Assembly: GCF_021191705.1 (NCBI RefSeq)
Contig: NZ_JAIWPU010000010.1
Coordinates: forward strand, 1-64,000
DNA length: 64,000 nucleotides
DNA from: Proluteimonas flavola
GTDB taxonomy: Bacteria > Pseudomonadota > Gammaproteobacteria > Xanthomonadales > Xanthomonadaceae
Direction: 5' to 3'
The first letter of the stretch is position 1; the number at the start of each line of letters is the position of its first letter. A program made the position numbers and the translations under genes. The notes under the pieces were generated by a model. It was given only the letters and a program-made list of their open reading frames with translations, searched no databases and was not told the DNA's origin. Positions 1 to 64,000 of the stretch are shown here, piece after piece.

Positions 1-96
1 TGGGCGCCAATCGGCGCCGTCACCCTCAACCCCGAGCGCGACTCGGTCGTGGCCACGCAGCAAGGCGACAAAGATAGACAGCCAATGGCTGCATGA
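1..96 (+). CDS. C-terminal tail of an unidentified gene entering from the left
   Basis: Frame 1 is open from the first base and ends at a TGA at 94-96, giving 31 residues that end in GDKDRQPMAA. The charged composition reads like a genuine protein tail, whereas the opposite strand here reads as a cysteine-rich peptide unlike the jetC-type protein upstream of it. I do not recognise the family. A small inverted repeat (CAGCCA-A-TGGCTG, 79-91) lies just inside the stop. If real, this gene converges on the jetC fragment and marks a recombination junction near 97-125. Confidence is low because only the last 31 codons are visible. Confidence 0.3.
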   Translation, partial: WAPIGAVTLNPERDSVVATQQGDKDRQPMAA

Positions 97-512
97 CTGA
101 GGCGACAACTACCTTGACGCGCGCCGAGAATGTACATGCCATGGACACGGTGCTTGGGCTCACTGATGGTCGCGCCTAGGCAGAGCCCCACTGATACGAC
201 CGGATGCTTGCCGGTGCTATCGCGAAAGATCATCGTCAGGTAGCAGGTGGCATGGTTGCGGACGTTCTCGTCGTCGCGGTAGTACCCCAGCAGGTACTCC
301 CGGATCGAACGTCCCCCCTTCTGCCCACCGGACTGGGCATTGAGGTCGATAGCCCTCTGATCACCGCCATGGAGCACGATCTGCATGGCATCCAGGACTG
401 CAGACTTGCCCGAGCCGTTCGGTGCGACGATGGCCGAACTGCTGCCGAAGTGCAGCGTGGTGGCCGAGAATAGATAGAACTGGACGAGGTGGAACTTTTC
501 AAGCAGATACAT
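1..512 (-). CDS. jetC: JetC-like SMC ATPase, N-terminal part (runs off left edge)
   Basis: JetC is the SMC/MukB-like ATPase that loads on and extrudes closed circular DNA in Wadjet defence. The start at 510-512 overlaps the end of jetB by 14 bases. Residues 1-131 look like the head-domain N-terminus: MYLLEKFHLVQFYLF, a Walker A motif PNGSGKS at residues 31-37 followed by AVLDAMQIVL, then NAQSGGQKGGRSIREYLLGYYR. After about residue 131 (position 120) the reading stays open but becomes cysteine-rich and loses resemblance to the family, while a coding-looking frame appears on the other strand. A full JetC is about 1,100 residues. The gene may therefore be truncated here; only flanking sequence would show whether it continues. 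Confidence 0.7.
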   Translation of the reverse strand, partial: MYLLEKFHLVQFYLFSATTLHFGSSSAIVAPNGSGKSAVLDAMQIVLHGGDQRAIDLNAQSGGQKGGRSIREYLLGYYRDDENVRNHATCYLTMIFRDSTGKHPVVSVGLCLGATISEPKHRVHGMYILGARQGSCRLSHAAIGCLSLSPCCVATTESRSGLRVTAPIGA

Positions 513-1143
513 CGCTGGAATCCTCCTGTTCGGCATCCCCTTCCGATTCGTCCGTACCCGCCTGCTTGCGCAGGCCTTCGAGCTGTCCGAGCCACTCCTT
601 GGTCACGATGTCCGAGATCGCCGGATGGATCATGACGCTGAAGGGCTGGGTGTGGTCGACTTCGCTGTCATGCTTGCGCGCGATTCCCCATCGCTCGAGA
701 TCGGCGATCAACTCCCGGAGTTCGCCCGTCTTGGGGAACTCGTACCCTGTCATTCCCTGGTAGGCCTCCTGCAGGTCTGGCAGTTCGACGTAGGCCTCGC
801 CGAAGTCACCCTCCTGGCCGTTGAACCGCACGCGGTGATAGATGTCGGCCAGGACCAGTATCATCAGCGTGACGGTCTTGGAAGCCTTGTTCTGGTTCAG
901 GGCATGCCGCGGCTGGGCAACGATGTATCGGAACTGGGTGTTGTGACGAAGACCGATGCCCAGTGGTTCGAGCACTTGTTTGAACTCGCGGAGGTGCTCG
1001 GCGACCAAGTAGTAGTCCTTGCGGGTGGTTTGCTCGTTTACCGACAACACTTGCGCCGTCACCAGCCGATAGGCGGCGCGCTCGAAGTCATCGACGGTGA
1101 ACATGCGGCTGCCTTCGGCGAGGCGTTCCCAGATCGAGGCCAT
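499..1143 (-). CDS. jetB: Wadjet component JetB (DUF4194, MksE-like)
   Basis: A 214-residue protein resembling the DUF4194/MksE family, the KITE-type winged-helix subunit that bridges the JetA kleisin and the JetC ATPase. Visible features are an N-terminal helical segment (residues 10-70, FERAAYRLVTAQVLSVNE), a middle winged-helix-like region containing QEAYQGMTGYEFPKTGELREL, and an acidic tail typical of this subunit (ESEGDAEQEDSSD). It starts one base after the jetA stop (TGA-C-ATG) and its end overlaps jetC, which implies translational coupling in a jetA-jetB-jetC order. No catalytic residues are expected for this subunit. Family assignment is by recognition and by position between jetA and jetC. 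Confidence 0.8.
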   Translation of the reverse strand: MASIWERLAEGSRMFTVDDFERAAYRLVTAQVLSVNEQTTRKDYYLVAEHLREFKQVLEPLGIGLRHNTQFRYIVAQPRHALNQNKASKTVTLMILVLADIYHRVRFNGQEGDFGEAYVELPDLQEAYQGMTGYEFPKTGELRELIADLERWGIARKHDSEVDHTQPFSVMIHPAISDIVTKEWLGQLEGLRKQAGTDESEGDAEQEDSSDVSA

Positions 1144-1144
1144 G

Positions 1145-2572
1145 TCATCTCACCTTGGTAATGTAGAAGTCGGGCATGTCCAGATACCCGTTGTCGACAT
1201 GCCTGCCGCTGGCGGTGCGGAAGGCATACCTGGGGAGTTTTCCGATCACTCCGTTGCCTTTGCCCCGGGCAGAAAGCGCCGTTGCGGCAAGGGCCATGCT
1301 GGCCAAGGTCTGGACGACCCGGAAATCCTTGATGGACTGTATTGGGAGATCCGAGGCCAGTACCTGCAGGTTCGTGCCCATCACCCTCTGCAGGTAAATG
1401 TAGATGTCCTTGGATTGCACCCGTCTTGCATCGCGAGCCTGAGCACGAAGGCGCATGCGGGCCTCCTGTTCGGGCGACATCTGCCGCTGCGCATCGGCTG
1501 CCCGCGGAATAGGAGGTCTGCGCCTGCGCGGCTTGAACAACAGTTCTCCGGAAAGCATCTGGCCGGAACCCGCCGGCAGGTACATCTCCCCCTCATCGCT
1601 GTCCTTCACTCCGTCGATGGCGCGCTTGATGCGGATCTCGAGATGGCTTGGTGCATGCAGGCGATAGTCGATCAGCGCGAGCATGCGTCGATTCATGCGC
1701 CTGAGATCATCTTCCAGACGATCCAGGAAATCCTGGAGCCGGCTGAGGTCCCTGATGCGACGGAGCGTGCGTTCGAGCCGATCATCGGCCTGATCACGGT
1801 TACCTCCGGTACGGTGTTCGGCGTACCAAGCCAACAATCGATCACGTTGATCGCTCAGGGCGATCTCGTTGACCAGTGCGAGCACGGCCGACTTGCGGGC
1901 GAGAGGATGATCGGCCCCCGCGAGCTGCGCATAGTCCGCCATGTAGGTCTTGCCGATGTACTCGTCGAAGATCTGGCGTAGCGCCTGCGCTGTGGTGACG
2001 TCAGCCGTGAGTCCACGCATCAATTCGCGCACACGCAATCCCATCGCAGCCATGCTTCCAACCAGCAGGCGGGCCTGCGAGGCCGCTTCATCCAGTTCGT
2101 CTCCCGGTTGTGAGGACGTCAGCACCCTCTGCAAGGCGCTCTCGATCGATCGCATCTTCGCGCCCACCGGAGGCGGCGAGAACTCGATGAAAACCTGCAG
2201 GGTTTCCATGAGCCGGTTCACGACGGTTGGCATGGAGACGACGACGGCCAGTCCAACACGCTCTTCGAGCAACCAGCCCGCTTCGATCAGGCGCCTGAGG
2301 TAATTGTGGGCCCGAATGTTGATGGGGGAGTTGGGTGATTCGCCATCCTCCAGCTCCCAGGGATCGTCGTCTTCGAGCAACTGCTCAATGGCGACCAGCA
2401 GATCCCGGCGATTCCAACCCGCCGCCGGCGGCAGATCCGCCTTCGGGCCAAAGAACCTGGCGTAAAGGAGATGCAGCAGTTGCCAGTAGTGCACACGATT
2501 GAGCGAAGCCAAGGGACGGAACAGATCCCGCGGAAGCACTTCGAACAAGGGTGGAGTGTGAGCGGGGAACAT
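1145..2572 (-). CDS. jetA: Wadjet component JetA (DUF5716-type kleisin, type III-like)
   Basis: A 475-residue kleisin-like protein. The N-terminus LFEVLPRDLFRPLASLNRVHYW followed by LYARFFGP is the signature opening of the JetA (formerly DUF5716) family, which occurs with DUF4194 JetB in type III-like Wadjet loci. The middle is long, helical and charged (residues 230-330, DDRLERTLRRIRDLSRLQDFLDRLEDDLRRMNRR), suitable for kleisin contacts. A basic stretch RRRRPP sits near residue 350, and the C-terminal part (PIQSIKDFRVVQTL) is probably a winged helix. It is the first gene of the minus-strand operon, facing a divergent WYL regulator across about 100 AT-rich bases. The type III label is from the JetA family and would need a profile search. 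Confidence 0.82.
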   Translation of the reverse strand: MFPAHTPPLFEVLPRDLFRPLASLNRVHYWQLLHLLYARFFGPKADLPPAAGWNRRDLLVAIEQLLEDDDPWELEDGESPNSPINIRAHNYLRRLIEAGWLLEERVGLAVVVSMPTVVNRLMETLQVFIEFSPPPVGAKMRSIESALQRVLTSSQPGDELDEAASQARLLVGSMAAMGLRVRELMRGLTADVTTAQALRQIFDEYIGKTYMADYAQLAGADHPLARKSAVLALVNEIALSDQRDRLLAWYAEHRTGGNRDQADDRLERTLRRIRDLSRLQDFLDRLEDDLRRMNRRMLALIDYRLHAPSHLEIRIKRAIDGVKDSDEGEMYLPAGSGQMLSGELLFKPRRRRPPIPRAADAQRQMSPEQEARMRLRAQARDARRVQSKDIYIYLQRVMGTNLQVLASDLPIQSIKDFRVVQTLASMALAATALSARGKGNGVIGKLPRYAFRTASGRHVDNGYLDMPDFYITKVR

Positions 2573-2582
2573 GAAGGTGCTT

Positions 2583-2632
2583 ATATCATTTTCGATATCA
2601 TAGTTATTTCGCTAATATAGCAATATTGCTAT
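2583..2632. promoter_or_regulatory. AT-rich divergent promoter/operator with a 16-bp perfect palindrome
   Basis: The gap between jetA and the WYL regulator is strikingly AT-rich for this genome. It holds a perfect 16-bp palindrome ATAGCAATATTGCTAT at 2617-2632 and a second inverted repeat ATATC-N6-GATAT at 2583-2598. Two dyads between a defence operon and a divergent WYL-type repressor fit an operator through which the regulator controls both units. Binding is inferred, not shown. Confidence 0.6.
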
Positions 2633-2668
2633 GATTTGTTACGCCCCGCAACTCCTTAGGTACCAGTC

Positions 2669-3502
2669 ATGCCTGCGTCGGCCAAGAGCCCGGAAACCCT
2701 GCGCGTCATCGAGTCACTGCTCATCTGGGAGGGTGCTGCCGGCAATGAGCGTGTCCGTGAGCTCTTGGATCTTCACTTCACCACCGTCAGCCGTTTGCTG
2801 GCCCAGTACGTCGACCTGAATCCGATAGGCCTGTCGTATTCGACTGTCCAGCGCCGCTGGGTGGCTGATGCGGACTTCAAGCCGCTCCTCACCACTGGCA
2901 CGATCGAAGAGTACCTGGCATACACGCTCACCGAGCGAAACCAGGACGGAGCCATCGTGGTGCGAACGCAGCTTGATTTCGGGGTTGTGCGTCATCTCGC
3001 TTTTGCGATCCTGCATCGTGCGATCCGGGAAGGGCTTGGCGTGACGGCGATGCATTGCTCGATGCGCAGTCCGACGCCAACGTCCAAGATCTTTTATCCG
3101 CATTCTCTTGTGGAAGCGGGACGGCGGTGGCATGTACGGGCCTACGTCCCCGAGTCCGGGACCTTCAAGGATCTCGCACTGACACGACTGAGTGAGCTGT
3201 GCATGACCGATCTTGCATTGCCTGACGAAGCCCGGCAGGAGCGGGATACCGCTTGGACAACACAAGTGGCCCTGCGCGTTACTTCGCATCCAGATCTAAC
3301 GCTTGAACAGAAACAGATGGTGCGAGCCGAATACTTTGGCAGTTCAGCGGCGCGCGTGGAAACGGTCAGGGCGGCTTTGCTGCCTTACATCATCCACGAT
3401 CTTCGTGCGGCCACCGACCCGGCTAGGCAGCAACCTCCTGATTTTCAGCTATGCGTTGCTGATGCTGAAAAGCTTTCAGAATGGTTGATGCCCGGGTCGT
3501 AA
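2669..3502 (+). CDS. WYL-domain transcriptional regulator (BrxR/CapW-like) of the Wadjet operon
   Basis: A 277-residue regulator with the layout of the BrxR/CapW family: an N-terminal winged helix (residues 8-70, VIESLLIWEGAAGNERVRELLDLHFTTVSRLL), a central WYL Sm-fold domain (about 110-190, with HSLVEAGRRWHVRAY and LALTRL), and a C-terminal WCX-like extension. Proteins of this family repress phage-defence operons and are thought to sense nucleic acids or other damage signals through the WYL domain. It is divergent from jetA, with palindromes between the two. The start is ATG 2669; no strong Shine-Dalgarno is visible. Function in this locus is inferred from architecture and context. Confidence 0.8.
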   Translation: MPASAKSPETLRVIESLLIWEGAAGNERVRELLDLHFTTVSRLLAQYVDLNPIGLSYSTVQRRWVADADFKPLLTTGTIEEYLAYTLTERNQDGAIVVRTQLDFGVVRHLAFAILHRAIREGLGVTAMHCSMRSPTPTSKIFYPHSLVEAGRRWHVRAYVPESGTFKDLALTRLSELCMTDLALPDEARQERDTAWTTQVALRVTSHPDLTLEQKQMVRAEYFGSSAARVETVRAALLPYIIHDLRAATDPARQQPPDFQLCVADAEKLSEWLMPGS

Positions 3503-3613
3503 AGGAGGGGAATGATCCGGCGTTCGATGTCACGATGTGGCGCAGCACTCGTCGCTTTCTCATCACCGGGCGGCCCGTTCCGGAGGTCTTGGAAGAGATG
3601 CTGTCGTTGGATG

Positions 3614-3775
3614 TCAGCGAGGGCGGGACTTGGCTATTGATTGGTCTGGATCGCGCGGTGAGGCCGAGGACGCGACACAGAGCATGCGGGAGGGCCTGTG
3701 CTGACCGTCAATGATCTGGTCCATTTGCTCCGCACTGCGCAGCAGTTCGTCGAATAGTCCGTCGTTTATTGCCGT
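3614..3775 (-). pseudogene. remnant of an XRE-type antitoxin (NadS/HigA N-terminus)
   Basis: Immediately after the stop of the 3777-4163 gene, the minus strand reads NDGLFDELLRSAEQMDQI followed by IDGQHRPSR. This matches the characteristic first 25-30 residues of NadS/HigA-like antitoxins (usual form M-[DN]-x-x-LF-x-EL-x-x-S-x-x-x-x-x-x-I-x-x-G-x-x-x-x-SR). The codon where the initiator ATG would sit is ATA, and after SRMLCV the sequence drifts into low-complexity residues with no helix-turn-helix. It therefore looks like a decayed gene. A 77-codon plus-strand reading frame over 3481-3714 overlaps it and is not favoured. Confidence 0.4.
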
Positions 3776-3776
3776 T

Positions 3777-4163
3777 CTATCTGGATTCCAAGCAGACGCG
3801 AACTTGTTGTCCGAGTTCTGCGGCAATATTCACCAGGGCGTCGAGCGTGAAGCTGGAGACACGGCCACGCAGGAGGTCGTCGGCACGCGATGGGTCGATG
3901 CCGGAATGCCGCACGGCTTCTGCTCCGGCCCAGCCGCGCTCCTGGATCAGGGTTGCGAGTTGCTGCATCAATTCCGAACGTACCTTGAGGATGGCGGCTT
4001 CTGCAGCGCTATCGGATAGCGCATCCCAGACGCTGGCATAGGCCTTGGACGGAGGCGAGTCGTTCAACGGCATTTCAGTTACGTATTTACGGTGAAGTGC
4101 GTCCGAACGGGCGCGTGCCTCCGGCGACATCTTCGCTTCCAACTCGGCAGAATGTTTTGTCAT
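3777..4163 (-). CDS. XRE-family antitoxin-like protein, apparently chimeric
   Basis: A 128-residue DNA-binding protein. Residues 45-128 (SVWDAL followed by LKVRSELMQQLATLI and LLRGRVSSFTLDALVNIAAEL) match the HigA2-like HTH_37 antitoxin family, with a helix-turn-helix near residues 80-110. Residues 1-35 (KMSPEARARSDALHRKYVTEMPLN) instead match the N-terminus of a different XRE antitoxin family in which that segment precedes its own HTH. The simplest reading is a fusion of two antitoxin genes at about residue 36. No cognate toxin is visible upstream on the same strand, so it may be an orphan regulator. The 87 bases before it separate it from the next TA pair. Confidence 0.65.
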   Translation of the reverse strand: MTKHSAELEAKMSPEARARSDALHRKYVTEMPLNDSPPSKAYASVWDALSDSAAEAAILKVRSELMQQLATLIQERGWAGAEAVRHSGIDPSRADDLLRGRVSSFTLDALVNIAAELGQQVRVCLESR

Positions 4164-4250
4164 CAGATAGCTCCGGTGAGGCCCGACGTTTATCCCTGCG
4201 CCGGCTCAGGTTCGACCGGCACTACCGGCATGTCTTTTCCCGGTAACGCA

Positions 4251-4604
4251 CTACGCGCGTGCGGACGATCGCGGCGGCTGGCGCTGTCGAGAAGGCACTG
4301 GCGCTACCGCCATCCGCAGCCCGAACGCGGCCAGGATCGCCGTTAGGGTGTCGAGGCGCGGGTTGCCCTTCTCCGACAGCGTGCGATACAGGGTTTCCCG
4401 GCTCAGCCCGGTACGTGTCGCAAGCACGGACATGCCACCCATCGCCTCGGCGACGGTGCGCAGGGCCACGGGCACGACACGCGCATCGCCGTCCTCGAGA
4501 ACGGATTCAAGGTAGGCGGCCACATCCGCGTCGTCGCGCAGGTAGGCGCCTGCGCTGAAAGGCCGGCTAGCCGCTGCGGGCTTTGTAGTCTTGCCAGTAG
4601 TCAT
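4251..4604 (-). CDS. addiction-module antitoxin (HigA-like, HTH)
   Basis: The likely start is ATG 4602-4604 (MTTGKTTKPAAASRPF), giving 117 residues. The protein carries the hallmark DVAAYLESVLEDGDARVVPVALRTVAEA segment of the putative addiction-module antidote family, then an HTH (SVLATRTGLSRETLYRTLS) and GNPRLDTLTAILAAFGLRM. It overlaps the end of the toxin gene upstream by 38 bases, the usual toxin-first arrangement. The antitoxin would neutralise the RelE-like toxin and repress the operon through the palindrome at 4897-4914. The tail after residue 100 (PSRQRQPPRSSARA) is non-conserved. Confidence 0.82.
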   Translation of the reverse strand: MTTGKTTKPAAASRPFSAGAYLRDDADVAAYLESVLEDGDARVVPVALRTVAEAMGGMSVLATRTGLSRETLYRTLSEKGNPRLDTLTAILAAFGLRMAVAPVPSRQRQPPRSSARA

Positions 4605-4869
4605 GGGCAATCTCGATGTCTCGTGCCTGGGTTCGCTTGTCGCCGCCGCAGAGCAGCAGCACCAGTGTTTCCCCGTCCTGACCGCAGTAGACGCGGTAGC
4701 CGGGTCCGTGGTCGACGCGCAGTTCAAAGACTCCCTTGCCTACGGCCTTCCAGTCGCCACGCAGTCCCGCGCGCATCCGGTCAAGCCGCCCGAGTATCCG
4801 GATCCGGGCTTGGCGATCCCGCAGGCCGGAAAGCCAGTCGCCGAACGGGCAGCGCCCGTCCGGAGTCAA
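4567..4869 (-). CDS. RelE/HigB-type toxin (addiction-module killer protein)
   Basis: About 100 residues with the family core: FGDWLSGLRDRQARIRILGRLDRM, then GVFELRVDHGPGYRVYCGQ and a C-terminal VLLLCGGDKRTQARDIEIA. Members are ribosome-dependent mRNA interferases of the RelE/ParE fold. The first accepted start codon in frame is TTG at 4867-4869, which gives MTPDGRCPF. Family members usually begin several residues earlier, and the in-frame upstream codons here read ITDVEVREY with ATA (4893-4895) where ATG would be expected. The gene may use TTG, use an unusual initiator, or have lost its start. An operator-like palindrome lies directly upstream. Confidence 0.78.
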   Translation of the reverse strand: MTPDGRCPFGDWLSGLRDRQARIRILGRLDRMRAGLRGDWKAVGKGVFELRVDHGPGYRVYCGQDGETLVLLLCGGDKRTQARDIEIAHDYWQDYKARSG

Positions 4870-4896
4870 GTACTCGCGGACTTCGACGTCGGTTAT

Positions 4897-4914
4897 TGTA
4901 GCTTAAAGGCTACA
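4897..4914. promoter_or_regulatory. toxin-antitoxin operator palindrome
   Basis: Inverted repeat TGTAGC-N6-GCTACA lies immediately upstream of the toxin gene, where antitoxins of this family bind to autoregulate. It is also about 16 bases past the end of the integrase gene. Assignment is from position and symmetry. Confidence 0.6.
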
Positions 4915-4930
4915 GTTGAGCAAGGCCGGT

Positions 4931-6217
4931 TCACCTGGGCACCACGGTGAGCGTGGGCCGGGGGCTGGCCGGCGGCGTGGGCGCTGGCGGCGGAGGCGAA
5001 TCCTGGTCGAGCAGCAGCGCGGCCAGCTGCTGCAGCAGCGGCGCAGCTTCCCGGAGGGTCGCTGCCTTTGCGTCGATGGAGGACACCTGCTGGGCCGGCG
5101 AGACGTGCAGTTCGGCCGCCAGCGAGCGGACGGCGGCACGCACCACCTCGGCCATGTCCTCGGCGGGACGCTTGGCCTTGTCGCGGTGCAGGTGTTCTGG
5201 ACGCAGGTGGGTGTAGCGCTTGAGCATCTTCCAGTCGCGGTGGCCGGTGACCAGCGCCACTTCCTCGATGCGCAGGCCGGCCTCGAACAGGCGGCTGGTG
5301 GCTTCGTGGCGCAGGTCGTGGAAGTGCAGGTCCTCGATCTTCAGTTCGCGGCAGGCGCGGCGGAACGCGGTGCCGACCGAGCGTGGGTTGTAGGGGAAGA
5401 TCAGGTCGCCCCGCGGCCAGCGCTTGCGCTGCTGACGGATCAGGCGCAGCGCGTCGAAACCGGCCAGGTCGAGCAGCGGAACGCGCTGGTTGTTGCCGTC
5501 CTTCTCGCGGGGATCCTTGCGGTCGCGTACCAGCACGACGCGGTCGGTAATGTCGACGTCGCTCCAGCGGATCCGGCAGATCTCTTCCTGTCGCATCGCG
5601 CTGGCGATGGCGAAGCGCACGATGCGGCCCATCGGAATCATCAGGAATCGGTTGTTGTCGAAATGATCGAGCAGGCGCTTGATCTCGTCGGCGGTCGGGC
5701 GACGATCGCGACACCGCGACTTGCCGATCAGTCCCAGCCGCTTGAGCGCGACGCGCGCCAGGTCGACCGGCTCGACCTTGACAGCGACACCGTGCACGGC
5801 CGCGGCATGTGTGAGGACCAACTTGAGATAACCGAGGTCCGCGCTGAGTGTGACCGGGCCGGCGCCTTCCTTCGCCCGGTCCTTGCCGAACTGGATCAAC
5901 CGCTCGCGGGCCAGATCCTTGTGCTTGACCTTGCCGAGCTTGTCCTTGAGCGCGTTGAGGGTGAACTCCTTTGAGCGGCGGGGCGCCTTGCCGACCTCGC
6001 ACATGTCATTGACGTGCAGGTCGACCAGGTGGGCGAAGGTCGTCGGGTCGGCTTTGGCCCGCTTCAGCGTGGACTCGCCAAGATCGATCCGGCGTTCGGT
6101 CGCGATCGCCCACTTGCGCGCGTCTTCGTGGCGCAGGAAGGTCTCGCTGACATACGATTGTTTGCGTCGGACCTGAACCCGCCAGTGGCCCGACCGGAGC
6201 CGGGTGATCGTCGCCAT
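4931..6217 (-). CDS. int: tyrosine site-specific integrase of a dusA-targeting island
   Basis: With the ATG at 6217 (MATITRLRSGHWRVQVRRK) the protein has 428 residues, the length of island and phage integrases. It shows an N-terminal Arm-binding segment, a SAM-like core-binding domain (residues 60-140) and a catalytic domain with the tyrosine-recombinase residues: Arg209 (SAMRQEEICRIRW), His300 and Arg303 (HDLRH), His326 (TGHRDWK) and Tyr335 (RYTH). It is transcribed away from dusA and lies directly beside its 5' end, as described for the integrase family that inserts into dusA. An upstream GTG/ATG could add up to 26 residues. The proline-rich tail (PPPPAPTPPASPRP) is unusual but not disruptive. 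Confidence 0.9.
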   Translation of the reverse strand: MATITRLRSGHWRVQVRRKQSYVSETFLRHEDARKWAIATERRIDLGESTLKRAKADPTTFAHLVDLHVNDMCEVGKAPRRSKEFTLNALKDKLGKVKHKDLARERLIQFGKDRAKEGAGPVTLSADLGYLKLVLTHAAAVHGVAVKVEPVDLARVALKRLGLIGKSRCRDRRPTADEIKRLLDHFDNNRFLMIPMGRIVRFAIASAMRQEEICRIRWSDVDITDRVVLVRDRKDPREKDGNNQRVPLLDLAGFDALRLIRQQRKRWPRGDLIFPYNPRSVGTAFRRACRELKIEDLHFHDLRHEATSRLFEAGLRIEEVALVTGHRDWKMLKRYTHLRPEHLHRDKAKRPAEDMAEVVRAAVRSLAAELHVSPAQQVSSIDAKAATLREAAPLLQQLAALLLDQDSPPPPAPTPPASPRPTLTVVPR

Positions 6218-6299
6218 TTTCGTGTGCGCTATGTGTGCACTGAGCCGTCGTAGAGGGGCGAAATCGGGCGAAATCCAGTGCATACGAGCGTGCATGCGG

Positions 6300-6395
6300 C
6301 CGACTTCATGTTGTTGATATTACTGGATAAACTATTGAATTACAAGGAAAAAATCTTAGCCACGGCCCCTATGATGGACTGGACCGACGCGCACT
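6300..6395. other. probable island attachment site in the dusA 5' coding region
   Basis: Sequence quality changes here: 6300-6365 is AT-rich and encodes a segment foreign to DusA (LLILLDKLLNYKEKIL), then from about 6362 the reading is canonical DusA (APMMDWTDAHCR). Known dusA-targeting islands recombine within the codons around this MMDWTD region. The second copy of the core should lie at the other, unseen end of the island. Confidence 0.5.
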
Positions 6396-7321
6396 GCCGC
6401 GAGTTCCACCGGCTGCTGGCGCCGGGCGCGCGGCTGTACACGGAAATGGTGCATGCGAAGGCGGTAATCCACGGCGATCGCACGCGATTGCTGGCGAAGA
6501 CGCCGCTGCAGTCGCCGCTCGCGCTGCAGCTCGGCGGCAGCGAGCCGGACGCGCTCGCGCAGGCCGCACGCATCGCGGCCGATCATGGCTTCGACGAGAT
6601 CAATCTCAACTGCGGCTGCCCGTCCGACCGCGTGCAGGCCGGGCGCTTCGGCGCCTGCCTGATGCGCGAACCGGCATTGGTCGCCGACTGCGTCGCGGCG
6701 ATGGCGGCGGCCAGCGACGTGCCGGTGACGGTGAAGTGCCGCCTCGGTGTCGACGGCGACGACGACTACGATGCGTTCGCGCGCTTCGTCGACGGCGCGG
6801 TGGCGGCAGGCGCGTCGATGATCGTCGTGCATGCCCGCAACGCCTGGCTCAGCGGCCTGTCGCCGAAGGAGAACCGCGACATCCCGCCGCTGCGCTACGA
6901 CTGGGCACACCGGCTCAAGCGCGAGCGTCCGGCGCTGCCGGTGGTGCTCAACGGCGGCATCGCGACCCAGCCCGCCGCGCTTGACCAGTTGGTCCACGTC
7001 GACGGGGTGATGCTCGGCCGTGCGGCCTATCACGATCCCTACCTGCTGCACGCACTGGACGCAGCGCTGTCGGGTCGCCCGCTGCAATCGCGCGCCGATC
7101 TGCTGCGCGCGCTGCGACCCTATGCCGAGACGCGCATGTCCGAGGGCGTCGCGCTCAAGCACATCGTCCGCCACGTACTCGGCCTGTTCCATGGACAGCC
7201 CGGCGGACGCCTGTTCCGGCAGGTGCTCAGCGAGGGTGGGCATCGTCCCGGTGCGGACTGGCAGTTGGTCGAACAGGCCCTCGCGGCGACCGCTTGCGTC
7301 GCCGCGCGCGACGCCGCCTGA
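6308..7321 (+). CDS. dusA: tRNA-dihydrouridine synthase A
   Basis: DusA is an FMN-dependent enzyme that reduces uridines in the D-loop of tRNAs. The core is intact: APMMDWTDAHCREFHRLL, LQLGGSEPDALAQAA, the active-site stretch EINLNCGCPSDRVQAGRFGACLM with its catalytic cysteine, VKCRLGVD, VVHARNAWLSGLSPKENR, NGGI and VMLGRAAY. The first 20 residues or so are not DusA-like and appear to be supplied by the adjacent integrated island. Possible starts are ATG 6308, GTG 6290, GTG 6278 or a TTG at 6335/6344. An AAGGA at 6353 has no well-placed standard start after it. The island therefore probably replaces the promoter and start of this housekeeping gene. Confidence 0.9.
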   Translation: MLLILLDKLLNYKEKILATAPMMDWTDAHCREFHRLLAPGARLYTEMVHAKAVIHGDRTRLLAKTPLQSPLALQLGGSEPDALAQAARIAADHGFDEINLNCGCPSDRVQAGRFGACLMREPALVADCVAAMAAASDVPVTVKCRLGVDGDDDYDAFARFVDGAVAAGASMIVVHARNAWLSGLSPKENRDIPPLRYDWAHRLKRERPALPVVLNGGIATQPAALDQLVHVDGVMLGRAAYHDPYLLHALDAALSGRPLQSRADLLRALRPYAETRMSEGVALKHIVRHVLGLFHGQPGGRLFRQVLSEGGHRPGADWQLVEQALAATACVAARDAA

Positions 7322-7479
7322 GCACAGGGGTTTGCCACCCGGTGCCGTTGCCGCCATGATCGTCGGCCGCCCCAAGCTGAACGCAGACAGCGTTGTCAAC
7401 GAAAAGTTAAGGACGGATTCACTGCCTTCGCTCGACCATTCGAGACCCCTGTCGTCGATCCATCCTTCAAGGAGCGGCC

Positions 7480-7851
7480 GTGCCCGTCCCATCGTTCCGC
7501 CGACTGCTGCACCCGCTGATCGCTGCGCTCCTGTGCGCCGCGACGACGGGCGTGGTCGCGCAGGAGCCGCCGCCGCAGGGTGCCGCCGCGCGCGGTCCCG
7601 ACGTGCGCGCGTCGATGCCGCGGCCCGACAACGTCGGACGCCAGCAGGCCCGCGATTCGATGACCGAATCGGTCCGCCGGATCGAGCGCAGCACCCGCGG
7701 CCGCGTGCTCAACATCGAACAGATGCATTCCGACGGGCGCGACCTCAACCGGGTGAAGGTCATGGACGAAAGCGGCCGCGTGCGCATCTATGTCGACGAC
7801 CCGAACCGGGGCGGTGGACGTCCGATCCGTGCACGCGGCGACGACGATTGA
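7480..7851 (+). CDS. secreted PepSY-like protein upstream of phoPQ
   Basis: A 123-residue protein with a GTG start at 7480 preceded by AAGGAG. Residues 1-27 form a signal peptide (LLHPLIAALLCAATTGVVAQ). After a disordered proline/alanine segment comes a short PepSY-type fold (residues 65-112: SVRRIERSTRGRVLNIEQM, RVKVMDESGRVRIYVDD). It is 56 bases before phoP and co-directional, an arrangement common near PhoPQ-like pairs in this family. It plausibly acts in the periplasm on the sensor's input or is simply a co-regulated envelope protein. No enzymatic motif is seen. Confidence 0.7.
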   Translation: MPVPSFRRLLHPLIAALLCAATTGVVAQEPPPQGAAARGPDVRASMPRPDNVGRQQARDSMTESVRRIERSTRGRVLNIEQMHSDGRDLNRVKVMDESGRVRIYVDDPNRGGGRPIRARGDDD

Positions 7852-7907
7852 TCCTGCATCCTCGCCCCCATTCACGGCCGGTCCGGCCGTCAGACCGGAG
7901 TTGACCC

Positions 7908-8594
7908 ATGCGTATCCTGCTCGTCGAAGACGAAGCTCCCCTGCGTGAGACCCTCGCCGCGCGCCTGAAGCGCGAAGGCTTCGCCGTCGATGCCGCCCAG
8001 GACGGCGAGGAAGGCCTGTACATGGGACGCGAGGTGCCGTTCGATGTCGGCATCATCGATCTCGGCCTGCCGAAGATGTCGGGCATGGAACTGATCAAGG
8101 CGCTGCGCGAGGAAGGCAAGCAGTTCCCGGTGCTGATCCTGACGGCGCGTTCGAGCTGGCAGGACAAGGTCGACGGTCTCAAGCAGGGCGCCGACGATTA
8201 TCTGGTCAAGCCCTTCCATGTCGAAGAACTGCTCGCGCGCATCAACGCGCTGGTCCGCCGCGCCGCGGGCTGGAGCAAGCCGACGCTCGAATGCGGCACG
8301 GTCACGCTCGATCTCGCCGCGCAGACCGTCAGCGTCGACGGCAAGAACGTCGACCTGACCAGCTACGAGTACAAGGTGCTCGAGTACCTGATGATGCATG
8401 CCGGCGAACTGGTCTCCAAGGCCGACCTGACCGAGCACATCTACCAGCAGGATTTCGATCGCGATTCGAACGTGCTGGAGGTCTTCATCGGTCGCCTGCG
8501 CAAGAAGCTCGATCCGGACGGCGCGCTCAAGCCGATCGAGACCGTGCGTGGCCGCGGTTACCGCTTCGCGATCCCGCGCAACGGCGAGGGATGA
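7908..8594 (+). CDS. phoP: OmpR-family response regulator PhoP
   Basis: A 228-residue two-domain response regulator. The receiver domain (1-120) has the acidic pair ED (residues 7-8), phosphoacceptor Asp51 in IIDLGLPKMSG, the switch Thr in LILTARS and the Lys in LVKPF. The C-terminal winged helix (130-225) shows LTSYEYKVLEYLM and TVRGRGYRF. The sequence most resembles PhoP, and the sensor kinase follows 92 bases downstream. By family, it would bind DNA as a dimer to control envelope and Mg2+/antimicrobial-peptide stress genes. Whether the PepSY gene shares its transcript is not determined. Confidence 0.92.
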   Translation: MRILLVEDEAPLRETLAARLKREGFAVDAAQDGEEGLYMGREVPFDVGIIDLGLPKMSGMELIKALREEGKQFPVLILTARSSWQDKVDGLKQGADDYLVKPFHVEELLARINALVRRAAGWSKPTLECGTVTLDLAAQTVSVDGKNVDLTSYEYKVLEYLMMHAGELVSKADLTEHIYQQDFDRDSNVLEVFIGRLRKKLDPDGALKPIETVRGRGYRFAIPRNGEG

Positions 8595-8686
8595 GGCGGC
8601 GAGGCCAGCTGCGGAATTCCGCACTGGCGCCGCGTGCGCCCACCGGTCGCTGCTGCCGGCGGGCAGCACAAGCGCCGGTCTGAACG

Positions 8687-10105
8687 ATGGCGGCCGATAA
8701 CCGGATCTCGGAGCGGCTGCGCCCGCGCTCCCTGCGTGCCCGCCAGTTGCTGGCGGCCAGTATCGGCCTGCTCGCGTTCCTGGCACTCGCTGGTTACGCG
8801 CTCGATCGCGCCTTCATCGACGTCGCCAGCGAAGGCCAGCGTGAACGTCTGCGCAACTATGTCTACGCCTACGCCGGCGATATCGAATTCCTGCGTGGCG
8901 GCGAGATCTATCCGTCCGAATCCCCGCCCGACGAACGCTTCCTGAGACCCGGCAGCGGCCTCTACGCCGAGGTCGTGCTGCCGTCGGGTTCCTGGTCGTC
9001 GCGGTCCGCGTCGGGCCCGCAGTTGCCGGAAGCGACGATGTTGTCGGCGCGCGAGGAGAAGTTCGAAGGCCCGCTGTCGATGGTGCAGAGCAACGGCACG
9101 CGCGGCGAGGTCTACCGCTACGGTCTGGGCCTAGTCTGGGCACCGGACGGCCGCAGCGAAGAGGAATTCCCGTACACCATCTACGTCGTCGAGGACGCCG
9201 GCATCGTGCCGCGCCAAGTGCGCGTGTTCCGCGCGGCGCTGTGGGTGAACCTGGGCGTCGCGGGCGTGATCCTGTTGCTACTGCAGGGCCTGATCGTGCG
9301 CTGGAGCCTGTGGCCGCTGCGGCGCGTGGAGCACGAGCTGGTGCGCGTGCAGCGCGGCCAGGCCGATCGCATGGGCATGCAGCATCCGCACGAACTACAG
9401 CCGCTGACCGAGAGCATCAACGCGCTGATCGACAGCGAGCGCGAGCATCTCGTGCGCCAGCGCAACACCATGTCCGATCTGGCCCACAGCCTGAAGACGC
9501 CACTCGCGGTGCTGCGCTCGCGCCTGGATGCGGGCAGCGGCGATGTTGAGTTGCGCGAGGAAGTGGAGACCCAACTGCAGCGCATGAACGATCTGGTGAC
9601 CTACCAGCTCGCGCGTGCGGCCTCCAGCGGCCACCAGCTGTTCTCCGCCGCGATCGAGATCGAGCCCAGCGCCGAGCAGATCGTGCGCGGGCTGGAGAAG
9701 ATCTATGCGGCCAAGGGTGCGGTCTGCGAGTTCGAGATCGATGCGAGCGCGCGTTTCCACGGTGAGCAGGGCGACCTGCAGGAGTTGCTCGGCAACCTGC
9801 TCGAGAACGCCTTCAAGTGGGCGGAATCGCGCGTGCTGCTGACCGTGCGCCCGGGCGAGACCGCACCCAACCGGCGTCCCGGGCTGGTGCTGATCGTCGA
9901 GGACGATGGCCCGGGCATTCCGGCCGATCGCGTTGCCTCGATCCTGCAGCGCGGCGTGCGCGGCGACGAGCGCGTACAGGGACACGGCATCGGTCTGTCG
10001 ATCGTGCAGGACATCGTGCACAGCTACCGCGGCGAACTGCATGTCGGCCGCTCGGAGGAACTCGGCGGCGCCTGTTTCTCGGTGCGCCTGCCGCCGGGCT
10101 TCTAA
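8687..10105 (+). CDS. phoQ: sensor histidine kinase PhoQ
   Basis: A 472-residue membrane kinase. Transmembrane helix 1 (residues 20-40, LLAASIGLLAFLALAGYAL) and helix 2 (about 187-207, LWVNLGVAGVILLLLQGLIV) flank a periplasmic sensor of about 145 residues. HAMP follows, then the H-box DLAHSLKTPLAVLRS with phospho-acceptor His267. The HATPase domain has N-box LLGNLLENAFKWA, G1 VEDDGPGIP and G2 GHGIGLSIV. The start is ATG 8687. The periplasmic domain has acidic clusters (ESPPDERF, DGRSEEEF) compatible with cation sensing. It pairs with phoP immediately upstream. Confidence 0.92.
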   Translation: MAADNRISERLRPRSLRARQLLAASIGLLAFLALAGYALDRAFIDVASEGQRERLRNYVYAYAGDIEFLRGGEIYPSESPPDERFLRPGSGLYAEVVLPSGSWSSRSASGPQLPEATMLSAREEKFEGPLSMVQSNGTRGEVYRYGLGLVWAPDGRSEEEFPYTIYVVEDAGIVPRQVRVFRAALWVNLGVAGVILLLLQGLIVRWSLWPLRRVEHELVRVQRGQADRMGMQHPHELQPLTESINALIDSEREHLVRQRNTMSDLAHSLKTPLAVLRSRLDAGSGDVELREEVETQLQRMNDLVTYQLARAASSGHQLFSAAIEIEPSAEQIVRGLEKIYAAKGAVCEFEIDASARFHGEQGDLQELLGNLLENAFKWAESRVLLTVRPGETAPNRRPGLVLIVEDDGPGIPADRVASILQRGVRGDERVQGHGIGLSIVQDIVHSYRGELHVGRSEELGGACFSVRLPPGF

Positions 10106-10262
10106 GTGTCGCGTCCGGCATCAGATGCCGGTCTGCACGTGCCCTCGGCGCGCATCGCTGTGTTGCCTGTCTTGCCAAGACGGTCGGTATTGGCAAGACA
10201 GGCGCCTTGCGCTGCACGCCGATTGCGGCGCGCAGCCTGCGACATCATGCGGGACGCGACAC
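10106..10262. repeat. 157-bp MITE/REP-like element with terminal inverted repeats
   Basis: The gap between convergent phoQ and mtfA is bounded by perfect 11-bp inverted repeats GTGTCGCGTCC (10106-10116) and its complement (10252-10262); the symmetry continues imperfectly inward for several more bases. Inside is a second perfect 14-bp inverted repeat (10165-10178 with 10190-10203, 11-base loop). There is no T-run, so it is not a simple terminator. The size and symmetry suggest a small non-autonomous repeat, although it may also act as a transcription barrier. No second copy was noticed in the window. Confidence 0.5.
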
Positions 10263-11023
10263 TAGGCTTTCGCTTCGAACGGCGAAGGGCCGTAGAACCG
10301 CGCCAGGTGCGCGGCCACGTCCGGCAATACCTCGCGCAGCAGTGCCGGCGCGCTGAAATGGTATTCGCTGCAGACCGCGAAGAATTCTTCCGGTGCTTCG
10401 GCGGCATACGGATCGATGGGCATGTCCTGGCCGGCGTCCACGCGTTCGATGAAGGCGTCGAAGCTGCGCTGGAAATCCGAGGCCCACGCGCGCTGCCAGT
10501 CGCGCGGCAGCGGCGGGGTGCCGTCGAGCACGCCGTCGAGCGCGTCGATCTTGTGCGCCATCTCGTGCACCGCGACGCAGAAACCGGCATCGGGGTCGGC
10601 GATGTCGGATTCGACATCCGCCCAGGACAACACCAGCGGGCCGCTTTCCCAGGCCTCGCCGATCAGTTCGTCGTCCCACTCGTGCATCACGCCCGCGGCG
10701 TCGACGTGGCTGCGGTTCACCCGGAAGGCTTCGGGATAGACGATCAGCTGCGACCAGCCGTGCAGTCCTTCCTCGCCGAATTCGAGCAATGGCAGGCAGC
10801 ACAGAGCCGACAGCGCGAGACGGGCGCGATCGTCGAGTTGCAGGCCGGCGACCGGGGTGATCGTCTTGCGGTGCAGGAACAGCGCGGCGAGCACGCGCAG
10901 CTTCGACTGCGCGGATGCATCGAGCGCGCGCACCCACGGCAGCCGGTCGACGGTGGCCGACCAGTCGGCATCGGGGATCGTTGGAGGCGCGCCTGCGAAC
11001 AGGCGGCGGATCAGCGAGCGCAC
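10262..11023 (-). CDS. mtfA: MtfA-type zinc peptidase (M90)
   Basis: Taken from GTG 11023 (MRSLIRRLF), the protein has 253 residues, close to E. coli MtfA (265). The zinc-peptidase motif is VAVHEMAHKIDALDG, with a downstream glutamate in the EEFFAVCSEYHF segment. Other family marks are LEFGEEGLHGWSQLIVYP and SGPLVLSWADV. In enterobacteria MtfA binds the repressor Mlc and influences glucose transport; its general role elsewhere is an intracellular peptidase of unclear substrate. It is convergent with phoQ and lies 16 bases after the small secreted-protein gene upstream. Confidence 0.88.
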   Translation of the reverse strand: MRSLIRRLFAGAPPTIPDADWSATVDRLPWVRALDASAQSKLRVLAALFLHRKTITPVAGLQLDDRARLALSALCCLPLLEFGEEGLHGWSQLIVYPEAFRVNRSHVDAAGVMHEWDDELIGEAWESGPLVLSWADVESDIADPDAGFCVAVHEMAHKIDALDGVLDGTPPLPRDWQRAWASDFQRSFDAFIERVDAGQDMPIDPYAAEAPEEFFAVCSEYHFSAPALLREVLPDVAAHLARFYGPSPFEAKA

Positions 11024-11039
11024 GTGCCAGCGGTATCCG

Positions 11040-11312
11040 TCAGCGGAACATGCCCGGTAGGAAACTGTGCCAGCGGGGACCGCGGACCGGGTCTTCGACC
11101 TCGCCACCGCCACTGGCGGCCGGGCGGGTCTTCGAAGCGCTGGCGGCCGGTGCGCGTCGCGCGGCGCCTGTGTCGAGCGACGGCGCGGCCTGGGGCGCGC
11201 TCGCGGTCGGCTGGCAGGGGGTGTCAGCGGCCATGTCCGTGATCGTGTCGCGCGCGACGACCGGCAGGCTCGCGCCGAGCAGCAGCAGGCAGACCATCGG
11301 ACGTGCGGACAT
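11040..11312 (-). CDS. small secreted protein of unknown function
   Basis: Ninety residues from ATG 11312. The N-terminus MSARPMVCLLLLGASLPVVA is a convincing signal peptide. The mature part is short, alanine/proline-rich and without a recognised fold (TITDMAADTPC, EDPVRGPRWHSFLPGMFR). It lies 16 bases upstream of mtfA on the same strand and is divergent from birA, so it may share a transcript with mtfA. I cannot assign a function. Confidence 0.55.
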   Translation of the reverse strand: MSARPMVCLLLLGASLPVVARDTITDMAADTPCQPTASAPQAAPSLDTGAARRAPAASASKTRPAASGGGEVEDPVRGPRWHSFLPGMFR

Positions 11313-11432
11313 CGGAGTACCCCGGACGGAAACAGGACGCACAGCCCGCCGATCATAGCGCAGGTTTCGCCGCGGCGACGCAGTGCGGCCGCGTGGGCGA
11401 CAGCCGGCGTCGGGCTCGCCGATAATCGGGCG

Positions 11433-12464
11433 ATGTCCCCGTCCCCGTCCCCGCCTTCCGCGCGCCCCGCGGCGCAATCGTCCGAACGCGCACTGCTGCA
11501 GCGCCTGACCGCCGGTCCGGTGTCGGGCGACACGCTGGCCCGGGAATCGGGCCAGACCCGGGCCGCGGTGTGGAAGCGGATCGAGCTGCTGCGCGAGGCT
11601 GGCGTGCCGATCGTCGCGCGGGCCGGCGTCGGCTATGCGCTTGAGCAGCCGCTGACGCTGCTCGATCCGTCCGCGATCCTCGATGCGCTCACTGCGGCGG
11701 ACCGCGCCCGCATGGCGTCGCTGGACATCGCCTGGAGCATCGATTCGACCAATGCCGAACTGCTGCGCCGGCCGATGCCGGGCGCGAACGCCGAAGTGCT
11801 GCTGGCCGAACGCCAGACCGGCGGCCGCGGCCGTCGCGGGCGCAGCTGGCAGTCGCCGTTGGCGGCGCATCTGTATCTGTCGCTGCAACGCGGTTTCGAA
11901 GGCGGTCTTGCGCGGCTTGGCGGGCTGAGCCTGGTCGCGGGCGTTGCCGTGGTCGAGGCGCTGCGCGCGCTGGGCATCGAGGCCGTGCGGCTGAAATGGC
12001 CGAACGATCTGGTCGTCGATGTGGGCGGCCTGCGCAAGCTCGGCGGCATCCTGGTCGAGGGCGGCGGCGAACATGCCGGGCCGGTCCGCGCGGTGCTCGG
12101 CATCGGCGTCAACGTGCGCATGCCCGAGGCCCAGGCCGCTGCGATCGATCAGCCGTGGACCGACCTCGCCACCTGCTGCGCGGATGCGCCGCCCACGCGC
12201 GATGCGCTGGCGGCGGCACTGGTGGCTGCGTGGCTGCAAGCGCTGGACCTGTTCGATCGCGAAGGCCTCGCGCCGTTCCGCGCCCGCTACGCACGCATCG
12301 ACGCGCTGGATGGCGCGGCGGTGGACATCCATACCGGCAACGGCACGCTGCGCGGCATCGCCGCGGGCATCGAGGACGATGGCGCGCTGCGCGTCCGCGT
12401 GGACGGCGCCCTGCGCGTCTTCCATGCGGGCGAGGTCAGCGTGCGCAGGGGGGACATCGCATGA
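11433..12464 (+). CDS. birA: bifunctional biotin-[acetyl-CoA carboxylase] ligase / biotin operon repressor
   Basis: From ATG 11433 the protein has 343 residues. The N-terminal winged helix (residues 20-70, RLTAGPVSGDTLARESGQTRAAVWKRI) indicates a Group II BirA able to repress transcription. The catalytic core shows SIDSTNAELL, the biotinyl-AMP loop QTGGRGRRGRSW, LKWPNDLVV, KLGGILVE and GIGVNV. The C-terminal SH3-like domain is present (TLRGIAAGIEDDGALRVRV). The enzyme attaches biotin to the carboxyl carrier protein. It overlaps coaX by four bases (ATGA), so the two are translationally coupled. Confidence 0.93.
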   Translation: MSPSPSPPSARPAAQSSERALLQRLTAGPVSGDTLARESGQTRAAVWKRIELLREAGVPIVARAGVGYALEQPLTLLDPSAILDALTAADRARMASLDIAWSIDSTNAELLRRPMPGANAEVLLAERQTGGRGRRGRSWQSPLAAHLYLSLQRGFEGGLARLGGLSLVAGVAVVEALRALGIEAVRLKWPNDLVVDVGGLRKLGGILVEGGGEHAGPVRAVLGIGVNVRMPEAQAAAIDQPWTDLATCCADAPPTRDALAAALVAAWLQALDLFDREGLAPFRARYARIDALDGAAVDIHTGNGTLRGIAAGIEDDGALRVRVDGALRVFHAGEVSVRRGDIA

Positions 12465-13213
12465 ACACCTGGCTGTTCGATCTGGGCAATACCCGGCTCA
12501 AGTTCGCACCGCTCGACGGCGATGGCCGCATCGGCGCGGTGCAGGGCACCTCGCATGTGGAAGGCGGTTTCGATCCGGCGTGGCTCGAGGAACTGCCTGC
12601 GCGCATCGACAGCGCGATCGTCGCCAGCGTCGCATCGCCGGCGCTGCGGATGATCCTGCTCGATGCACTGGCCGCCCGCGGGGCGCAGGTACAGCTGGCG
12701 CATACGCTGCCCACGCTCGATGGCCTGACGATCGCCTACGCCGATCCGTCGCGCTTCGGCGTCGACCGGTTCCTCGCGCTGCTGTCCGCGCATGCCGATG
12801 GCGCACCGGCGCTGGTGGTCGGTGTCGGCACCGCATTGACTGTCGATCTGATCGATGGTGAGGGGCGCCACCTTGGCGGACGCATCGCGCCATCGCCGAC
12901 GCTGATGCGCGAGGCCCTGCACCGGCGCGTGGCCCAGCTCGCACCCAGCGGCGGCCGCTATGTGGAATTCGCCGACGACACCGACGACGCACTGGTATCG
13001 GGCTGCGAAGGCGCTGCGCTGGGGCTGGTCGAGCGCAGCCTGTCGGAGGCGACTGCACGACTCGGCACGCGACCGCGTCTGTTGCTGCACGGCGGCGGCG
13101 GCGAGGCCTTGCGCGGCCGCCTGCCCGACGCGCACTGGCGCGCCGACCTGGTGCTGCACGGACTCGCGCGCTGGCATCGCGCGAGTGCCGGCATCGCCTC
13201 GCCGGAAGGTTAG
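12461..13213 (+). CDS. coaX: type III pantothenate kinase
   Basis: A 250-residue ASKHA-fold kinase catalysing the first step of coenzyme A synthesis. Motifs: phosphate-binding DLGNTRLKF at residues 6-14, IVASVASPAL, DPSRFGVDRFLALL, the catalytic GVGTALTVDLID, and GGRIAPSPTLMREALHRR. CoaX enzymes need a monovalent cation and are not feedback-inhibited by CoA. The start overlaps the birA stop, and a SPOR protein follows nine bases after its stop, forming a three-gene operon that is conserved in this bacterial family. Confidence 0.93.
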   Translation: MNTWLFDLGNTRLKFAPLDGDGRIGAVQGTSHVEGGFDPAWLEELPARIDSAIVASVASPALRMILLDALAARGAQVQLAHTLPTLDGLTIAYADPSRFGVDRFLALLSAHADGAPALVVGVGTALTVDLIDGEGRHLGGRIAPSPTLMREALHRRVAQLAPSGGRYVEFADDTDDALVSGCEGAALGLVERSLSEATARLGTRPRLLLHGGGGEALRGRLPDAHWRADLVLHGLARWHRASAGIASPEG

Positions 13214-13222
13214 GATCGCGCC

Positions 13223-13954
13223 ATGCTGCTGCGCGCGACCGTCGTCCTGCTGGTGATCCTCAACTTCGGCGTTGCGGTGTGGTGGGCTGTGCGCGGCGAC
13301 CCAGGCGATGCTGCGTCGCTGGTCGACACGGGACCGTCGACGCTGCAACTGGTCGGCGAGCCGGCGGCGGGTGGCGCCGGGAGGTCTGCATCCGTCCCGC
13401 CCGAATCCCTCGAGTCCGAAGCGACGGCGGCACCCGCCGCGACAGACGAAGACATGGCGATCGACACCGCGCTGCGCGCTGCCGATCCCGCGCAATGCGT
13501 CGCGCTGGGGCCGTTCGCCGATGCGCCGACCCGTGACGAGGCATTGGCGCAGCTGTCGCCGGTGGCCGTGATGGTCGCCGCGCGTGATGTCGGCGAAACC
13601 CCGCGTGGCTGGCGCGTCTGGATGGCGCCGTTGCCGGATCGCGCGGCGGCCGACGCAATGGTCGCGCGCCTGCTGGCGGCCGGCTTCAACGACTACTATG
13701 TGATCGCCGACGGCGCCGAGGCGAATGGCATCGCCCTGGGCCGGTTCGGCAGCGAAGCCTCGGCCCGCGCACGTGCGCAGGCCCTGCGCGACGCTGGCTT
13801 CGACGCTGACGCTGCGCCACTCGGCAGCACGCTGGTGCGCTACTGGGTGGACGCGACACTGGCAGAAGGCGACACCGGCGACGCCCTGCGGTCGCGCGTC
13901 GGCGCCGCCCGCGTCGAGACGCGCGACTGCAACGCGCAGCAGGTTGCAGGTTAG
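13223..13954 (+). CDS. membrane-anchored SPOR-domain protein
   Basis: A 243-residue protein with one N-terminal transmembrane helix (residues 3-22, LRATVVLLVILNFGVAVWWAV), a disordered alanine/proline linker, and a SPOR fold repeated over residues 90-205 (CVALGPFADAPTRDEALAQL, GFNDYYVIADGAEANGIALGRF, ARAQALRDAGFDAD). SPOR domains bind denuded septal peptidoglycan, so a role at the division site is plausible. It is the third gene of the birA-coaX operon, and the tRNA gene follows 29 bases downstream. Specific function is unknown. Confidence 0.8.
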   Translation: MLLRATVVLLVILNFGVAVWWAVRGDPGDAASLVDTGPSTLQLVGEPAAGGAGRSASVPPESLESEATAAPAATDEDMAIDTALRAADPAQCVALGPFADAPTRDEALAQLSPVAVMVAARDVGETPRGWRVWMAPLPDRAAADAMVARLLAAGFNDYYVIADGAEANGIALGRFGSEASARARAQALRDAGFDADAAPLGSTLVRYWVDATLAEGDTGDALRSRVGAARVETRDCNAQQVAG

Positions 13955-13983
13955 AATTCCGCCGCGGCCCCGCCGCATGCCAT

Positions 13984-14059
13984 GCCGGCATAGCTCAGTT
14001 GGTAGAGCAACCGCCTTGTAAGCGGTAGGTCCCCAGTTCGAATCCGGGTGCCGGCACCA
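13984..14059 (+). tRNA. tRNA-Thr (anticodon TGT), CCA encoded
   Basis: A 76-nt cloverleaf. Acceptor stem GCCGGCA pairs with TGCCGGC, followed by A and the encoded CCA. The D-arm is AGCTCAGTTGGTAGAGC, the anticodon loop CTTGTAA gives anticodon TGT (reads ACA), and the T-arm contains GTTCGAATC. All invariant positions are present. Confidence 0.97.
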
Positions 14060-14181
14060 GTTCCGATGTCGTTCTGCGTGCGCCCGCGCCTGCCCGGCGC
14101 CTCCCCACGGCCACCCCGGCGTCGATGCCATCCCCGCCGTCGCCATGCGCGCGACGGCCGCGCATTCGCTCAGGAGAGGTC

Positions 14182-15105
14182 ATGCAGCAGACGTATTCCC
14201 CAGTCTCGATCTTCGGTGTGCCCACCGACGTGGGCGCCGGTCGCCGTGGCGCATCGATGGGGCCCGAGGGCCTGCGCGTGGCCGGTCTGGTCGAGGCGCT
14301 GCGCGCGCGCGGGGTCGATGTCGACGATCTCGGCGACCTCAAAGGCCCGAAGAACCCGTGGGCCGGTCCCCGCGATGGCTATCGCCATCTCGACGAGGTG
14401 GTCGCCTGGAACCGCGTGGTGCTCGAGGCGTCCAGCGCGGAACTCGCGCGCGGACGGATGCCGATCATGCTCGGCGGCGATCATTGCCTGGCGATCGGTT
14501 CGATCGCCGCGGTTGCCAACCACTGCCGCGCGACCAGCCGCAAGCTGCGGGTGCTGTGGCTGGACGCGCACACCGACTTCAATACCTCGCAGATCACGCC
14601 CTCGGGCAATGTCCACGGCATGCCGGTGGCCTGTCTATGTGGCATTGGCCCGGCTGCGCTGACGGGCATCGGCGGCGTGACGCCGTCGATGCAGGTCGCG
14701 CAGTTCCGCCAGATCGGCATCCGCTCGGTCGATCCCGACGAGAAGCGCCTGGTCAAGGCGCACGGCCTGGACATCTACGACATGCGCTACATCGATGAGG
14801 TCGGCATGCGGCGGGTGGTCGAGGAGGCACTGGATGGCCTCGACGACGACACACATCTGCATGTGAGCTTCGATGTCGACGTGCTCGATCCGACCATCGC
14901 GCCCGGCACGGGCACGCCGGTGCCCGGCGGCATCAACTATCGCGAGGCCCAGTTGGTGATGGAGATGATCGCCGACAGCGGACGCCTGGGGTCGCTGGAC
15001 ATCGTCGAGGTCAACACGGCGCTCGACCAGGGCAACACGACCGCGGAACTGGCGGTGGACCTGGTGGAAAGCCTGTTCGGCAAATCCACCTTGATGCGCG
15101 ACTGA
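14182..15105 (+). CDS. rocF: arginase
   Basis: From ATG 14182, with GGAGAGG just upstream, the protein has 307 residues. The binuclear manganese ureohydrolase ligands are all visible: His in GGDHCLAIGS, the Asp/His cluster in DAHTDFN, and the aspartates of SFDVDVLDP. The sequence GVPTDVGAGRRGASMGPEGLR at the N-terminus and the HVSFDVDVLDPTIAPGTGTPVPGG region favour arginase over agmatinase. It hydrolyses arginine to ornithine and urea. It stands alone after the tRNA gene, with no ornithine-pathway neighbours. Confidence 0.93.
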   Translation: MQQTYSPVSIFGVPTDVGAGRRGASMGPEGLRVAGLVEALRARGVDVDDLGDLKGPKNPWAGPRDGYRHLDEVVAWNRVVLEASSAELARGRMPIMLGGDHCLAIGSIAAVANHCRATSRKLRVLWLDAHTDFNTSQITPSGNVHGMPVACLCGIGPAALTGIGGVTPSMQVAQFRQIGIRSVDPDEKRLVKAHGLDIYDMRYIDEVGMRRVVEEALDGLDDDTHLHVSFDVDVLDPTIAPGTGTPVPGGINYREAQLVMEMIADSGRLGSLDIVEVNTALDQGNTTAELAVDLVESLFGKSTLMRD

Positions 15106-15260
15106 ATCGAACGCCTTCACGCGACGCGCGCATCGTTGAACGCGCGGTGCAGACGTTCGGATCGGTGCACACGGCTTTCACGAGGCAGGTTTCTATAGTC
15201 GCGCCATGGTTGCGGAGGTCCGCAGCTGTTCGCAACGAAACCGGAATCCTGGAGAATCCC

Positions 15261-15419
15261 ATGAAGCGTTTGACCGCACTGATGCTGCTCGCCATGTTCA
15301 CCGTTGGCACCCTGACCGCCTGCAACACCATGAAGGGCGCCGGCCAGGACGTGCAGAAGGTGGGCGAGAAGGTGGAAGACAGCGCCAACAAGACCGGCGG
15401 CACCACCACGCGTCCCTGA
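15261..15419 (+). CDS. entericidin-family lipoprotein
   Basis: Fifty-two residues starting at ATG 15261 with GGAGAA upstream. A lipoprotein signal peptide ends in the lipobox LTAC with Cys21, followed by NTMKGAGQDVQKVGEKVEDSA, the conserved entericidin A/B motif. Members are small stress-associated envelope lipoproteins. A strong terminator follows immediately, so it is probably a monocistronic transcript. A CsbD stress protein gene lies 216 bases downstream. Confidence 0.9.
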   Translation: MKRLTALMLLAMFTVGTLTACNTMKGAGQDVQKVGEKVEDSANKTGGTTTRP

Positions 15420-15433
15420 TCCACGCAGTCCAT

Positions 15434-15472
15434 CGCACGAAAAAGGCCGGCCATGCCGGCCTTTTTCGTGCG
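15434..15472 (+). terminator. Rho-independent terminator after the entericidin gene
   Basis: A perfect 18-bp inverted repeat (15434-15451 with 15455-15472) with a three-base loop. The GC core GGCCGGC is flanked by A5 on the left arm and T5 on the right, so it can work in both directions. Confidence 0.9.
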
Positions 15473-15635
15473 TGGAATCCGGTGCCCGGATCGAGGCCGC
15501 TCAGCGACGTGACGACGCGGCTCACGAATCCTCGACCCGGAGTTGATGGCGACGATGCGAGGCTGGATTCGCGACACGGGCACTGCATGCGCCATGCGCC
15601 CGCGCCGCATCCACCCGAAGACAGGATCGATCGCC

Positions 15636-15839
15636 ATGAACAAAGACATCATTGCCGGCAAGTGGACCCAGGTGAAGGGCAAGGCGCAGGCCAAGTGGGG
15701 CGACCTGACCGACGACGTGTTCGATGTCGCGGCCGGTGACAGCAAGTACCTCGCCGGCAAGCTGCAGGAGAAGTACGGCTGGGAGAAGGATCGCGCCGAG
15801 CGCGAGGTCAAGGAGTTCGAGAAGTCGCTCGACAGCTGA
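15636..15839 (+). CDS. CsbD family stress protein
   Basis: A 67-residue, highly charged helical protein starting at ATG 15636 ([22 protein letters not shown]). The family signature is visible as [18 protein letters not shown] and [24 protein letters not shown]. CsbD/YjbJ proteins are abundant general-stress proteins of unknown mechanism. It has its own downstream hairpin terminator. The neighbouring entericidin gene is also stress-linked, which suggests common induction, but no shared promoter motif was identified. Confidence 0.9.
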
Positions 15840-15886
15840 TGCGGTAATACGTGCGTTTCGTTGCGACGCACGATGCCAGCGAACGA

Positions 15887-15914
15887 AAACGGACCGGCCT
15901 GCGCCGGTCCGTTT
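15887..15914 (+). terminator. hairpin terminator after the CsbD gene
   Basis: Perfect 12-bp inverted repeat AAACGGACCGGC with a four-base loop and its complement ending in TTT. It lies between convergent genes and can serve both. Confidence 0.8.
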
Positions 15915-15944
15915 GCATGTGCAGCGCCGCACAATCCGGACGGA

Positions 15945-16775
15945 TCAGGGATCCGGCACGAAGCCGCCGGGAAACGCTTCGGGGCGACGCGCCGGCGTCC
16001 AGGCACGATGCCGCGGCAGGATGCCGCGCGACACCAGCGCATCCACGCTGTCGTAGCGCAGGGTGCTGACCTGCACGGGGCTGCGCGTGGCGCGCTCGAA
16101 TGCGGTCGACGACGCCGGTGCCCATTCGCGCGCGCCGTGACCGGTGCCGATGTGCTGGCGCTCGACGCGCATGTTCGAGGCGGCGGACTCGGACGCGGCC
16201 GAGTCGGACGCGGCAGACGCCGAGCGGCCCCGCGCAGAAGGCGCAGGCGGCAACGGCGGTGCCGGCTCAGGAGTCCGCGATACCGCGACAGGCGGCGGTG
16301 CGCGCTCGCCGAACACCGCGATGCCGATCGTGCCGACGTTGTCCGGGCGCCCTGTACGCGCCGCATAGCTGTCGCCGAGCGCGGCGAATTCGAAGCGTGC
16401 GACATCGTCGTGCGACTTGCGCCAGCCGGTGATCTCCGTCGTCTGCCAGGGCGCGAGCACGTAGCCGGTCTGCGATGGCGCGGCCGTCTCGCCGCTGATG
16501 GCATTGACGCCGTCGACCGACAGCACCACCAGCACGCGGCCGCCGGACGTGTTGGTCAGGCGGATCGCGTACGGGGCGCCCGGCGTGCCGGCGATCCAGT
16601 CGTCGCCGCGATGCGGGACCGGCTGGACAGTGCTGCCGGTGTCGCGGTCGACGACCTCCATGCGCACGCGCTCGATGGACTTGGAGGCACGTGCCGCGTG
16701 CGCGGCGGGCATCGCCAGCAGGCTGCCCAGCAGCAGCCAGGCGGCGGTGGATCGGAAGGAACGGGATGCGTGCAT
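15945..16775 (-). CDS. secreted protein of unknown function
   Basis: A 276-residue protein with signal peptide MHASRSFRSTAAWLLLGSLLAMPAAHA (residues 1-27). Residues 30-165 could form a beta-sandwich (RVRMEVVDRDTGSTVQP, YAIRLTNTSGGRVLVVLSVDGVNA, YVLAPWQTTEITGWRKS), which loosely recalls conserved hypothetical exported proteins of this family. The second half is a low-complexity alanine/serine/proline linker and a short tail. No catalytic motif is seen. It is divergent from trpS, with 119 bases between the starts. Confidence 0.6.
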   Translation of the reverse strand: MHASRSFRSTAAWLLLGSLLAMPAAHAARASKSIERVRMEVVDRDTGSTVQPVPHRGDDWIAGTPGAPYAIRLTNTSGGRVLVVLSVDGVNAISGETAAPSQTGYVLAPWQTTEITGWRKSHDDVARFEFAALGDSYAARTGRPDNVGTIGIAVFGERAPPPVAVSRTPEPAPPLPPAPSARGRSASAASDSAASESAASNMRVERQHIGTGHGAREWAPASSTAFERATRSPVQVSTLRYDSVDALVSRGILPRHRAWTPARRPEAFPGGFVPDP

Positions 16776-16894
16776 GGCGGGTCTCTCGCGGGGTGGTGCG
16801 ATGGCGAACGGCCCCGCGTCGCCAACGGGGTTGCGGCCGGGTGCGCGGCGGCCAGCGGTTAGACTGGCGGCCTGTTTTCCGCAGCCTGCAGCCC

Positions 16895-18214
16895 ATGTCC
16901 CAGCGTCCCCAGCGCGTCCTCACCGGCATCACCACGTCCGGCACGCCGCACCTCGGCAACTACGTCGGCGCCGTGCGTCCGGCGATCACCGCCAGCCGCG
17001 CGCCGAACACCGAGAGCTTCTATTTCCTCGCCGACCTGCACAGCCTGATCAAGGCGCAGGACCCGGCGCGCACCCAGCGCTCGACGCTGGAGATCGCGGC
17101 GACGTGGCTCGCGGCCGGACTGGATCCGGAGAAGGTGTGGTTCTACCGCCAGAGCGACGTGCCGGAGACGACCGAGCTGATGTGGCTGCTGACCTGCGTG
17201 GCCGGCAAGGGCATCCTCAACCGCGCGCACGCCTACAAGGCCGCGGTCGACAGGAACCGCGCCGACGGCGAGGACGACGATGCGGCGGTGACGGCGGGCC
17301 TCTTCATGTACCCGGTGCTGATGGCCGCCGACATCCTGATCTTCAACGCCGACCGCGTGCCGGTGGGTCGCGACCAGATCCAGCACATCGAGATGGCGCG
17401 CGATTTCGCCCAGCGCTTCAACCATGTCTACGGCCGCGACTGGTTCACGCTGCCCGAAGCGGTGGTCGACGACAACGTCGCGACGCTGCCGGGCCTCGAC
17501 GGCCGCAAGATGAGCAAGAGCTACGACAACACCATTCCGCTGTTCGTGCCGCAGGCGCAGCTGAAGAAGCTGGTGTTCTCGATCCTCACCGATTCGAAGA
17601 TGCCGGGCGAAGCGAAATCGACCGACGGCTCGGCGCTGTTCCAGATCTACCAGGCGTTCGCGACGCCGGACGAGACCGCGGGCTTCGCAGCTGCATTTGC
17701 CGACGGCATCGGGTGGGGCGATGCGAAGCAGCAGCTGTTCGATGTCGTCGAGCGCGAGATCGCGCCGATGCGCGAGCGCTACGAAGACCTGATCGCGAAG
17801 CCGGGTGACATCGAGGACATCCTGCGCGACGGCGGCCAGCGCTTGCGCGAGCGTTATGCGATCCCGCTGCTGCGCGAACTGCGCGACGCGGTCGGGCTGC
17901 GCAACCTCGGCAGCGCGGCGTCGATTCCGTCCGACGCGCCCGCATCTGCCAGGGCCGCGCCGCCTGCGTTCAAGCAGTACCGCGAAGCCGACGGCAGGTT
18001 CTACTTCAAGCTTGTCGACGGCGAACGCGTGCTGCTGCAGAGCGCGGCCTTCGATGCGCCGCGCGATGCGGGCCAGACGATCGCGCGCCTGCGCCGCGGT
18101 GAACTCGCACTTGCCGATGCGCCGGCCACCCTCGGTGACGGTGTCGATGCCGCCACCGTACAGGCGGCGCTCGATGCGCTGGCCGCCGCCGATGCCGAGA
18201 AGGCCGCCTCGTGA
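16895..18214 (+). CDS. trpS: tryptophanyl-tRNA synthetase with a C-terminal DUF1508-like extension
   Basis: From ATG 16895 the protein has 439 residues, about 100 longer than E. coli TrpRS (334). The class I motifs are present: a HIGH equivalent TTSGTPHLGNY and GRKMSKSYDNT. After the catalytic and anticodon-binding regions (about residue 345) comes a proline/alanine linker, then FKQYREADGRFYFKLVDGERVLLQS and AGQTIARLRRGE. That segment looks like the YegP/DUF1508 fold, a small stress-associated domain. The gene end overlaps the next gene by four bases. The extension appears to be a lineage feature rather than a fusion error, since the reading frame is clean. Confidence 0.93.
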   Translation: MSQRPQRVLTGITTSGTPHLGNYVGAVRPAITASRAPNTESFYFLADLHSLIKAQDPARTQRSTLEIAATWLAAGLDPEKVWFYRQSDVPETTELMWLLTCVAGKGILNRAHAYKAAVDRNRADGEDDDAAVTAGLFMYPVLMAADILIFNADRVPVGRDQIQHIEMARDFAQRFNHVYGRDWFTLPEAVVDDNVATLPGLDGRKMSKSYDNTIPLFVPQAQLKKLVFSILTDSKMPGEAKSTDGSALFQIYQAFATPDETAGFAAAFADGIGWGDAKQQLFDVVEREIAPMRERYEDLIAKPGDIEDILRDGGQRLRERYAIPLLRELRDAVGLRNLGSAASIPSDAPASARAAPPAFKQYREADGRFYFKLVDGERVLLQSAAFDAPRDAGQTIARLRRGELALADAPATLGDGVDAATVQAALDALAAADAEKAAS

Positions 18215-18522
18215 ATCCGACGGTCGCGCAGAATCTGGCGCTGCTGCTGTTCCTGCCGTGGTTCCTGATCCTGGGCGTGCTGTTCTGGGTGTATCCGCGC
18301 CAGCCGCGTGGCGCGCGCCGAATCGTGTTCGACCTCGTCAGTCTCGCGGCGTCGGTGATCGCATTCCTGCTGTCGATCCACTGGGCGCACGCGGTCGCCG
18401 ACCGCGGCCACGGCACGATGTGGCCGCAGATCCTGGCAACGGCACTGGGTTACGGCGTGTTTCTGGCAGTGCTCGGCACCGCTTTCGCAGTGCGCAGGCG
18501 CGTATTGCGCCATCGCGGCTGA
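18211..18522 (+). CDS. small inner-membrane protein of unknown function
   Basis: A 103-residue protein starting at GTG 18211, overlapping the trpS stop (GTGA), so translationally coupled. Three hydrophobic helices are visible: residues 7-28 (QNLALLLFLPWFLILGVLFW), 40-58 (FDLVSLAASVIAFLLSI) and 74-94 (ILATALGYGVFLAVLGTAF), with a basic C-terminus. I recognise no family beyond conserved hypothetical membrane proteins downstream of trpS in this lineage. Confidence 0.7.
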   Translation: MNPTVAQNLALLLFLPWFLILGVLFWVYPRQPRGARRIVFDLVSLAASVIAFLLSIHWAHAVADRGHGTMWPQILATALGYGVFLAVLGTAFAVRRRVLRHRG

Positions 18523-18600
18523 GCGGCTTCGACCAAGGCCGTATCGGGCTTCGAGACCGCGCGTCCTAGACTGTCGGTTCTGTCCAACGGGAGGCGATCG

Positions 18601-19533
18601 ATGCACGATCGGAACGCGATCACGATCATCGACACCGGCTACGTCCGCCCCGGCCTGTGCGCGGCCTACCTCGTCGAATCGGCTGGGCGCGCGGCGCTGA
18701 TCGACTGCGGCACCGCCACCTGCGCGCAGACCGTGCTCGATGCGATCGATGCAGCGGGTGTGCCGCGCGACGCGGTGGACTGGCTGCTGGTCACGCATGT
18801 GCATCTCGATCACGCCGGCGCAGCGGGTCCGCTGATCCGCGCGTTGCCGAACGCGAGGCTCGTTGTGCATCCGCGCGGCGCGCCGCACATGATCGATCCC
18901 ACCAAACTCATCGCCGGCGCGAAGGCGGTCTACGGCGAGGCGATGTTCGAACGCGACCACGCCGGCATGCTGCCGGTTGCCGAAGACCGCGTGGTCGTTG
19001 CCGAAGACGCCCATGTCGTCGAACTCGCGGGCCGTCCGCTGCTGTGCATCGACACACCCGGCCACGCGCTGCACCACTACAGCGTCTGGGACGCCGCGAC
19101 GCGCAGCTGGTTCGCCGGCGATACCTTCGGGCTGTCGTATCGCGAGCTCGACACCTCGACCGGCGCGTTCACGGTGCCGACGACGTCGCCGGTGCAGTTC
19201 GATCCTGATCAGATGCACGCCTCGATCGACAAACTGCTGGCGACATCGCCGGTGTCGATCCGCATCGCGCATTACGGCGAGGTCACCGGATGCGAGCGGC
19301 TCGCGGCCGACCTGCATGTGCAGATCGACGCGATGGTGACGATCGCGCAGGCGGCGCAGGGACACGACGACCGTCATGCACGGATCGTCGACGGGCTGAC
19401 GCAGCTCTACACCGCGCGCGCCGCCGCCCACGGCATCGATGATGCCGCGGCCCGCGTGCACGGGATCCTCGGCGGCGACATCGTGCTCAACGCCCAGGGC
19501 CTCGAGGTCTGGCTCGATCGCCAGGCGCGCTGA
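18601..19533 (+). CDS. MBL-fold metallo-hydrolase
   Basis: A 310-residue metallo-beta-lactamase-fold hydrolase. Metal-binding residues are present: THVHLDHAGAAG (HxHxDH), the later His in DTPGHALHHY, the bridging Asp in FAGDTFGLSYREL, and a final His in IRIAHYGE. The C-terminal helical region (ATSPVSIRIAHYGEVTGCERL and beyond) is larger than in minimal members. The substrate is unknown; members include thioesterases, lactonases and glyoxalase II-like enzymes. It is monocistronic as far as can be seen, with GGGAGG before the ATG. Confidence 0.85.
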   Translation: MHDRNAITIIDTGYVRPGLCAAYLVESAGRAALIDCGTATCAQTVLDAIDAAGVPRDAVDWLLVTHVHLDHAGAAGPLIRALPNARLVVHPRGAPHMIDPTKLIAGAKAVYGEAMFERDHAGMLPVAEDRVVVAEDAHVVELAGRPLLCIDTPGHALHHYSVWDAATRSWFAGDTFGLSYRELDTSTGAFTVPTTSPVQFDPDQMHASIDKLLATSPVSIRIAHYGEVTGCERLAADLHVQIDAMVTIAQAAQGHDDRHARIVDGLTQLYTARAAAHGIDDAAARVHGILGGDIVLNAQGLEVWLDRQAR

Positions 19534-19693
19534 CGCCCGGCGCCGCGCCGCGCAGCCTCGGTGACGCGCCGGTAGCCGTTTTTCGCCCTCGACCCGTCTC
19601 TGGATGCGTGGGCGAACGCGCCTGGCGCCTTGTGGACAGGCCGCCCGCTGGCGAATCCAAGACCGGATCCGAACGGGAAGAGGCGAGATTGCG

Positions 19694-20389
19694 ATGACCA
19701 GATCCATCCTGAAGTGCTGCGGCATCGGCCTGTGCGTGCTCTTGATCCTGTACGCGCACGCGGTGCAGGCGCAGGTGAGAAGCGCGTCCCGGCATGTCGC
19801 CGACGACCGCGCCCGCGCGGCGCAGGCGCAGCAGCAGCATTTGAACCAGTTGTTCGACAGGGGCGAGCTCGAAAGCATGCTCGAACTGGGCAACGGCGGC
19901 CTGCGCGGCGTCATGGGGCATTCCGAGAAGGCCGGCCGGTCGCTGGCCGGCCTGCTCAGCAGGCCGACGACCGCCGTGGCCGACCGGGAATGGGTGTTCC
20001 TGCTGCCCATGACCCGTTATGTCCAGGCCTGGCACCAGTCGGTCGGCGGCCGGATCCTCACCCGGGATCTGCGGACGCTGCACCCGGACGCGTGGAAGTA
20101 TGCTGGCCGGGTGCGCACGGATACCCAGGGCAACTTCGAGTTCGCCGGACTCAAGCCGGGCCGCTACCTCGTGTTCGCCGAGTTCCCCGTGGGCTTCGAT
20201 GTCGTGGAGAACGTCGATACGGGGCGGCGGACCATCTCGTATTCGCCCGCATTCGGCGCCGGCAGCATCGATCCGGTCTACCAGAAGGTCTACAGCCGCG
20301 ACAGCGTGGTGATCGTGGCCGACCAGGTCGTCGACGTGAGGGAAGGGCAGACCACCCGTTACCGGCCCGCGGTCGAACGGGTGCCCTAG
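19694..20389 (+). CDS. exported protein with a carboxypeptidase-regulatory-like domain
   Basis: A 231-residue protein with N-terminal signal MTRSILKCCGIGLCVLLILYAHAVQA. A helical, glutamine-rich segment (residues 30-75) is followed by WVFLLPMTRYVQAWHQSVGGRILTRDLRTLHPDAWKYAGRVRT and TDTQGNFEFAGLKPGRYLVFAE. The last part is the beta-strand motif seen in SpaA/carboxypeptidase-regulatory domains. No enzyme residues are visible. It precedes another exported protein by 59 bases in the same direction, and the two may be co-transcribed. Function unknown. Confidence 0.6.
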   Translation: MTRSILKCCGIGLCVLLILYAHAVQAQVRSASRHVADDRARAAQAQQQHLNQLFDRGELESMLELGNGGLRGVMGHSEKAGRSLAGLLSRPTTAVADREWVFLLPMTRYVQAWHQSVGGRILTRDLRTLHPDAWKYAGRVRTDTQGNFEFAGLKPGRYLVFAEFPVGFDVVENVDTGRRTISYSPAFGAGSIDPVYQKVYSRDSVVIVADQVVDVREGQTTRYRPAVERVP

Positions 20390-20448
20390 TCATCGTACCG
20401 GCCGCTGTGGCCCGATTTGCGGTGTCTATTCTTGATGGAGAGAACGGG

Positions 20449-21021
20449 ATGGAATTTCGTGCAGCACTGCGCAGGTGTCGTTCGTTGCTGGCGGCCGGAT
20501 CGCTGGCGATCGTGGCCGGCACGCCGGCCGTCGGCCTGGCGCAGGAGGCCGATCCCATGGCATCGGGGAAGCTCAGGTGCAATCCAGCGGCCGATCTGCG
20601 TTGCTGGTACCTGGTCGGCGGCGTCGGCGAGGCGCCCCGGCGCCTGGCGTTCATCGCCCGCAACATCGACGCGCTGGCCCGGGGCAGGCGCAAGGTCGAG
20701 TTCATCCAGGTGATCGAGCAGGCGGACTATCCGGAACGCTTCGTGATCTGGCAACTCGACATCGACTGCGGCAAGGGCAGTTTCCGGGTGGAGCGCGATC
20801 GTGTCGGCCATGCCAACGGCACGGTGACCGACGACGCGATCGAGAACGACCAATGGCAGGCCTTCTCCGCAGGCCGGTACGGCGAGCGGGCCGTGCAGCC
20901 GCTGGCCTGCGGCACCGGCGAGCCCGGCGGGGACGTCGCGCTGTTCCTCGGCAACGCCTATCGCGCGCCCGACATCGTGCACCAGTTCCGCAACGTCTTC
21001 TGGGCGCCCGACGGTCGCTAG
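20449..21021 (+). CDS. exported protein of unknown function
   Basis: A 190-residue protein starting at ATG 20449 (an ATG 14 bases upstream is out of frame). Signal peptide: residues 1-31, ending TPAVGLAQ. The mature part has three cysteines consistent with disulphides (RCNPAADLRCWYLVGG, LDIDCGKGSF) and a surface-like pattern WQLDIDCGKGSFRVERDR that resembles small proteins of the surface-adhesin-E type found in many Proteobacteria. No motif identifies an activity. It follows the previous exported protein and precedes the D-amino-acid cassette by 237 bases without obvious connection. Confidence 0.55.
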   Translation: MEFRAALRRCRSLLAAGSLAIVAGTPAVGLAQEADPMASGKLRCNPAADLRCWYLVGGVGEAPRRLAFIARNIDALARGRRKVEFIQVIEQADYPERFVIWQLDIDCGKGSFRVERDRVGHANGTVTDDAIENDQWQAFSAGRYGERAVQPLACGTGEPGGDVALFLGNAYRAPDIVHQFRNVFWAPDGR

Positions 21022-21258
21022 GACGATAGCCTGCGACCGGCTACGTGCTTCCGGCCAGGCGTCTGGAGCCGCTGGATACAGGCTCGGAAGTTCCGCATCG
21101 ACCACGCCAATGCTCGATACCTGCCGCGAAAGGGGGAGGCTGGCGTCGGAGTTCCGGCCGGCCTTCTACACCGGTGCCGGCCAGGAATGGCGCGCCGGTG
21201 GCCGTTTTTCCCTGTCGCCCCGTCTACGACAGGACAGCCATCGCGCGCGGGAGACGGC

Positions 21259-22410
21259 ATGAATCGACGGGAGCTGCTGATCGCGGCGGGTGCGGCGGCG
21301 GTGGCCCGCTGCCTGGGTCCGGTGGGCGCGGCCTCCGCGAGCCGCGCGCGCGGCAACGTGCCGCTGCCGTGGCCGCCGTACGCGGACATGCTGGTCATCG
21401 ACGGCTGCGGCGGCCTGGGCCGCTGGGGCGGGCCGCCGGACCGCAGCCTGGACGCGCTCACCCTCGCCGACGCGCGCGCCTCCGGGGTCGACGCGGTGGT
21501 GCTGACGACCGCGCCGTCGGGACGGTCTTGGTTCGGCGAGGCCGGCTACCAGACCGTGCTGGGCGAACTGGCGCACTGGGACCGCCAACTGCGGCTGCAT
21601 CCCGACCGCCTGATCGGGATCCTGTCCGCCGATGACCTGGCGCGCGCCCGGCGCGAGCGCAGGTTCGGCCTGATCTACGGCTTCCAGGACACCTCGCCGC
21701 TGGGCGAGGACCTGGACCGCATCGACCTGTACCACAGGCGCGGGGTGCGCGTGATCCAGCTCACCCACAACCGCCGCAACCTGGTCGGCGACGGTTGCAT
21801 GGAGCCGGGCAACGCCGGCCTCAGCAACTTCGGCCGGCAGGTGGTCGCTGGCCTGAATGCGCACCGGGTCCTCGTCGACCTGTCCCATGCCGGCCGACGC
21901 ACCGCGATGGAGGGCGTGCTGGCCTCCGAGCGGCCCGTGGTGTTCAGCCACACCGGCTGCGCCGCGCTGTCCGACGTGCCGCGCTGCATGCCCGACGACG
22001 TGCTGCGCGCCATGGCCGACCGGGGCGGGGTGGCGGCCATCGTCTTCTGGCCGTACCTGCGTACGCTGGGGCAGCCGACCTCCGAGGACCTGATCCGGCA
22101 CATCGAGCACGCCATCGACGTCTGCGGCGAGGACCACGTGGGCCTGGGCACCGATGCGACAGTCTCGGCGGTCGAGCGGACGCCGGAGTTCGAGGCGCAG
22201 AACCGGCAATGGGTCGAGCACATGCTCGAGATCGGCTTCTTCGAGGCGGGAAACGCGCCGGAGCTGTACACGTTCATCCCCGATCTCAACCACGTGCGCC
22301 GCCTGGAGACGCTGGCCGCCCTGCTGTCCCGGCGCGGCCACTCCGAGGCGCGCATCGGCAAAATACTGGGCGGCAACTTCGCGCGGGTGATGCGCGAGGT
22401 CTGGGGCTGA
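21259..22410 (+). CDS. M19 membrane-dipeptidase homologue with altered metal site
   Basis: A 383-residue exported protein (MNRRELLIAAGAAAVARCLG, a Tat-like signal). The fold is M19/renal dipeptidase: RRGVRVIQLTHNRRNLVGDGC, VDLSHAGRRT and VVFSHTGCAAL carry two of the zinc histidines. The first zinc motif, normally DGHND, reads DGCGG (residues 48-52), and the bridging glutamate normally in a GIEG-type motif reads GFQDTSP. Three of five metal ligands therefore look replaced. M19 enzymes cleave dipeptides, accept D-residues at the C-terminal position, and can open some beta-lactams. It is first in a co-directional cassette, 60 bases before the sigma factor. Confidence 0.8.
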   Translation: MNRRELLIAAGAAAVARCLGPVGAASASRARGNVPLPWPPYADMLVIDGCGGLGRWGGPPDRSLDALTLADARASGVDAVVLTTAPSGRSWFGEAGYQTVLGELAHWDRQLRLHPDRLIGILSADDLARARRERRFGLIYGFQDTSPLGEDLDRIDLYHRRGVRVIQLTHNRRNLVGDGCMEPGNAGLSNFGRQVVAGLNAHRVLVDLSHAGRRTAMEGVLASERPVVFSHTGCAALSDVPRCMPDDVLRAMADRGGVAAIVFWPYLRTLGQPTSEDLIRHIEHAIDVCGEDHVGLGTDATVSAVERTPEFEAQNRQWVEHMLEIGFFEAGNAPELYTFIPDLNHVRRLETLAALLSRRGHSEARIGKILGGNFARVMREVWG

Positions 22411-22470
22411 AGGCGACGGGACGGACGCACCCGGTTCGCCGGGCCATCCACGGGAGCGCAAGCGGACACG

Positions 22471-22995
22471 ATGCACGGGGACAAGGATCATCGCGAGCAG
22501 TGGTTCGACGACGTGGTCTCCACGGTCAACGGCGACCTGCTGCGCTTCCTGCGCTCGCGCACGGGCCAGCAGCACCTGGCCGAGGATCTGGCCCAGGAGG
22601 TCTACCTGCGCCTGCTGCGGATGGACGATGTGCGCCTGATCCGCAATCCGCGTGCCTTCGTCATCCGTCTCGCCGCCCACGCCGTCCACGAGTGGAGGAT
22701 GCTCGCACGCAACCGGATGCCGCATGCGCACGAGCCGCTGCAGACGCTGGTCGATCCGGCCGACGATCCGGCCGAGCGGATCGAGCGCGACGACCGGTTG
22801 CGTGCGCTGTCGAGCATGCTGGCGACGCTGAGCCCCAAGTGCCAGGCGGTGCTGCTGATGCACAGGCGCGACGGCATGACCTGCCAGGAGATCGCGGCGC
22901 GGATGGAACTCTCGGTCGGAATGGTCAAGAAGTACCTGGCGCGCGGACTGACCGCGTGCCGCACGCAAGCGGCGGGCACGCATGAACAAGACTGA
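22471..22995 (+). CDS. ECF sigma factor, FecI type
   Basis: A 174-residue ECF sigma factor. Region 2 (residues 25-90) contains LLRFLRSRTGQQHLAEDLAQEVYLRLL and the core-binding helix LIRNPRAFVIRLAAH. Region 4 (about 115-170) has LATLSPKCQAVLLMHRRDGMTCQEIAARMELSVGMVKKYLARGL. The sequence follows the FecI pattern that partners with FecR and a signalling TonB receptor. Its stop overlaps the next gene, the FecR-like regulator, by 14 bases. By analogy it transcribes the receptor and downstream catabolic genes when the surface receptor is occupied. Confidence 0.92.
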   Translation: MHGDKDHREQWFDDVVSTVNGDLLRFLRSRTGQQHLAEDLAQEVYLRLLRMDDVRLIRNPRAFVIRLAAHAVHEWRMLARNRMPHAHEPLQTLVDPADDPAERIERDDRLRALSSMLATLSPKCQAVLLMHRRDGMTCQEIAARMELSVGMVKKYLARGLTACRTQAAGTHEQD

Positions 22996-24031
22996 CGGCA
23001 TGGGCGGGCGCCGCGACCGCGACATCGCCGCGCAGGCGGCCGAGTGGGTGGTGTCGCTCGCCGACCCCGGTTCGAGCGTCGGCGAACGCCGGGCATTCGT
23101 CGCCTGGCTCAAGCGCTCGCCGGTGCACCTGGAAGAATACCTGCGCGCCGAAGGGGCCTGGGCGGAACTGGGACTGCTGGACCCGGAGCGGCGGTTCGAC
23201 GTCGACGCGCTGCTCGCGCGGCCGGAGACCAACGTGGTCGACCTGGGGGTCGTCGGCGACGGCGGGCGCGTCGCGTCCAGGACGCCGTTCGCGATGCTGG
23301 CGGGCGTCGCCGCCGTGGCGGTCGCGGTGCTGTTCTCGCTCGGGCTGTTCCTGATGTCGTCCGGCCCCGGCGACGGCTACGCCACCGCGATCGGCGAGCA
23401 GCGCACGGTCCGTCTCGCCGACGGCTCGTCGGTGGTGCTCAACACCGATACGCGGCTGCACGTGGCGTTCTCGGGAACGGCGCGCGAGGTGCGTCTGCTG
23501 GCGGGCGAGGCCCTGTTCTCGGTGGAGAAGGATGCCGCGCGTCCGTTCCGCGTGGCGAGCGACGGGGTCGTGGTCCAGGCGGTCGGCACCGCATTCGTGG
23601 TCCGCAGGACCCCGGATCGGACCATCGTCTCGGTCCTGGAGGGCGAGGTCGCCGTCGCGCGCGCCCGGCCTGCCGCAGTGCCTGCGGCCGATGCGCCCGA
23701 CGGCGCGCTCCGGCTCCTTGCCGGCCAGCGCGCGGACATCGCGGCGCACGCGGCGCGGACCCGCGACATCCGCAATCCCGAGGCGGTGACCGCGTGGCGC
23801 GGCGGACGCCTGGTGTTCGACGGCGACACGCTGGCCGAGGTCGTGGCCGAATTCAACCGCTACAACAGGGTGAAGCTGGTGCTCGACGACCCCGTGCTGT
23901 CCGCCGAACGCGTCAGCGGCGTGTTCGATTCGGACCGGCCGCAGGCACTGGCACGGTTCCTCGAGCATGCCGGCGTCGTCGAAACACCTAGGCGCGCTGA
24001 CGACCGCATCGTCCTGGTGCCACGCCGGTAG
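22982..24031 (+). CDS. FecR-family anti-sigma/signal transducer
   Basis: A 349-residue protein with an N-terminal cytoplasmic anti-sigma domain (residues 10-60, AAQAAEWVVSLADPGSSVGERRAFVAWLKRSPVHLEEYL), one transmembrane helix (about 102-124, AGVAAVAVAVLFSLGLFLMSS) and a periplasmic FecR domain (QRTVRLADGSSVVLNTDTRLHV, LLAGEALFSVEKDAARPFRV). The C-terminal STN-like part (WRGGRLVFDGDTLAEVVAEFNRYNRVKL) contacts the receptor signalling domain. It is translationally coupled to the sigma factor and lies 64 bases before the receptor gene. Confidence 0.92.
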   Translation: MNKTDGMGGRRDRDIAAQAAEWVVSLADPGSSVGERRAFVAWLKRSPVHLEEYLRAEGAWAELGLLDPERRFDVDALLARPETNVVDLGVVGDGGRVASRTPFAMLAGVAAVAVAVLFSLGLFLMSSGPGDGYATAIGEQRTVRLADGSSVVLNTDTRLHVAFSGTAREVRLLAGEALFSVEKDAARPFRVASDGVVVQAVGTAFVVRRTPDRTIVSVLEGEVAVARARPAAVPAADAPDGALRLLAGQRADIAAHAARTRDIRNPEAVTAWRGGRLVFDGDTLAEVVAEFNRYNRVKLVLDDPVLSAERVSGVFDSDRPQALARFLEHAGVVETPRRADDRIVLVPRR

Positions 24032-24095
24032 CCGTTCCGACCGCCTCGACCGGTCTGTGGAATGTGGGAGCCGCCAGCGCAGAGGGGAACTCGTC

Positions 24096-26765
24096 GTGCG
24101 ATCGAACACCTTGCAATCCATCATGCTCGGAACCGCGCTGCTGGTCGCGGCGGGTGCCGCCGCCGCATCGGAACCGACCTACGCGATTGACCTGGACGGC
24201 GGCTCGCTGCGAGGCGCGCTCCGGCAGTTCGCCGAACAGACCGGCCTTCAGGTCGCCTACTTCACCCATGTCGCCGAAGGGCGCGACGCGCCCGCGGTCT
24301 CCGGCCGGCTGACCGCGGGGCAGGCGCTGGATGCGCTGCTGGGCAGCAGCGGGCTCGCGTTCGAGCGCATCGACGAACGCACCGTGGCCATCCGCGCGAT
24401 GCAGTCCGGCGCGCCCGCCGAGCCGCCGGAAGCGCCCGAGGCGCCCGCTCGGCCGACCGTCCCCGAGACGCCGGCGCCGCGGCGCGACGATGCGGAGGTC
24501 GTGCAGTTCGGCGCGGTCGTCGTCACCGGCTCGCACCTGCGCGGGGTGGCCAACGACACCGCGCCGCTGACCACGTTCGACCGCGACTACATCGAACGCT
24601 CGGGCTACGGCAACATGATGCAACTGGTCGAATCGTTGCCGATGAACTTCAAGGGCGGCGCCTCGGGCGCTTCGGAAGTGGGGCAGTTCGGCGAGGCGCC
24701 GTTCTACGGCCAGAACCTCAACCGCGGCACCGGCTTCAATCTGCGCGGGCTGGGTTCGGCATCGACGCTGACGCTGATCAACGGCCGCCGGGTCGCGCCG
24801 TCCGCGCACGGCCAGTTCGTCGACGTCAGCACGATCCCGCTGTCGGCGGTCGAGCGCGTGGAGATCCTCGGCGATGGCGCGTCCGCGATCTACGGCGCCG
24901 ACGCGGTGGCCGGCGTGGTCAACATCATCCTGCGCCAGGATTTCGACGGCGCCGAGGCCGCGCTGCAGGCCGGCAGTGCGACCGACGGCGCCACCCGCGA
25001 CGGCCGCGCGTCGCTGACCTCGGGTCACAGCTGGGACGGCGGCAGCGTCCTGGTGGTCGGCGAGTACTACCGGCGCGAACCGCTGGACATCCTCGACCGC
25101 GACTACATCGTCGCCGCCGGCCTGGCCGGACCGACCTGGCTGCTGCCCAGGCGCGAGGCCGGCAGCCTGATGGTCTCGGGCCGGCAACTGCTGCCGGGCG
25201 GCTTCGATGCGGCGGCCGACCTGCTCTACTCCCACGAGCGCGTGGACACGCTCGACACCACGGCCGGCACTTCCACCCAGACCCAGGATCCGGTCACGAA
25301 CCGCTGGAGCGTCGCGTTCGGCCTCGGCTACGAGCCGTCGGACAACTGGCGCTTCGCGCTCGACGGCAACGCCGGGCGCGTGCACACCCGGACGGACTGG
25401 ACCTACACCAGCGTGGCGACCGGCGAGGTGCTGATGCTGATCCGCGACTACGACGACCGCTTCGACACCTGGTCGCTGGAAGCGAAGGCCGACGGCACGC
25501 TGGCGACGCTGCCCGGCGGCCCGGTACGGCTGGCCGTCGGCGGCGGCTATCGCGAGGATGACCTGCTGTCGACCCGCGTGCGGGCGATCCCGGACAACGG
25601 CTTCCAGGTCCGCGCCGACGATGCGCGCCAGGTGGCCTACGCGTTCTCGGAGCTGCACGTGCCGCTGCTGGGCCGGCACCAGGAGGTGCGCTGGGCGCGG
25701 CGGCTGGAGCTGTCGCTGGCGGCCCGCTACGACGACTATTCCGACTTCGGCAGCAGCGCCAACCCGCGGGTCGGCCTGGTGTGGTCGCCGAGCGACCGGC
25801 TGGACCTGCGCGCCAGCTACAGCACCTCCTTCCGCGCCCCGAGCATGGCGGAGAAGGCGCTGGCCACGCGCGGGCAGATCTCCTCCGAATGGCTCGACGC
25901 ACCCGACGGGAGCGGGGCGCAGGTCCCGGTGCTGGTGCTGTCGGGCAGCGCGCCGCTGGCGCCGGAGGAATCGGAGAACCTCGCGATCGGCTTCACCTAC
26001 CGCCCGGCGCCGGTGCCCGGGCTCGAACTGGGCGTCAACTGGTTCGACATCGACTACACCGACCGCATCGCCTCGCCGCCATACGATGCCGGCATGCTGG
26101 CGCGGCGCGACGAGTTCGGCGACCTCATCGCCGACCTCCCGGACGATGCCGCCGCGCAGGCCTACCTGGCGCAGCGGATCGCGGCGGGCGACCTCTACAT
26201 CGACCGGACCGGCACCGGCGCGGCCGGCGTGCACCACCTGGTGGACGCGCGGCAGAAGAACGCCGCCCGCGTCCGCACCAGCGGTTTCGACCTCACCGCG
26301 CGCTACGGCACCACGGTCGGGCGCGACAGCTTCGACCTGCAGTTCAACGCGACCCACCTGCGCGAGCTGTTGACCTCGCTGACCGCCGACAGCACCGCGT
26401 TCGACCGCATCGACACCTACAATCAGCCGCTGGACTGGCGCCTGCGCGCCGTCGGCACCTGGCAGCGTGGCGGCTTCGGCCTGACCGTCGGGGTCAGCCA
26501 TGCCGACGGCTACGTCAACGACAGCCAGGCCGTGGACGTGCCGATCGACGCGTGGACCACGGTCGACGTCAACGCGAGCTACGCCTTCGGCGAGGGCACG
26601 CGGTTCCCCGCGATGCGCGGCGTGCGCGCCTCGCTGGGGGTCAGCAACCTGCTGGACGTCGATCCGCCGCGCGCGATCTCGCCGCGCTACCCGGTGGGCT
26701 ACGACGCCTTCAACGCCGATCCGGTCGGGCGCTACGTCTCCGCGCGCCTGGCCAAGCGCTGGTAG
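24096..26765 (+). CDS. signalling TonB-dependent outer-membrane receptor with STN domain
   Basis: From GTG 24096 (AGAGGGGAA upstream) the protein has 889 residues. After the signal peptide comes an STN domain (residues 30-90, YAIDLDGGSLRGALRQFAEQTGLQVAY), a proline-rich linker, a TonB-box region (VVVTGSHL), the plug (GFNLRGLGSASTLTLINGRRVAPS, GASAIYGADAVAGVVNIILR) and a 22-strand barrel ending in aromatic KRW. The STN domain marks it as a transducer that signals through FecR to the sigma factor. The plug most resembles the peptide/polymer-type receptors common in Xanthomonadaceae rather than siderophore receptors. Substrate is inferred from the downstream D-amino-acid enzymes. Confidence 0.92.
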   Translation: MRSNTLQSIMLGTALLVAAGAAAASEPTYAIDLDGGSLRGALRQFAEQTGLQVAYFTHVAEGRDAPAVSGRLTAGQALDALLGSSGLAFERIDERTVAIRAMQSGAPAEPPEAPEAPARPTVPETPAPRRDDAEVVQFGAVVVTGSHLRGVANDTAPLTTFDRDYIERSGYGNMMQLVESLPMNFKGGASGASEVGQFGEAPFYGQNLNRGTGFNLRGLGSASTLTLINGRRVAPSAHGQFVDVSTIPLSAVERVEILGDGASAIYGADAVAGVVNIILRQDFDGAEAALQAGSATDGATRDGRASLTSGHSWDGGSVLVVGEYYRREPLDILDRDYIVAAGLAGPTWLLPRREAGSLMVSGRQLLPGGFDAAADLLYSHERVDTLDTTAGTSTQTQDPVTNRWSVAFGLGYEPSDNWRFALDGNAGRVHTRTDWTYTSVATGEVLMLIRDYDDRFDTWSLEAKADGTLATLPGGPVRLAVGGGYREDDLLSTRVRAIPDNGFQVRADDARQVAYAFSELHVPLLGRHQEVRWARRLELSLAARYDDYSDFGSSANPRVGLVWSPSDRLDLRASYSTSFRAPSMAEKALATRGQISSEWLDAPDGSGAQVPVLVLSGSAPLAPEESENLAIGFTYRPAPVPGLELGVNWFDIDYTDRIASPPYDAGMLARRDEFGDLIADLPDDAAAQAYLAQRIAAGDLYIDRTGTGAAGVHHLVDARQKNAARVRTSGFDLTARYGTTVGRDSFDLQFNATHLRELLTSLTADSTAFDRIDTYNQPLDWRLRAVGTWQRGGFGLTVGVSHADGYVNDSQAVDVPIDAWTTVDVNASYAFGEGTRFPAMRGVRASLGVSNLLDVDPPRAISPRYPVGYDAFNADPVGRYVSARLAKRW

Positions 26766-26800
26766 GCGCCCCGATGCGCACCGTTTCCCGGAGGACCGCC

Positions 26801-28009
26801 ATGCACACGCCCGTCCCGCATTCCCGATGCCGCACCTGGATCGCCGCCGTCGTGCTGCTCGCGGCGGGCACGGTGCAGGCCGCACCCGCGACCGATCCGC
26901 CGCGCGGATGGGCGCCGCTGGTGGCCGACTTCGAGCGCCTGCTCGAGCGCGACGGCGTGGTCGGCGGCAGCATCGGGCTGGTCGAGGATGGCCGCCTGGT
27001 CGACCGCCGCGACTACGGCTTCGCCGACCGCACCGCCGGCCGGCGCGTGGACGGCGATACCGTGTTCCATTGGGCCTCGATCACCAAGACCATCAACGCC
27101 ATCACCGTGATGCAGCTGGTCGAGCAGGGGCGGCTGACGCTCGGCGATCCGATCGTGCGCCACATCCCCGAGCTGCGGCGCATGCACAACCCCTACGGTG
27201 CGATGGATGCGATCACCGTCGGCATGCTGCTGTCGCATACCGCCGGTTTCCAGGGGCCGACCTGGCCCTGGCGCAGCGGCGCGGAGTGGGAGCCGTTCGA
27301 GCCGACGGACTGGGAACAGATCGTGGCGATGCTGCCGTACCAGCGCATCGAGTCCAGGCCCGGATCGCAGTACGGCTACTCCAATCCCTCGTGGATCCAC
27401 CTGGCGCGGATGGTCGAGCGGATGAGCGGCGAGGGCTGGCAGTATCGCGTGCAGAAGCAGGTGTTCGCCCCGCTGGGCATGGACCGCAGCTACTTCGGGC
27501 TGACGCCGCCGCACCTGAAGGCGCACCGGTCCCGGCGCTACCTGGTCCAGCGCGACGCGACCGGCGCGGCGGCGCTGCGCGAGCTCGACGGCGAGTTCGA
27601 TCCCGGCATCACGATCCCCAACGGCGGCTGGAACGCGCCGCTGGCGGACGCGGCGACGTATGTCGGCTTCCTCACCGGCGCGCCGCGCGGCGATGCCGGA
27701 CTGCGCCGGCGCCACGACAGCGTGCTGTCGCGCGAGACGCTGGCGCGGATGTGGGAGCCGCGGATCGCCGTGTCGGATGCGCCCGACGCCGAGCGGGTGG
27801 GCCTGGGATTCTTCGTCAGCGGCGAGGGCGCGGGCCGCGTCGTCGGCCACACCGGCGGGCAGGGCGGCTTCCTGTCGTTCCTGTACTTCAACCCGGAGAC
27901 CGGGCGCGGCGTGGTCGCGGCGTTCAACACCGCGCGCCCGGAGGCGCAGGACGGGCGCCCGGGCTTCTTCCAGGCGCTGCGGCACTCGGCGATCGAGGTG
28001 CTGCGGTGA
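26801..28009 (+). CDS. exported serine hydrolase, beta-lactamase/D-aminopeptidase fold (S12)
   Basis: The start at ATG 26801 is favoured because GGAGGA lies just upstream; an in-frame ATG at 26774 lacks this. The 402-residue protein has signal peptide 1-28, then the penicilloyl-serine transferase motifs: Ser93-x-x-Lys96 (WASITKT), Tyr193-Ser-Asn195 (YGYSNPSW) and HTGG near residue 347. Family members include D-stereospecific aminopeptidases, DD-carboxypeptidases, esterases and class C beta-lactamases. It lies 35 bases after the receptor gene and overlaps the deacylase gene by four bases. In this context, periplasmic cleavage of D-amino-acid peptides is the favoured inference. Confidence 0.88.
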   Translation: MHTPVPHSRCRTWIAAVVLLAAGTVQAAPATDPPRGWAPLVADFERLLERDGVVGGSIGLVEDGRLVDRRDYGFADRTAGRRVDGDTVFHWASITKTINAITVMQLVEQGRLTLGDPIVRHIPELRRMHNPYGAMDAITVGMLLSHTAGFQGPTWPWRSGAEWEPFEPTDWEQIVAMLPYQRIESRPGSQYGYSNPSWIHLARMVERMSGEGWQYRVQKQVFAPLGMDRSYFGLTPPHLKAHRSRRYLVQRDATGAAALRELDGEFDPGITIPNGGWNAPLADAATYVGFLTGAPRGDAGLRRRHDSVLSRETLARMWEPRIAVSDAPDAERVGLGFFVSGEGAGRVVGHTGGQGGFLSFLYFNPETGRGVVAAFNTARPEAQDGRPGFFQALRHSAIEVLR

Positions 28010-29580
28010 GCGGCGCTGGCAATCGCGCGGCGGCCGGGCCGTGGCGCAGAGGCATCGGGACGCTGTGCGTGGCACTGGCGACGCTGGCGTCGACGGGCTG
28101 CGCGGCGGACGCGGCGCCGGCCTACGATCTGTGGATCCGCAACGGCACCGTCGTCGACGGCAGCGGCGCAGCCCCCAGGCGCGCGGACGTCCTGGTGCGC
28201 GGCGACACCATCGCGCTGGTCGGCACGCCCGACGCGGACGAGGTCCGCGCCGGACGCACGATCGACGCCACCGGCCGGTTCGTCGCTCCCGGCTTCATCG
28301 ACCTGCACGCCCACGGCGATCCGCTGCGCCAGTCGTTCGCGAACTTCCTGGCCCAGGGCATCACCACCGTGGTGCTCGGCCAGGACGGCGCCTCCCCCGG
28401 CGCCCAAGAAGAGCAGGAGGAAGGATTGTTCGGTCGCTGGGCGCGGGCGGTGGAACGCCACGGCAGCGAAGTCAACATCGCCGCGCTCACCGGCCACGGC
28501 ACGCTGCGCCTGTTGGCCGGCGTGGACCTCGCACCGACGCCTACCGCGGCGCAGATGGCGGTCATGCAGGAGGCGCTGTCGTCGAATCTCGCGCAGGGCG
28601 CGTTCGGTCTCAGCTTCGGACTCGAATACCCGCCCGGCCGCTACGCGTCGCGGTCGGAACTGAAGGCGCTCGGCGATCTCGTCGGCCGGCACGGCGGTAT
28701 CGTGATGAGCCACATGCATACCGAGGACAGCGGCCGGATCCTGGACGCCATCGACGAACTGCTGCAGATCGACGCGCACGTCCACGTGTCGCACCTGAAG
28801 ATCGTCGCGGGCCGCGATGCGGCCGAGGCGCGGGCGGTGCTCGCCCGGCTCGATGCAGCGCGCGCGGACGGACGCCGGGTCACCGGCGACGTGTATCCCT
28901 ACCTCGCCAGCGCCAGCTCGCTGTACTTCCTCTATCCCGAGTGGGCCAAGACGCGCGAGCAGTACGAGGATGCGGTAGCGAACCGGCGCGCGGCGCTGGA
29001 GGCTCACATCCGCCGCCGGGTGGAGTCGCGCAACGGGCCGGAGGCGATCCTGTTCACCGCCGGTCCGCATGCCGGCCGCCGGCTGTCGGACGTGGCGCGC
29101 GAGGCGGGCCTGCCGTTCGAGCGGGCGGCGATCGACGTCATCGGCTACGGCGGACCGCCGCAGGCGCACTTCCTGATGGCGCAGGACGTGCACGACGTGT
29201 TAGTCCGCGCGGAGCACGTGGGCATCGGCACCGACGGCGCACCCGGCGGCGCGCATCCGCGGGCCGCCGGCACCTTCGTCAAGATGCTGGAGGCGCACGT
29301 CGGCGCGCCACCGAAGCTGCTTCTGGACCAGGCGATCCACAAGATGACCGGCCTGCCGGCGGGGATCCTGGGGATCGATCGTGGACTGCTCCAGGCCGGG
29401 CGCAAGGCCGATATCGTCGTGTTCGACCTCGACCGGCTCGACAGCCGCGCGACCTACCTGGAGCCGATGCTGCGGCCGGCCGGAATCGACCTCGTCGTCG
29501 TCAATGGCGAGGTCGCGCTGGAGGACGGCACGCCCTTGGAGCGCCGCAGCGGGCACATGTTGCGGCGTCTGGCGCGGTGA
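28006..29580 (+). CDS. N-acyl-D-amino-acid deacylase family lipoprotein (amidohydrolase)
   Basis: Starts at GTG 28006, overlapping the previous stop (GTGA). The 524-residue protein has a lipoprotein signal with lipobox STGC, so it acts at the envelope. Amidohydrolase features: GTVVDGSGAAPRRADVLV, FIDLHAHGD (HxH metal motif), MSHMHTEDSGRILDAIDEL, HVSHLKIVAG and GIGTDGAPGGAHPRAAGTF. The position that holds a metal-ligand cysteine in classical D-aminoacylase (GNCG) reads GQDG, a variant typical of a sister group. The family releases free D-amino acids from N-acyl or peptide forms. It sits between the serine hydrolase and the D-cysteine desulfhydrase. Confidence 0.87.
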   Translation: MSGAGNRAAAGPWRRGIGTLCVALATLASTGCAADAAPAYDLWIRNGTVVDGSGAAPRRADVLVRGDTIALVGTPDADEVRAGRTIDATGRFVAPGFIDLHAHGDPLRQSFANFLAQGITTVVLGQDGASPGAQEEQEEGLFGRWARAVERHGSEVNIAALTGHGTLRLLAGVDLAPTPTAAQMAVMQEALSSNLAQGAFGLSFGLEYPPGRYASRSELKALGDLVGRHGGIVMSHMHTEDSGRILDAIDELLQIDAHVHVSHLKIVAGRDAAEARAVLARLDAARADGRRVTGDVYPYLASASSLYFLYPEWAKTREQYEDAVANRRAALEAHIRRRVESRNGPEAILFTAGPHAGRRLSDVAREAGLPFERAAIDVIGYGGPPQAHFLMAQDVHDVLVRAEHVGIGTDGAPGGAHPRAAGTFVKMLEAHVGAPPKLLLDQAIHKMTGLPAGILGIDRGLLQAGRKADIVVFDLDRLDSRATYLEPMLRPAGIDLVVVNGEVALEDGTPLERRSGHMLRRLAR

Positions 29581-29647
29581 GCGGTGGACGCGCGTGCCGG
29601 CGCGGACCGGCGCCGGTGTCCCGTACTCGCCACCTGCAGGATTCCGC

Positions 29648-30658
29648 ATGGACCTGACCGCGTTCCCACGCGTGAAGCTGATGCACGGGGACACGCCCCT
29701 GCACGACCTGCCCGGGCTGGGCAGGGCCCTGGGAACGCAGCGGCTGCTGATCAAGCGCGACGACTGCACCGGCCTGGCCTTCGGCGGCAACAAGACCCGC
29801 AAGCTGGAATTCGCGCTGGGCGAGGCGCTGCGGCGCGATGCCGACGTGATCATCACCACCGGGGCGTGGCAGTCCAACCACGTCCGCCAGACCGCCGCCG
29901 CCGCTGCGCGCCTGGGCCTGCGCTGCCATGCGGTGGTGCACAGCCCGCTGCCCGCGCCCGGCGGCGACTACCGCCGCTCCGGCAACCTGCTGCTCGACCG
30001 CCTGCTCGGCTGTACGCTGCACGACGTGGCATCGGAAGAGGCGGGCATCGAATGCATCGCGGCGCTGGCAGGACGGGAGGCGGCGACGGGGGCGATTCCC
30101 CACGTCGTGACGATGGGCGCGTCGGACGGCGTCGGCGCGCTCGGCTACGTGGCCTGCGCGCAGGAGCTGCTGCGCCAGTGCCGGGACATCGCGGCGGCCC
30201 CCAGCCACATCGTGCTGGCGACCGGCAGCGCCGGCACCCACGCCGGCCTGCTCGCGGGACTGCGCGTGGCAGGTTCGGACATCGCCGTGGTCGGCATCTC
30301 GGTGTCCGAGCCCGCCGAGTCGAAGCGGATCCGGGTGCGGCGCGTGCTCGACGACCTGGCGCGGACGACCGGGACTCCGGTGCAGGTGCCGGACGAGGCG
30401 ATCGTGGTGCTGGACGACTACGCCGGGCAGGGATACGGCGTGCCGACCGCGGCTGGCGACGTGGCGCTGCGCCTGCTCGCGCGCAAGGAAGGGATCCTGC
30501 TCGATCCGGTGTACACCGCCAAGGCGATGTCGGGATTCCTCGACCTGCTGGCGCACGCGCGCTGCGGCCCGATGCGCGATCCCGTGTTCCTGCACACCGG
30601 CGGCACGCCAGCGCTGTTCGCGTACCTGGACCACTATCTGCCCGGGACCGCGATGTGA
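29648..30658 (+). CDS. dcyD: D-cysteine desulfhydrase family PLP enzyme
   Basis: A 336-residue fold-type II PLP enzyme. The PLP lysine is Lys49 in FGGNKTRKLEFALGEAL, followed by TTGAWQSNHVRQTAAAAARLG. The phosphate-binding loop is ATGSAGTHAGLLAG, and GYGVPTAAGDVAL plus LDPVYTAKAMSGFLDL are typical. It belongs with D-cysteine desulfhydrase and ACC deaminase; the former forms pyruvate, sulfide and ammonia from D-cysteine. Assignment within this group is not certain from motifs alone. It lacks a signal peptide, so it is cytoplasmic. It is 67 bases downstream of the deacylase gene, with the permease following 22 bases later. Confidence 0.85.
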   Translation: MDLTAFPRVKLMHGDTPLHDLPGLGRALGTQRLLIKRDDCTGLAFGGNKTRKLEFALGEALRRDADVIITTGAWQSNHVRQTAAAAARLGLRCHAVVHSPLPAPGGDYRRSGNLLLDRLLGCTLHDVASEEAGIECIAALAGREAATGAIPHVVTMGASDGVGALGYVACAQELLRQCRDIAAAPSHIVLATGSAGTHAGLLAGLRVAGSDIAVVGISVSEPAESKRIRVRRVLDDLARTTGTPVQVPDEAIVVLDDYAGQGYGVPTAAGDVALRLLARKEGILLDPVYTAKAMSGFLDLLAHARCGPMRDPVFLHTGGTPALFAYLDHYLPGTAM

Positions 30659-30680
30659 TCGCGCGTTCCTGCGTGTCGCG

Positions 30681-32018
30681 ATGCCGGCCGCGCGCCCGGC
30701 GCGCCGGGCCTGGCCGGTGAGCGGCGGGCAGGCACGCCCCTCGGGACTGGCGCGCGTGGTGACGCGCTGGCAGCTGCTGGGCCTGTCGCTCAACGACGTG
30801 ATCGGCAGCGGCGTCTACCTGCTGCCGGCGGCGACCTTCGCGCTGCTGGGCGCCTTCAGCGTCTGGGCGGTGCTGCTGGCGGGCCTGACGATCGGCCTGC
30901 TGGTGTTGTGCTACGCGAAGGCGGCCAGCCATTTCGACCAGCCCGGCGGCAGTTACCTGTACGCACGCGAGGCGTTCGGGCCGTTCGCCGGGTTCCAGGT
31001 CGGCTGGACCATCTGGCTGACCCGGATCAGCGCCGCGGCCGCGCTCGCCAACGGCCTGGCCGATGCGGTGGCGCGCTTCTGGCCGCCGGCGGCCACCGGG
31101 GCCGGGCGTGCCGCCGTGGCCGGCGGATCGCTGCTGCTGCTGACCGCGATCAACATCGTCGGCGTGCGCTGGGCGGCGCGGACCGCGGTCGTGCTGGTGG
31201 TCGGCAAGCTGGTGCCGCTGATGCTGTTCCTGTGCATCGGCCTGTTCCACGTCGACTGGGGGCTGGCGTTCGGCGGTCCGCGGCCCGGGCCGGTCGACGC
31301 GTCGCGGCTGGGCGAGGCGGCGTTGCTGCTGCTGTTCGCCTATGCCGGTTTCGAGAACCTCGCCGCGGCCGCCGGCGAGTACCGCAATCCCCGCCGCGAC
31401 GTCCCGTTCGCGCTGCTGACGATGATCGTCACGGTCACCGTCATCTACGCGGCGGTGCAACTGGTGGCGCAGGGCACGCTGGCGGGGCTGGCCGGCTCGA
31501 CGGCGCCGCTGGCGGACGCGGCCGCCGGCTTCGGCGGCGAAGGCCTGGCGCTGGTGTTGACCGTCGGCGCGGCGCTGTCGATCCTCGGCAGCAACAGTAA
31601 CACCATGCTGCTGGGGCCGCGGTTCGTGCACGCGCTGTCGATCGACGGTTACGGTCCGCGCGTGCTGTCGCGCGTGCATCCGCGGTTCCGGACGCCCGCG
31701 GTCGCCATCGTTCTGCAGTGCGCGCTGGCCCTGCCGCTGGCGCTGAGCGGTTCGTTCGCGCAGCTGGCGGTGCTGTCGATGGTCACCCGCCTGATGGGCT
31801 ACATCGCCACCGCGGCCAGCGTGCTGGTGATCGAACGGCGCGACCGCGGCCGTCCCGGCGTGCTGCGCCTGCCGGGCGGGCCGGCGATCCCGGCGCTCGC
31901 GCTGCTGCTGTCGCTGGCGCTGCTGTCGAGCGCCAGCGCCGCCAACCTGCTGGCGGTCGGGGCCGCGGTCGCGGTCGGCAGCCTGATCTACGCGCTGCGC
32001 CGTCGCCCGGGCGATTGA
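30681..32018 (+). CDS. APC-superfamily amino acid permease
   Basis: A 445-residue membrane protein with about 12 hydrophobic helices. The N-terminal signature LGLSLNDVIGSGVYLLPAATFALLG holds the helix-broken GSG motif that binds the amino-acid carboxylate and amine in APC carriers. QPGGSYLYAREAFGPFAGFQVGW and LLFAYAGFENLAAAAGEYRNPRRDVPFAL are also diagnostic. The ATG at 30681 or a GTG at 30718 could be the start. As the last gene of the cassette it would import the free amino acids released by the envelope hydrolases. Substrate is inferred only from context. Confidence 0.88.
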   Translation: MPAARPARRAWPVSGGQARPSGLARVVTRWQLLGLSLNDVIGSGVYLLPAATFALLGAFSVWAVLLAGLTIGLLVLCYAKAASHFDQPGGSYLYAREAFGPFAGFQVGWTIWLTRISAAAALANGLADAVARFWPPAATGAGRAAVAGGSLLLLTAINIVGVRWAARTAVVLVVGKLVPLMLFLCIGLFHVDWGLAFGGPRPGPVDASRLGEAALLLLFAYAGFENLAAAAGEYRNPRRDVPFALLTMIVTVTVIYAAVQLVAQGTLAGLAGSTAPLADAAAGFGGEGLALVLTVGAALSILGSNSNTMLLGPRFVHALSIDGYGPRVLSRVHPRFRTPAVAIVLQCALALPLALSGSFAQLAVLSMVTRLMGYIATAASVLVIERRDRGRPGVLRLPGGPAIPALALLLSLALLSSASAANLLAVGAAVAVGSLIYALRRRPGD

Positions 32019-32145
32019 TCCGGCCCGCAAACATCATGTCTTGCAGGAACGTCCCCGGGCGCGATGTCATCGAATCAGAAAGGCATCGCGCCCGAGGGCG
32101 TTCTTGCAGTTCAAGGGCCGGATCAGCAGGGCGACACGGGAACGG

Positions 32146-32550
32146 TCAATCCCAGTGGTTGAGGTGCGGTCCGAACGGTTCGCGCTGCTGGCGCACGACG
32201 CAGAAGCGATGGCCGCTCGGCGCTTCCATGACCCACCAGCGTTTGACGAACTCGATCTTCTTCGCGCCCAGCCGCTCCAGTCGGTCGGCTTCCGCATCCA
32301 CGTCGTCGGTCTCGATGTCGAGATGGATCCGCGAGGCGTGGTCGGCCTTCTGCAGCAGCAGGACCGGTTCGTCGTCGGCGGCGTCGAGCAGCGCGTAGCG
32401 GCTGTCGTCGTCAGGCGGTAGCGGTTTGACCGGTGTGCCGGGCGCCTGGTGCCAGAACCCGACATGTGGGGCGGGATCCTTGACCTGGCTGTCGGGCACA
32501 AACGTGGACAGGCGCCCGGGGGCATCTTCGACCCTCCGGGACGGAGGCAC
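32146..32550 (-). CDS. VOC (glyoxalase-like) protein, probably N-terminally shortened
   Basis: A 134-residue product from GTG 32550. The second half (PVLLLQKADHASRIHLDIETDDVDAEADRLERLGA, VKRWWVMEAPSGHRFCVVRQQ) is the C-terminal repeat of a glyoxalase-like VOC protein. The usual first beta-alpha-beta repeat (an N-terminal CxVIDCxTDDLxAAxxFW-type segment) is absent, and an in-frame stop lies not far upstream. Either the gene is degenerate at its 5' end or this is a single-module member. It is on the minus strand, as is the membrane protein gene 33 bases away. Substrate unknown. Confidence 0.6.
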   Translation of the reverse strand: MPPSRRVEDAPGRLSTFVPDSQVKDPAPHVGFWHQAPGTPVKPLPPDDDSRYALLDAADDEPVLLLQKADHASRIHLDIETDDVDAEADRLERLGAKKIEFVKRWWVMEAPSGHRFCVVRQQREPFGPHLNHWD

Positions 32551-32583
32551 CGGAGGATCGTGCGGGCGACGCAGCCAGCGCGA

Positions 32584-33006
32584 TCAGGCCAAAGGAGGCT
32601 GGCCCAGTTCAGCGAACAGCAGGTTCTGCGCCTTGCGCGCGCTCGCACGCGGCACCTTTGCCATCACGCCGGGATGCGTCAGCGCCAGATTGCCCTGGAG
32701 CACCAGCGCGTCGACGTGCACATAGCTGCGCGTGGTGTAGCGGTCGCCATCGCGCTCCACTTCGAAGCGCATCGGCGCGGTCAGGAAGTTGACGCCTTTC
32801 TGGTAGACGCGGCGGCCGCCCTCATCGCTGCGCAGCTTGTAACCGTTCGCGGACGCCCATGTGTCGATGCGGCCGAGGACGTCGCCTTCCGCGTTGAACG
32901 TGCGCTCGTCCCAGGGGTTGTTCGCACTTTTCGACAGGTGAGCCATCAAGACGAGCGCACCGAATCCAACCAGACCGCCTACCACCGCCCAGATCAGGAT
33001 CGACAT
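32584..33006 (-). CDS. membrane-anchored protein of unknown function
   Basis: A 140-residue protein with one N-terminal transmembrane helix (residues 3-23, ILIWAVVGGLVGFGALVLMAH) and a soluble domain of about 110 residues facing either side (DVLGRIDTWASANGYKLRSDEGGRRVYQKGVNFLTAPMRFEV, YTTRSYVHVDALVLQGNLALT). The soluble part is well-formed and predicted to be a beta-rich fold. I recognise no family. It lies between the VOC gene and tryptophan dioxygenase, on the same strand as both. Confidence 0.6.
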   Translation of the reverse strand: MSILIWAVVGGLVGFGALVLMAHLSKSANNPWDERTFNAEGDVLGRIDTWASANGYKLRSDEGGRRVYQKGVNFLTAPMRFEVERDGDRYTTRSYVHVDALVLQGNLALTHPGVMAKVPRASARKAQNLLFAELGQPPLA

Positions 33007-33102
33007 CGCGCTGCCCTCTGCCTTTTATGAATGGGCGCGGACTGTAATACGGAAGATGTTAAGAAATGTTGCTGAGCCTCCCGAGCTGGATGCGCGCGAC
33101 AG

Positions 33103-33975
33103 TCAAGTGTCGCTGCCACGTCCCGGCCCGACGTGCGTCCGCACCTCGAACAGTTCGGGGAAGAAGGTCAGTTCCAGCGCCTGCTTGAGGAAGCCGACGC
33201 CGCTCGAACCGCCGGTGCCGCGTTTGAAGCCGATGATGCGCATCACTGTGCGCATGTGGCGGAAGCGCCACAGCTGGAACTGGGTTTCCAGGTCCACCAG
33301 GTCCTCGCACAACGAATACTCGCGCCAATGGCGTTCGGTGTCTTCGTAGATCGATTCGAACACCGGCACGAGGGTCGCGTCGAAGGTGTGCGGCTGGCGC
33401 CACTCGCGCTGCAGATGCCGCGGGTCGACCGGATGGCCCCAGCGGGCGAGATAGCACAGGAATTCGTCGTAAAGGCCCGGTGCATCGAGCACGGCCTGCA
33501 GCGCGGCCTGTCCGTCGGGCTCGTGCGCGAACACGTCGAGCATGGCCGCGTTCTTGTTGCCGAGCAGGAACTCGACGGTGCGGTACTGCAGCGACTGGAA
33601 GCCCGACGAGGGGCCGAGCACGTCGCGGAATTCCATGTATTCGGCCGGCGTCATCGTCTCCAGCACCGACCACTGCTCGGTCAGCTGCCGCAGCACCTGC
33701 TTGCAGCGCGCCAGCACCTTGCGGCAGCGCCACACCTCGTCGCGCTGCAGGTGGCCGATCGCCGCCGACAGCTCGTGGATCAGCAGCTTGAGCCACAGCT
33801 CCGAGACCTGGTGCTGGACGACGAACAGCATCTCGTCGTGATGCGGCGGCTGCGACAGCGGCTGCTGCGCGGCCAGCAGCAGGTCCAGGCGCAGGTAGCC
33901 GCCGTAGGTGATGCGGCCCGACAGGTCGCGGTGGATGCCGTCTTCGAGGGGACGCTGGTTGCGGTCGATCGTCAT
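33103..33975 (-). CDS. kynA: tryptophan 2,3-dioxygenase
   Basis: Start ATG 33975 ([18 protein letters not shown]) matches the N-terminus of Xanthomonas homologues; an in-frame ATG near 34050 would add about 25 poorly conserved residues. The 290-residue heme enzyme oxidises tryptophan to N-formylkynurenine. Motifs: [10 protein letters not shown]-like [55 protein letters not shown], and the heme-ligand region [25 protein letters not shown]. No kynureninase or formamidase neighbours are visible, so the rest of the pathway lies elsewhere. Confidence 0.95.
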
Positions 33976-34121
33976 CGGCGCAGGGTACCGCAGGCCCTCC
34001 GGCCCCGGGTGCGCTGACGCTGCGCGACCGGAAGTGTCGTCGTGCGTCATGCAATCGCCATCCAACCGCGGCACAATCGGGCGTGGGGCGCTGTCGCCCG
34101 GGGACTCCAGGGGATGTACGC

Positions 34122-37100
34122 ATGACTCGAACGACCCGCCGGCTGCTGTCGGCCTTGTTGCTGTGTTGCGGCGCAGGCGCCGCGCAGGCGGACGTCGTCG
34201 TCAGCCAGGCCTATGGCGGCGGCGGCAACAGCGGTGCGCCCTACAACGCGGACTTCGTCGAACTGTTCAATACCGGCGACCTGCCGGTCCCGCTCGGCGG
34301 CAAGTCGATCCAGTACGCCAGCGCCACCGGCACCGGCAACTTCGGCTCGGGTGCAGGCCAGATCGTGGTCCTGCCGGATGTCGAGATTCCGGCAGGCGGC
34401 TATTTTCTGGTCGGCCTGGCCGGCGGCGCCACCGGCGGTCCGCTGCCGGCGCCCGATGCCAGCGGCACGATCAACATGTCCGGCACGGCCGGCAAGATCG
34501 TCCTGGCCAACACGACGACCAGCCTGGGCTGCAACGGCGGCAGCACCGCCTGCACGCCGGCGCAACTGGCGCTGATCCTCGACCTGGTCGGATTCGGCGG
34601 CGCGAACTTCTTCGAAGGCAGCGCGCCCGCGCCTGCGCCGAGCAACAGCACGTCGATCCTGCGCGCCGGTGACGGCTGCACGGACACCGACGACAATGCC
34701 GCCGACTTCGCGACCGGCGCGCCGGCCCCGCGCAATGCCACCAGCATTCCGAACATCTGCAGCGGTGGCGGCACGCTCTATCTGAGCGTCACCGACGCCA
34801 GCGGCGCCGAGGGCGACAGCGGCACCACGCCATTCTTCGTGACCGTGTCGCTGAACCAGCCGGCCGGCCCCGAGGGCGTCAGCTTCACCTACACGACCGC
34901 CGACGGCACCGCGACCGTCGCCGGCAACGACTACATCGCCCGCTCCGGCACGATCAGCTTCGACGAAGGCCAGCGCGAACTGACGCTGAGCGTCGATGTC
35001 GTGGGCGACGAGACCGTCGAACCGGATGAGGTGTTCTACATCAACCTGAGCGAGGTCTCCGGCGCCGAAGTGGCCAAGGGGCAGGCCGTCGTGACGATCC
35101 TCAACGACGACGTGACCACGCTGCCGATCCACGCGATCCAGGGCAGCGGCGAGCGTTCGCCGGTCGAGGGCCAGCCGGTCGCGACCACGGGCATCGTCAT
35201 CGGCCGCAAGAACAACGGCTTCTTCATCCAGACCCCGGACGGCGAGGACGACGGCGATCCGGCGACATCGGAAGGCCTGTTCGTCTTCACCAGCAGTCCG
35301 CCGTCGGCCGATGTCGAGGCCGGCAACAAGGTGCTGGTGCAGGGCACGGTGAGCGAATACGTGCCGACTGCCGATCCGCTGCAGCTGCCGCTGACCCAGA
35401 TCACCAATGCCTCGGTGGTCAGGCTGTCGGAAGGGCACGCCCTGCCCGCGGCGATCGTGCTCAACAACGACATGCCCAATGCCACCGGCGGCCTCGGGCA
35501 GCTGGAACATCTGGAGGGCATGCGCGTCACTGCGCCGAGCTTCACGGTGGTCGCGCCGACCACGGGCAACACCAACGAAACGCAGGCGACGGGCAGCAGC
35601 AACGGTCGTTTCGCCGTGGTCGTCACCGGCACGGCGCGTCCGTTCCGCGAGTCGGGCATCCAGATTCCGGATCCCGATCCGCTGGGCAGCAGCGCGCCCA
35701 ACATTCCGCGCTGGGACTACAACCCCGAACTGATCGCGGTCAACAGCACCACGATCGGCGCGCCGACCGCCGATCTCGCGGCCGGTTGCCGCATCACCGA
35801 TGGTTCGCTGACCGGTCCGCTCGACTACACCTTCCGCCGCTACACGATCTATCCGGAAGGCGCGCTCACCAGCGACTGCACGGGTGCCGGCGAACCGCGT
35901 CCGTCGATGCTGCCGGGTCCCGATCACGTGACCTTCGCGACCTACAACCTGCAGCGCTTCTTCGACACGGTGAACGACGGCAACAGCGGTCCGACGCTGA
36001 CCGCCGATGCCCTGGAGCGTCGCCTGTCGAAGGCTTCGATCGGCATCCGCGCATACCTGCATACCCCGGACGTGGTCGGCGTCACCGAGGTCGAGAACCT
36101 GCCGGTGCTGCAGACGCTGGCCAGCCGCATCAACGCCGATGCGGTGGCGGCCGGCCAGCCGGATCCGGGCTACGTCGCGTATCTGGAAGAAGGCTTCGAC
36201 GTCGGTGGGATCGACGTCGGCTTCCTGGTCAAGACCGCTGCGGTCGGCAGCGTCCCCCGCATCGCGGTGGCGGCGGTGAAGCAGGAGGGCGTCGACGAGG
36301 TCCTGCACAACCCGAACGGTTCGACCAGCGTGCTCAACGACCGTCCGCCACTGGTGCTCGAAGCCGTGGCGCACTTCGCCGATGGCCGCAGCTATCCGTT
36401 CACCGCGATCGTCGTGCACCAGCGCTCGCTGAGCGGGATCGAGGCCGACACCGCCGGCAGCAACGGCTGGGCCACGGGTGGTCAGCGCGTGCGCGACAAG
36501 CGCCAGAAGCAGGCCGAGTATCTCGCCACGCTGATCGACGGCATGCAGAAGGACGATCCGGCGCGCCAGATCGTGGTGCTCGGCGACTTCAACGCGTTCG
36601 AGTTCAACGACGGCTATGTCGACGCGATGGGCACGGTCACCGGCCTGCCTTCGCCCGATGGCGAGACCGCGGTCGACAACGACGGCGCCGTGCTGATCGC
36701 ACCGTCGCTGCTCAACATGACCCTGGAAGCGGCGAACGAGGAGCGCTATTCCTTCGTCTTCGACTACCAGGCGCAGTCGCTCGACCATGTGCTGGTCAAC
36801 CAGGCGGTCGTCGATTCGCCGCTGGTCGTCGGCCTCGACATCAGCCACGCGCGCATCAACGCCGACTTTCCCGAAGTCGCGCGCAACGATGCGGCCACGC
36901 CGACGCGCCTGTCCGACCACGACCCGACGGTACTGCTGGTGCGCCTGCAGCCGGCGACGGTCGCCGACCTCGGCATTACGGTCGCGGCCGCGAATGCGGA
37001 CGTGTTCGCCGGCGACACGCTCGCGTTCACCGCGACCCTGGTCAACGCGGGCCCCGATGCCGCGCAGTTCCCGGGCTTCGGCGCGGTGCTGGATGCGGCG

Positions 37101-37682
37101 CTCGACGATCTGCTGGTCGCGCCGCCGGCCGACTGGAGCTGCGATGCGCCGGCGGTGGCCGACGGCAGGACCACGCTGTCGTGCAGCAGCGAGACGCTAG
37201 CGAATGCAGGCGAGGCGGTGTTCGCCCTGTCGGCGGTCGCGCCCGAGGCCCTGATCGACGGGACCGTGACGCTGACCGTCGCCGCGACCTCGCAGACGCA
37301 GGACCCGGACGCGGCCAATGACAGCGCCGTCGTCGCGGTGTCCATCGTCGAGGATCCGGCCACGGCCGCGCAGCCGCTGGTCAATGGCGTGCAGCTCGGC
37401 GGCATCGAAGGCGCGGCGGGCGAGTCGCGCCTGTTCCGCATCGACGTGCCGGCCGGTGCGCGCAACCTGCGCATCCTCACCGCCGGCGGGACCGGTGACG
37501 TGTCGCTCTACGCCAGTCGCGACGTGCTGCCGACGGTCGACGCCTGGCAGTTGCGCTCGCAGCGTCCGGGCAACAATGAAACCGTGACGCTCGCGTCGCC
37601 GCAGGCGGGCACGTGGTACGTGCGCGTCGTCGGCGAACGCGCCTTCGGTCGCCTGACGGTGCGGGCGAGCTACACGCCCTGA
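34122..37682 (+). CDS. large secreted ExeM-like nuclease with LTD, Calx-beta and PPC domains
   Basis: A 1,186-residue exported protein. Signal peptide [23 protein letters not shown]. Domains in order: a lamin-tail domain (residues 24-200, [26 protein letters not shown]), Calx-beta (about 225-325, [25 protein letters not shown]), an OB-like region, the endonuclease/exonuclease/phosphatase core (about 600-945, [62 protein letters not shown]-type end), a DUF11-like repeat and a terminal pre-peptidase C domain. It most likely degrades extracellular DNA, as ExeM does in biofilms. It is divergent from kynA and ends in a hairpin. Confidence 0.9.
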
Positions 37683-37707
37683 GCGTTGCCGCAGGTTCGA
37701 CGGCAAA

Positions 37708-37726
37708 CCCCGGCCACGTGCCGGGG
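37708..37726 (+). terminator. probable terminator after the nuclease gene
   Basis: Inverted repeat CCCCGGC-N5-GCCGGGG lies 26 bases after the nuclease stop and is followed by a weakly T-containing stretch (GGTCTTCGTT). It fits a Rho-independent terminator, with a poor U tract. Confidence 0.5.
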
Positions 37727-37812
37727 GGTCTTCGTTGCGGGGCCGCGTGCCGGGCACCGCGCGGCGCCCGGCTGCTAGGATGCGGGGCTGACGAAACAGG
37801 GGACGACACCGC

Positions 37813-39393
37813 ATGAGCCAGCCTTCTCCGGACACCGCAGCGCCACGCGGCGCCATCGCCCGGTTCCTCGACACGGTCGAGCGCGTGGGCAACAAGCTGC
37901 CGGATCCGGCGATGCTGTTCCTGCTGCTGATGCTCGCGGTGTGGGCGCTGTCGTGGGCCCTGTCGGGCGTCGATTTCCAGGCGATCGATCCGCGCACCGG
38001 CACGCCGATCCAGGTGGTCAACCAGCTCTCGGGCGAATCGCTGACCGCCTTCATGGCGAACATGGTGCGCGTGTTCCTCGGCTTCGCGCCGCTGGGCGTG
38101 GTGCTGGTGGCGATGCTGGGCCTGGGCGTCGCCGAGCACACCGGCTTCATCAACGCCGGCCTGCGCCGCGTGCTGTCGGTGACGCCGAAGCAGCTGCTCA
38201 CCCCGGCGCTGGTCGCGGTCGCCGTGCTGAGCCATGTCGCGGTCGATGCCGGCTACGTGCTGGTGATTCCGCTGGGCGGGGTGATCTTCTACGCCGCCGG
38301 CCGGCATCCGCTGGCGGGTATCGCGGCCGCGTTCTGCGGCGTGTCGGGGGGGTTCTCGGCGACGCTGCTGGTGCCCTCGTCGCTCGATCCGCTGCTCGCC
38401 GGCTTCACCCAGGAGGCGGGCCGCATCCTCGACCCGGCACTGATCGTCAATCCGCTCAACAACTGGATCTTCACCAGCGCATCGAGCCTGCTGATCATCG
38501 CGATCGGCTGGTTCGTCACCGACCGCATCGTCGAGCCGCGGCTCCAGCGCACGGTTGTCGACGGCGACCCGGCGAACCTGCCGAAGATGGACGCACTCAG
38601 CGCCGCCGAGAAGCGCGGCCTGCTCTGGGCAGTCGTCGCGATGCTGGTCGCCGCCGCGCTGTTCGCGTTGACGCTGATGCCCGAAACCTCGCCCTGGCGC
38701 GCGCCTGCCGAGGCCGTGCCCGAGGGCAGCCATCCGCTGCTGGTCGCCGCCGCGCCGGTGATGCAGTCGATCGTCGCGCTGATCTTCGTGCTGTTCCTGC
38801 TGCCGGGCGTCGTCTACGGCTACATCGCCGGCACCGTGAAAACGCATCGCGACATCATCGCGGCGATGACGAAGTCGATGAGCGGCATGGGCTACTACAT
38901 CGTCATCGCATTCTTCATCGCGCAGTTCCTGGCCGGCTTCAACGGCTCGGGCCTCGGCACGCTGATGGCGGTCGAAGGCGCCGATTTCCTCAAGGGGCTC
39001 GGCCTGCCGATGTGGCTGACGATCATCGGCCTGATCCTGATGACCGGCATCGTGAACCTGTTCATCGGCTCGGCCTCGGCGAAGTGGGCACTGCTCGCGC
39101 CGATCATGGTGCCGCTGATGATGCAGCTCGGCGTCTCGCCGGACCTGACCCAGGCGGCGTACCGCGTTGGCGATTCGATGACCACGATCCTGACGCCGCT
39201 GATGCCGTATTTCCCGCTGATCGTGGTGTTCTGCCAGCGCTACGTGACTTCGGCCGGCATTGGTACGCTGGTGTCGATCATGATTCCGTACTCGATCGCG
39301 CTGTCGATCCTGTGGACGCTGTTCCTGCTGGCATTCTGGGGCCTGGGCATTCCGCTGGGCGTCGGCGCGAGCTACGTCTATCCGGCAGGCTGA
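37813..39393 (+). CDS. AbgT-family transporter
   Basis: A 526-residue membrane protein of the AbgT family, whose members take up p-aminobenzoyl-glutamate or, in some bacteria, expel sulfonamides. Characteristic segments: RVGNKLPDPAMLFLLLML, GFAPLGVVLVAMLGLGVAEHTGFINAGLRR, SHVAVDAGYVLVIPLGGVIF, GGFSATLLVPSSLDPLLAG and MTGIVNLFIGSASAKWALLAPIMVPLM. The two HP hairpins and about nine to eleven membrane helices are readable. No folate gene or peptidase accompanies it, so direction of transport is unknown. It stands in its own unit. Confidence 0.9.
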   Translation: MSQPSPDTAAPRGAIARFLDTVERVGNKLPDPAMLFLLLMLAVWALSWALSGVDFQAIDPRTGTPIQVVNQLSGESLTAFMANMVRVFLGFAPLGVVLVAMLGLGVAEHTGFINAGLRRVLSVTPKQLLTPALVAVAVLSHVAVDAGYVLVIPLGGVIFYAAGRHPLAGIAAAFCGVSGGFSATLLVPSSLDPLLAGFTQEAGRILDPALIVNPLNNWIFTSASSLLIIAIGWFVTDRIVEPRLQRTVVDGDPANLPKMDALSAAEKRGLLWAVVAMLVAAALFALTLMPETSPWRAPAEAVPEGSHPLLVAAAPVMQSIVALIFVLFLLPGVVYGYIAGTVKTHRDIIAAMTKSMSGMGYYIVIAFFIAQFLAGFNGSGLGTLMAVEGADFLKGLGLPMWLTIIGLILMTGIVNLFIGSASAKWALLAPIMVPLMMQLGVSPDLTQAAYRVGDSMTTILTPLMPYFPLIVVFCQRYVTSAGIGTLVSIMIPYSIALSILWTLFLLAFWGLGIPLGVGASYVYPAG

Positions 39394-39547
39394 ATACGCA
39401 GCTGTAACACGTCGCGCTACCGCGGGTACGCGCGAGGTGGGCTCGGGGGTGGCAATGGTCACTTTCCATGTGGTCCGGGCGCCGCTAAGTTAGCGCGTCG
39501 CCCGGGACCATCCCGGGGCGCTCGATCACCGTCAGGAGTCGCCTTAC

Positions 39548-41128
39548 GTGTCAATGAATCCCTACGCCGCCGAGGAACAGAAGACCATCCTCGGGCATCC
39601 GCGCGGCCTGTTCGTGCTGTTCTTCGCCGAAATGTGGGAGCGGTTCTCCTACTACGGCATGCGCGCGCTGCTGATCTTCTATCTCGTGAAGCACTGGATG
39701 TTCTCCGACCAAGACGCGTCGGTGATCTATGGCGCCTACACCGCGCTGGTGTATATCGCCCCGGTGGTCGGCGGCTATCTGGCCGACCGCTACCTGGGCC
39801 AGCGCAAGGCGGTGCTCTACGGCGCGGTGCTGCTGACGTTCGGCCACTTCCTGATGGCGTTCGAAGGTGACGGCGGCCAGAGCGCAGCCGAGATCAATCT
39901 CTTCTGGCTGGCGCTGTCCTTCATCATCGTGGGCTCGGGCTTCCTGAAGGCCAACATCTCGGTGATGGTCGGCCAGCTGTATCCGCGTACCGACATCCGT
40001 CGCGATCCGGCGTACACGATCTTCTACATGGGCATCAATCTGGGTGCGGCGCTCGGTGCACTCATCGCCGGCTACCTGGGTGAGACCTACGGCTGGGCCT
40101 GGGGCTTCGGCGCGGCCGGCGTCGGCATGCTGCTGGGACTGGTCGTGTTCGTGCTCGGCAAGCCGCTGTTGATGGGCCGTGGCGAATCGCGCGATCCCGC
40201 GCGTCTGGCACAGCCGGTCATGGGCCTGCGCTTCGAATGGCTGCTCTACCTGCTGGGCATTGCGGCCGTGGGTGTGGTCTGGTTCCTGATCCAGCACCAG
40301 AAGATGGTCGGTTACCTGCTCGGTATCTCGGGCGCGCTGCTGATCGGCTACGTGATGTTCTTCGCGGTGTTCAAGCTCGATCGTGAAGCACGCAACCGCA
40401 TCATCGCCGCGTTGATCCTCATCGTCGGCTCGATCCTTTTCTGGTCGCTGTTCGAGCAGGCAGGCGCGTCGCTGAACCTGTTCACCGACCGCTCCGTCGA
40501 CCGGCACGTGTTCGGTTGGGAAATCAAGGCGTCGATGTTCCAGTCGCTGAACTCGCTCTACATCATCATCCTCGCCCCCGTGTTCGCGATCCTCTGGTTG
40601 TGGCTGGCCAAGCGCGGCTGGGAGCCGTCGACGCCGGCGAAGTTCTCGATCGGCGTGATGCTGGTCGGTGCAGGCTTCCTCGTGCTGGTGGCCGGCGCGA
40701 ACACGACCGGCAGCGCGGCGACGTCCGTGCTCTTCATCTTCCTGATCTACCTGCTGCACACGATGGGCGAACTGTGCCTGTCGCCGGTGGGGCTGTCGGC
40801 GATGAACCGGCTGGCGCCGGCGCACATGGCGAGCCTGATCATGGGCTCGTGGTTCTTCGCGTCGGCCACGGGCAACTTCGCTGCCGGTCTGATCTCGGCG
40901 GCGACCGGTGGCGAAGGCGGCGGTGTGGCGCGCGTCATGGAGGTCTACTCCAACGTCGGCTGGCTGGCGGTCGGTGTCGGCATCCTGATGCTGCTGGTGT
41001 CTCCGTTGATCCGTCGCCTGATGCATCTCGACACGCTCCAGGACGACGAGCCGTCTCTCGCGGGCCAGGACGGGATCGGTGAGCCGATCGCGGCGGGCAC
41101 CCGGCTGGACGAGGAACGCCGTCCCTGA
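39548..41128 (+). CDS. POT/PTR-family proton-coupled peptide transporter
   Basis: A 526-residue MFS peptide symporter of the DtpT type. The family signature is FFAEMWERFSYYGMRALLIFYLV (E-x-x-E-R-F-x-Y-Y-G), followed by YGAYTALVYIAPVVGGYLADRYLGQRKAV and the central FYMGINLGAALGALIAGYLGE. Fourteen helices are expected. The start is probably GTG 39548 with AGGAG upstream; ATG 39554 is an alternative. It imports di- and tripeptides with protons. A strong terminator follows. There is an imperfect hairpin in the 5' leader (39470-39510), of unclear role. Confidence 0.93.
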   Translation: MSMNPYAAEEQKTILGHPRGLFVLFFAEMWERFSYYGMRALLIFYLVKHWMFSDQDASVIYGAYTALVYIAPVVGGYLADRYLGQRKAVLYGAVLLTFGHFLMAFEGDGGQSAAEINLFWLALSFIIVGSGFLKANISVMVGQLYPRTDIRRDPAYTIFYMGINLGAALGALIAGYLGETYGWAWGFGAAGVGMLLGLVVFVLGKPLLMGRGESRDPARLAQPVMGLRFEWLLYLLGIAAVGVVWFLIQHQKMVGYLLGISGALLIGYVMFFAVFKLDREARNRIIAALILIVGSILFWSLFEQAGASLNLFTDRSVDRHVFGWEIKASMFQSLNSLYIIILAPVFAILWLWLAKRGWEPSTPAKFSIGVMLVGAGFLVLVAGANTTGSAATSVLFIFLIYLLHTMGELCLSPVGLSAMNRLAPAHMASLIMGSWFFASATGNFAAGLISAATGGEGGGVARVMEVYSNVGWLAVGVGILMLLVSPLIRRLMHLDTLQDDEPSLAGQDGIGEPIAAGTRLDEERRP

Positions 41129-41147
41129 CCGGAGAGGTTTCCGGACA

Positions 41148-41177
41148 CGAAAACAGCGCCCTCGGGCGCTGTTTTCG
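41148..41177 (+). terminator. Rho-independent terminator after the peptide transporter
   Basis: Perfect 14-bp inverted repeat (CGAAAACAGCGCCC with its complement) with a two-base loop, A-rich on the left and TTTT on the right arm. It serves this gene and the convergent marR gene. Confidence 0.9.
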
Positions 41178-41216
41178 TTTGTGGGGATCGCTGGCGCGAA
41201 CGCGCCGCGCGCGGGC

Positions 41217-41717
41217 TCAATCCTTCAGCGGCGCTTCGAGCTTGGCCATGATCGCGGCGAACGTCTCGCGCTCGGCTTCGTCCAGCGGCGCCAGCACGTT
41301 GCGCTGGTACTCCAGCGCCAGCGGCACGACGACATCGTAGACCGCGTAGCCGGCCTCGCTGAGTTCCAGCACCGAACGGCGGCGGTCGCTGTCGTGCATC
41401 TCGCGTTCGATCAGCGCCCGCTCGAGCAGGCGCGCGACCGCGCGGCTCACCGCCACCTTGTCCATCGCGGTGCGCTCGGCCACCCCGTTCGCCGACAGGC
41501 CCGGATAGCGCCCCAGCACCGCGATCACCCGCCATTCGGTCACGCTGATCCCGAACCGCTCGCTGTAGATGTCGGCCAGTCCGCGGCTGATGCGGTTGGT
41601 CAGCACGCTCAGCCGGTACGGCAGGAACTGCTCGAGATCGAGGCGGTGATGCCCGTGGCCGTCGTGGGCGTCGGCGGGGTCGGACAGGGCAGCAGGAGAG
41701 GCCGCGGGTCGATTCAT
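41217..41717 (-). CDS. MarR-family regulator, probable repressor of tyrosine degradation
   Basis: From ATG 41717 the protein has 166 residues. The MarR winged helix is clear: FLPYRLSVLTNRISRGLADIYSERFGISVTEWRVIAVL, recognition region ANGVAERTAMDKVAVSRAVARLLERALIER, and the wing DSDRRRSVLELSEAG. It is divergent from hppD with under 100 bases between starts, which are AT-richer than the surroundings and hold an imperfect dyad around 41741-41754. This is the classic position for a regulator responding to homogentisate or hydroxyphenylpyruvate. The inducer is inferred. Confidence 0.85.
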   Translation of the reverse strand: MNRPAASPAALSDPADAHDGHGHHRLDLEQFLPYRLSVLTNRISRGLADIYSERFGISVTEWRVIAVLGRYPGLSANGVAERTAMDKVAVSRAVARLLERALIEREMHDSDRRRSVLELSEAGYAVYDVVVPLALEYQRNVLAPLDEAERETFAAIMAKLEAPLKD

Positions 41718-41814
41718 GGTGCGATGCGCCTTGCAATTAGGTTGCATGCGTAACTATAAAGGACGGTCTGAAGCCGTGCCCGTTCCGGCCGGCCCCATCG
41801 CGATGGAGTATCCC

Positions 41815-42921
41815 ATGAGCGCTCACGCACACACCGCCCCCAACCTCGGCATGCAAGTGACCACGTTCGAGAACCCGATGGGCATCGACGGCTTCGAGTT
41901 CGTCGAGTTCGCCGCGCCCGCGGGCCAGGCGGATTTCATGCACGCCTACTTCCGCAACATGGGCTTCACTGCGGTGCTCAGGCACAGGACGCGGGCGATC
42001 ACCGTGTACCGGCAGGGCGGGGTGAACTTCCTGCTCAACGAAGATCCTGATTCCTTCGCCGCAGATTTCGCCAAGGCGCACGGCCCGTCGGCCTGCGGCT
42101 TCGCGATCCGCTTCAGGCAGCCGGCCGACGCGGTCTACGGCAAGGTGCTGGGCAATGGCGGCGAGGCGATCGGCGCGCGCGAATCGAGCAAGGCCGTCGA
42201 TGCACCGGTGGTCAAGGGCATCGGCGACTGCATGCTGTATCTGGTCGATCGCTACGGCGCGTCGGGTTCGATCTACGGCGACGACTATGTCGAGATCGAT
42301 GGCGCCGACCAGAACCCGGCCGGGTTCGGCCTGACCTTCATCGACCATCTCACGCACAACCTCTACTTCGGCAACATGCAGAAGTGGTCGGATTACTACG
42401 AGACGCTGTTCAACTTCCGCGAGATCCGCTACTTCGACATCAAGGGCGCCAAGACCGGCCTGAAGTCGAAGGCGATGACCGCGCCGGACGGCATCGTGCG
42501 CATTCCGCTCAACGAGTCGAACGACCCGAAGTCGCAGATCAACGAATACCTCGAGGCCTACAAGGGCGAGGGCATCCAGCACATCGCCTGCTTCACCGAC
42601 GACATCTACGGCTCGATCGAGCAGATGCGCGCGAAGGGCATCGATTTTCTCGATACGCCGGACACCTACTTCGACGTCATCGACCAGCGCATCCCCGACC
42701 ATGGCGAGGATGTCGCGCGCCTGCGGAAGAACAAGATCCTCATCGACGCCGATCCGGAGACCAAGCAGCGCAAGCTGCTGCAGATCTTCACCAAGAACGC
42801 GTTCGGCCCGATCTTCTTCGAGATCATCCAGCGCAAGGGCAACGAAGGCTTCGGCGAAGGCAACTTCCAGGCGCTGTTCGAGAGCATCGAGCGCGACCAG
42901 ATGCAGCGCGGCGTTCTGTAA
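41815..42921 (+). CDS. hppD: 4-hydroxyphenylpyruvate dioxygenase
   Basis: A 368-residue non-heme iron enzyme converting 4-hydroxyphenylpyruvate to homogentisate. The iron ligands are in FIDHLTHNLYFGN (His), GEGIQHIACFTDDIY (His) and FGPIFFEIIQRKGNEGFGEGNF (Glu). The N-terminal domain (GFEFVEFAAPAGQADFMHAYFRNMGF) is complete. Start ATG 41815 with GGAG upstream. A later start than the first in-frame ATG is chosen to match family N-termini. It is followed by hmgA, the next enzyme, with a REP palindrome in the 192-base gap. Confidence 0.95.
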   Translation: MSAHAHTAPNLGMQVTTFENPMGIDGFEFVEFAAPAGQADFMHAYFRNMGFTAVLRHRTRAITVYRQGGVNFLLNEDPDSFAADFAKAHGPSACGFAIRFRQPADAVYGKVLGNGGEAIGARESSKAVDAPVVKGIGDCMLYLVDRYGASGSIYGDDYVEIDGADQNPAGFGLTFIDHLTHNLYFGNMQKWSDYYETLFNFREIRYFDIKGAKTGLKSKAMTAPDGIVRIPLNESNDPKSQINEYLEAYKGEGIQHIACFTDDIYGSIEQMRAKGIDFLDTPDTYFDVIDQRIPDHGEDVARLRKNKILIDADPETKQRKLLQIFTKNAFGPIFFEIIQRKGNEGFGEGNFQALFESIERDQMQRGVL

Positions 42922-42980
42922 GGCGGTTTTCGGCCGCGGATCTGCGCGGATGAACGTGGATCAGGAGCGGAGCAGTGATC

Positions 42981-43006
42981 GTCATTCCCGCACTCGCGGG
43001 AATGAC
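42981..43006. repeat. REP-type palindrome GTCATTCCCGC
   Basis: Perfect 11-bp inverted repeat GTCATTCCCGC-ACTC-GCGGGAATGAC between hppD and hmgA. The same sequence, with loop TTTC, recurs at 61247-61272, so it is a dispersed REP element rather than a gene-specific hairpin. Confidence 0.85.
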
Positions 43007-43113
43007 GGGAAGGGAAGTAATGGATCACGACCTGCGGATGCAGAGAAGCGACCTCTTTGATTCCGCCTTGATCCGCGCCAATCCGCGGCAAAAAATTCTC
43101 TCCAGGTGAAGCC

Positions 43114-44469
43114 ATGAACGCATCGACGGACGACACGGTGATGGCACTGCCGCTGGGCAATGCGCAGATGCGCGGCGCCCGCGACTACATGTCCGGTTTC
43201 GGCAACGAGTTCGCGACCGAGGCCGAGCCCGGCACCCTGCCGGTGGGCCGCAATTCGCCGCAGCGCGTGGCGCATGGCCTCTACGCCGAACAGCTGTCGG
43301 GCACGGCGTTCACCGCGCCACGCGGCGAGAACCGGCGCAGCTGGCTGTACCGCATCCGCCCGGCGGCGATGCACGGTACGTTTTCGCCGTTCCAGCAGCC
43401 ACGCTTCCACGATGGTTTCGATCGCGGCCCGGTGCCGCCGGACCAGATGCGCTGGAGTCCGTTGCCGATCCCCGAGACGCCGGTCGATTTCGTCGACGGC
43501 CTGTTCTCGATGGCCGGCACCGGTGGCCCCGGCGCGCACGAGGGCGTGGGCATCCACGTCTACGCTGCGAACGCGTCGATGACGAACCGCTTCTTCTACA
43601 GTGCCGATGGCGAACTGCTGGTCGTGCCGCAGCAGGGGCGGCTGGTGCTGGCGACCGAATTCGGCGTGCTCGAGATCGAGCCACAGGAGATCGCGGTGGT
43701 TCCGCGCGGCGTGCGCTTCCGTGTCGAGCTGCCCGATGGCCCGAGCCGCGGCTACGTCTGTGAGAACCAGGGCCATGCGCTGCGCCTGCCGGATCTCGGC
43801 CCGATCGGCGCGAACGGCCTCGCCAACCCGCGCGACTTCCTCGCGCCCGTCGCCGCGTACGAAGACATCGAGGGCGACTTCACCCTGATCGCGAAGTTTC
43901 AGGGCCATCTGTGGCAGGCGCCGATCGATCACTCGCCGCTCGACGTCGTCGGCTGGCACGGCAACTACGCGCCGTACAAGTACGACCTGCGCCGCTTCAA
44001 CGCGATCGGTTCGATCAGCTTCGACCATCCCGATCCGAGCATCTTCACCGTGCTCACCTCGCCGAGCGACACGCCCGGCACGGCGAACATGGATTTCGCG
44101 ATCTTCCCGCCGCGTTGGCTGGTGGCGCAGGACACGTTCCGCCCGCCGTGGTTCCACCGCAACGTCGCCAGCGAGTTCATGGGTCTGGTGCACGGGCAGT
44201 ACGACGCCAAGGCCGACGGCTTCTCGCCCGGCGCATGCTCGCTGCACAACTGCATGAGCGGGCACGGTCCGGATGCGGCGACGTTCGAAAAGGCCAGCAC
44301 GGCCGATCTGTCGAAGCCCGACGTCATCAGCGGCACGATGGCCTTCATGTTCGAGACGCGCGCGGTGATCCGGCCGACGCGGCAGGCGCTCGACGCCGTG
44401 CACCGCCAGGGCGATTACCAGGCGTGCTGGGCCGGCCTGCAGCGCAACTTCGTGCCGCCGCGCGGTTGA
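43114..44469 (+). CDS. hmgA: homogentisate 1,2-dioxygenase
   Basis: A 451-residue iron dioxygenase that opens the ring of homogentisate in tyrosine catabolism. Characteristic segments: [77 protein letters not shown] and the iron-site region [31 protein letters not shown]. Start ATG 43114 with AGGTGAAG nearby. It probably shares a transcript with hppD, although the REP between them may uncouple expression. Later pathway genes (maiA, fahA) are not in the window. Confidence 0.95.
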
Positions 44470-44628
44470 GCGTCAGGCCACCGCGTCCACTTCGCCCTCG
44501 AGCATCAGATCGGCCGTACGCGTAGGCGACTGCGGCCGCACATTCGTGCACGTGTGCCGCAATGCCGGGCCACATCCCGTTCACACGCGCGCGCTAGTCT
44601 CGCGGCGGCATCCTCCAGGAGCTGTCGC

Positions 44629-45282
44629 ATGCATGTCCATCGCGCCCTGCCGGCCATCGCCGTGCTCGTCCTCGCGCTCGCCGCGTGCCAGCGCGAAGCG
44701 CCCGCCGGGCCCGGCCCCGCGGTCTCCGCGCCGGCCATACCGGCCGAGCCGGCACCGCCTGGCGACCAGCCCGACGCCTACGTGCCACCGGCCCAGGCAA
44801 CGGGCACCAACGTGCCGGCGGTCGTCGACGGCGTGGTGAGCTTCCAGGGCTTCGGTCCGGCCGCGTTCGGCAGCGATGCCGAACAGGTGCGCATGGCCTG
44901 GGGCAACGACCTCGGCAACGCCAGGCCGTCCGAGCCTGGCGGCTGCTATTACCTCGCGCCCCCTGCGATCGGCACCTCCCGCTACGACATCGGCTTCATG
45001 GTCGAAGGCGACCGCTTCTCGCGCATCGATGTCGGCAACGCCGGCTACACCGCACCGGGGGGTGGCAAGGCCGGCATGGCGCGCGCGGAGATCGAGCGCC
45101 TCTACGCCGGCCGCGTCGAAGCGGCTCCGCACAAGTACGTCGAAGGCGCACACACGCTGCGCGTGATCGACGCCGATGGCGGTACGGCCGCACTGGTCTT
45201 CGAGACCGATGCCGGCGGCACGGTCACCGGCTGGCGGATCGGCGTGCCGCCGCAGGTCGATTACGTCGAACGTTGCGGCTGA
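44629..45282 (+). CDS. lipoprotein of unknown function
   Basis: A 217-residue protein from ATG 44629 with CCAGGAG upstream. Signal peptide ends in the lipobox ALAAC (Cys20 in LVLALAACQRE). After a proline/alanine linker the domain (residues 60-215) reads VVSFQGFGPAAFGSDAEQVRMAWG, YDIGFMVEGDRFSRIDVGNAGYTAPGGGKAGMARAEIERLYAGRV and RVIDADGGTAALVFETDAGGTVTGWRIG. This pattern is that of small periplasmic beta-proteins common in Xanthomonadaceae. No activity can be assigned. It follows hmgA by 159 bases. Confidence 0.7.
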   Translation: MHVHRALPAIAVLVLALAACQREAPAGPGPAVSAPAIPAEPAPPGDQPDAYVPPAQATGTNVPAVVDGVVSFQGFGPAAFGSDAEQVRMAWGNDLGNARPSEPGGCYYLAPPAIGTSRYDIGFMVEGDRFSRIDVGNAGYTAPGGGKAGMARAEIERLYAGRVEAAPHKYVEGAHTLRVIDADGGTAALVFETDAGGTVTGWRIGVPPQVDYVERCG

Positions 45283-45324
45283 GCATCATCGCGCGTCCGG
45301 CTGGCCGGGCGCGCCGTCCCCTTC

Positions 45325-45711
45325 TCACGCCAGTGTCAGGCGCGCGATATAGCCGGATCGCGTTTCACCGGCGGCCCGTGCGCGCGCGTCGAGACGATGC
45401 AGCACGCGTCTCGGCAATGTGATGTTGACCCGCTCGATGCGGTCGTCGAGGGAGGCCGGGTCCACCGTGACGATCCCGAAGACCCAGCCGGCATAGTCGG
45501 GCGCTGCAGCCCACTGCTGGACACTGGTCGGGGCAGGCACGTCCTGGCCCCGATCCAGCGCGGTCTCGATCCAGGCGTCCACCGCTGCCTCGGCGTTCGC
45601 AATGGCCTCGTCCAGCGTGTCGCCGGCCGTGAAGCAGCCTGGAAGATCCGGTACGACGACGGCGAATGCATGCGTCTCGTCGCCGGGCTCGATTGCGATG
45701 GGATAGCGCAT
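45325..45711 (-). CDS. hicB: HicB-family antitoxin, apparently orphaned
   Basis: A 128-residue protein with the degenerate RNase-H-like fold of HicB (MRYPIAIEPGDETHAFAVVVPDLPGCFTAGDTLDEAIANAEAAVDAWIE) and a C-terminal ribbon-helix-helix (RVNITLPRRVLHRLDARARAAGETRSGYIARL) for operator binding. It would normally neutralise HicA, whose gene lies directly upstream but is broken. It may persist as a DNA-binding protein or as an anti-toxin against a HicA encoded elsewhere. Confidence 0.9.
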   Translation of the reverse strand: MRYPIAIEPGDETHAFAVVVPDLPGCFTAGDTLDEAIANAEAAVDAWIETALDRGQDVPAPTSVQQWAAAPDYAGWVFGIVTVDPASLDDRIERVNITLPRRVLHRLDARARAAGETRSGYIARLTLA

Positions 45712-45717
45712 GCGGTC

Positions 45718-45835
45718 CTACCTGATTCCGGCGGCCCTGCGGATGGCCGCAACGATGCCCCCTTCCAAGGTCCTTCTCCGGACGCGGGATGACGATGGGG
45801 CGCTGACCTGCCTTGACGAGATCGGCGCTTTTCAT
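45718..45835 (-). pseudogene. hicA: hicA toxin pseudogene (internal deletion and frameshift)
   Basis: The reading starts MKSADLVK, the usual HicA N-terminus, but then passes straight to AGQRPIVIPRPEKDLGRG. The roughly 20-residue core with the catalytic GSHH histidine is missing. After the run of five Gs (within 45761-45772 region) the family ending GIVAAIRRAAGIR and a TAG appear only in another frame, implying a one-base insertion. Both lesions would abolish activity. The stop lies six bases before hicB, the normal spacing. Confidence 0.85.
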
Positions 45836-45908
45836 TCGTGTGTATTACACACACGCGATGCCTGGGGGTCAATGCCGCCGGCAGGCGAAGCGCCGAACAG
45901 GCGTTCGG

Positions 45909-46286
45909 TCAGTCGCGCTCGGGCGGCGCGGGATCCTCGTCGTCGACGACGCGCTGCTGGGCATCGGGCAGGCGGTCGGGATGCGGCGGGCGATCATCCA
46001 TCAGCGACAACGCCGCGCGCGACATCAGGTGCGCGCTGATCGGCGCGGTCAGGAACAGGAACACGGTGATCAGCAGTTCGCGCGGGTGCACGCCGCTGCC
46101 GTTGGCCGCGTGGTAGACGATCGACGCGATCAGGATGCAGCCAACGCCCAGCGTGCTGGCCTTGGCCGGACCATGCACGCGCTGGAAGAAGTCGCGCAGC
46201 TTCAGCAGCGCGATCGCGCCGAGCAGGGTGAAGAAGCAGCCCACGACCAGCAGGAATGCGATGACGATGTCGAGCACGGCGCTCAT
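45909..46286 (-). CDS. mrpG: Mrp-type cation/proton antiporter subunit G
   Basis: A 125-residue membrane subunit (MSAVLDIVIAFLLVVGCFFTLLGAIALLKLRDFFQRVHGPAKASTLG, then VHPRELLITVFLFLTAPISAHLMSRAAL). Three helices are expected. The conserved LRDFFxRxHxPxKxxTLG motif identifies subunit G. A hydrophilic tail (about 25 residues) is longer than usual. It is the last gene of the operon and overlaps subunit F by four bases. The complex exchanges Na+/K+ for protons and supports alkaline and salt tolerance. Confidence 0.92.
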   Translation of the reverse strand: MSAVLDIVIAFLLVVGCFFTLLGAIALLKLRDFFQRVHGPAKASTLGVGCILIASIVYHAANGSGVHPRELLITVFLFLTAPISAHLMSRAALSLMDDRPPHPDRLPDAQQRVVDDEDPAPPERD

Positions 46287-46552
46287 TCGACGATGTCCCG
46301 GCGGATTACGTACTTGCTCAGCACCACGGTGCCGACGAAGCCGAGCATCGCGATGATCAGCGCCGCCTCGAAGTAGATCTCGGTGTTCATCAGCATGCCG
46401 AACAGGATCAGCTGCGCGATCGAACTCACGTACAGCGTGTCGAGCGCGAGGATGCGGTCGGGCGCGGTGGGGCCGCGCAGCAGCCGCCACAGCGACAGCA
46501 GCATTGCGATGCCCACCAGGTGCATGCCGGCGATGATGGCGATCTGGATCAT
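46283..46552 (-). CDS. mrpF: Mrp-type antiporter subunit F
   Basis: Eighty-nine residues from ATG 46552 with three hydrophobic helices. The signature RLLRGPTAPDRILALDTLYVSSIAQLILFG and NTEIYFEAALIIAMLGFVGTVVLSKYVIRRD are subunit F features; the aspartate in the first segment is conserved. Starts overlap the E stop by four bases and G starts inside its last codons, indicating translational coupling along the operon. Confidence 0.93.
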   Translation of the reverse strand: MIQIAIIAGMHLVGIAMLLSLWRLLRGPTAPDRILALDTLYVSSIAQLILFGMLMNTEIYFEAALIIAMLGFVGTVVLSKYVIRRDIVE

Positions 46553-47037
46553 GGGAATACCTCGCGCAACGGTGTCTCGTAACGGGTCTTGATCTCGTCG
46601 ATGAGTGCCTGCGGATCGTCCGTGCTGAGACAATGGATCAGCAGGTGTTTGCGGTCCTCCGACAGCTCGGCCGACACCGTGCCCGGGGTGAGCGTGATCA
46701 CGCTGGTCAACGCCGAGATGCCGTGGATGTTGGTCAGGTCCAGCGGCACCCAGACGAAGCGCGAGTGCAGCTTGTGGTTGGGGCCGAGCACCTGCCTGGC
46801 GACGGTGAGGTTGGCGATGAGGATGTCCCACAGCAGACGCCCGCCGAGCGGGATCAGCTTGCCGACCTTGTCGAGGCGGGCGAACTCGCGCTCCAGCCGC
46901 GCGGCGACCAGCGGCATCAGGAACGCCAGCAGCAGCGCCATGACGATGTTGCCGGGGCCGTAGTCCTCGGCCATCAGCAGCCAGAAGACGAAGACCGTCA
47001 GGCTCTGGGGGATCGACGGCAACAGGCGTTGCTTCAT
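46549..47037 (-). CDS. mrpE: Mrp-type antiporter subunit E
   Basis: A 162-residue subunit from ATG 47037 (MKQRLLPSIPQSLTVFVFWLLM). Two helices at the N-terminus are followed by a cytoplasmic domain (LLWDILIANLTVARQVLGPNHKLHSRFVWVPLDL, ITLTPGTVSAELSEDRKHLLIHCL), the classic MnhE pattern. It overlaps D upstream and F downstream by four bases each. Confidence 0.93.
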   Translation of the reverse strand: MKQRLLPSIPQSLTVFVFWLLMAEDYGPGNIVMALLLAFLMPLVAARLEREFARLDKVGKLIPLGGRLLWDILIANLTVARQVLGPNHKLHSRFVWVPLDLTNIHGISALTSVITLTPGTVSAELSEDRKHLLIHCLSTDDPQALIDEIKTRYETPLREVFP

Positions 47038-48563
47038 CGCGAGGGCTCCCTGAGGACGGGGGGGGCGCCGATGACGCGTTCGACCATCTCCGACGGCGCC
47101 AGCAATTGCGCGGCGGTGGCCTCGGTGTAGCGCAGGATCGGGCCGGCGAACACGGTCATGACGATGCCGTAGCCGAGCAGCAGCATCGTCGCGGCGAGTT
47201 CCGAACGGCGCAGCGGCGGCGCCTCCACGCCCTCGGGCACCGGATCGACGCGCCAGAACAGGCGCGTGCCACTGCGTGACAGGCCGATCATCGCCATCAG
47301 GCTGCTGCCCAGGATCGCAGCCCACACCCAGCCGATGACATCTTCGGGCACCGAGTTCATCAGCTGCAGCTTGCCGATGAAGCCCGACAGCGGCGGCAGG
47401 CCCGACACCGAGACCGCGGCGACGAGGAACAGCAGTGCCGGCACGGTCTTGCCCGGCATCGAGGCGATCGGCATCAGATAGTCGCCGGTGCCGCCGCGAT
47501 GGCGCTGGATGATGTCGGCCAGCAGGAACAGCGCGGCGGTGACGAACACGCTGTGCGGCAGGTAGTACAGCCCTGCGGCAATCGCGCCGGCATTGCCGAG
47601 CGAGAACGCGACGAACAGCGTGCCCGCCGACAGCAGGACCAGGTAGGCGACCCCGATGCGCAGCCGCGGCGCGCCGACCACGCCGAGCGCGGCCAGCACC
47701 ATCGTCGCCGCGCCGGCCGGCAGCAGCCAGGGCCAGGCGAAATCGGCCAGCGGGCCGGCCTCGCTGCCGAACACCAGGGTGTAGATGCGCAGGACCGAAT
47801 ACAGGCCGACCTTGGTCATGATGGTGAACAGTGCGGCCACCGCGGCCGGCGCTCGCGCATAGGCTTCCGGCAGCCACAGGTACAGCGGCAGCAATGCGGC
47901 CTTGGCGCAGAACACCAGCAGCAGCAGGCCGGCGCCGGCGCGGACCAGCAGCGCCTGGTCGGGCGACAGCGCGGCTACGCGTACGGCCATCTCGGCCATG
48001 TTGAGCGTGCCGAGCATGCCGTACAGCAGGCCGAGCGCGAGCAGGAACACCGTGGACGCGGCGATGTTGAACACCACGTAATGCATGCCGGCCTTGATGC
48101 GCGCGCCGCGCGCACCGCTGAGCAGCAGGCCGTAGGAGGCGATCAGCATCACCTCGAAGAACACGAACAGGTTGAACACGTCGCCGGTCAGGAACGCGCC
48201 GTTGAGGCCGGCGAGCTGCACCTGGAACAGCGCATGGAAGTGCAGCGCGCGCTTGTCCCAGCCTGCGGTCGCATACAGCAGGCAGGGAATCGCCAGCAGC
48301 GTCGTAGTGGTGACCATCAGTGCCGAAAGCCGGTCCACCACGAGCGCGATGCCGAGGCGCGCCGGCCAGTCGCCGACGAGATACACCAGCACGTCGCCGT
48401 CGAGCACCTCGCGCAGCAGCGCAACGTTGGTCACCAGCAGCGCCGCCATGCCGATCCATGCCCACATGCGCAGCACAGAGGCGCGGTGCGTGCGTTCGAG
48501 CAGCAGCAGGATCGCGCCGGTGACCAGCGGCACCAGGATCGGGGCGATCGCGATGTGGTTCAT
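47034..48563 (-). CDS. mrpD: Mrp-type antiporter subunit D
   Basis: A 509-residue, 14-helix protein homologous to the proton-pumping NuoN/NuoM subunits of complex I. Conserved charged residues in membrane helices lie within FEVMLIASYGLLLSG, GAGLLLLVFCAKAALLPLYLWLPEAYARAPAAVAALFTIMTKVGLY and SGLPPLSGFIGK. The broken helix with lysine (FCAKAALLPLYLWLPEA) is the hallmark of ion-translocating antiporter subunits. It overlaps C and E by four bases. Confidence 0.94.
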   Translation of the reverse strand: MNHIAIAPILVPLVTGAILLLLERTHRASVLRMWAWIGMAALLVTNVALLREVLDGDVLVYLVGDWPARLGIALVVDRLSALMVTTTTLLAIPCLLYATAGWDKRALHFHALFQVQLAGLNGAFLTGDVFNLFVFFEVMLIASYGLLLSGARGARIKAGMHYVVFNIAASTVFLLALGLLYGMLGTLNMAEMAVRVAALSPDQALLVRAGAGLLLLVFCAKAALLPLYLWLPEAYARAPAAVAALFTIMTKVGLYSVLRIYTLVFGSEAGPLADFAWPWLLPAGAATMVLAALGVVGAPRLRIGVAYLVLLSAGTLFVAFSLGNAGAIAAGLYYLPHSVFVTAALFLLADIIQRHRGGTGDYLMPIASMPGKTVPALLFLVAAVSVSGLPPLSGFIGKLQLMNSVPEDVIGWVWAAILGSSLMAMIGLSRSGTRLFWRVDPVPEGVEAPPLRRSELAATMLLLGYGIVMTVFAGPILRYTEATAAQLLAPSEMVERVIGAPPVLREPSR

Positions 48564-48925
48564 CGCCGGCCTCCGCGCTGTTCGTCGTCGGGTTCCTCGC
48601 CATCGACGTGGTCGGTGTGCAGGTCCGAGTGTTCGCGCATCGCGATGACGACCGTGACCGCGGTCATCGCGAACGCGATGACGATCGCGGTCAGCACCAG
48701 CGCCTGCGGCAGTGGATCGGTGTAGTTGGCCAGCGTTTCCGCCATGCCGTTCCTGAGCACCGGCGGCTCGCCGATGACCGGACGTCCGGAGGAGAAGATC
48801 AGCAGGTTGGTCGCGTACGAGAGCAGCGTCAGCCCGAGGATCACGTCGAAGGTGCGTGCGCGCAGCAGCAGGTAGATGCCGGATGCGGCGAGCACGCCGA
48901 TGGCGGTGGCGATTGCGATTTCCAT
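48560..48925 (-). CDS. mrpC: Mrp-type antiporter subunit C
   Basis: A 121-residue NuoK-like subunit from ATG 48925 (MEIAIATAIGVLAASGIYLLL). Three helices with the diagnostic DVILGLTLLSYATNLLIFSSGR and DPLPQALVLTAIVIAFAMTAVTVVIAMR. The C-terminal tail is acidic and variable. Its start shares one base with the stop of the fused AB gene. Confidence 0.94.
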   Translation of the reverse strand: MEIAIATAIGVLAASGIYLLLRARTFDVILGLTLLSYATNLLIFSSGRPVIGEPPVLRNGMAETLANYTDPLPQALVLTAIVIAFAMTAVTVVIAMREHSDLHTDHVDGEEPDDEQRGGRR

Positions 48926-51702
48926 CAGTGCGCCTCCTCCGCGGCCTGGCGGTGTTTGACCGTGCCCATCGTCGAGAGCATCAGCAGCGTGCCGGCGAAC
49001 ACGACGACGTAGACGCCGGTATCGAACACGAGGGCGCTGGCCAGCGGCAGCAGGCCGATGACCGGCAGTTCCAGGTCGAGATGCCCGCTGGTCAGGAACG
49101 GCACGCCGAACCACCACGAACCGACGCCACCGACGACCGCCAGCAGCAGGCCGATCGCGATGCCGCGCAGATAGTCGAAGCCGAACGTGGCCTCGACTGC
49201 GCGTGCGCCCTGCAGCACGTACTTCACCAGCACCGGCACCGCGAACACCAGGCCGGCGATGAAGCCGCCACCGGGCGCGTTGTGGCCGCGCAGGAACAGA
49301 TAGATCGACACCGTCAGGGTCAGCGGGAACAGCAGTTGCGTCAGGTCGGCGGCGATCGGCAGCTGCACCGGCGGACCGGGCAGCACTTCGTCGGGTTGCA
49401 GGCGCGCCCAGCGCAGCATCGCGTGGACCACCAGCGCGGCGGTGCCGAACACGGTGATCTCGCCGAAGGTGTCGAAGCCGCGGAAGTCGACCAGGATCAC
49501 GTTGACCACGTTGCGGCCGTAGGCCTCGGGCAGCGAACGCACCAGCAGTTCGGTGGAGATCGTGTCGACGGGCGAGATCATCATCGCGTAGGCCAGCGCG
49601 CCGAGGCCGCCGCCGCCGACGATCGCGATCGCGACGTCGCGGAACTTGCGCAGCGGCCGGCGGATGCTCTTGGACTGCTTGGGCAGATAGTTCAGCGCCA
49701 TCATCATCAGCGCGATCGTCACCATCTCGACCAGCAACTGGGTCAGCGCGAGATCCGGCGCCGACAGATAGACGAACATCAGGCTGACCGCGAGGCCGAC
49801 GCCGCCGATCACGATCAGCGCGGTCAGGCGCTTGCCGTGCACGACGACGGTGCCGATCGACGCGGCCACGATCACCGCCCAGATCATCCAGCCCATCGGC
49901 GGCAGCGGACGCGGTCCGGGACCGCCGGCGATCAGCTCGGCGAAGTTGCCCAGCAGCGGCCAGCCGGCCAGCACCAGCGCGACCAGCAGCAGGCCGAACA
50001 GACTGCGCTGCAGGCTGCCGTTGGCGACGCGCGCGGTGAACGCACGGGCCAGCGAGAACAGACGTTCCAGATTCACCTGGAAGACCTGGCGGCCGGTCGA
50101 GCGCGTGACCACCGCATGGAAGTCGAGCAACTTGCGCAGGCCGAAATACAGCAGCACGCCGAACACCAGGCTGGCGACGCTCATCATCAGCGGCAGGTTG
50201 ATGCCGTGCCACACCGACAGGCTGAACTCCGGCGTCGCGTCACCCAGCGTGCCGCGCGCCATCGTCTGCAGCAGCGGCCCGATGGTCAGCGCCGGAATGA
50301 TGCCGATCACCAGGCACGCGATCGCCAGCACACCGACCGGAATCCGCATCCAGCGCGGCGGCTCGTGCGGCACCACGTCGAGCGCGCGCGGGCCGCGGCC
50401 GAAGAACGTGTCGTGCACGAAGCGCAGGCTGTAGGCGATGCCGAACACACCGGCCAGCAGCGCCGCGATGCTGATCACCCAGCGCATCGTGCCGTGGCCA
50501 CCGATCTCCAGCGCCTCGGCGAAGAACATCTCCTTCGACAGGAAGCCGTTGAGCAGCGGAATGCCGGCCATCGCCAGCGACGCGACGATCGCCAGCGCGC
50601 TGGTCATCGGCATCAACCGTCTGAGATTGCCGAGCCGGCGCATGTCGCGCGTGCCGCATTCGTGGTCGATGATGCCGGCGGCCATGAACAGCGAGGCCTT
50701 GAACATCGCGTGGTTGAGGATGTGGAACAGCCCCGCGACGACCGCCATTTCGGTCGACAGGCCGAACAGCAGCGTGATCAGGCCGAGGTGGGAGATCGTC
50801 GAATACGCCAGCAGGCCCTTGAGGTCGTGCTGGAAGATCGCGAACCACGCGCCGATCAGCAGGGTCGTGGCACCGACGCCGCTGACCACGTAGAAGAACA
50901 GGTCGGTGCCGGCCAGCGCCGGATGCAGCCGCGCCAGCAGGAACACGCCGGCCTTCACCATCGTGGCCGAATGCAGATAGGCCGAGACCGGGGTCGGCGC
51001 GGCCATCGCATGCGGCAGCCAGAAGTGGAACGGGAACTGCGCGCTCTTGGTGAAGACGCCCAGCAGCACCAGGCCCAGCGCCCACGGGTACAGATGGCTG
51101 GCACGGATCAGATCGCCGGAGGCCAGCACCACATCGAGGTCGTAGCTGCCGACGATGCGACCGATCAGCAGCACGCCGCCGAGCAGCGCCAGACCGCCCA
51201 TGCCGGTGATCGTCAGCGCCATGCGTGCGCCCTGGCGGGCGTCCTGACGGTGCGACCAGAAGCCGATCAGCAGGAACGAACTGATCGACGTCAGTTCCCA
51301 GAACACCGCGAGCAGCAGCAGGTTGCCGGCGATGACCATGCCGAGCATCGCGCCCATGAACAGCAGCAGATAGGTGAAGAAACGCCGCGGGCTGTCCTTC
51401 GCCGACAGGTAGTAGTGGCCATAGAGCACGACCAGTCCGCCGATGCCGAGCACCATCAACGCGAACGTCCAGGCCAGCCCGTCCATGCGCAGGCTGAAGT
51501 CCAGCCCGGCTTCGGGAATCCACGCGTATTGGGTCTTGAGGATGGTGCCGTCGAAGACATCGCCGGCCAGCAGGCCCAATACGCCCAGACCCAGCAACGG
51601 CACGAGGCCGGCCAGCCAGGCAGTGGTGCGCCGTGACGCATTCGCGGACAGCGCTACGGCGAGCGCCAGCACGAAGGGCAGGGCCAAGAGAAGTTCGAGC
51701 AT
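48925..51702 (-). CDS. mrpAB: fused Mrp antiporter subunits A and B
   Basis: From ATG 51702 (MLELLLALPFVLALAVAL) the protein has 925 residues. The N-terminal 770 or so form MrpA, a NuoL-like pump with FWELTSISSFLLIGFW, the ion-translocation helix FTKSAQFPFHFWLPHAMAAPTPVSAYLHSATMVKAGVFLLARL and a long C-terminal NuoJ-like part. The last 150 residues are MrpB (LLFPLTLTVSIYLFLRGHNAPGGGFIAGLVFAVPVL). Fusion of A and B is typical of proteobacterial (Pha-type) Mrp systems. It is the first gene of the six-gene operon. A further upstream start near 51747 exists but adds unconserved residues. Confidence 0.94.
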   Translation of the reverse strand: MLELLLALPFVLALAVALSANASRRTTAWLAGLVPLLGLGVLGLLAGDVFDGTILKTQYAWIPEAGLDFSLRMDGLAWTFALMVLGIGGLVVLYGHYYLSAKDSPRRFFTYLLLFMGAMLGMVIAGNLLLLAVFWELTSISSFLLIGFWSHRQDARQGARMALTITGMGGLALLGGVLLIGRIVGSYDLDVVLASGDLIRASHLYPWALGLVLLGVFTKSAQFPFHFWLPHAMAAPTPVSAYLHSATMVKAGVFLLARLHPALAGTDLFFYVVSGVGATTLLIGAWFAIFQHDLKGLLAYSTISHLGLITLLFGLSTEMAVVAGLFHILNHAMFKASLFMAAGIIDHECGTRDMRRLGNLRRLMPMTSALAIVASLAMAGIPLLNGFLSKEMFFAEALEIGGHGTMRWVISIAALLAGVFGIAYSLRFVHDTFFGRGPRALDVVPHEPPRWMRIPVGVLAIACLVIGIIPALTIGPLLQTMARGTLGDATPEFSLSVWHGINLPLMMSVASLVFGVLLYFGLRKLLDFHAVVTRSTGRQVFQVNLERLFSLARAFTARVANGSLQRSLFGLLLVALVLAGWPLLGNFAELIAGGPGPRPLPPMGWMIWAVIVAASIGTVVVHGKRLTALIVIGGVGLAVSLMFVYLSAPDLALTQLLVEMVTIALMMMALNYLPKQSKSIRRPLRKFRDVAIAIVGGGGLGALAYAMMISPVDTISTELLVRSLPEAYGRNVVNVILVDFRGFDTFGEITVFGTAALVVHAMLRWARLQPDEVLPGPPVQLPIAADLTQLLFPLTLTVSIYLFLRGHNAPGGGFIAGLVFAVPVLVKYVLQGARAVEATFGFDYLRGIAIGLLLAVVGGVGSWWFGVPFLTSGHLDLELPVIGLLPLASALVFDTGVYVVVFAGTLLMLSTMGTVKHRQAAEEAH

Positions 51703-51815
51703 CGGGCTCCTTGTGGAGGCAGGTCGGCCAGTCGGCCGGCGGGTCACGCAAGGGCCGGCCAGTCTAACCGATGCCCGTGGACGGCGCGTGGTCGCGGCTC
51801 GATATGCTATGTCCC

Positions 51816-52706
51816 ATGACCTCGATGTCCGCCGCCACGCCCGCCTGTGTACGCCATGCGCTGGTCTTCGGTGCCAGTGGCGCGATCGGTGCCGCGCTGC
51901 TGGTGCGGCTGCTCGATGCGGGCTGGACCGTCGATGCCCTGTCGCGCGCGCCGCGCGCCGGCGGCCCGCAGCTGCGCTGGCACACCGGCGCGTTCGCCAC
52001 GATGCCGGACACGGTGCCGGCGCGGGTCGACGCGATCTTCAGCTGCGGCCCGCTGGACCAGTTCTCGGTCTGGTACGCCAGTGCCGCGATCGAATGCCCG
52101 CGCATCGTCGCCTTCGGTTCGACCAGCGACGCGACCAAGCAGTCGGCGAGCGATCCCGGCGAACGCGAGCTGGCGATGCGCCTGCGCACGTCCGGCGAGC
52201 GCGTGTTTGCGGCGGCGCAGGCGCGTGGCGCCGCCGCGACGCTGCTGCGACCGACCCTGGTCTATGGCAGCGGACGCGACCGCAACCTCAGCCTGGTCGT
52301 CGCGCTGGCGCGGCGCAGTGGCGTGTTCGTACTGCCTGCCGACGCGCGTGGCCGGCGCCAGCCGGTGCATGTCGACGATCTCGCCTCGGCGGCGCAGGCC
52401 GCCGTCGACGCGCCTGCCGCGCACGGCCAGGCCTTCGCGCTGCCGGGCGGAGAGACCCTCGACTACCGCACGATGGTCGCGCGCACCCTGGCCTGCCTGC
52501 AGCCCGCACCGCGCCTGCTGGTGCTGCCCGGTGCGCTGTTCGATGCGGCCCTGTGGGCCGCGCATCGCGCCGGCCGGCTGCAGGGCCTGCCGCCGGGCGC
52601 GGTCGCGCGCATGCGCGAGGATCTGGTGTTCGATGCCGCGCCCGCGCGCGAGGCATTCGGCTATGCGCCGCGGCCGTTCGATCCCGACGAGACGATGTTC
52701 TTCTAG
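51816..52706 (+). CDS. NAD(P)-binding epimerase/SDR-like protein
   Basis: A 296-residue protein with an extended-SDR Rossmann fold (ALVFGASGAIGAALLVRLLDAGWTVDALSR, GASGAIG dinucleotide motif). The sequence IVAFGSTSDATKQSASD takes the place of the catalytic SDR serine segment, and no clear YxxxK is seen, so it may be an atypical sugar-nucleotide epimerase-like or quinone-binding member. LLRPTLVYGSGRDRNLSLVV and QPVHVDDLASAAQAAV are typical of the family. It is divergent from the Mrp operon. The poly-G block begins 25 bases after its stop. Confidence 0.78.
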   Translation: MTSMSAATPACVRHALVFGASGAIGAALLVRLLDAGWTVDALSRAPRAGGPQLRWHTGAFATMPDTVPARVDAIFSCGPLDQFSVWYASAAIECPRIVAFGSTSDATKQSASDPGERELAMRLRTSGERVFAAAQARGAAATLLRPTLVYGSGRDRNLSLVVALARRSGVFVLPADARGRRQPVHVDDLASAAQAAVDAPAAHGQAFALPGGETLDYRTMVARTLACLQPAPRLLVLPGALFDAALWAAHRAGRLQGLPPGAVARMREDLVFDAAPAREAFGYAPRPFDPDETMFF

Positions 52707-52726
52707 GCCCACCCGCCTGCCGCCCA

Positions 52727-52826
<100 letters not shown>

Positions 52827-52834
52827 GCCGGTAC

Positions 52835-53728
52835 TCAAGGCCCCGCCATCGGTTCCTCGACCAGCTTGCGCGATTTCTGCAGTGCGCGCAGTGCGATCAC
52901 CAGTACGCCGCCGAGCACCATCGCACCGCCGATCCACAGGCGCGGGCCCGGCCGGTCGCCCCAGAACGCGACGCCCAGTCCGATCGCCATCACCGGCACC
53001 AGCAGCAGCCACGGCGTGACCATCGCGACCGGATAGCGCTGCATCAGCACGTAGTACAGGCCGTGGCCGAGCAGCGAGGACACGAAGGCGGCGTACACCG
53101 CGCCGCCCCAGCCCGCCCAGCCGGCGGTGCCCAGCTGGTCGAAGCCGCCCGGCTCGAACACCAGGCTGATCGCCAGCAGCGGCAGCACGCTGAAGACCGC
53201 GGTCCAGCCCTGCATGTTCCACATGTCGACATTGCGCAGGCGCTTCATCAGCACGGTGCCGACGGCGAGCATCGCGGCCGAGGCCAGCATCGTCAGCAGT
53301 GCGGCCGGATTGGCCAGCACCACCGGATCGAAGCCCAGCACCAGCACGCCGCAGAAGCTCACGCCGATCGCCAGGCCCGTGCGCCAGGCGAAGCGCTCGC
53401 CCAGCACCGCCCAGGCCAGCAGCGCGGTCATCGGGATGTAGCTCTGCATCACGATCGCCGGCGAAGACAGGTCGGTCGACAGCCGCAGCGCGAGGAAGCT
53501 CAGGCCGAAATGCAGCACGCCGATGCACAGGCACACCGCGATCAGCCGCGGCCATTGTCCCGGCGCCGGCGGCCGCAGCAGCCACACCAGCGGCAGCGCC
53601 AGCATCGCGAAGCGCACCGCGGTGAACAGGAACGGGGGAATCTCGCGCAGCGCATGGGCCGAGACGAGGAAGTTCAGCGCCCAGGCAATGCAGACGACGA
53701 GAACCAGAGCGAGATCGCGGGGCGACAC
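52835..53728 (-). CDS. EamA/DMT-family transporter
   Basis: A 297-residue protein with ten hydrophobic helices in two EamA repeats: LALVLVVCIAWALNFLVSAHALREIPPFLFTAVRFAMLALPLV in the first and MLASAAMLAVGTVLMKRLRNVDMWNMQGWTAVFSVLPLLAISL in the second. The EamA family exports amino acids and other metabolites. The start is GTG 53728. Its 3' end touches the G/C homopolymer block, but the reading frame is intact to a clear stop at 52835. Confidence 0.88.
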   Translation of the reverse strand: MSPRDLALVLVVCIAWALNFLVSAHALREIPPFLFTAVRFAMLALPLVWLLRPPAPGQWPRLIAVCLCIGVLHFGLSFLALRLSTDLSSPAIVMQSYIPMTALLAWAVLGERFAWRTGLAIGVSFCGVLVLGFDPVVLANPAALLTMLASAAMLAVGTVLMKRLRNVDMWNMQGWTAVFSVLPLLAISLVFEPGGFDQLGTAGWAGWGGAVYAAFVSSLLGHGLYYVLMQRYPVAMVTPWLLLVPVMAIGLGVAFWGDRPGPRLWIGGAMVLGGVLVIALRALQKSRKLVEEPMAGP

Positions 53729-53773
53729 GGGCGATGCACCTGCGTGGCGCGACAGGATCGCACGTGCGGCGCC

Positions 53774-54268
53774 TCAGTACGTCAGATGCAATCGCCGGTA
53801 GAGCTTGGACAGCACCCAGGCCGGGCCGACCAGCAGATAGCGCAGGTCGGTGAAGAAGCTCGGCTTGCGGCCTTCGAACAGCTTGCTGTGGCCGACGAAC
53901 TGCGCGACCCACGCGACCGCGAACACGCCCAGCGCGAGCCAGAACAGGAACGGCGTGCCGAACGCGCGCTGCAGCCAGTACGTCAGCGCCGACATCGCCA
54001 GAAACACCAGCAGCATGCCGAGGCCGATGGCGCGCGAGGCGCGGTAGTAGAACATCCATGCGCCGAACATTGCCAGGCCCGCCCACAGGCCGGGTTTGAA
54101 CAGCGTGCCGGTGGGGATGCACCACAGCAGCGCGATCACGCTCCACAGGATCGCCGGGACGGCGAACACGTGGATCCATTGGTTGGTGTCGTCGCGGTGG
54201 TCGGCCGAATAGCTGGCGAACCAACGGTCGATCGGGCGTGCCTGTGCGTCGTCGTGTGTCACGTCCAT
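53774..54268 (-). CDS. Mpo1/DUF962-like membrane protein
   Basis: A 164-residue protein from ATG 54268. The DUF962 pattern is clear: RWFASYSADHRDDTNQWIHVFAVPAILWSVIAL (HxxxN-type histidines) and LQRAFGTPFLFWLALGVFAVAWVAQFVGHSKLFEGRKPSFFTDLRYLLVGPAWVL. The conserved histidines are those of the yeast 2-hydroxy fatty acid dioxygenase Mpo1, an iron enzyme of fatty-acid alpha-oxidation. The bacterial role is unknown. It sits between purC and the EamA gene on the same strand. Confidence 0.88.
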   Translation of the reverse strand: MDVTHDDAQARPIDRWFASYSADHRDDTNQWIHVFAVPAILWSVIALLWCIPTGTLFKPGLWAGLAMFGAWMFYYRASRAIGLGMLLVFLAMSALTYWLQRAFGTPFLFWLALGVFAVAWVAQFVGHSKLFEGRKPSFFTDLRYLLVGPAWVLSKLYRRLHLTY

Positions 54269-54335
54269 CCGCCCCTCCCAAGGGTCGATTCGCGAGCGTC
54301 GAGAATAGCGGCAATCCGGCGCGCGGGACGCAGCC

Positions 54336-55241
54336 TCAGTCGATCGAGATGTCCGCCAGCTTCTGCAGCGCCTCGGCGTAGCGCGCGCGGGTGCGCTCGA
54401 CGACCTCTGCCGGCAACCGCGGGCCGGGCGCGGTCTTGTCCCAGTCCGTGGTTTCCAGATAGTCGCGGACGATCTGCTTGTCGTAGCTCGGCGGGCTGGT
54501 GCCCACCTCGTAGGCATCGGCCGGCCAGTAGCGCGACGAATCCGGGGTCAGCACTTCGTCCATGACGTAGAGGCGGCCGTCGGCATCGGTGCCGAACTCG
54601 AACTTGGTGTCGGCCAGGATGATCCCGCGCTCGGCGGCATAGGCGGCGGCGAACGTGTACAGACGCAGCGTGGCCTCGCGCACCTGCTCGGCGAGATCGG
54701 CGCCGATGATGCGCACCATCGAGTCGAAATCGATGTTCTCGTCGTGGTCGCCGACGGCGGCCTTGGTGGACGGGGTGAAGATCGGCTGCGGCAGGCGCTG
54801 CGCCTGGCGCAGGCCGTCGGGCAGGGCGATGCCGCTGACGCGGCCGGTGCGCTGGTAATCCTTCCAGCCGCTGCCGATCAGATAGCCGCGCGCGATCGCT
54901 TCGACCGGCACCGGCTTGAGCTTCTTCGTCACCACCGCGCGCTGGGCGTAGAGCGCGGGATCCACGCCTTCGGGCAGCACGCTGGCGACATCGATGCCGG
55001 TCAGGTGGTTGGGCATCAGCGCCGCGGTCTGCTCGAACCAGAAATTGCTGATCTGGCAGAGCATCTCGCCCTTGCCGGGAATGGGGTCGGGCAGCACCAC
55101 GTCGAACGCGCTCAGGCGGTCGGTGGCGACGATCAGCAGACGCTCGTCGCCGAGGTCGAACACGTCGCGGACCTTGCCGCGGTGACGCAGGTGGAGGCCG
55201 GGGAGGTTCGCTTCGAGAAGAGTCGTCGACACGGTTGACAT
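54336..55241 (-). CDS. purC: phosphoribosylaminoimidazole-succinocarboxamide synthase
   Basis: A 301-residue enzyme of purine biosynthesis from ATG 55241 ([52 protein letters not shown]). The ATP-grasp-like SAICAR synthase signature is present, as are [19 protein letters not shown] and [33 protein letters not shown]. Length fits the longer proteobacterial/yeast-like form of PurC. It is convergent with nothing and divergent from the J-domain gene by about 110 bases. Confidence 0.95.
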
Positions 55242-55355
55242 TTCCGGGTGGATCGCGAGCGGCCGGCAAGTGTAGTGCGAACCGCAGCGCGGTGCAGTGA
55301 GCCGCGCGAGGCGCCGCAACAGCCGGCATCACGGCGGCCGGCTACACTGTCGGCC

Positions 55356-55697
55356 ATGCAACGCTGGTACGGAAAACTGCTGGGCTTCATCGCCGGATGG
55401 CTGCTGCTGCGCCACCCGGCCGGCGGCGTGATCGGCGCCGTCATCGGTCATGCCTTCGATGCGGGCTGGCTCGCGCCGCGCCGTTACAAGGACCACCAGG
55501 TGTTCGGCCTGGGGCCGGAGGCGACGCGGGAAGAGATCGACCAGGCCTATCGCAAGCTGATCTCGCAGTACCACCCGGACCGCGTCGCCTGTGCTGCGCC
55601 GGAACTGCGCGCCCAGGCCGAGGCGCGCGCCGCCGAACTCAACGCCGCCTACGACCGCCTGCGTCGCGGCCGCGACGGCCGCAAGACGCGTCGCTGA
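55356..55697 (+). CDS. short J-domain protein (DjlA-like)
   Basis: A 113-residue protein with an N-terminal hydrophobic segment (residues 5-35, YGKLLGFIAGWLLLRHPAGGVIGAVIGHAFDAGW) that recalls the DjlA/TerB anchor, followed by a J domain (QVFGLGPEATREEIDQAYRKLISQYHPDRV) with an intact HPD motif. Such membrane-linked J proteins stimulate DnaK ATPase. The ATG is at 55356. It lacks the TerB domain of full DjlA. A REP and a bidirectional hairpin follow its stop. Confidence 0.87.
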   Translation: MQRWYGKLLGFIAGWLLLRHPAGGVIGAVIGHAFDAGWLAPRRYKDHQVFGLGPEATREEIDQAYRKLISQYHPDRVACAAPELRAQAEARAAELNAAYDRLRRGRDGRKTRR

Positions 55698-55746
55698 CGC
55701 GTCCGCTTGCAACCCATCCCGCCCTCGAAGTCGGTGGCCGGGTCCT

Positions 55747-55811
55747 GTGGGAGCGGCCTCGGCCGCGACGTGGCCTTCCCATAGAAGCATCGCGGCCAAG
55801 GCCGCTTCCAC
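55747..55811. repeat. GTGGGAGCGGC-type REP palindrome
   Basis: Two 22-base near-complementary arms (55747-55768 and 55790-55811) starting GTGGGAGCGGCC. A related copy occurs at 58172-58239, and probable remnants flank the homopolymer block at 52727. It is a dispersed intergenic repeat of this genus. Confidence 0.8.
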
Positions 55812-55820
55812 GAACAAGAA

Positions 55821-55842
55821 GAAGCCGGCTTTCGCCGGCTTC
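55821..55842 (-). terminator. terminator of the outer-membrane protein gene
   Basis: Perfect inverted repeat GAAGCCGGC-N4-GCCGGCTTC lies 30 bases past the stop of the minus-strand gene, followed on that strand by a T-rich run (TTCTTCTTGTTC). Confidence 0.7.
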
Positions 55843-55872
55843 CCCATCACTCGATCCCTGCAGCGCGAGGGA

Positions 55873-56718
55873 TCAGAAGCGCCAGTTGACCGTGGCGCGC
55901 GCGGCGCCGTAGTCGAAGTCCTTGTCGCTGCGGCGCATGTCGGTACCGGCCGGGTTGACGATCAGGAAGGGGTTGGTTGCAGGCGCGGTGCCCGGACCGG
56001 TGCGCACGCGCTGGTCGTCGGCTTCGAGGCTCGTGAACAGGTATTCCAGGCCGACCGACACGTTCTCGCCCAGCTTGCGCTCGTAACCCACGCCGGCCTG
56101 CCAGCCGAAGCCGGAGGTGTCGCCGTTGGTGGTGAACGAGTTGGCGGCGTTGCTGGTGGTGAACGCGTTGTCGATCCTGGCGTGCGCCATGCCGCCGGTC
56201 AGGTAGACCAGGTTCGCCGAGTCGGCGCCGAAGGCGTAACCCGAACGCAGACGCAGCGCGGCCACGCGATCGACCTTGCGGAACATCGTGTAATAGGCCG
56301 GCGTGGTGCTGAACGCGCTCACGGCGTCGCGGACATCATTGGCGCCGTACTCGCCGACGACACCGAACACCCAACTGCCCATCTGCCAGTCGTAACCACC
56401 GCGCACGCCGTAATCGGCGCCGCCACGGTTCCTCGAGCAGCCTGCGGCCGGCGTCGCGCCCTGGGCGGCGCCATTGCAGGAGCCGGGCGAGAACGCATCG
56501 GCGCCTGCAGCGGTGCGCACCGTGTCGCCGTACACGCGGTCGAGGTTGGTATCGAAGACGAAGCGGTCGTCGCTGTTGTCTTCGGGGCTGTCCACCACGC
56601 CGCCGTACAGGCCGACGTAGCCGCCGGTCCAGGTGTCGTCGGTGGACTGGGCAAATGCGGCGCCGGTGCTGGCGGCGAGCAGCGCGATGCTGGCGGATGC
56701 GGCGTGGATCATCTTCAT
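55873..56718 (-). CDS. outer-membrane beta-barrel protein (OmpA-like barrel family)
   Basis: A 281-residue protein from ATG 56718 with signal peptide MKMIHAASASIALLAASTGAAFA. The mature sequence begins TDDTWTGGYVGLYGGVV and ends in VNWRF, with alternating beta strands (GGYDWQMGSWVFGVVGEYGAND, VAALRLRSGYAFGADSANLVYLTGGMAHARI, VGYERKLGENVSVGLEYLFTSL). This is the eight-stranded small outer-membrane barrel family (OMP_b-brl). It has two cysteines near residue 82-100, unusual in such barrels. Function unknown; it is on the opposite strand to rpe. Confidence 0.88.
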   Translation of the reverse strand: MKMIHAASASIALLAASTGAAFAQSTDDTWTGGYVGLYGGVVDSPEDNSDDRFVFDTNLDRVYGDTVRTAAGADAFSPGSCNGAAQGATPAAGCSRNRGGADYGVRGGYDWQMGSWVFGVVGEYGANDVRDAVSAFSTTPAYYTMFRKVDRVAALRLRSGYAFGADSANLVYLTGGMAHARIDNAFTTSNAANSFTTNGDTSGFGWQAGVGYERKLGENVSVGLEYLFTSLEADDQRVRTGPGTAPATNPFLIVNPAGTDMRRSDKDFDYGAARATVNWRF

Positions 56719-56990
56719 GGGATACGTCTCCATTCTTGTTTTTGCCGGCCGGACTCTGTCGGCGCGGTGCGGGGCACGGTCGCCGGGGGAAGCGGCCGCG
56801 CGAGAGAGATACGCACGCAGGCGTGATGGGAGATGCATGCGGGATTCGGATAAATGAATGAATGCGAGCGCGGAATTCAGGCATCGCGCCGCGCGGCGTG
56901 CGCGGACGATCGGCTTGCCGAAGGTCGAGGGCTTTAGAATGTCGCGCTGCGGCCGGCAGGCCGCGCCCACTTCCCGACCTGGAATCGCAC

Positions 56991-57674
56991 ATGCAGCCCG
57001 CCGTCATCGCACCCTCGATCCTGTCCGCGAATTTCGCCCGCCTCGGCGAGGAGGTCGACAACGTGCTCGCCGCCGGCACGGACTGGGTGCACTTCGACGT
57101 GATGGACAACCATTACGTGCCGAACCTGACGATCGGCCCGATGATCTGCGAGGCGCTGCGCAAGCACGGCGTAACCGCGCCGATCGACGTGCATCTGATG
57201 GTCGAGCCGGTCGATCGCATCGTGCCGGACTTCGCGAAGGCCGGCGCGTCGCTGATCAGCTTCCATCCCGAAGCCAGCCGCCACGTGCACCGCACGATCC
57301 AGCTGATCAAGGCCGAAGGCTGCCAGGCCGGCCTCGTGCTCAATCCGGCGACGCCGATCGAAGTGCTGGACTACGTGCTCGAGGATCTCGACATGGTGTT
57401 GCTGATGTCGGTCAATCCCGGCTTCGGCGGCCAGGCCTTCATTCCGTCCACGCTCGACAAGCTGCGCCAGGTGCGCGCGCGCATCGACGGATGCGGCAAG
57501 CCGATCCGGCTCGAGATCGACGGTGGCGTGAAGCCGGACAACATCGGCGCGATCGCCGCGGCGGGCGCCGACACCTTCGTCGCCGGCTCGGCGATCTTCG
57601 GCAAGCCCGATTACCGCGCGGTGGTCGATGCGATGCGCGCCGAAATCGCCCGCGCGACTTCGCTGCGCGCATGA
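56991..57674 (+). CDS. rpe: ribulose-phosphate 3-epimerase
   Basis: A 227-residue TIM-barrel enzyme of the pentose phosphate pathway. Metal-site motifs: [68 protein letters not shown] and LEIDGGV. Start ATG 56991. It overlaps rraA by four bases (ATGA). Epimerisation of ribulose 5-phosphate to xylulose 5-phosphate is secure. Confidence 0.96.
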
Positions 57675-58156
57675 AAGCGGACATCGTCACCTGCGATCTC
57701 TGCGACGCGTACCCGGACGCGGTGCGCGTGCTCGATCTGCCGCTGCGCGATTTCGGCGGACGTCTCGCCTTCGCCGGCATCGTCAGCACGGTGCTCGCGC
57801 TGGAGGACAACTCGCGCGTGCGTGAGGCCGTGGCGGAAGCCGGTGCGGGCCGCGTGCTGGTGATCGACGGCGGCGGCTCGACGCGCCGCTCGATGCTCGG
57901 CGACCTGCTGGCCGAACAGGCGGTCGCCAACGGCTGGGCCGGTGTGGTGGTGCATGGCGCGATCCGCGACAGCGCCGCGATCGGCCAGCTCGATCTCGGC
58001 GTCAAGGCGCTGGGCACGGTGCCGCTGAAGACCGACAAGCGCGGGCAGGGCGTGCGCGATGTGCCGGTGACCTTCGGCGGCGTGACGATCCGGCCCGGCG
58101 ACTGGCTGGCCGCGGATGCGGATGGTGTGGTTCTGGCGGATCGCGCGCTGGCCTGA
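57671..58156 (+). CDS. rraA: RraA family protein (RNase E activity regulator)
   Basis: A 161-residue protein of the RraA fold with [72 protein letters not shown] and [15 protein letters not shown]. In enterobacteria RraA binds RNase E and slows RNA turnover; members elsewhere also act as aldolases. The residues for metal-dependent aldolase activity (GxxxR-D) are present, so the role cannot be fixed. It is translationally coupled to rpe. Confidence 0.92.
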
Positions 58157-58488
58157 TTCAGCACCGGCCTCGTGGGAGCGCGCTTGCGCGCGAGCGGGCT
58201 GTCGGGGGAATGCCGCATCGCGCGCCAGCGCGCTCCCACACACCGCTTCAATCGCAAGAACGGGGTTCCGGGTGCGATCACCAGGTAATGAAGAAAGGCC
58301 GCATCCTGCGATGCGACCTCCGGAGTTCTGGAGGCTGATCCTGCCTCCGCCCGTCATTCCTGCGATGGCCTTCCATCCTCCGGGCGGTCGATGACGGGCT
58401 GATGACAGGCGTGAGGGCCGGTTAACGGCGGCGCGTCGCGCATCCGCTACGCTCCGCGCCACCTCCACCACTCTGCACGATCGCCCGC
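58157..58488. other. intergenic region with REP and two small hairpins
   Basis: No gene is visible. It holds the REP at 58172-58239 and then a segment with short hairpins (GCATC-CTGC-GATGC near 58302-58315; CCTCC with GGAGG near 58318-58335). No riboswitch or clear promoter was recognised before yegS. Confidence 0.6.
58172..58239. repeat. GTGGGAGCGCGC-type REP palindrome
   Basis: Two 22-base arms (58172-58193 and 58218-58239) that are complementary at 21 of 22 positions, starting GTGGGAGCGCGC. Same family as the copy at 55747-55811, with a different inner arm. Confidence 0.82.
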
Positions 58489-59436
58489 ATGCCCACACCG
58501 CTCTGGCGCCTGATCCTCAATGGCAAATGCGCGGGCAACGAGGCCGTGCGCACCGCGGTCGCAGCACTCCGTGCGCGGGGCGTCCATATCGACGTCCGGG
58601 TGACCTGGGAGGTTGGCGACGCCGAACGCTATGCCGCCGAGGCGCTGGCGGAATCGGTGGACACGATCATCGCCGCCGGTGGCGACGGCACCCTCAACGC
58701 CGTGGTCTCGGTACTGGCCGCGCAGTCCGCCGATGCCGACGCCCTGCCGTCGCTGGCGTTGCTGCCGCTCGGCACCGCCAACGATTTCGCGACCGCCGCC
58801 CAAGTGCCCAGCCTGCCGGAAGAGGCGCTGGCCCTGGCGCTCGACAGGCCGGCCGTGCCGATCGACGTGCTGCGCATCGAGACCGACGGCGGCGTGCACT
58901 GGTGCGCGAACCTCGGCTCCGGTGGCTTCGGCACGCAGGTGACCGTGGAGACGCATGCCGGGCTGAAGAAGGCGCTCGGCGGCCTGGCGTATTTCATCAC
59001 CGGCCTGTCGCGCCTCGGCCGCATCGAACCGCTGGACGCGCGCATCACCGGCCCGGATTTCACCTGGCAGGGCGGCTTCATCGCGCTGGGCATCGGCAAC
59101 GGCCGCCAGGCCGGTGGCGGGCAGGCGCTGTGTCCCGACGCCTGCATCGACGATGGCCTGATCGACGTCACCATCGTTCCCGAGCTCGAAGGCGAACTGG
59201 TCAACACGCTGCGTACCGCGCTGACCGAAGGCAAGGTCGCCGCGCTCGACCAGGTGGCCGTGCGCACACAGCTGACCGAACTGGTGGTCGAGTCCGACAC
59301 GCCGCTGGTGCTCAACCTCGATGGCGAGCCCAGCCGCGCGCGCCGGTTCGCGATCACCTGCGAGCCCGGGCGTCTGCGTCTGCACCTGCCGAAGGACTGC
59401 CCGCTGCTCGTCGCGTCGCCGCACGCCGTCGCCTGA
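58489..59436 (+). CDS. yegS: lipid kinase YegS-like
   Basis: A 315-residue diacylglycerol-kinase-fold protein. The catalytic motif GGDGTLNAV is at residues 64-72, followed by [13 protein letters not shown] and the C-terminal sandwich ([40 protein letters not shown]). It phosphorylates phosphatidylglycerol or related lipids; cellular role is unclear. Start ATG 58489. It is 147 bases before trpE, with no clear terminator between. Confidence 0.92.
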
Positions 59437-59583
59437 GGCGGTCGCGCGTTCGCGGCCGAGCCGCTACAGTAGCCGCCATGCACGCGTCCGCCCTCCCGCA
59501 TTTCCGTTTGCCCGACGCCGGCTGGCGATGGTGGCGTACTGCCTCCGTTGCCCCCGTTCGTCCAACCGCCCAGGAAATGCCGC

Positions 59584-61083
59584 GTGATCACGCACACCGA
59601 GTTCCAGCACTACGCCGCTGACGGCCACACCCATGTACCGGTGGTCCGCGAGATCCTGAGCGACCTCGATACACCGCTCTCGGTCTACCTCAAGCTCGCC
59701 GACGGCCCGCATACCTATCTGTTCGAATCGGTGGAAGGCGGCGAACGCTTCGGGCGCTATTCCATCATCGGTCTGCCCGCCGAACGCGTCTACGCGTTCC
59801 ACGGCCACACGCTTGACGTACGCGAGCACGGCGAAGTGATCGAGACGCGCGAGGTCGAAGATCCCTTCGCCGAAGTCGAGCGCCTGCGCACCGCGCATTC
59901 GGTGCCGCAGATCGAAGGCCTGCCGGGTTTCACCGGCGGCCTGGTCGGCTGGTTCGGCTTCGAGTGCATCGAGTACATCGAGCCGCGTCTGCGCACCGGC
60001 CTGCGCGCCGACGTGCGCGACGAACTCGGCACGCCCGACATCCTGCTGATGCTGAGCACCGAGGTCGCGGTGTTCGACAACCTCAAGGGCCGGCTCTACC
60101 TCGTGGTCCACGCCGATACGCGCCAGCCGCAGGCCTGGGTGCGCGCGAACCGCCGGCTCGATGCGCTGAGCCATCGCCTGCGCCAGGGCGGCGCCGGCTA
60201 TCCGGAAACGCTGCAGCCGGCCGCGCTCGACGAGTCGGATTTCGTGTCCGGTTTCACCCGCGAGGGCTTCATCGATGCGGTTGCGAAGACCAAGGCATTC
60301 ATCGCCGCAGGCGACGCGTTCCAGGTCGTGCTGTCGCAGCGCATGTCGGTGCCGTTCCAGGCGCGCCCGGTCGACGTCTACCGCGCGCTGCGCGCCTTGA
60401 ATCCGTCGCCGTACATGTATTTCCTGGATGTCGGCGGCACCCAGGTCGTCGGTTCCTCGCCGGAAATCCTCGTGCGCCTGAAGCACACCGATGACGGCGG
60501 GGGCGAAGTCACCGTGCGCCCGATCGCCGGCACGCGCCCGCGCGGCGCGACGCCGGCGCAGGATCAGGCGCTGGAAGCCGAACTGCTGGCCGATCCCAAG
60601 GAGCGCGCCGAACATCTGATGCTGATCGACCTGGGCCGCAACGATGTCGGCCATGTCTCGAGCGCGGGCACGGTCGAGGTCGGCGAGCGCTTCGTCATCG
60701 AGCGCTACAGCCACGTCATGCACATCGTCAGCGAAGTCACCGGCCGCCTGAAAGACGGCCTGAGCTATGCCGACGTGCTGCGCGCGACGTTCCCGGCCGG
60801 CACCGTCAGCGGCGCGCCGAAGGTGCGCGCGCTGGAAATCATCCGCACCCTGGAGCCGGTCAAGCGCAATGTGTATTCGGGCGCGGTCGGCTACATCGGC
60901 TGGCACGGCGACGCCGACACCGCGATCGCGATCCGCACCGCGGTGATCCAGGACGGCCGCCTGTACGTGCAGGCGGGCGCCGGCATCGTCTACGACTCGG
61001 ATCCCGAAATGGAATGGGCCGAAACCATGAACAAGGGCCGCGCGCTGTTCCGCGCGGTCGCGCAGGCGGCGAAGGGACTGTGA
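59584..61083 (+). CDS. trpE: anthranilate synthase component I
   Basis: From GTG 59584 (VITHTEFQHYA) the protein has 499 residues, matching Xanthomonas TrpE N-termini better than the ATG 36 bases upstream. The chorismate-binding enzyme makes anthranilate with TrpG. Feedback-site element LLES-like YLFESVEGGERFGRYSIIG, catalytic PYMYFLDVG, VRPIAGTRPRGA, LLADPKERAEHLMLIDLGRNDVG and AGAGIVYDSDPEMEWAET are all present. In relatives trpG follows nearby; here a repeat and toxin-antitoxin and defence genes follow instead. No leader attenuator was seen. Confidence 0.95.
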   Translation: MITHTEFQHYAADGHTHVPVVREILSDLDTPLSVYLKLADGPHTYLFESVEGGERFGRYSIIGLPAERVYAFHGHTLDVREHGEVIETREVEDPFAEVERLRTAHSVPQIEGLPGFTGGLVGWFGFECIEYIEPRLRTGLRADVRDELGTPDILLMLSTEVAVFDNLKGRLYLVVHADTRQPQAWVRANRRLDALSHRLRQGGAGYPETLQPAALDESDFVSGFTREGFIDAVAKTKAFIAAGDAFQVVLSQRMSVPFQARPVDVYRALRALNPSPYMYFLDVGGTQVVGSSPEILVRLKHTDDGGGEVTVRPIAGTRPRGATPAQDQALEAELLADPKERAEHLMLIDLGRNDVGHVSSAGTVEVGERFVIERYSHVMHIVSEVTGRLKDGLSYADVLRATFPAGTVSGAPKVRALEIIRTLEPVKRNVYSGAVGYIGWHGDADTAIAIRTAVIQDGRLYVQAGAGIVYDSDPEMEWAETMNKGRALFRAVAQAAKGL

Positions 61084-61623
61084 TGCGACCGCCGGAACCG
61101 CCCCATGCTGTTGATGATCGACAACGGAGATTGGCGTCTGCTGCCGGCCAGGCCGAGCTGCCGTCTTTGTGTATAACGGTGCGTGTAACGAACCTACCGG
61201 TGGCGCTGTACACATGGGGATGCTCTGAACAAGTCCGCTCTTGCTCGTCATTCCCGCTTTCGCGGGAATGACGGACTTGTTCAGAGGATCCATAGCGCTC
61301 AAACCGCTCGCCGTGCGATTCGCATGCGAGTGCTTCGCGAGCAAACGCAAGGCACATCCAGGTAGGGTCTCGCAGGTCACGCCAGACACCTTCAATCGGA
61401 TCGCGCAGAAGCTTCCGTTCGCCGGGTTTCAGGCGCTACAGCAGTCAAGGCGTTCTGCCGGCGTGGAGGGCGGACGCCCTGAGAAAACCTGTTTACGATC
61501 CCGACGCACGTCGCGTGGCCGCGTTGCGGCCACCCTGCGGGCCGGGCCTGTGGACGTGCAGACCCGCGTCATCGTTCGGTCGCGTACGGACGGTGGCAGG
61601 GCGCCGGGCTGACGTGGGCAGGT
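61084..61623. other. gene-free region after trpE
   Basis: Apart from the compound inverted repeat at 61223-61286 I see no convincing gene. A plus-strand reading frame from 61241 begins inside the repeat and has arginine-rich, unlikely composition. Confidence 0.6.
61223..61286. repeat. 64-bp compound inverted repeat containing a REP core
   Basis: An outer perfect 15-bp inverted repeat (CTCTGAACAAGTCCG at 61223-61237 with its complement at 61272-61286) surrounds the inner GTCATTCCCGC palindrome (61247-61272). The nested layout suggests a small mobile REP-like unit. It sits between the trpE end and the hipBA/Wadjet segment. Confidence 0.85.
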
Positions 61624-62892
61624 TCAACGGTGGCCTGCGGACGCACGAAACTCCGCATGGGCCGAGAAGGCGCCCGCCGTCAGATTGATGTCGGCGTCTG
61701 CGATCCCCGCCCGGCGTGCAGCGTCTTGCCATCCATCGACCGCCGCTGCGACGTCTTCCACGACCTGCCGTGCCTGGTCGTCGCCAAGACCGTAGAACGC
61801 CGCCGTGCTGAGCACTGTCTCCAGGCTCGGCCGATTGTCCGCATCGTCGAGGTTCAGGACATGCTCGGCCTTGTCGATGTTGGGATTGACGTCGAAGGCG
61901 GGGGCCAGTCGCCATCCTGTCTCGCCCAGCACGAATCCGTGGTTGCGAAGATGGTCGTCCCGGTTGCCGACTGCGACGTTGAAGGCGACCCGGCGGAACA
62001 ACTGCGCCAGATCGGCATCCACGTGCGCGGCATCGCCCTGGGCGCGCAGGAATTGCGCCAGTTCCAGGTAGCTGGTGCCTTCGCTGTGCGCCTTGCGGAG
62101 CAAGGTCATGGCCGAGGCATAAAAGCGTCGCATGCCCTGTACACGGTCGAAGCGCTGGATGCAGAAGGTGTGGAAATCGTTGTTCAGCCGGACCAGCTTG
62201 GCAAGTGGCACGTCCACGCCGGCCTTCCTGGCCAGGGTGTGCGCCATGTACTCCCATGCACCCACGTCCCGGTCGTCGTCCCGTGCGGGGAACTTGCCGA
62301 TCCACAGGGAGCCATCGGTTTCCGTGAAGTTGGCCTTCGGCCGGGCGCCTCCGAGGGATGCACCGGGCGCAACCAATACGGCCAGCCATTTCCGCAACGC
62401 GTCGAGATCGTCGATCCGGCGACTGCTGAGCTGGTAGGCGACGGCTTCGAGCTCGCGCAGGGTGATCACCGGCGGGGCCGCCATCTTCTCGTTGCCGAGG
62501 AAGGTATCGGTACCCGCCCGGCGGAAGCGCAGCGCCCCCTGGCGCGTGAAGTCCTGCACGCCGATCAGGAAATCCCAGGCGTAGAGGGTGCGGGGCGTCC
62601 GGTGCTCGTCCTTGGCCTGCAGCGCCTCGCGGCGCTTCATCAGGGTCTGGCCCCAGCGGTCGGGCGAGGAATCGAGAAAGATGCCGAAGTTGCCGAGTTC
62701 CGGTTTCGGAAAGAATGGGTGTTCGTCGAGCGACAGGCCCAGATCGAGCGCGAAGGCCCGCGGGTCTTTCAGCCAGTCGCGGTCGTAGTGGAAGCGGATC
62801 TGGCCGCGGTCATGCGCCAGTGTGCCGACCTGGCGCGCGGAACCGAGGTCGCTGTCGAGCCACACCGCCAGGATGTTGTCCGGCGGGGTCAT
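61624..62892 (-). CDS. hipA: HipA-family serine/threonine kinase toxin
   Basis: A 422-residue kinase. Motifs: N-terminal HipA domain (GNFGIFLDSSPDRWGQTLMKRRE), the P-loop-like APGASLGGARPKANF, IGKFPARDDD, the catalytic loop NVAVGNRDDHLRNHGF and metal-binding DVNPN. HipA kinases phosphorylate glutamyl-tRNA synthetase or other synthetases and cause growth arrest. The start overlaps the hipB stop by four bases. The P-loop serine corresponding to the autophosphorylation site (GAS) is present. Confidence 0.93.
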   Translation of the reverse strand: MTPPDNILAVWLDSDLGSARQVGTLAHDRGQIRFHYDRDWLKDPRAFALDLGLSLDEHPFFPKPELGNFGIFLDSSPDRWGQTLMKRREALQAKDEHRTPRTLYAWDFLIGVQDFTRQGALRFRRAGTDTFLGNEKMAAPPVITLRELEAVAYQLSSRRIDDLDALRKWLAVLVAPGASLGGARPKANFTETDGSLWIGKFPARDDDRDVGAWEYMAHTLARKAGVDVPLAKLVRLNNDFHTFCIQRFDRVQGMRRFYASAMTLLRKAHSEGTSYLELAQFLRAQGDAAHVDADLAQLFRRVAFNVAVGNRDDHLRNHGFVLGETGWRLAPAFDVNPNIDKAEHVLNLDDADNRPSLETVLSTAAFYGLGDDQARQVVEDVAAAVDGWQDAARRAGIADADINLTAGAFSAHAEFRASAGHR

Positions 62893-63254
62893 GGCGTGGG
62901 CTTGGTGTCGGGTGGCGGGGTAGAGATGGTGCGCTTGCCGGTGGCGCGTGACCGGCGTGCCGGCGGCGGTGCCAGGGCCAGATCCTGAAGCTTCCGTCCA
63001 ACCTTGTCGTCAGCGGCCAGTGCCTGAAGATCGTTCTCCAGGCCGAGGACGGCCAGCACCCGGACGTAGGAACCCAGTGTCGCTCCCGGATCGCCGGCTT
63101 CCACCTTGTACAAGGTGGTTCGCGAGATGCCCGCCCGCTGCGCCACGACGGCGTTGCTCAGCTTGCGCCGCAGGCGGGCCAGGCGCAGCCGCTCGCCCAG
63201 CGCGGTGAGCAGGCGCTGTTCTTGCGGGAAGACGATGGGTGGCTTGCGTGGCAT
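62889..63254 (-). CDS. hipB: HipB-like XRE antitoxin
   Basis: A 121-residue HTH protein (LTALGERLRLARLRRKLSNAVVAQRAGISRTTLYKVEAGDPGATLGSYVRVLAVLGL) with a basic, proline-rich tail (TISTPPPDTKPTP) that may contact HipA. It is the first gene of the operon, upstream of hipA, and probably binds the repeats at 63258-63299. It is oriented away from the adjacent Wadjet genes. Confidence 0.9.
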   Translation of the reverse strand: MPRKPPIVFPQEQRLLTALGERLRLARLRRKLSNAVVAQRAGISRTTLYKVEAGDPGATLGSYVRVLAVLGLENDLQALAADDKVGRKLQDLALAPPPARRSRATGKRTISTPPPDTKPTP

Positions 63255-63257
63255 GTT

Positions 63258-63299
63258 CGCTATTATAGGCTGAAATAGCTTTTATTGTCCATAATAGCG
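63258..63299. promoter_or_regulatory. hipBA operator with three CTATT/AATAG half-sites
   Basis: Inverted repeat CGCTATTAT (63258-63266) with ATAATAGCG (63291-63299) and an internal AATAG (63274-63278), in AT-rich sequence just upstream of hipB. Fits autoregulation by HipB. Confidence 0.6.
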
Positions 63300-63672
63300 T
63301 TATTACGCTTCGCGGGATGGCGGCCCCACGTGATGTCTTCCTGGCTGCATGGCTACACGGACCAGCGCCTATCCGGTTGCGCCGAATGTGGTGCGATCGC
63401 ACCGGGTGCCACACCCATGCCTCGCCCATGGCATGGCGACTCGCCGCACAGGGGGGGGCGGGAAGGCGCGTCATGCCGCAGTAGCGGGGTGTTACAGGCC
63501 TGCTTGGCGTGCGATCAGGAAACGTGGATCCTGGGTCGCCGGATGTGCTTGAAGCCGATCGCCGCCAGTTTGACGAGGTGTTCGGAAGAATCCGATGGAT
63601 ACGCTATTCCGGCTAATTCTCATCCGATGAGAGCAGGAGAGTCGAGAATGGGACAACGAACAGGGGGATCGG
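63300..63672. other. intergenic region between hipB and the second Wadjet operon
   Basis: No gene is convincing. Just before the next gene there is a dyad TCTCAT-CCG-ATGAGA (63619-63633) and two copies of ATCCGATG (about 63589-63596 and 63623-63630), which could be a promoter-proximal operator. Confidence 0.4.
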
Positions 63673-64000
63673 ATGATGATGGCCGGTACGGGTCTGGCAC
63701 TGGAGGAGCGTACGTCGGCAGAGGTGGACGTATCGGTTCCAGCATCGGCTGATCTGTTCCGCCACGTCACGGCGGACAAGGCGGCGTTCTACCGCGCGAT
63801 CATGGCCGTGTTCGCCGCGGCCAAGCGCCAGTACCGCCTGCAATTGCGTCCCGAGGAGGTGCTGGCCGAGGCGACTTGGCCGGGAGCGCCGCCATCGCGC
63901 GAGGACGTGGCGGCGGCGCTGACGCAGCTCACCGACTGGGGCAATCTGGAATCGCAGCCGGACATGGCGCGCAAGCAGACCCTGGCCGATTTCTACCGCG
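63673..64000 (+). CDS. jetA: type II Wadjet JetA (TIGR02677/DUF2397), N-terminal part
   Basis: The reading begins at three consecutive ATGs (63673-63681) after a G-rich Shine-Dalgarno and remains open to the window end (109 residues). The segment LFRHVTADKAAFYRAIMAVFAAAKRQYRLQLRPEEVL and LTQLTDWGNLESQPDM followed by TLADFYR matches the opening of the DUF2397/TIGR02677 family, the first gene of type II Wadjet operons (with DUF2398, TIGR02680 SMC and DUF2399 topoprim proteins). Downstream genes are outside the window. This JetA is unrelated in sequence to the DUF5716-type JetA near the left edge. Confidence 0.8.
   Translation, partial: MMMAGTGLALEERTSAEVDVSVPASADLFRHVTADKAAFYRAIMAVFAAAKRQYRLQLRPEEVLAEATWPGAPPSREDVAAALTQLTDWGNLESQPDMARKQTLADFYR

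Follow-up and report, generated by a model that had tools for sequence, protein, structure and literature searches.

The window (the whole stretch of DNA analysed here, 64,000 nucleotides) carries a run of eight co-directional genes, whose coordinates, strand, order and gaps as first described all proved right when compared with open reading frames and Pfam matches. The initial annotation set the start of the cassette too late, however: the island begins about 1.6 kb earlier, with two secreted-protein genes that had been missed.

19534-32145, no strand: inserted island of 12.6 kb; its flanking genes abut in two congeners
19571-19598, plus strand: promoter-like element GGTAGCC-N16-CCGTC before secreted protein gene 1
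19694-20389, plus strand: secreted protein gene 1; signal-peptide-like start by eye, weak CarboxypepD_reg/SdrD_B-like domain
20449-21021, plus strand: secreted protein gene 2; signal-peptide-like start by eye
21197-21224, plus strand: promoter-like element GGTGGCC-N16-CCGTC before the M19 gene; would read into sigma-FecR
21259-22410, plus strand: M19 homologue; Pfam Peptidase_M19, E 1e-73
22471-22995, plus strand: ECF (FecI-type) sigma factor; Pfam sigma-70 regions 2 and 4
22982-24031, plus strand: FecR-type anti-sigma regulator; Pfam FecR, 2e-24; 14-base overlap with sigma
24027-24055, plus strand: promoter-like element GGTAGCC-N17-CGGTC before the receptor gene
24096-26765, plus strand: TonB-dependent receptor with STN-like signalling domain; Pfam Plug and beta-barrel
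26774-28009, plus strand: S12 serine hydrolase; Pfam Beta-lactamase, 6e-61; alternative start possible at 26801
28006-29580, plus strand: N-acyl-D-amino-acid-deacylase-like amidohydrolase; Amidohydro_3, 7e-16; 4-base overlap with S12
29648-30658, plus strand: PLP enzyme of the D-cysteine desulfhydrase / D-cysteate sulfo-lyase family; PALP, 4e-46; 67-base gap after the deacylase
30681-32018, plus strand: APC-family amino-acid permease; AA_permease_2, 4e-40; 22-base gap after the PLP gene
32042-32108, no strand: hairpin 3' of the permease; inverted repeat with 25-nt arms, 88% complementary, and a 17-nt loop

The STN match of the receptor is below the Pfam cut-off (24.8 against 28.4 bits; E 2e-5), and in an NCBIfam search the FecA model covers receptor residues 4-107. 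From its inverted repeat the hairpin is a possible terminator; one minus-strand terminator-like match falls inside it, and the total of four in the region against 3.1 expected lends no support.

Borders of the island

Two window positions separated by 12,615 bases, 19530 and 32145, align to points separated by 18 in one congener (G878, locus L089); in another (G867, locus L088) the counterparts of 19530 and 32143 are separated by 29. Since the flanks adjoin each other in these two congeners, the cassette is a 12.6-kb inserted island. GC content is 0.71-0.735 over 21 to 32 kb and 0.68-0.70 over the island's initial 1.6 kb, but 0.72 is reached elsewhere in the window too, so that composition argues only weakly for an insertion. 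All Pfam scores of secreted protein gene 1 are below cut-off, gene 2 has no Pfam match at E 0.05, and neither has matches among the fetched loci except those of its own genome. Counting the own genome, the S12 hydrolase occurs in one of 52 genomes of the genus and two of 119 of the family, and a third congener (G883) has the M19 gene at the same site without the rest of the cassette. Proluteimonas flavola seems to have acquired the cassette.

Related cassettes and a shared promoter-like element

The M19, sigma, FecR, TonB receptor, S12 and deacylase genes are found together, at 46-70% identity, in 3 of the 80 best S12 loci: two copies in Peristeroidobacter soli (L108 and L109) and one in the proteobacterial MAG SZAS-87 (L110). 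Identities to these counterparts are 65-70% for sigma, 46-52% for FecR and 53-56% for the receptor. Because orthologues are grouped in such distant loci, the grouping is not a matter of chance. Two additional amidohydrolases are inserted in the related cassettes, and M19 is on the opposite strand in L108 and L110. A PLP gene of the D-cysteine desulfhydrase / D-cysteate sulfo-lyase family is present in L109 and L110; none lies within the 21 kb of L108, and the APC permease has no orthologue in any of the three. Conserved co-occurrence of all eight families, which the initial annotation had proposed as its own test, thus holds for the six from M19 to deacylase and breaks down at the permease, which is not a conserved part. 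Next to the second P. soli copy (L109) lie MR_MLE and DUF1611 genes (dgcA/dgcN-type) as well as a further S12 and a further TonB receptor; PMC12363236 describes dgcN as key for racemising acidic D-amino acids.

Partial groupings were also found. S12 lies beside a deacylase in L111, in sphingomonads and in an alphaproteobacterial MAG. Five loci besides the window have S12 in company with a PLP gene of the D-cysteine family: L109, L110 and L111, whose PLP genes form one lineage, and L031 (from G032) and L173 (from a Balneolaceae MAG), where the PLP gene is next to S12. The window's PLP enzyme is 48.6% identical to a Zymomonas plasmid D-cysteine desulfhydrase, as against 41% to that of L109, so the pairing probably arose on more than one occasion.

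The deacylase was rejected as a conservation query: none of its six closest relatives in family members (44-47%) has a match to M19, sigma, FecR, receptor, PLP gene or permease in its neighbourhood, and S12 near them is weak at most (28-29%, four of six). A first deacylase scan of genome contigs found none, and the cassettes were later recovered with an S12 alignment. The deacylase occurs in 1 of 369 genomes of the class sample, the own one (E 1e-100), and in 4 of 398 of the phylum sample, own included (E 1e-70); the other three lack the cassette, and in one of them (G688, L029) S12 adjoins the deacylase. Sigma-FecR-receptor sets in G012 and G065 (L075-L077), which lack deacylase and PLP gene, were taken as different signalling sets (receptor 35-36%, FecR 31-35% and sigma 25-37% identical, with no sigma match in L076 and a weak S12, 28%, in L075). 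The fifth S12 locus (L112) lacks a deacylase, and its FecR and receptor are only distantly related (28-30%).

A promoter-like element with the consensus GGTAGMC-N16/17-CSGTC precedes M19 and the receptor in all four loci (the window, L108, L109 and L110), and stands additionally before sigma in the three distant ones and before secreted gene 1 in the window. A 38-nt repeat around the window's M19 element is 84% identical to 19562-19599, and the FecR stop codon TAG (24029-24031) lies inside the receptor's element, an arrangement repeated in L108, L109 and L110. Sites number three in L108, three in L109 and five in L110 (two of them elsewhere), against shuffle means of 0.08, 0.13 and 0.16 and a density of 11.5 per Mb in other loci; the three of the window are not exceptional (shuffle mean 0.41, maximum 3). 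This cassette-shaped pattern is partly circular, and the test was repeated with a pattern derived from the window alone, which gave two matches in L109 and three in L110 (0.11 expected in each), four of the five in equivalent positions, with no match in L108 and 13 over the 2.5 Mb of 180 other loci. All four matches of the strict pattern in the 9.4-Mb P. soli assembly fall within its two cassettes. Genome-wide counts do not exceed those of reversed-pattern controls (5 against 10 in the own genome, 4 against 17 in P. soli), so the evidence of the element is its position, not its number.

An element common to all four loci supports self-regulation, and so strengthens what had been proposed from the FecI/FecR/receptor set: ECF sigma regions 2 and 4, a FecR domain and a receptor STN domain are accompanied by the common element, which the cassette's own sigma factor probably reads.

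These comparisons also bear on whether the neighbourhood is composite, with the M19, permease and PLP genes mere passengers beside a core of sigma, FecR, receptor, S12 and deacylase. M19 stands by itself in G883, in the two family loci examined (L059 and L060) its orthologue instead has a DnaG-like gene close by, as judged by eye, and L108-L110 have no permease and a PLP gene, where present, of a different lineage. Against this, M19 adjoins sigma in L108, L109 and L110, the element precedes M19 in 4 of 4 loci, and D-cysteine-family PLP genes recur beside S12 in the five loci listed above; we judge a composite origin quite improbable. In the M19 tree the grouping of the window with G883 is firm, and the placement relative to the P. 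soli M19 genes is not (row L041 was left out of alignment A2).

Catalytic families and candidate substrates

M19 membrane dipeptidases bind metal through HxD, a bridging Glu and two His. The window's homologue, which has a TAT-type export signal by eye, keeps the two later His and Asp; it lacks a His in the N-terminal HxD region and carries Gln in place of the bridging Glu (GFQD), and its Pfam match begins at profile position 37, against 2 in three paralogues. With metal ligands lost it is probably not a dipeptidase of the usual kind, and the action on D-residues first ascribed to it is not supported as stated.

The S12 hydrolase has an export signal by eye and intact catalytic motifs (SITK, YSN and HTG, for SxxK, YxN and HxG); it scores 67 of 415 bits with the general class C beta-lactamase model and 35 of 443 with the D-aminopeptidase model, the latter score saying nothing either way about a preference for D-residues. 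Because family S12 includes D-stereospecific resistance peptidases and class C beta-lactamases, the locus might sense and destroy a neighbour's D-residue antibiotic (a non-ribosomal lipopeptide or a beta-lactam) and salvage the products. The intact motifs, the sporadic, island-borne distribution and the Beta-lactamase2 protein beside M19 in L108 would suit such a defence, which we nevertheless consider unlikely: the class C score is low, no efflux pump or target-protection gene was recognised by Pfam among the eight genes, and a TonB receptor, an amino-acid permease and a catabolic PLP enzyme speak for import and utilisation.

N-acyl-D-amino-acid deacylases have a metal site of HxH, two His and Asp and a carboxylate site of Lys, Tyr and Arg, and H101, H103, H236, H263, D410, K265, Y299 and R419 are invariant among nine sequences. 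D-aminoacylases also use a Cys as metal ligand; Asp127, present in 9 of 9 sequences, aligns to the Cys of 3gip, so this usual ligand is replaced. The protein, a probable lipoprotein with an export signal by eye, is below the curated cut-off (NF006560, 175 of 340 bits).

The PLP enzyme, with no export signal seen, has the PLP lysine and the Tyr-Thr of the D-cysteine desulfhydrase family, where ACC deaminase has Tyr-Glu. Its best NCBIfam score is with D-cysteate sulfo-lyase (CuyA; 377 of 450 bits), and with D-cysteine desulfhydrase it reaches 307 of 429; as it stays below all NCBIfam equivalog cut-offs, the D-cysteine specificity once assigned to it is not upheld. The deacylase and PLP families both include D-specific members and so agree with a D-amino-acid theme, as do the dgcA/dgcN-type genes bordering a P. 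soli copy.

Ferric siderophores are the classical ligands of FecIR-STN receptors. This, and a PLP enzyme from the D-cysteine family, would suit siderophore or thiol-metallophore scavenging, in which a pyochelin- or yersiniabactin-type iron chelate is imported and the D-cysteine-derived chelate dismantled. The receptor is below every NCBIfam receptor cut-off (haemoglobin/transferrin 81 of 324, vitamin B12 79 of 600, siderophore 66 of 224 bits), which counts for little, and no ferric reductase or iron ABC permease was recognised among the eight genes and ten flanking ORFs; we think scavenging of this kind very unlikely. The thiazoline siderophores and beta-lactams earlier suggested as substrates gained no direct support.

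meso-Lanthionine is an S-substituted D-cysteine, and a D-cysteine-family PLP enzyme could cut a meso-lanthionine-type bond. In the related operon L111 an exported LanC-like protein is encoded directly between the PLP and S12 genes, possibly working in reverse and opening the ring. If thioether-bridged peptides of lanthionine type, or other peptides with S-linked D-cysteine, were what the locus family feeds on, it would be a dedicated lanthipeptide-utilisation system. The LanC-like protein had no match in 299 phylum genomes (a search without positive control) or in the other loci examined, and the three annotated neighbourhoods examined among 19 plasmid records with a match held no D-enzymes. 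The idea therefore rests on one locus, and we find it highly doubtful.

Proposed operation and known systems

We hold with moderate confidence that the island is an acquired locus, sensing at the cell surface and induced by its ligand, for the use of peptides or N-acyl compounds carrying D-amino acids. Of the D-amino-acid peptide uptake and breakdown route in the initial annotation, six-gene conservation, self-regulation and the D-theme are retained, and the M19 role, D-cysteine specificity and conserved permease are given up. Outside the cell the receptor would bind a D-residue compound and, by way of its STN domain, signal via FecR, freeing the sigma factor. Sigma would then transcribe three units from the elements: the secreted-protein genes, M19-sigma-FecR, and receptor-S12-deacylase-PLP-permease. 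In the periplasm imported material would be cut by the S12 hydrolase and lipoprotein deacylase, and in P. soli also by the two further amidohydrolases. A released beta-substituted D-amino acid would enter via the permease and be degraded by the PLP enzyme by beta-elimination, making the role catabolic rather than protective.

Many peptide antibiotics contain D-residues, and polysaccharide utilisation loci are well known. Among the open-licence papers listed we found no description of a comparable sensed, self-contained locus for compounds with D-amino acids, which PMC12363236 counts as part of recalcitrant organic matter. At least three enzymes of the locus are open to direct assay, and it also supplies a receptor and a sigma factor together with a candidate promoter element; much the same gene set stands behind matching promoter-like sequence in distant soil bacteria.

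Like FecI-FecR-FecA, the island has a co-directional ECF sigma, FecR-type regulator and TonB receptor with an STN-like domain; it differs in having hydrolases, a PLP enzyme and a permease instead of iron transport genes, and promoter-like elements before M19 and the receptor (and before sigma in relatives). Lasso-peptide isopeptidase loci occur with FecI, FecR and a TonB receptor, and share surface-sensed uptake of a modified peptide with a dedicated hydrolase; the island has D-residue enzymes instead of isopeptidase and maturation genes, no S9-type isopeptidase or lasso maturation gene being recognised among the eight genes and ten flanking ORFs. S12 resistance peptidases and D-aminopeptidases share family and catalytic motifs with the island's S12, which differs in being embedded in a sensed uptake locus. 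The DgcN-DgcA D-glutamate pathway and other D-amino-acid catabolic genes (PMC12363236) likewise serve the breakdown of D-amino acids, and genes of dgcA/dgcN type border one of the P. soli copies. In the island itself neither dgcA nor dgcN was recognised, and it has in addition uptake across the outer membrane, release in the periplasm and a sigma factor of its own.

Gene set and insertion site

The eight genes at 21259–32018 (M19 peptidase homologue, FecI-type sigma factor, FecR, TonB receptor, S12 hydrolase, deacylase, PLP enzyme and APC permease) have the positions and gaps that the initial annotation gave them, and Pfam matched the families it named; the majority of NCBIfam matches of the cassette proteins score under cut-off.

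These genes are part of an inserted island. Window positions 19530 and 32145 lie 12,615 apart; their aligned counterparts at the same site in congener G878 are separated by 18, and those of 19530 and 32143 in congener G867 by 29. We compared 20 regions, out of 29 congeners where the flanking gene was found, and in none of these 20 did sigma, FecR, receptor, S12, deacylase, PLP enzyme or permease have a match. Congener G883 has a lone M19 gene at the site (L093 16587–17735), 78% identical to that of the window and preceded by GTTAGCC without the CCGTC half of the promoter-like element treated below; this is perhaps the remnant of a lost cassette. Among 52 genomes of the genus, S12 turned up once, in the window's own; among 119 of the family it turned up twice, again counting the window's. 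GC is 0.71–0.735 across 21–32 kb versus 0.65–0.70 on either side; it reaches 0.72 elsewhere in the window, and the island's opening 1.6 kb shows no rise.

Since the island starts near 19534, two secreted-protein genes omitted from the initial annotation also belong to it. These (19694–21021) sit behind the promoter-like element, and their products are predicted to be secreted. At the window's start, translations read by eye resemble a Wadjet/JetABCD-type defence operon, an SMC-like ATPase with partners (3–3502), and a site-specific integrase adjoining this defence-like operon (4931–6295).

Distant cassettes and a promoter-like element

Scanning the genome collection with an S12 alignment yielded 206 pattern matches and 139 relatives; the 80 best relatives were retained. 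The cassette is conserved far from the window's genome: M19, sigma, FecR, receptor, S12 and deacylase genes are grouped, at 46–70% identity, in three of these 80 loci, namely two Peristeroidobacter soli copies (L108, L109) and one in MAG SZAS-87 (L110). M19 has the opposite orientation in L108 and L110, two extra amidohydrolases separate receptor from S12 in all three, and L109 and L110 have a Na+/H+-antiporter-type transporter and a PLP gene past the deacylase on the opposite strand. The APC permease, initially counted as a cassette member, is not conserved. Eleven of the best 80 loci have a deacylase close to S12, and L119 adds a twelfth as a partial match of 74 bits. Six of the 11 come from Sphingomonas, at least two of them from one species, and are not independent. 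A PLP gene of the D-cysteine desulfhydrase/D-cysteate sulfo-lyase family is near S12 in four of the 80.

A 38-nt repeat, 84% identical, precedes secreted gene 1 and M19 in the window, and yielded the pattern GGTAGMC-N16/17-CSGTC.

Element sites
Window: 19571, 21197, 24027
L108: 2826 (minus strand), 2851, 4523
L109: 1550 (GGTAGCT variant), 2794, 4445
L110: 2783 (minus strand), 2804, 4537 (AGTAGCC variant)

The element is upstream of M19, sigma and receptor in all three distant cassettes (L110 has two further matches distant from these starts), and in all four loci the receptor's element contains the FecR stop codon TAG. The window alone proves little, because its shuffles (mean 0.41 sites) also reach the 3 sites observed; L108, L109 and L110 have 3, 3 and 5 sites versus shuffle maxima of 1, 2 and 2. 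The window-only pattern had five matches in L109 and L110 together, four of them at equivalent positions, zero in L108, and 13 among 180 other loci (2.5 Mb). Genome-wide the strict pattern was not enriched over the reversed control; its matches fall inside cassettes in 4/4 cases for P. soli, 2/8 for SZAS-87 and 1/5 for the window's genome. The cassette has its own promoter-like element.

Active sites and predicted locations

S12 retains SITK, YSN and HTG. The deacylase retains HxH, two His, Asp and the Lys/Tyr/Arg set, which we take to bind the D-amino-acid carboxylate; Asp127 replaces the usual Cys in all nine aligned sequences. D-cysteate sulfo-lyase is the best-scoring model for the PLP enzymes of the window, L109, L110 and three other S12 loci (L111, L031 and L173), always under cut-off; the window enzyme has Tyr-Thr instead of Tyr-Glu, the ACC deaminase signature. 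The HxD His and bridging Glu are gone from M19 of the window, the three distant cassettes and G883, and Gln likewise replaces the bridging Glu in the solved relative 2i5g; M19 may bind one metal or have another role.

Export signals read by eye in translations (M19, twin-arginine type, MNRRELL; S12, Sec-type; deacylase, lipobox-like STGC; PLP enzyme, none seen) suggest a layout of outer-membrane importer, periplasmic hydrolases, inner-membrane permease and cytoplasmic PLP enzyme.

Related loci and the proposed D-amino-acid theme

L111 has in a row PLP, LanC-like protein, two S12, S15 peptidase, deacylase and TonB receptor; the LanC-like protein retains GWCHG and has CC in place of the usual CHG. 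In L031 (genome G032), S12 and PLP belong to an island that carries peptidases and TonB receptors, where a gamma-glutamyltransferase-like protein was also noted by eye.

Features of the related loci
L111 7253–8650: LanC-like protein (PF05147, E 7e-41), twin-arginine-type export start by eye
L031 1162–19898: large peptide-degradation island with TonB receptors, met-zincin, two M16, S12, PLP, LysR and S15

No description of such a locus was found in the open-licence literature searched, one search being represented by 10 of its 128 matches. The window's PLP enzyme is closer to a Zymomonas plasmid enzyme (48.6% identity) than to that of L109 (41%), so this partner was apparently recruited on more than one occasion. 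The D-amino-acid reading stems from two families in which proteins of solved structure take their names from D-substrates: for the deacylase, N-acyl-D-glutamate deacylase and D-aminoacylase; for the PLP enzyme, D-cysteine desulfhydrase. Ahead of the second P. soli cassette (L109) are genes for an S12 protein, an MR_MLE enolase-type protein, a TonB receptor, DUF1611 and a transporter-like membrane protein without family match; we take the enolase relative to be DgcA, and DUF1611 is presumably DgcN.
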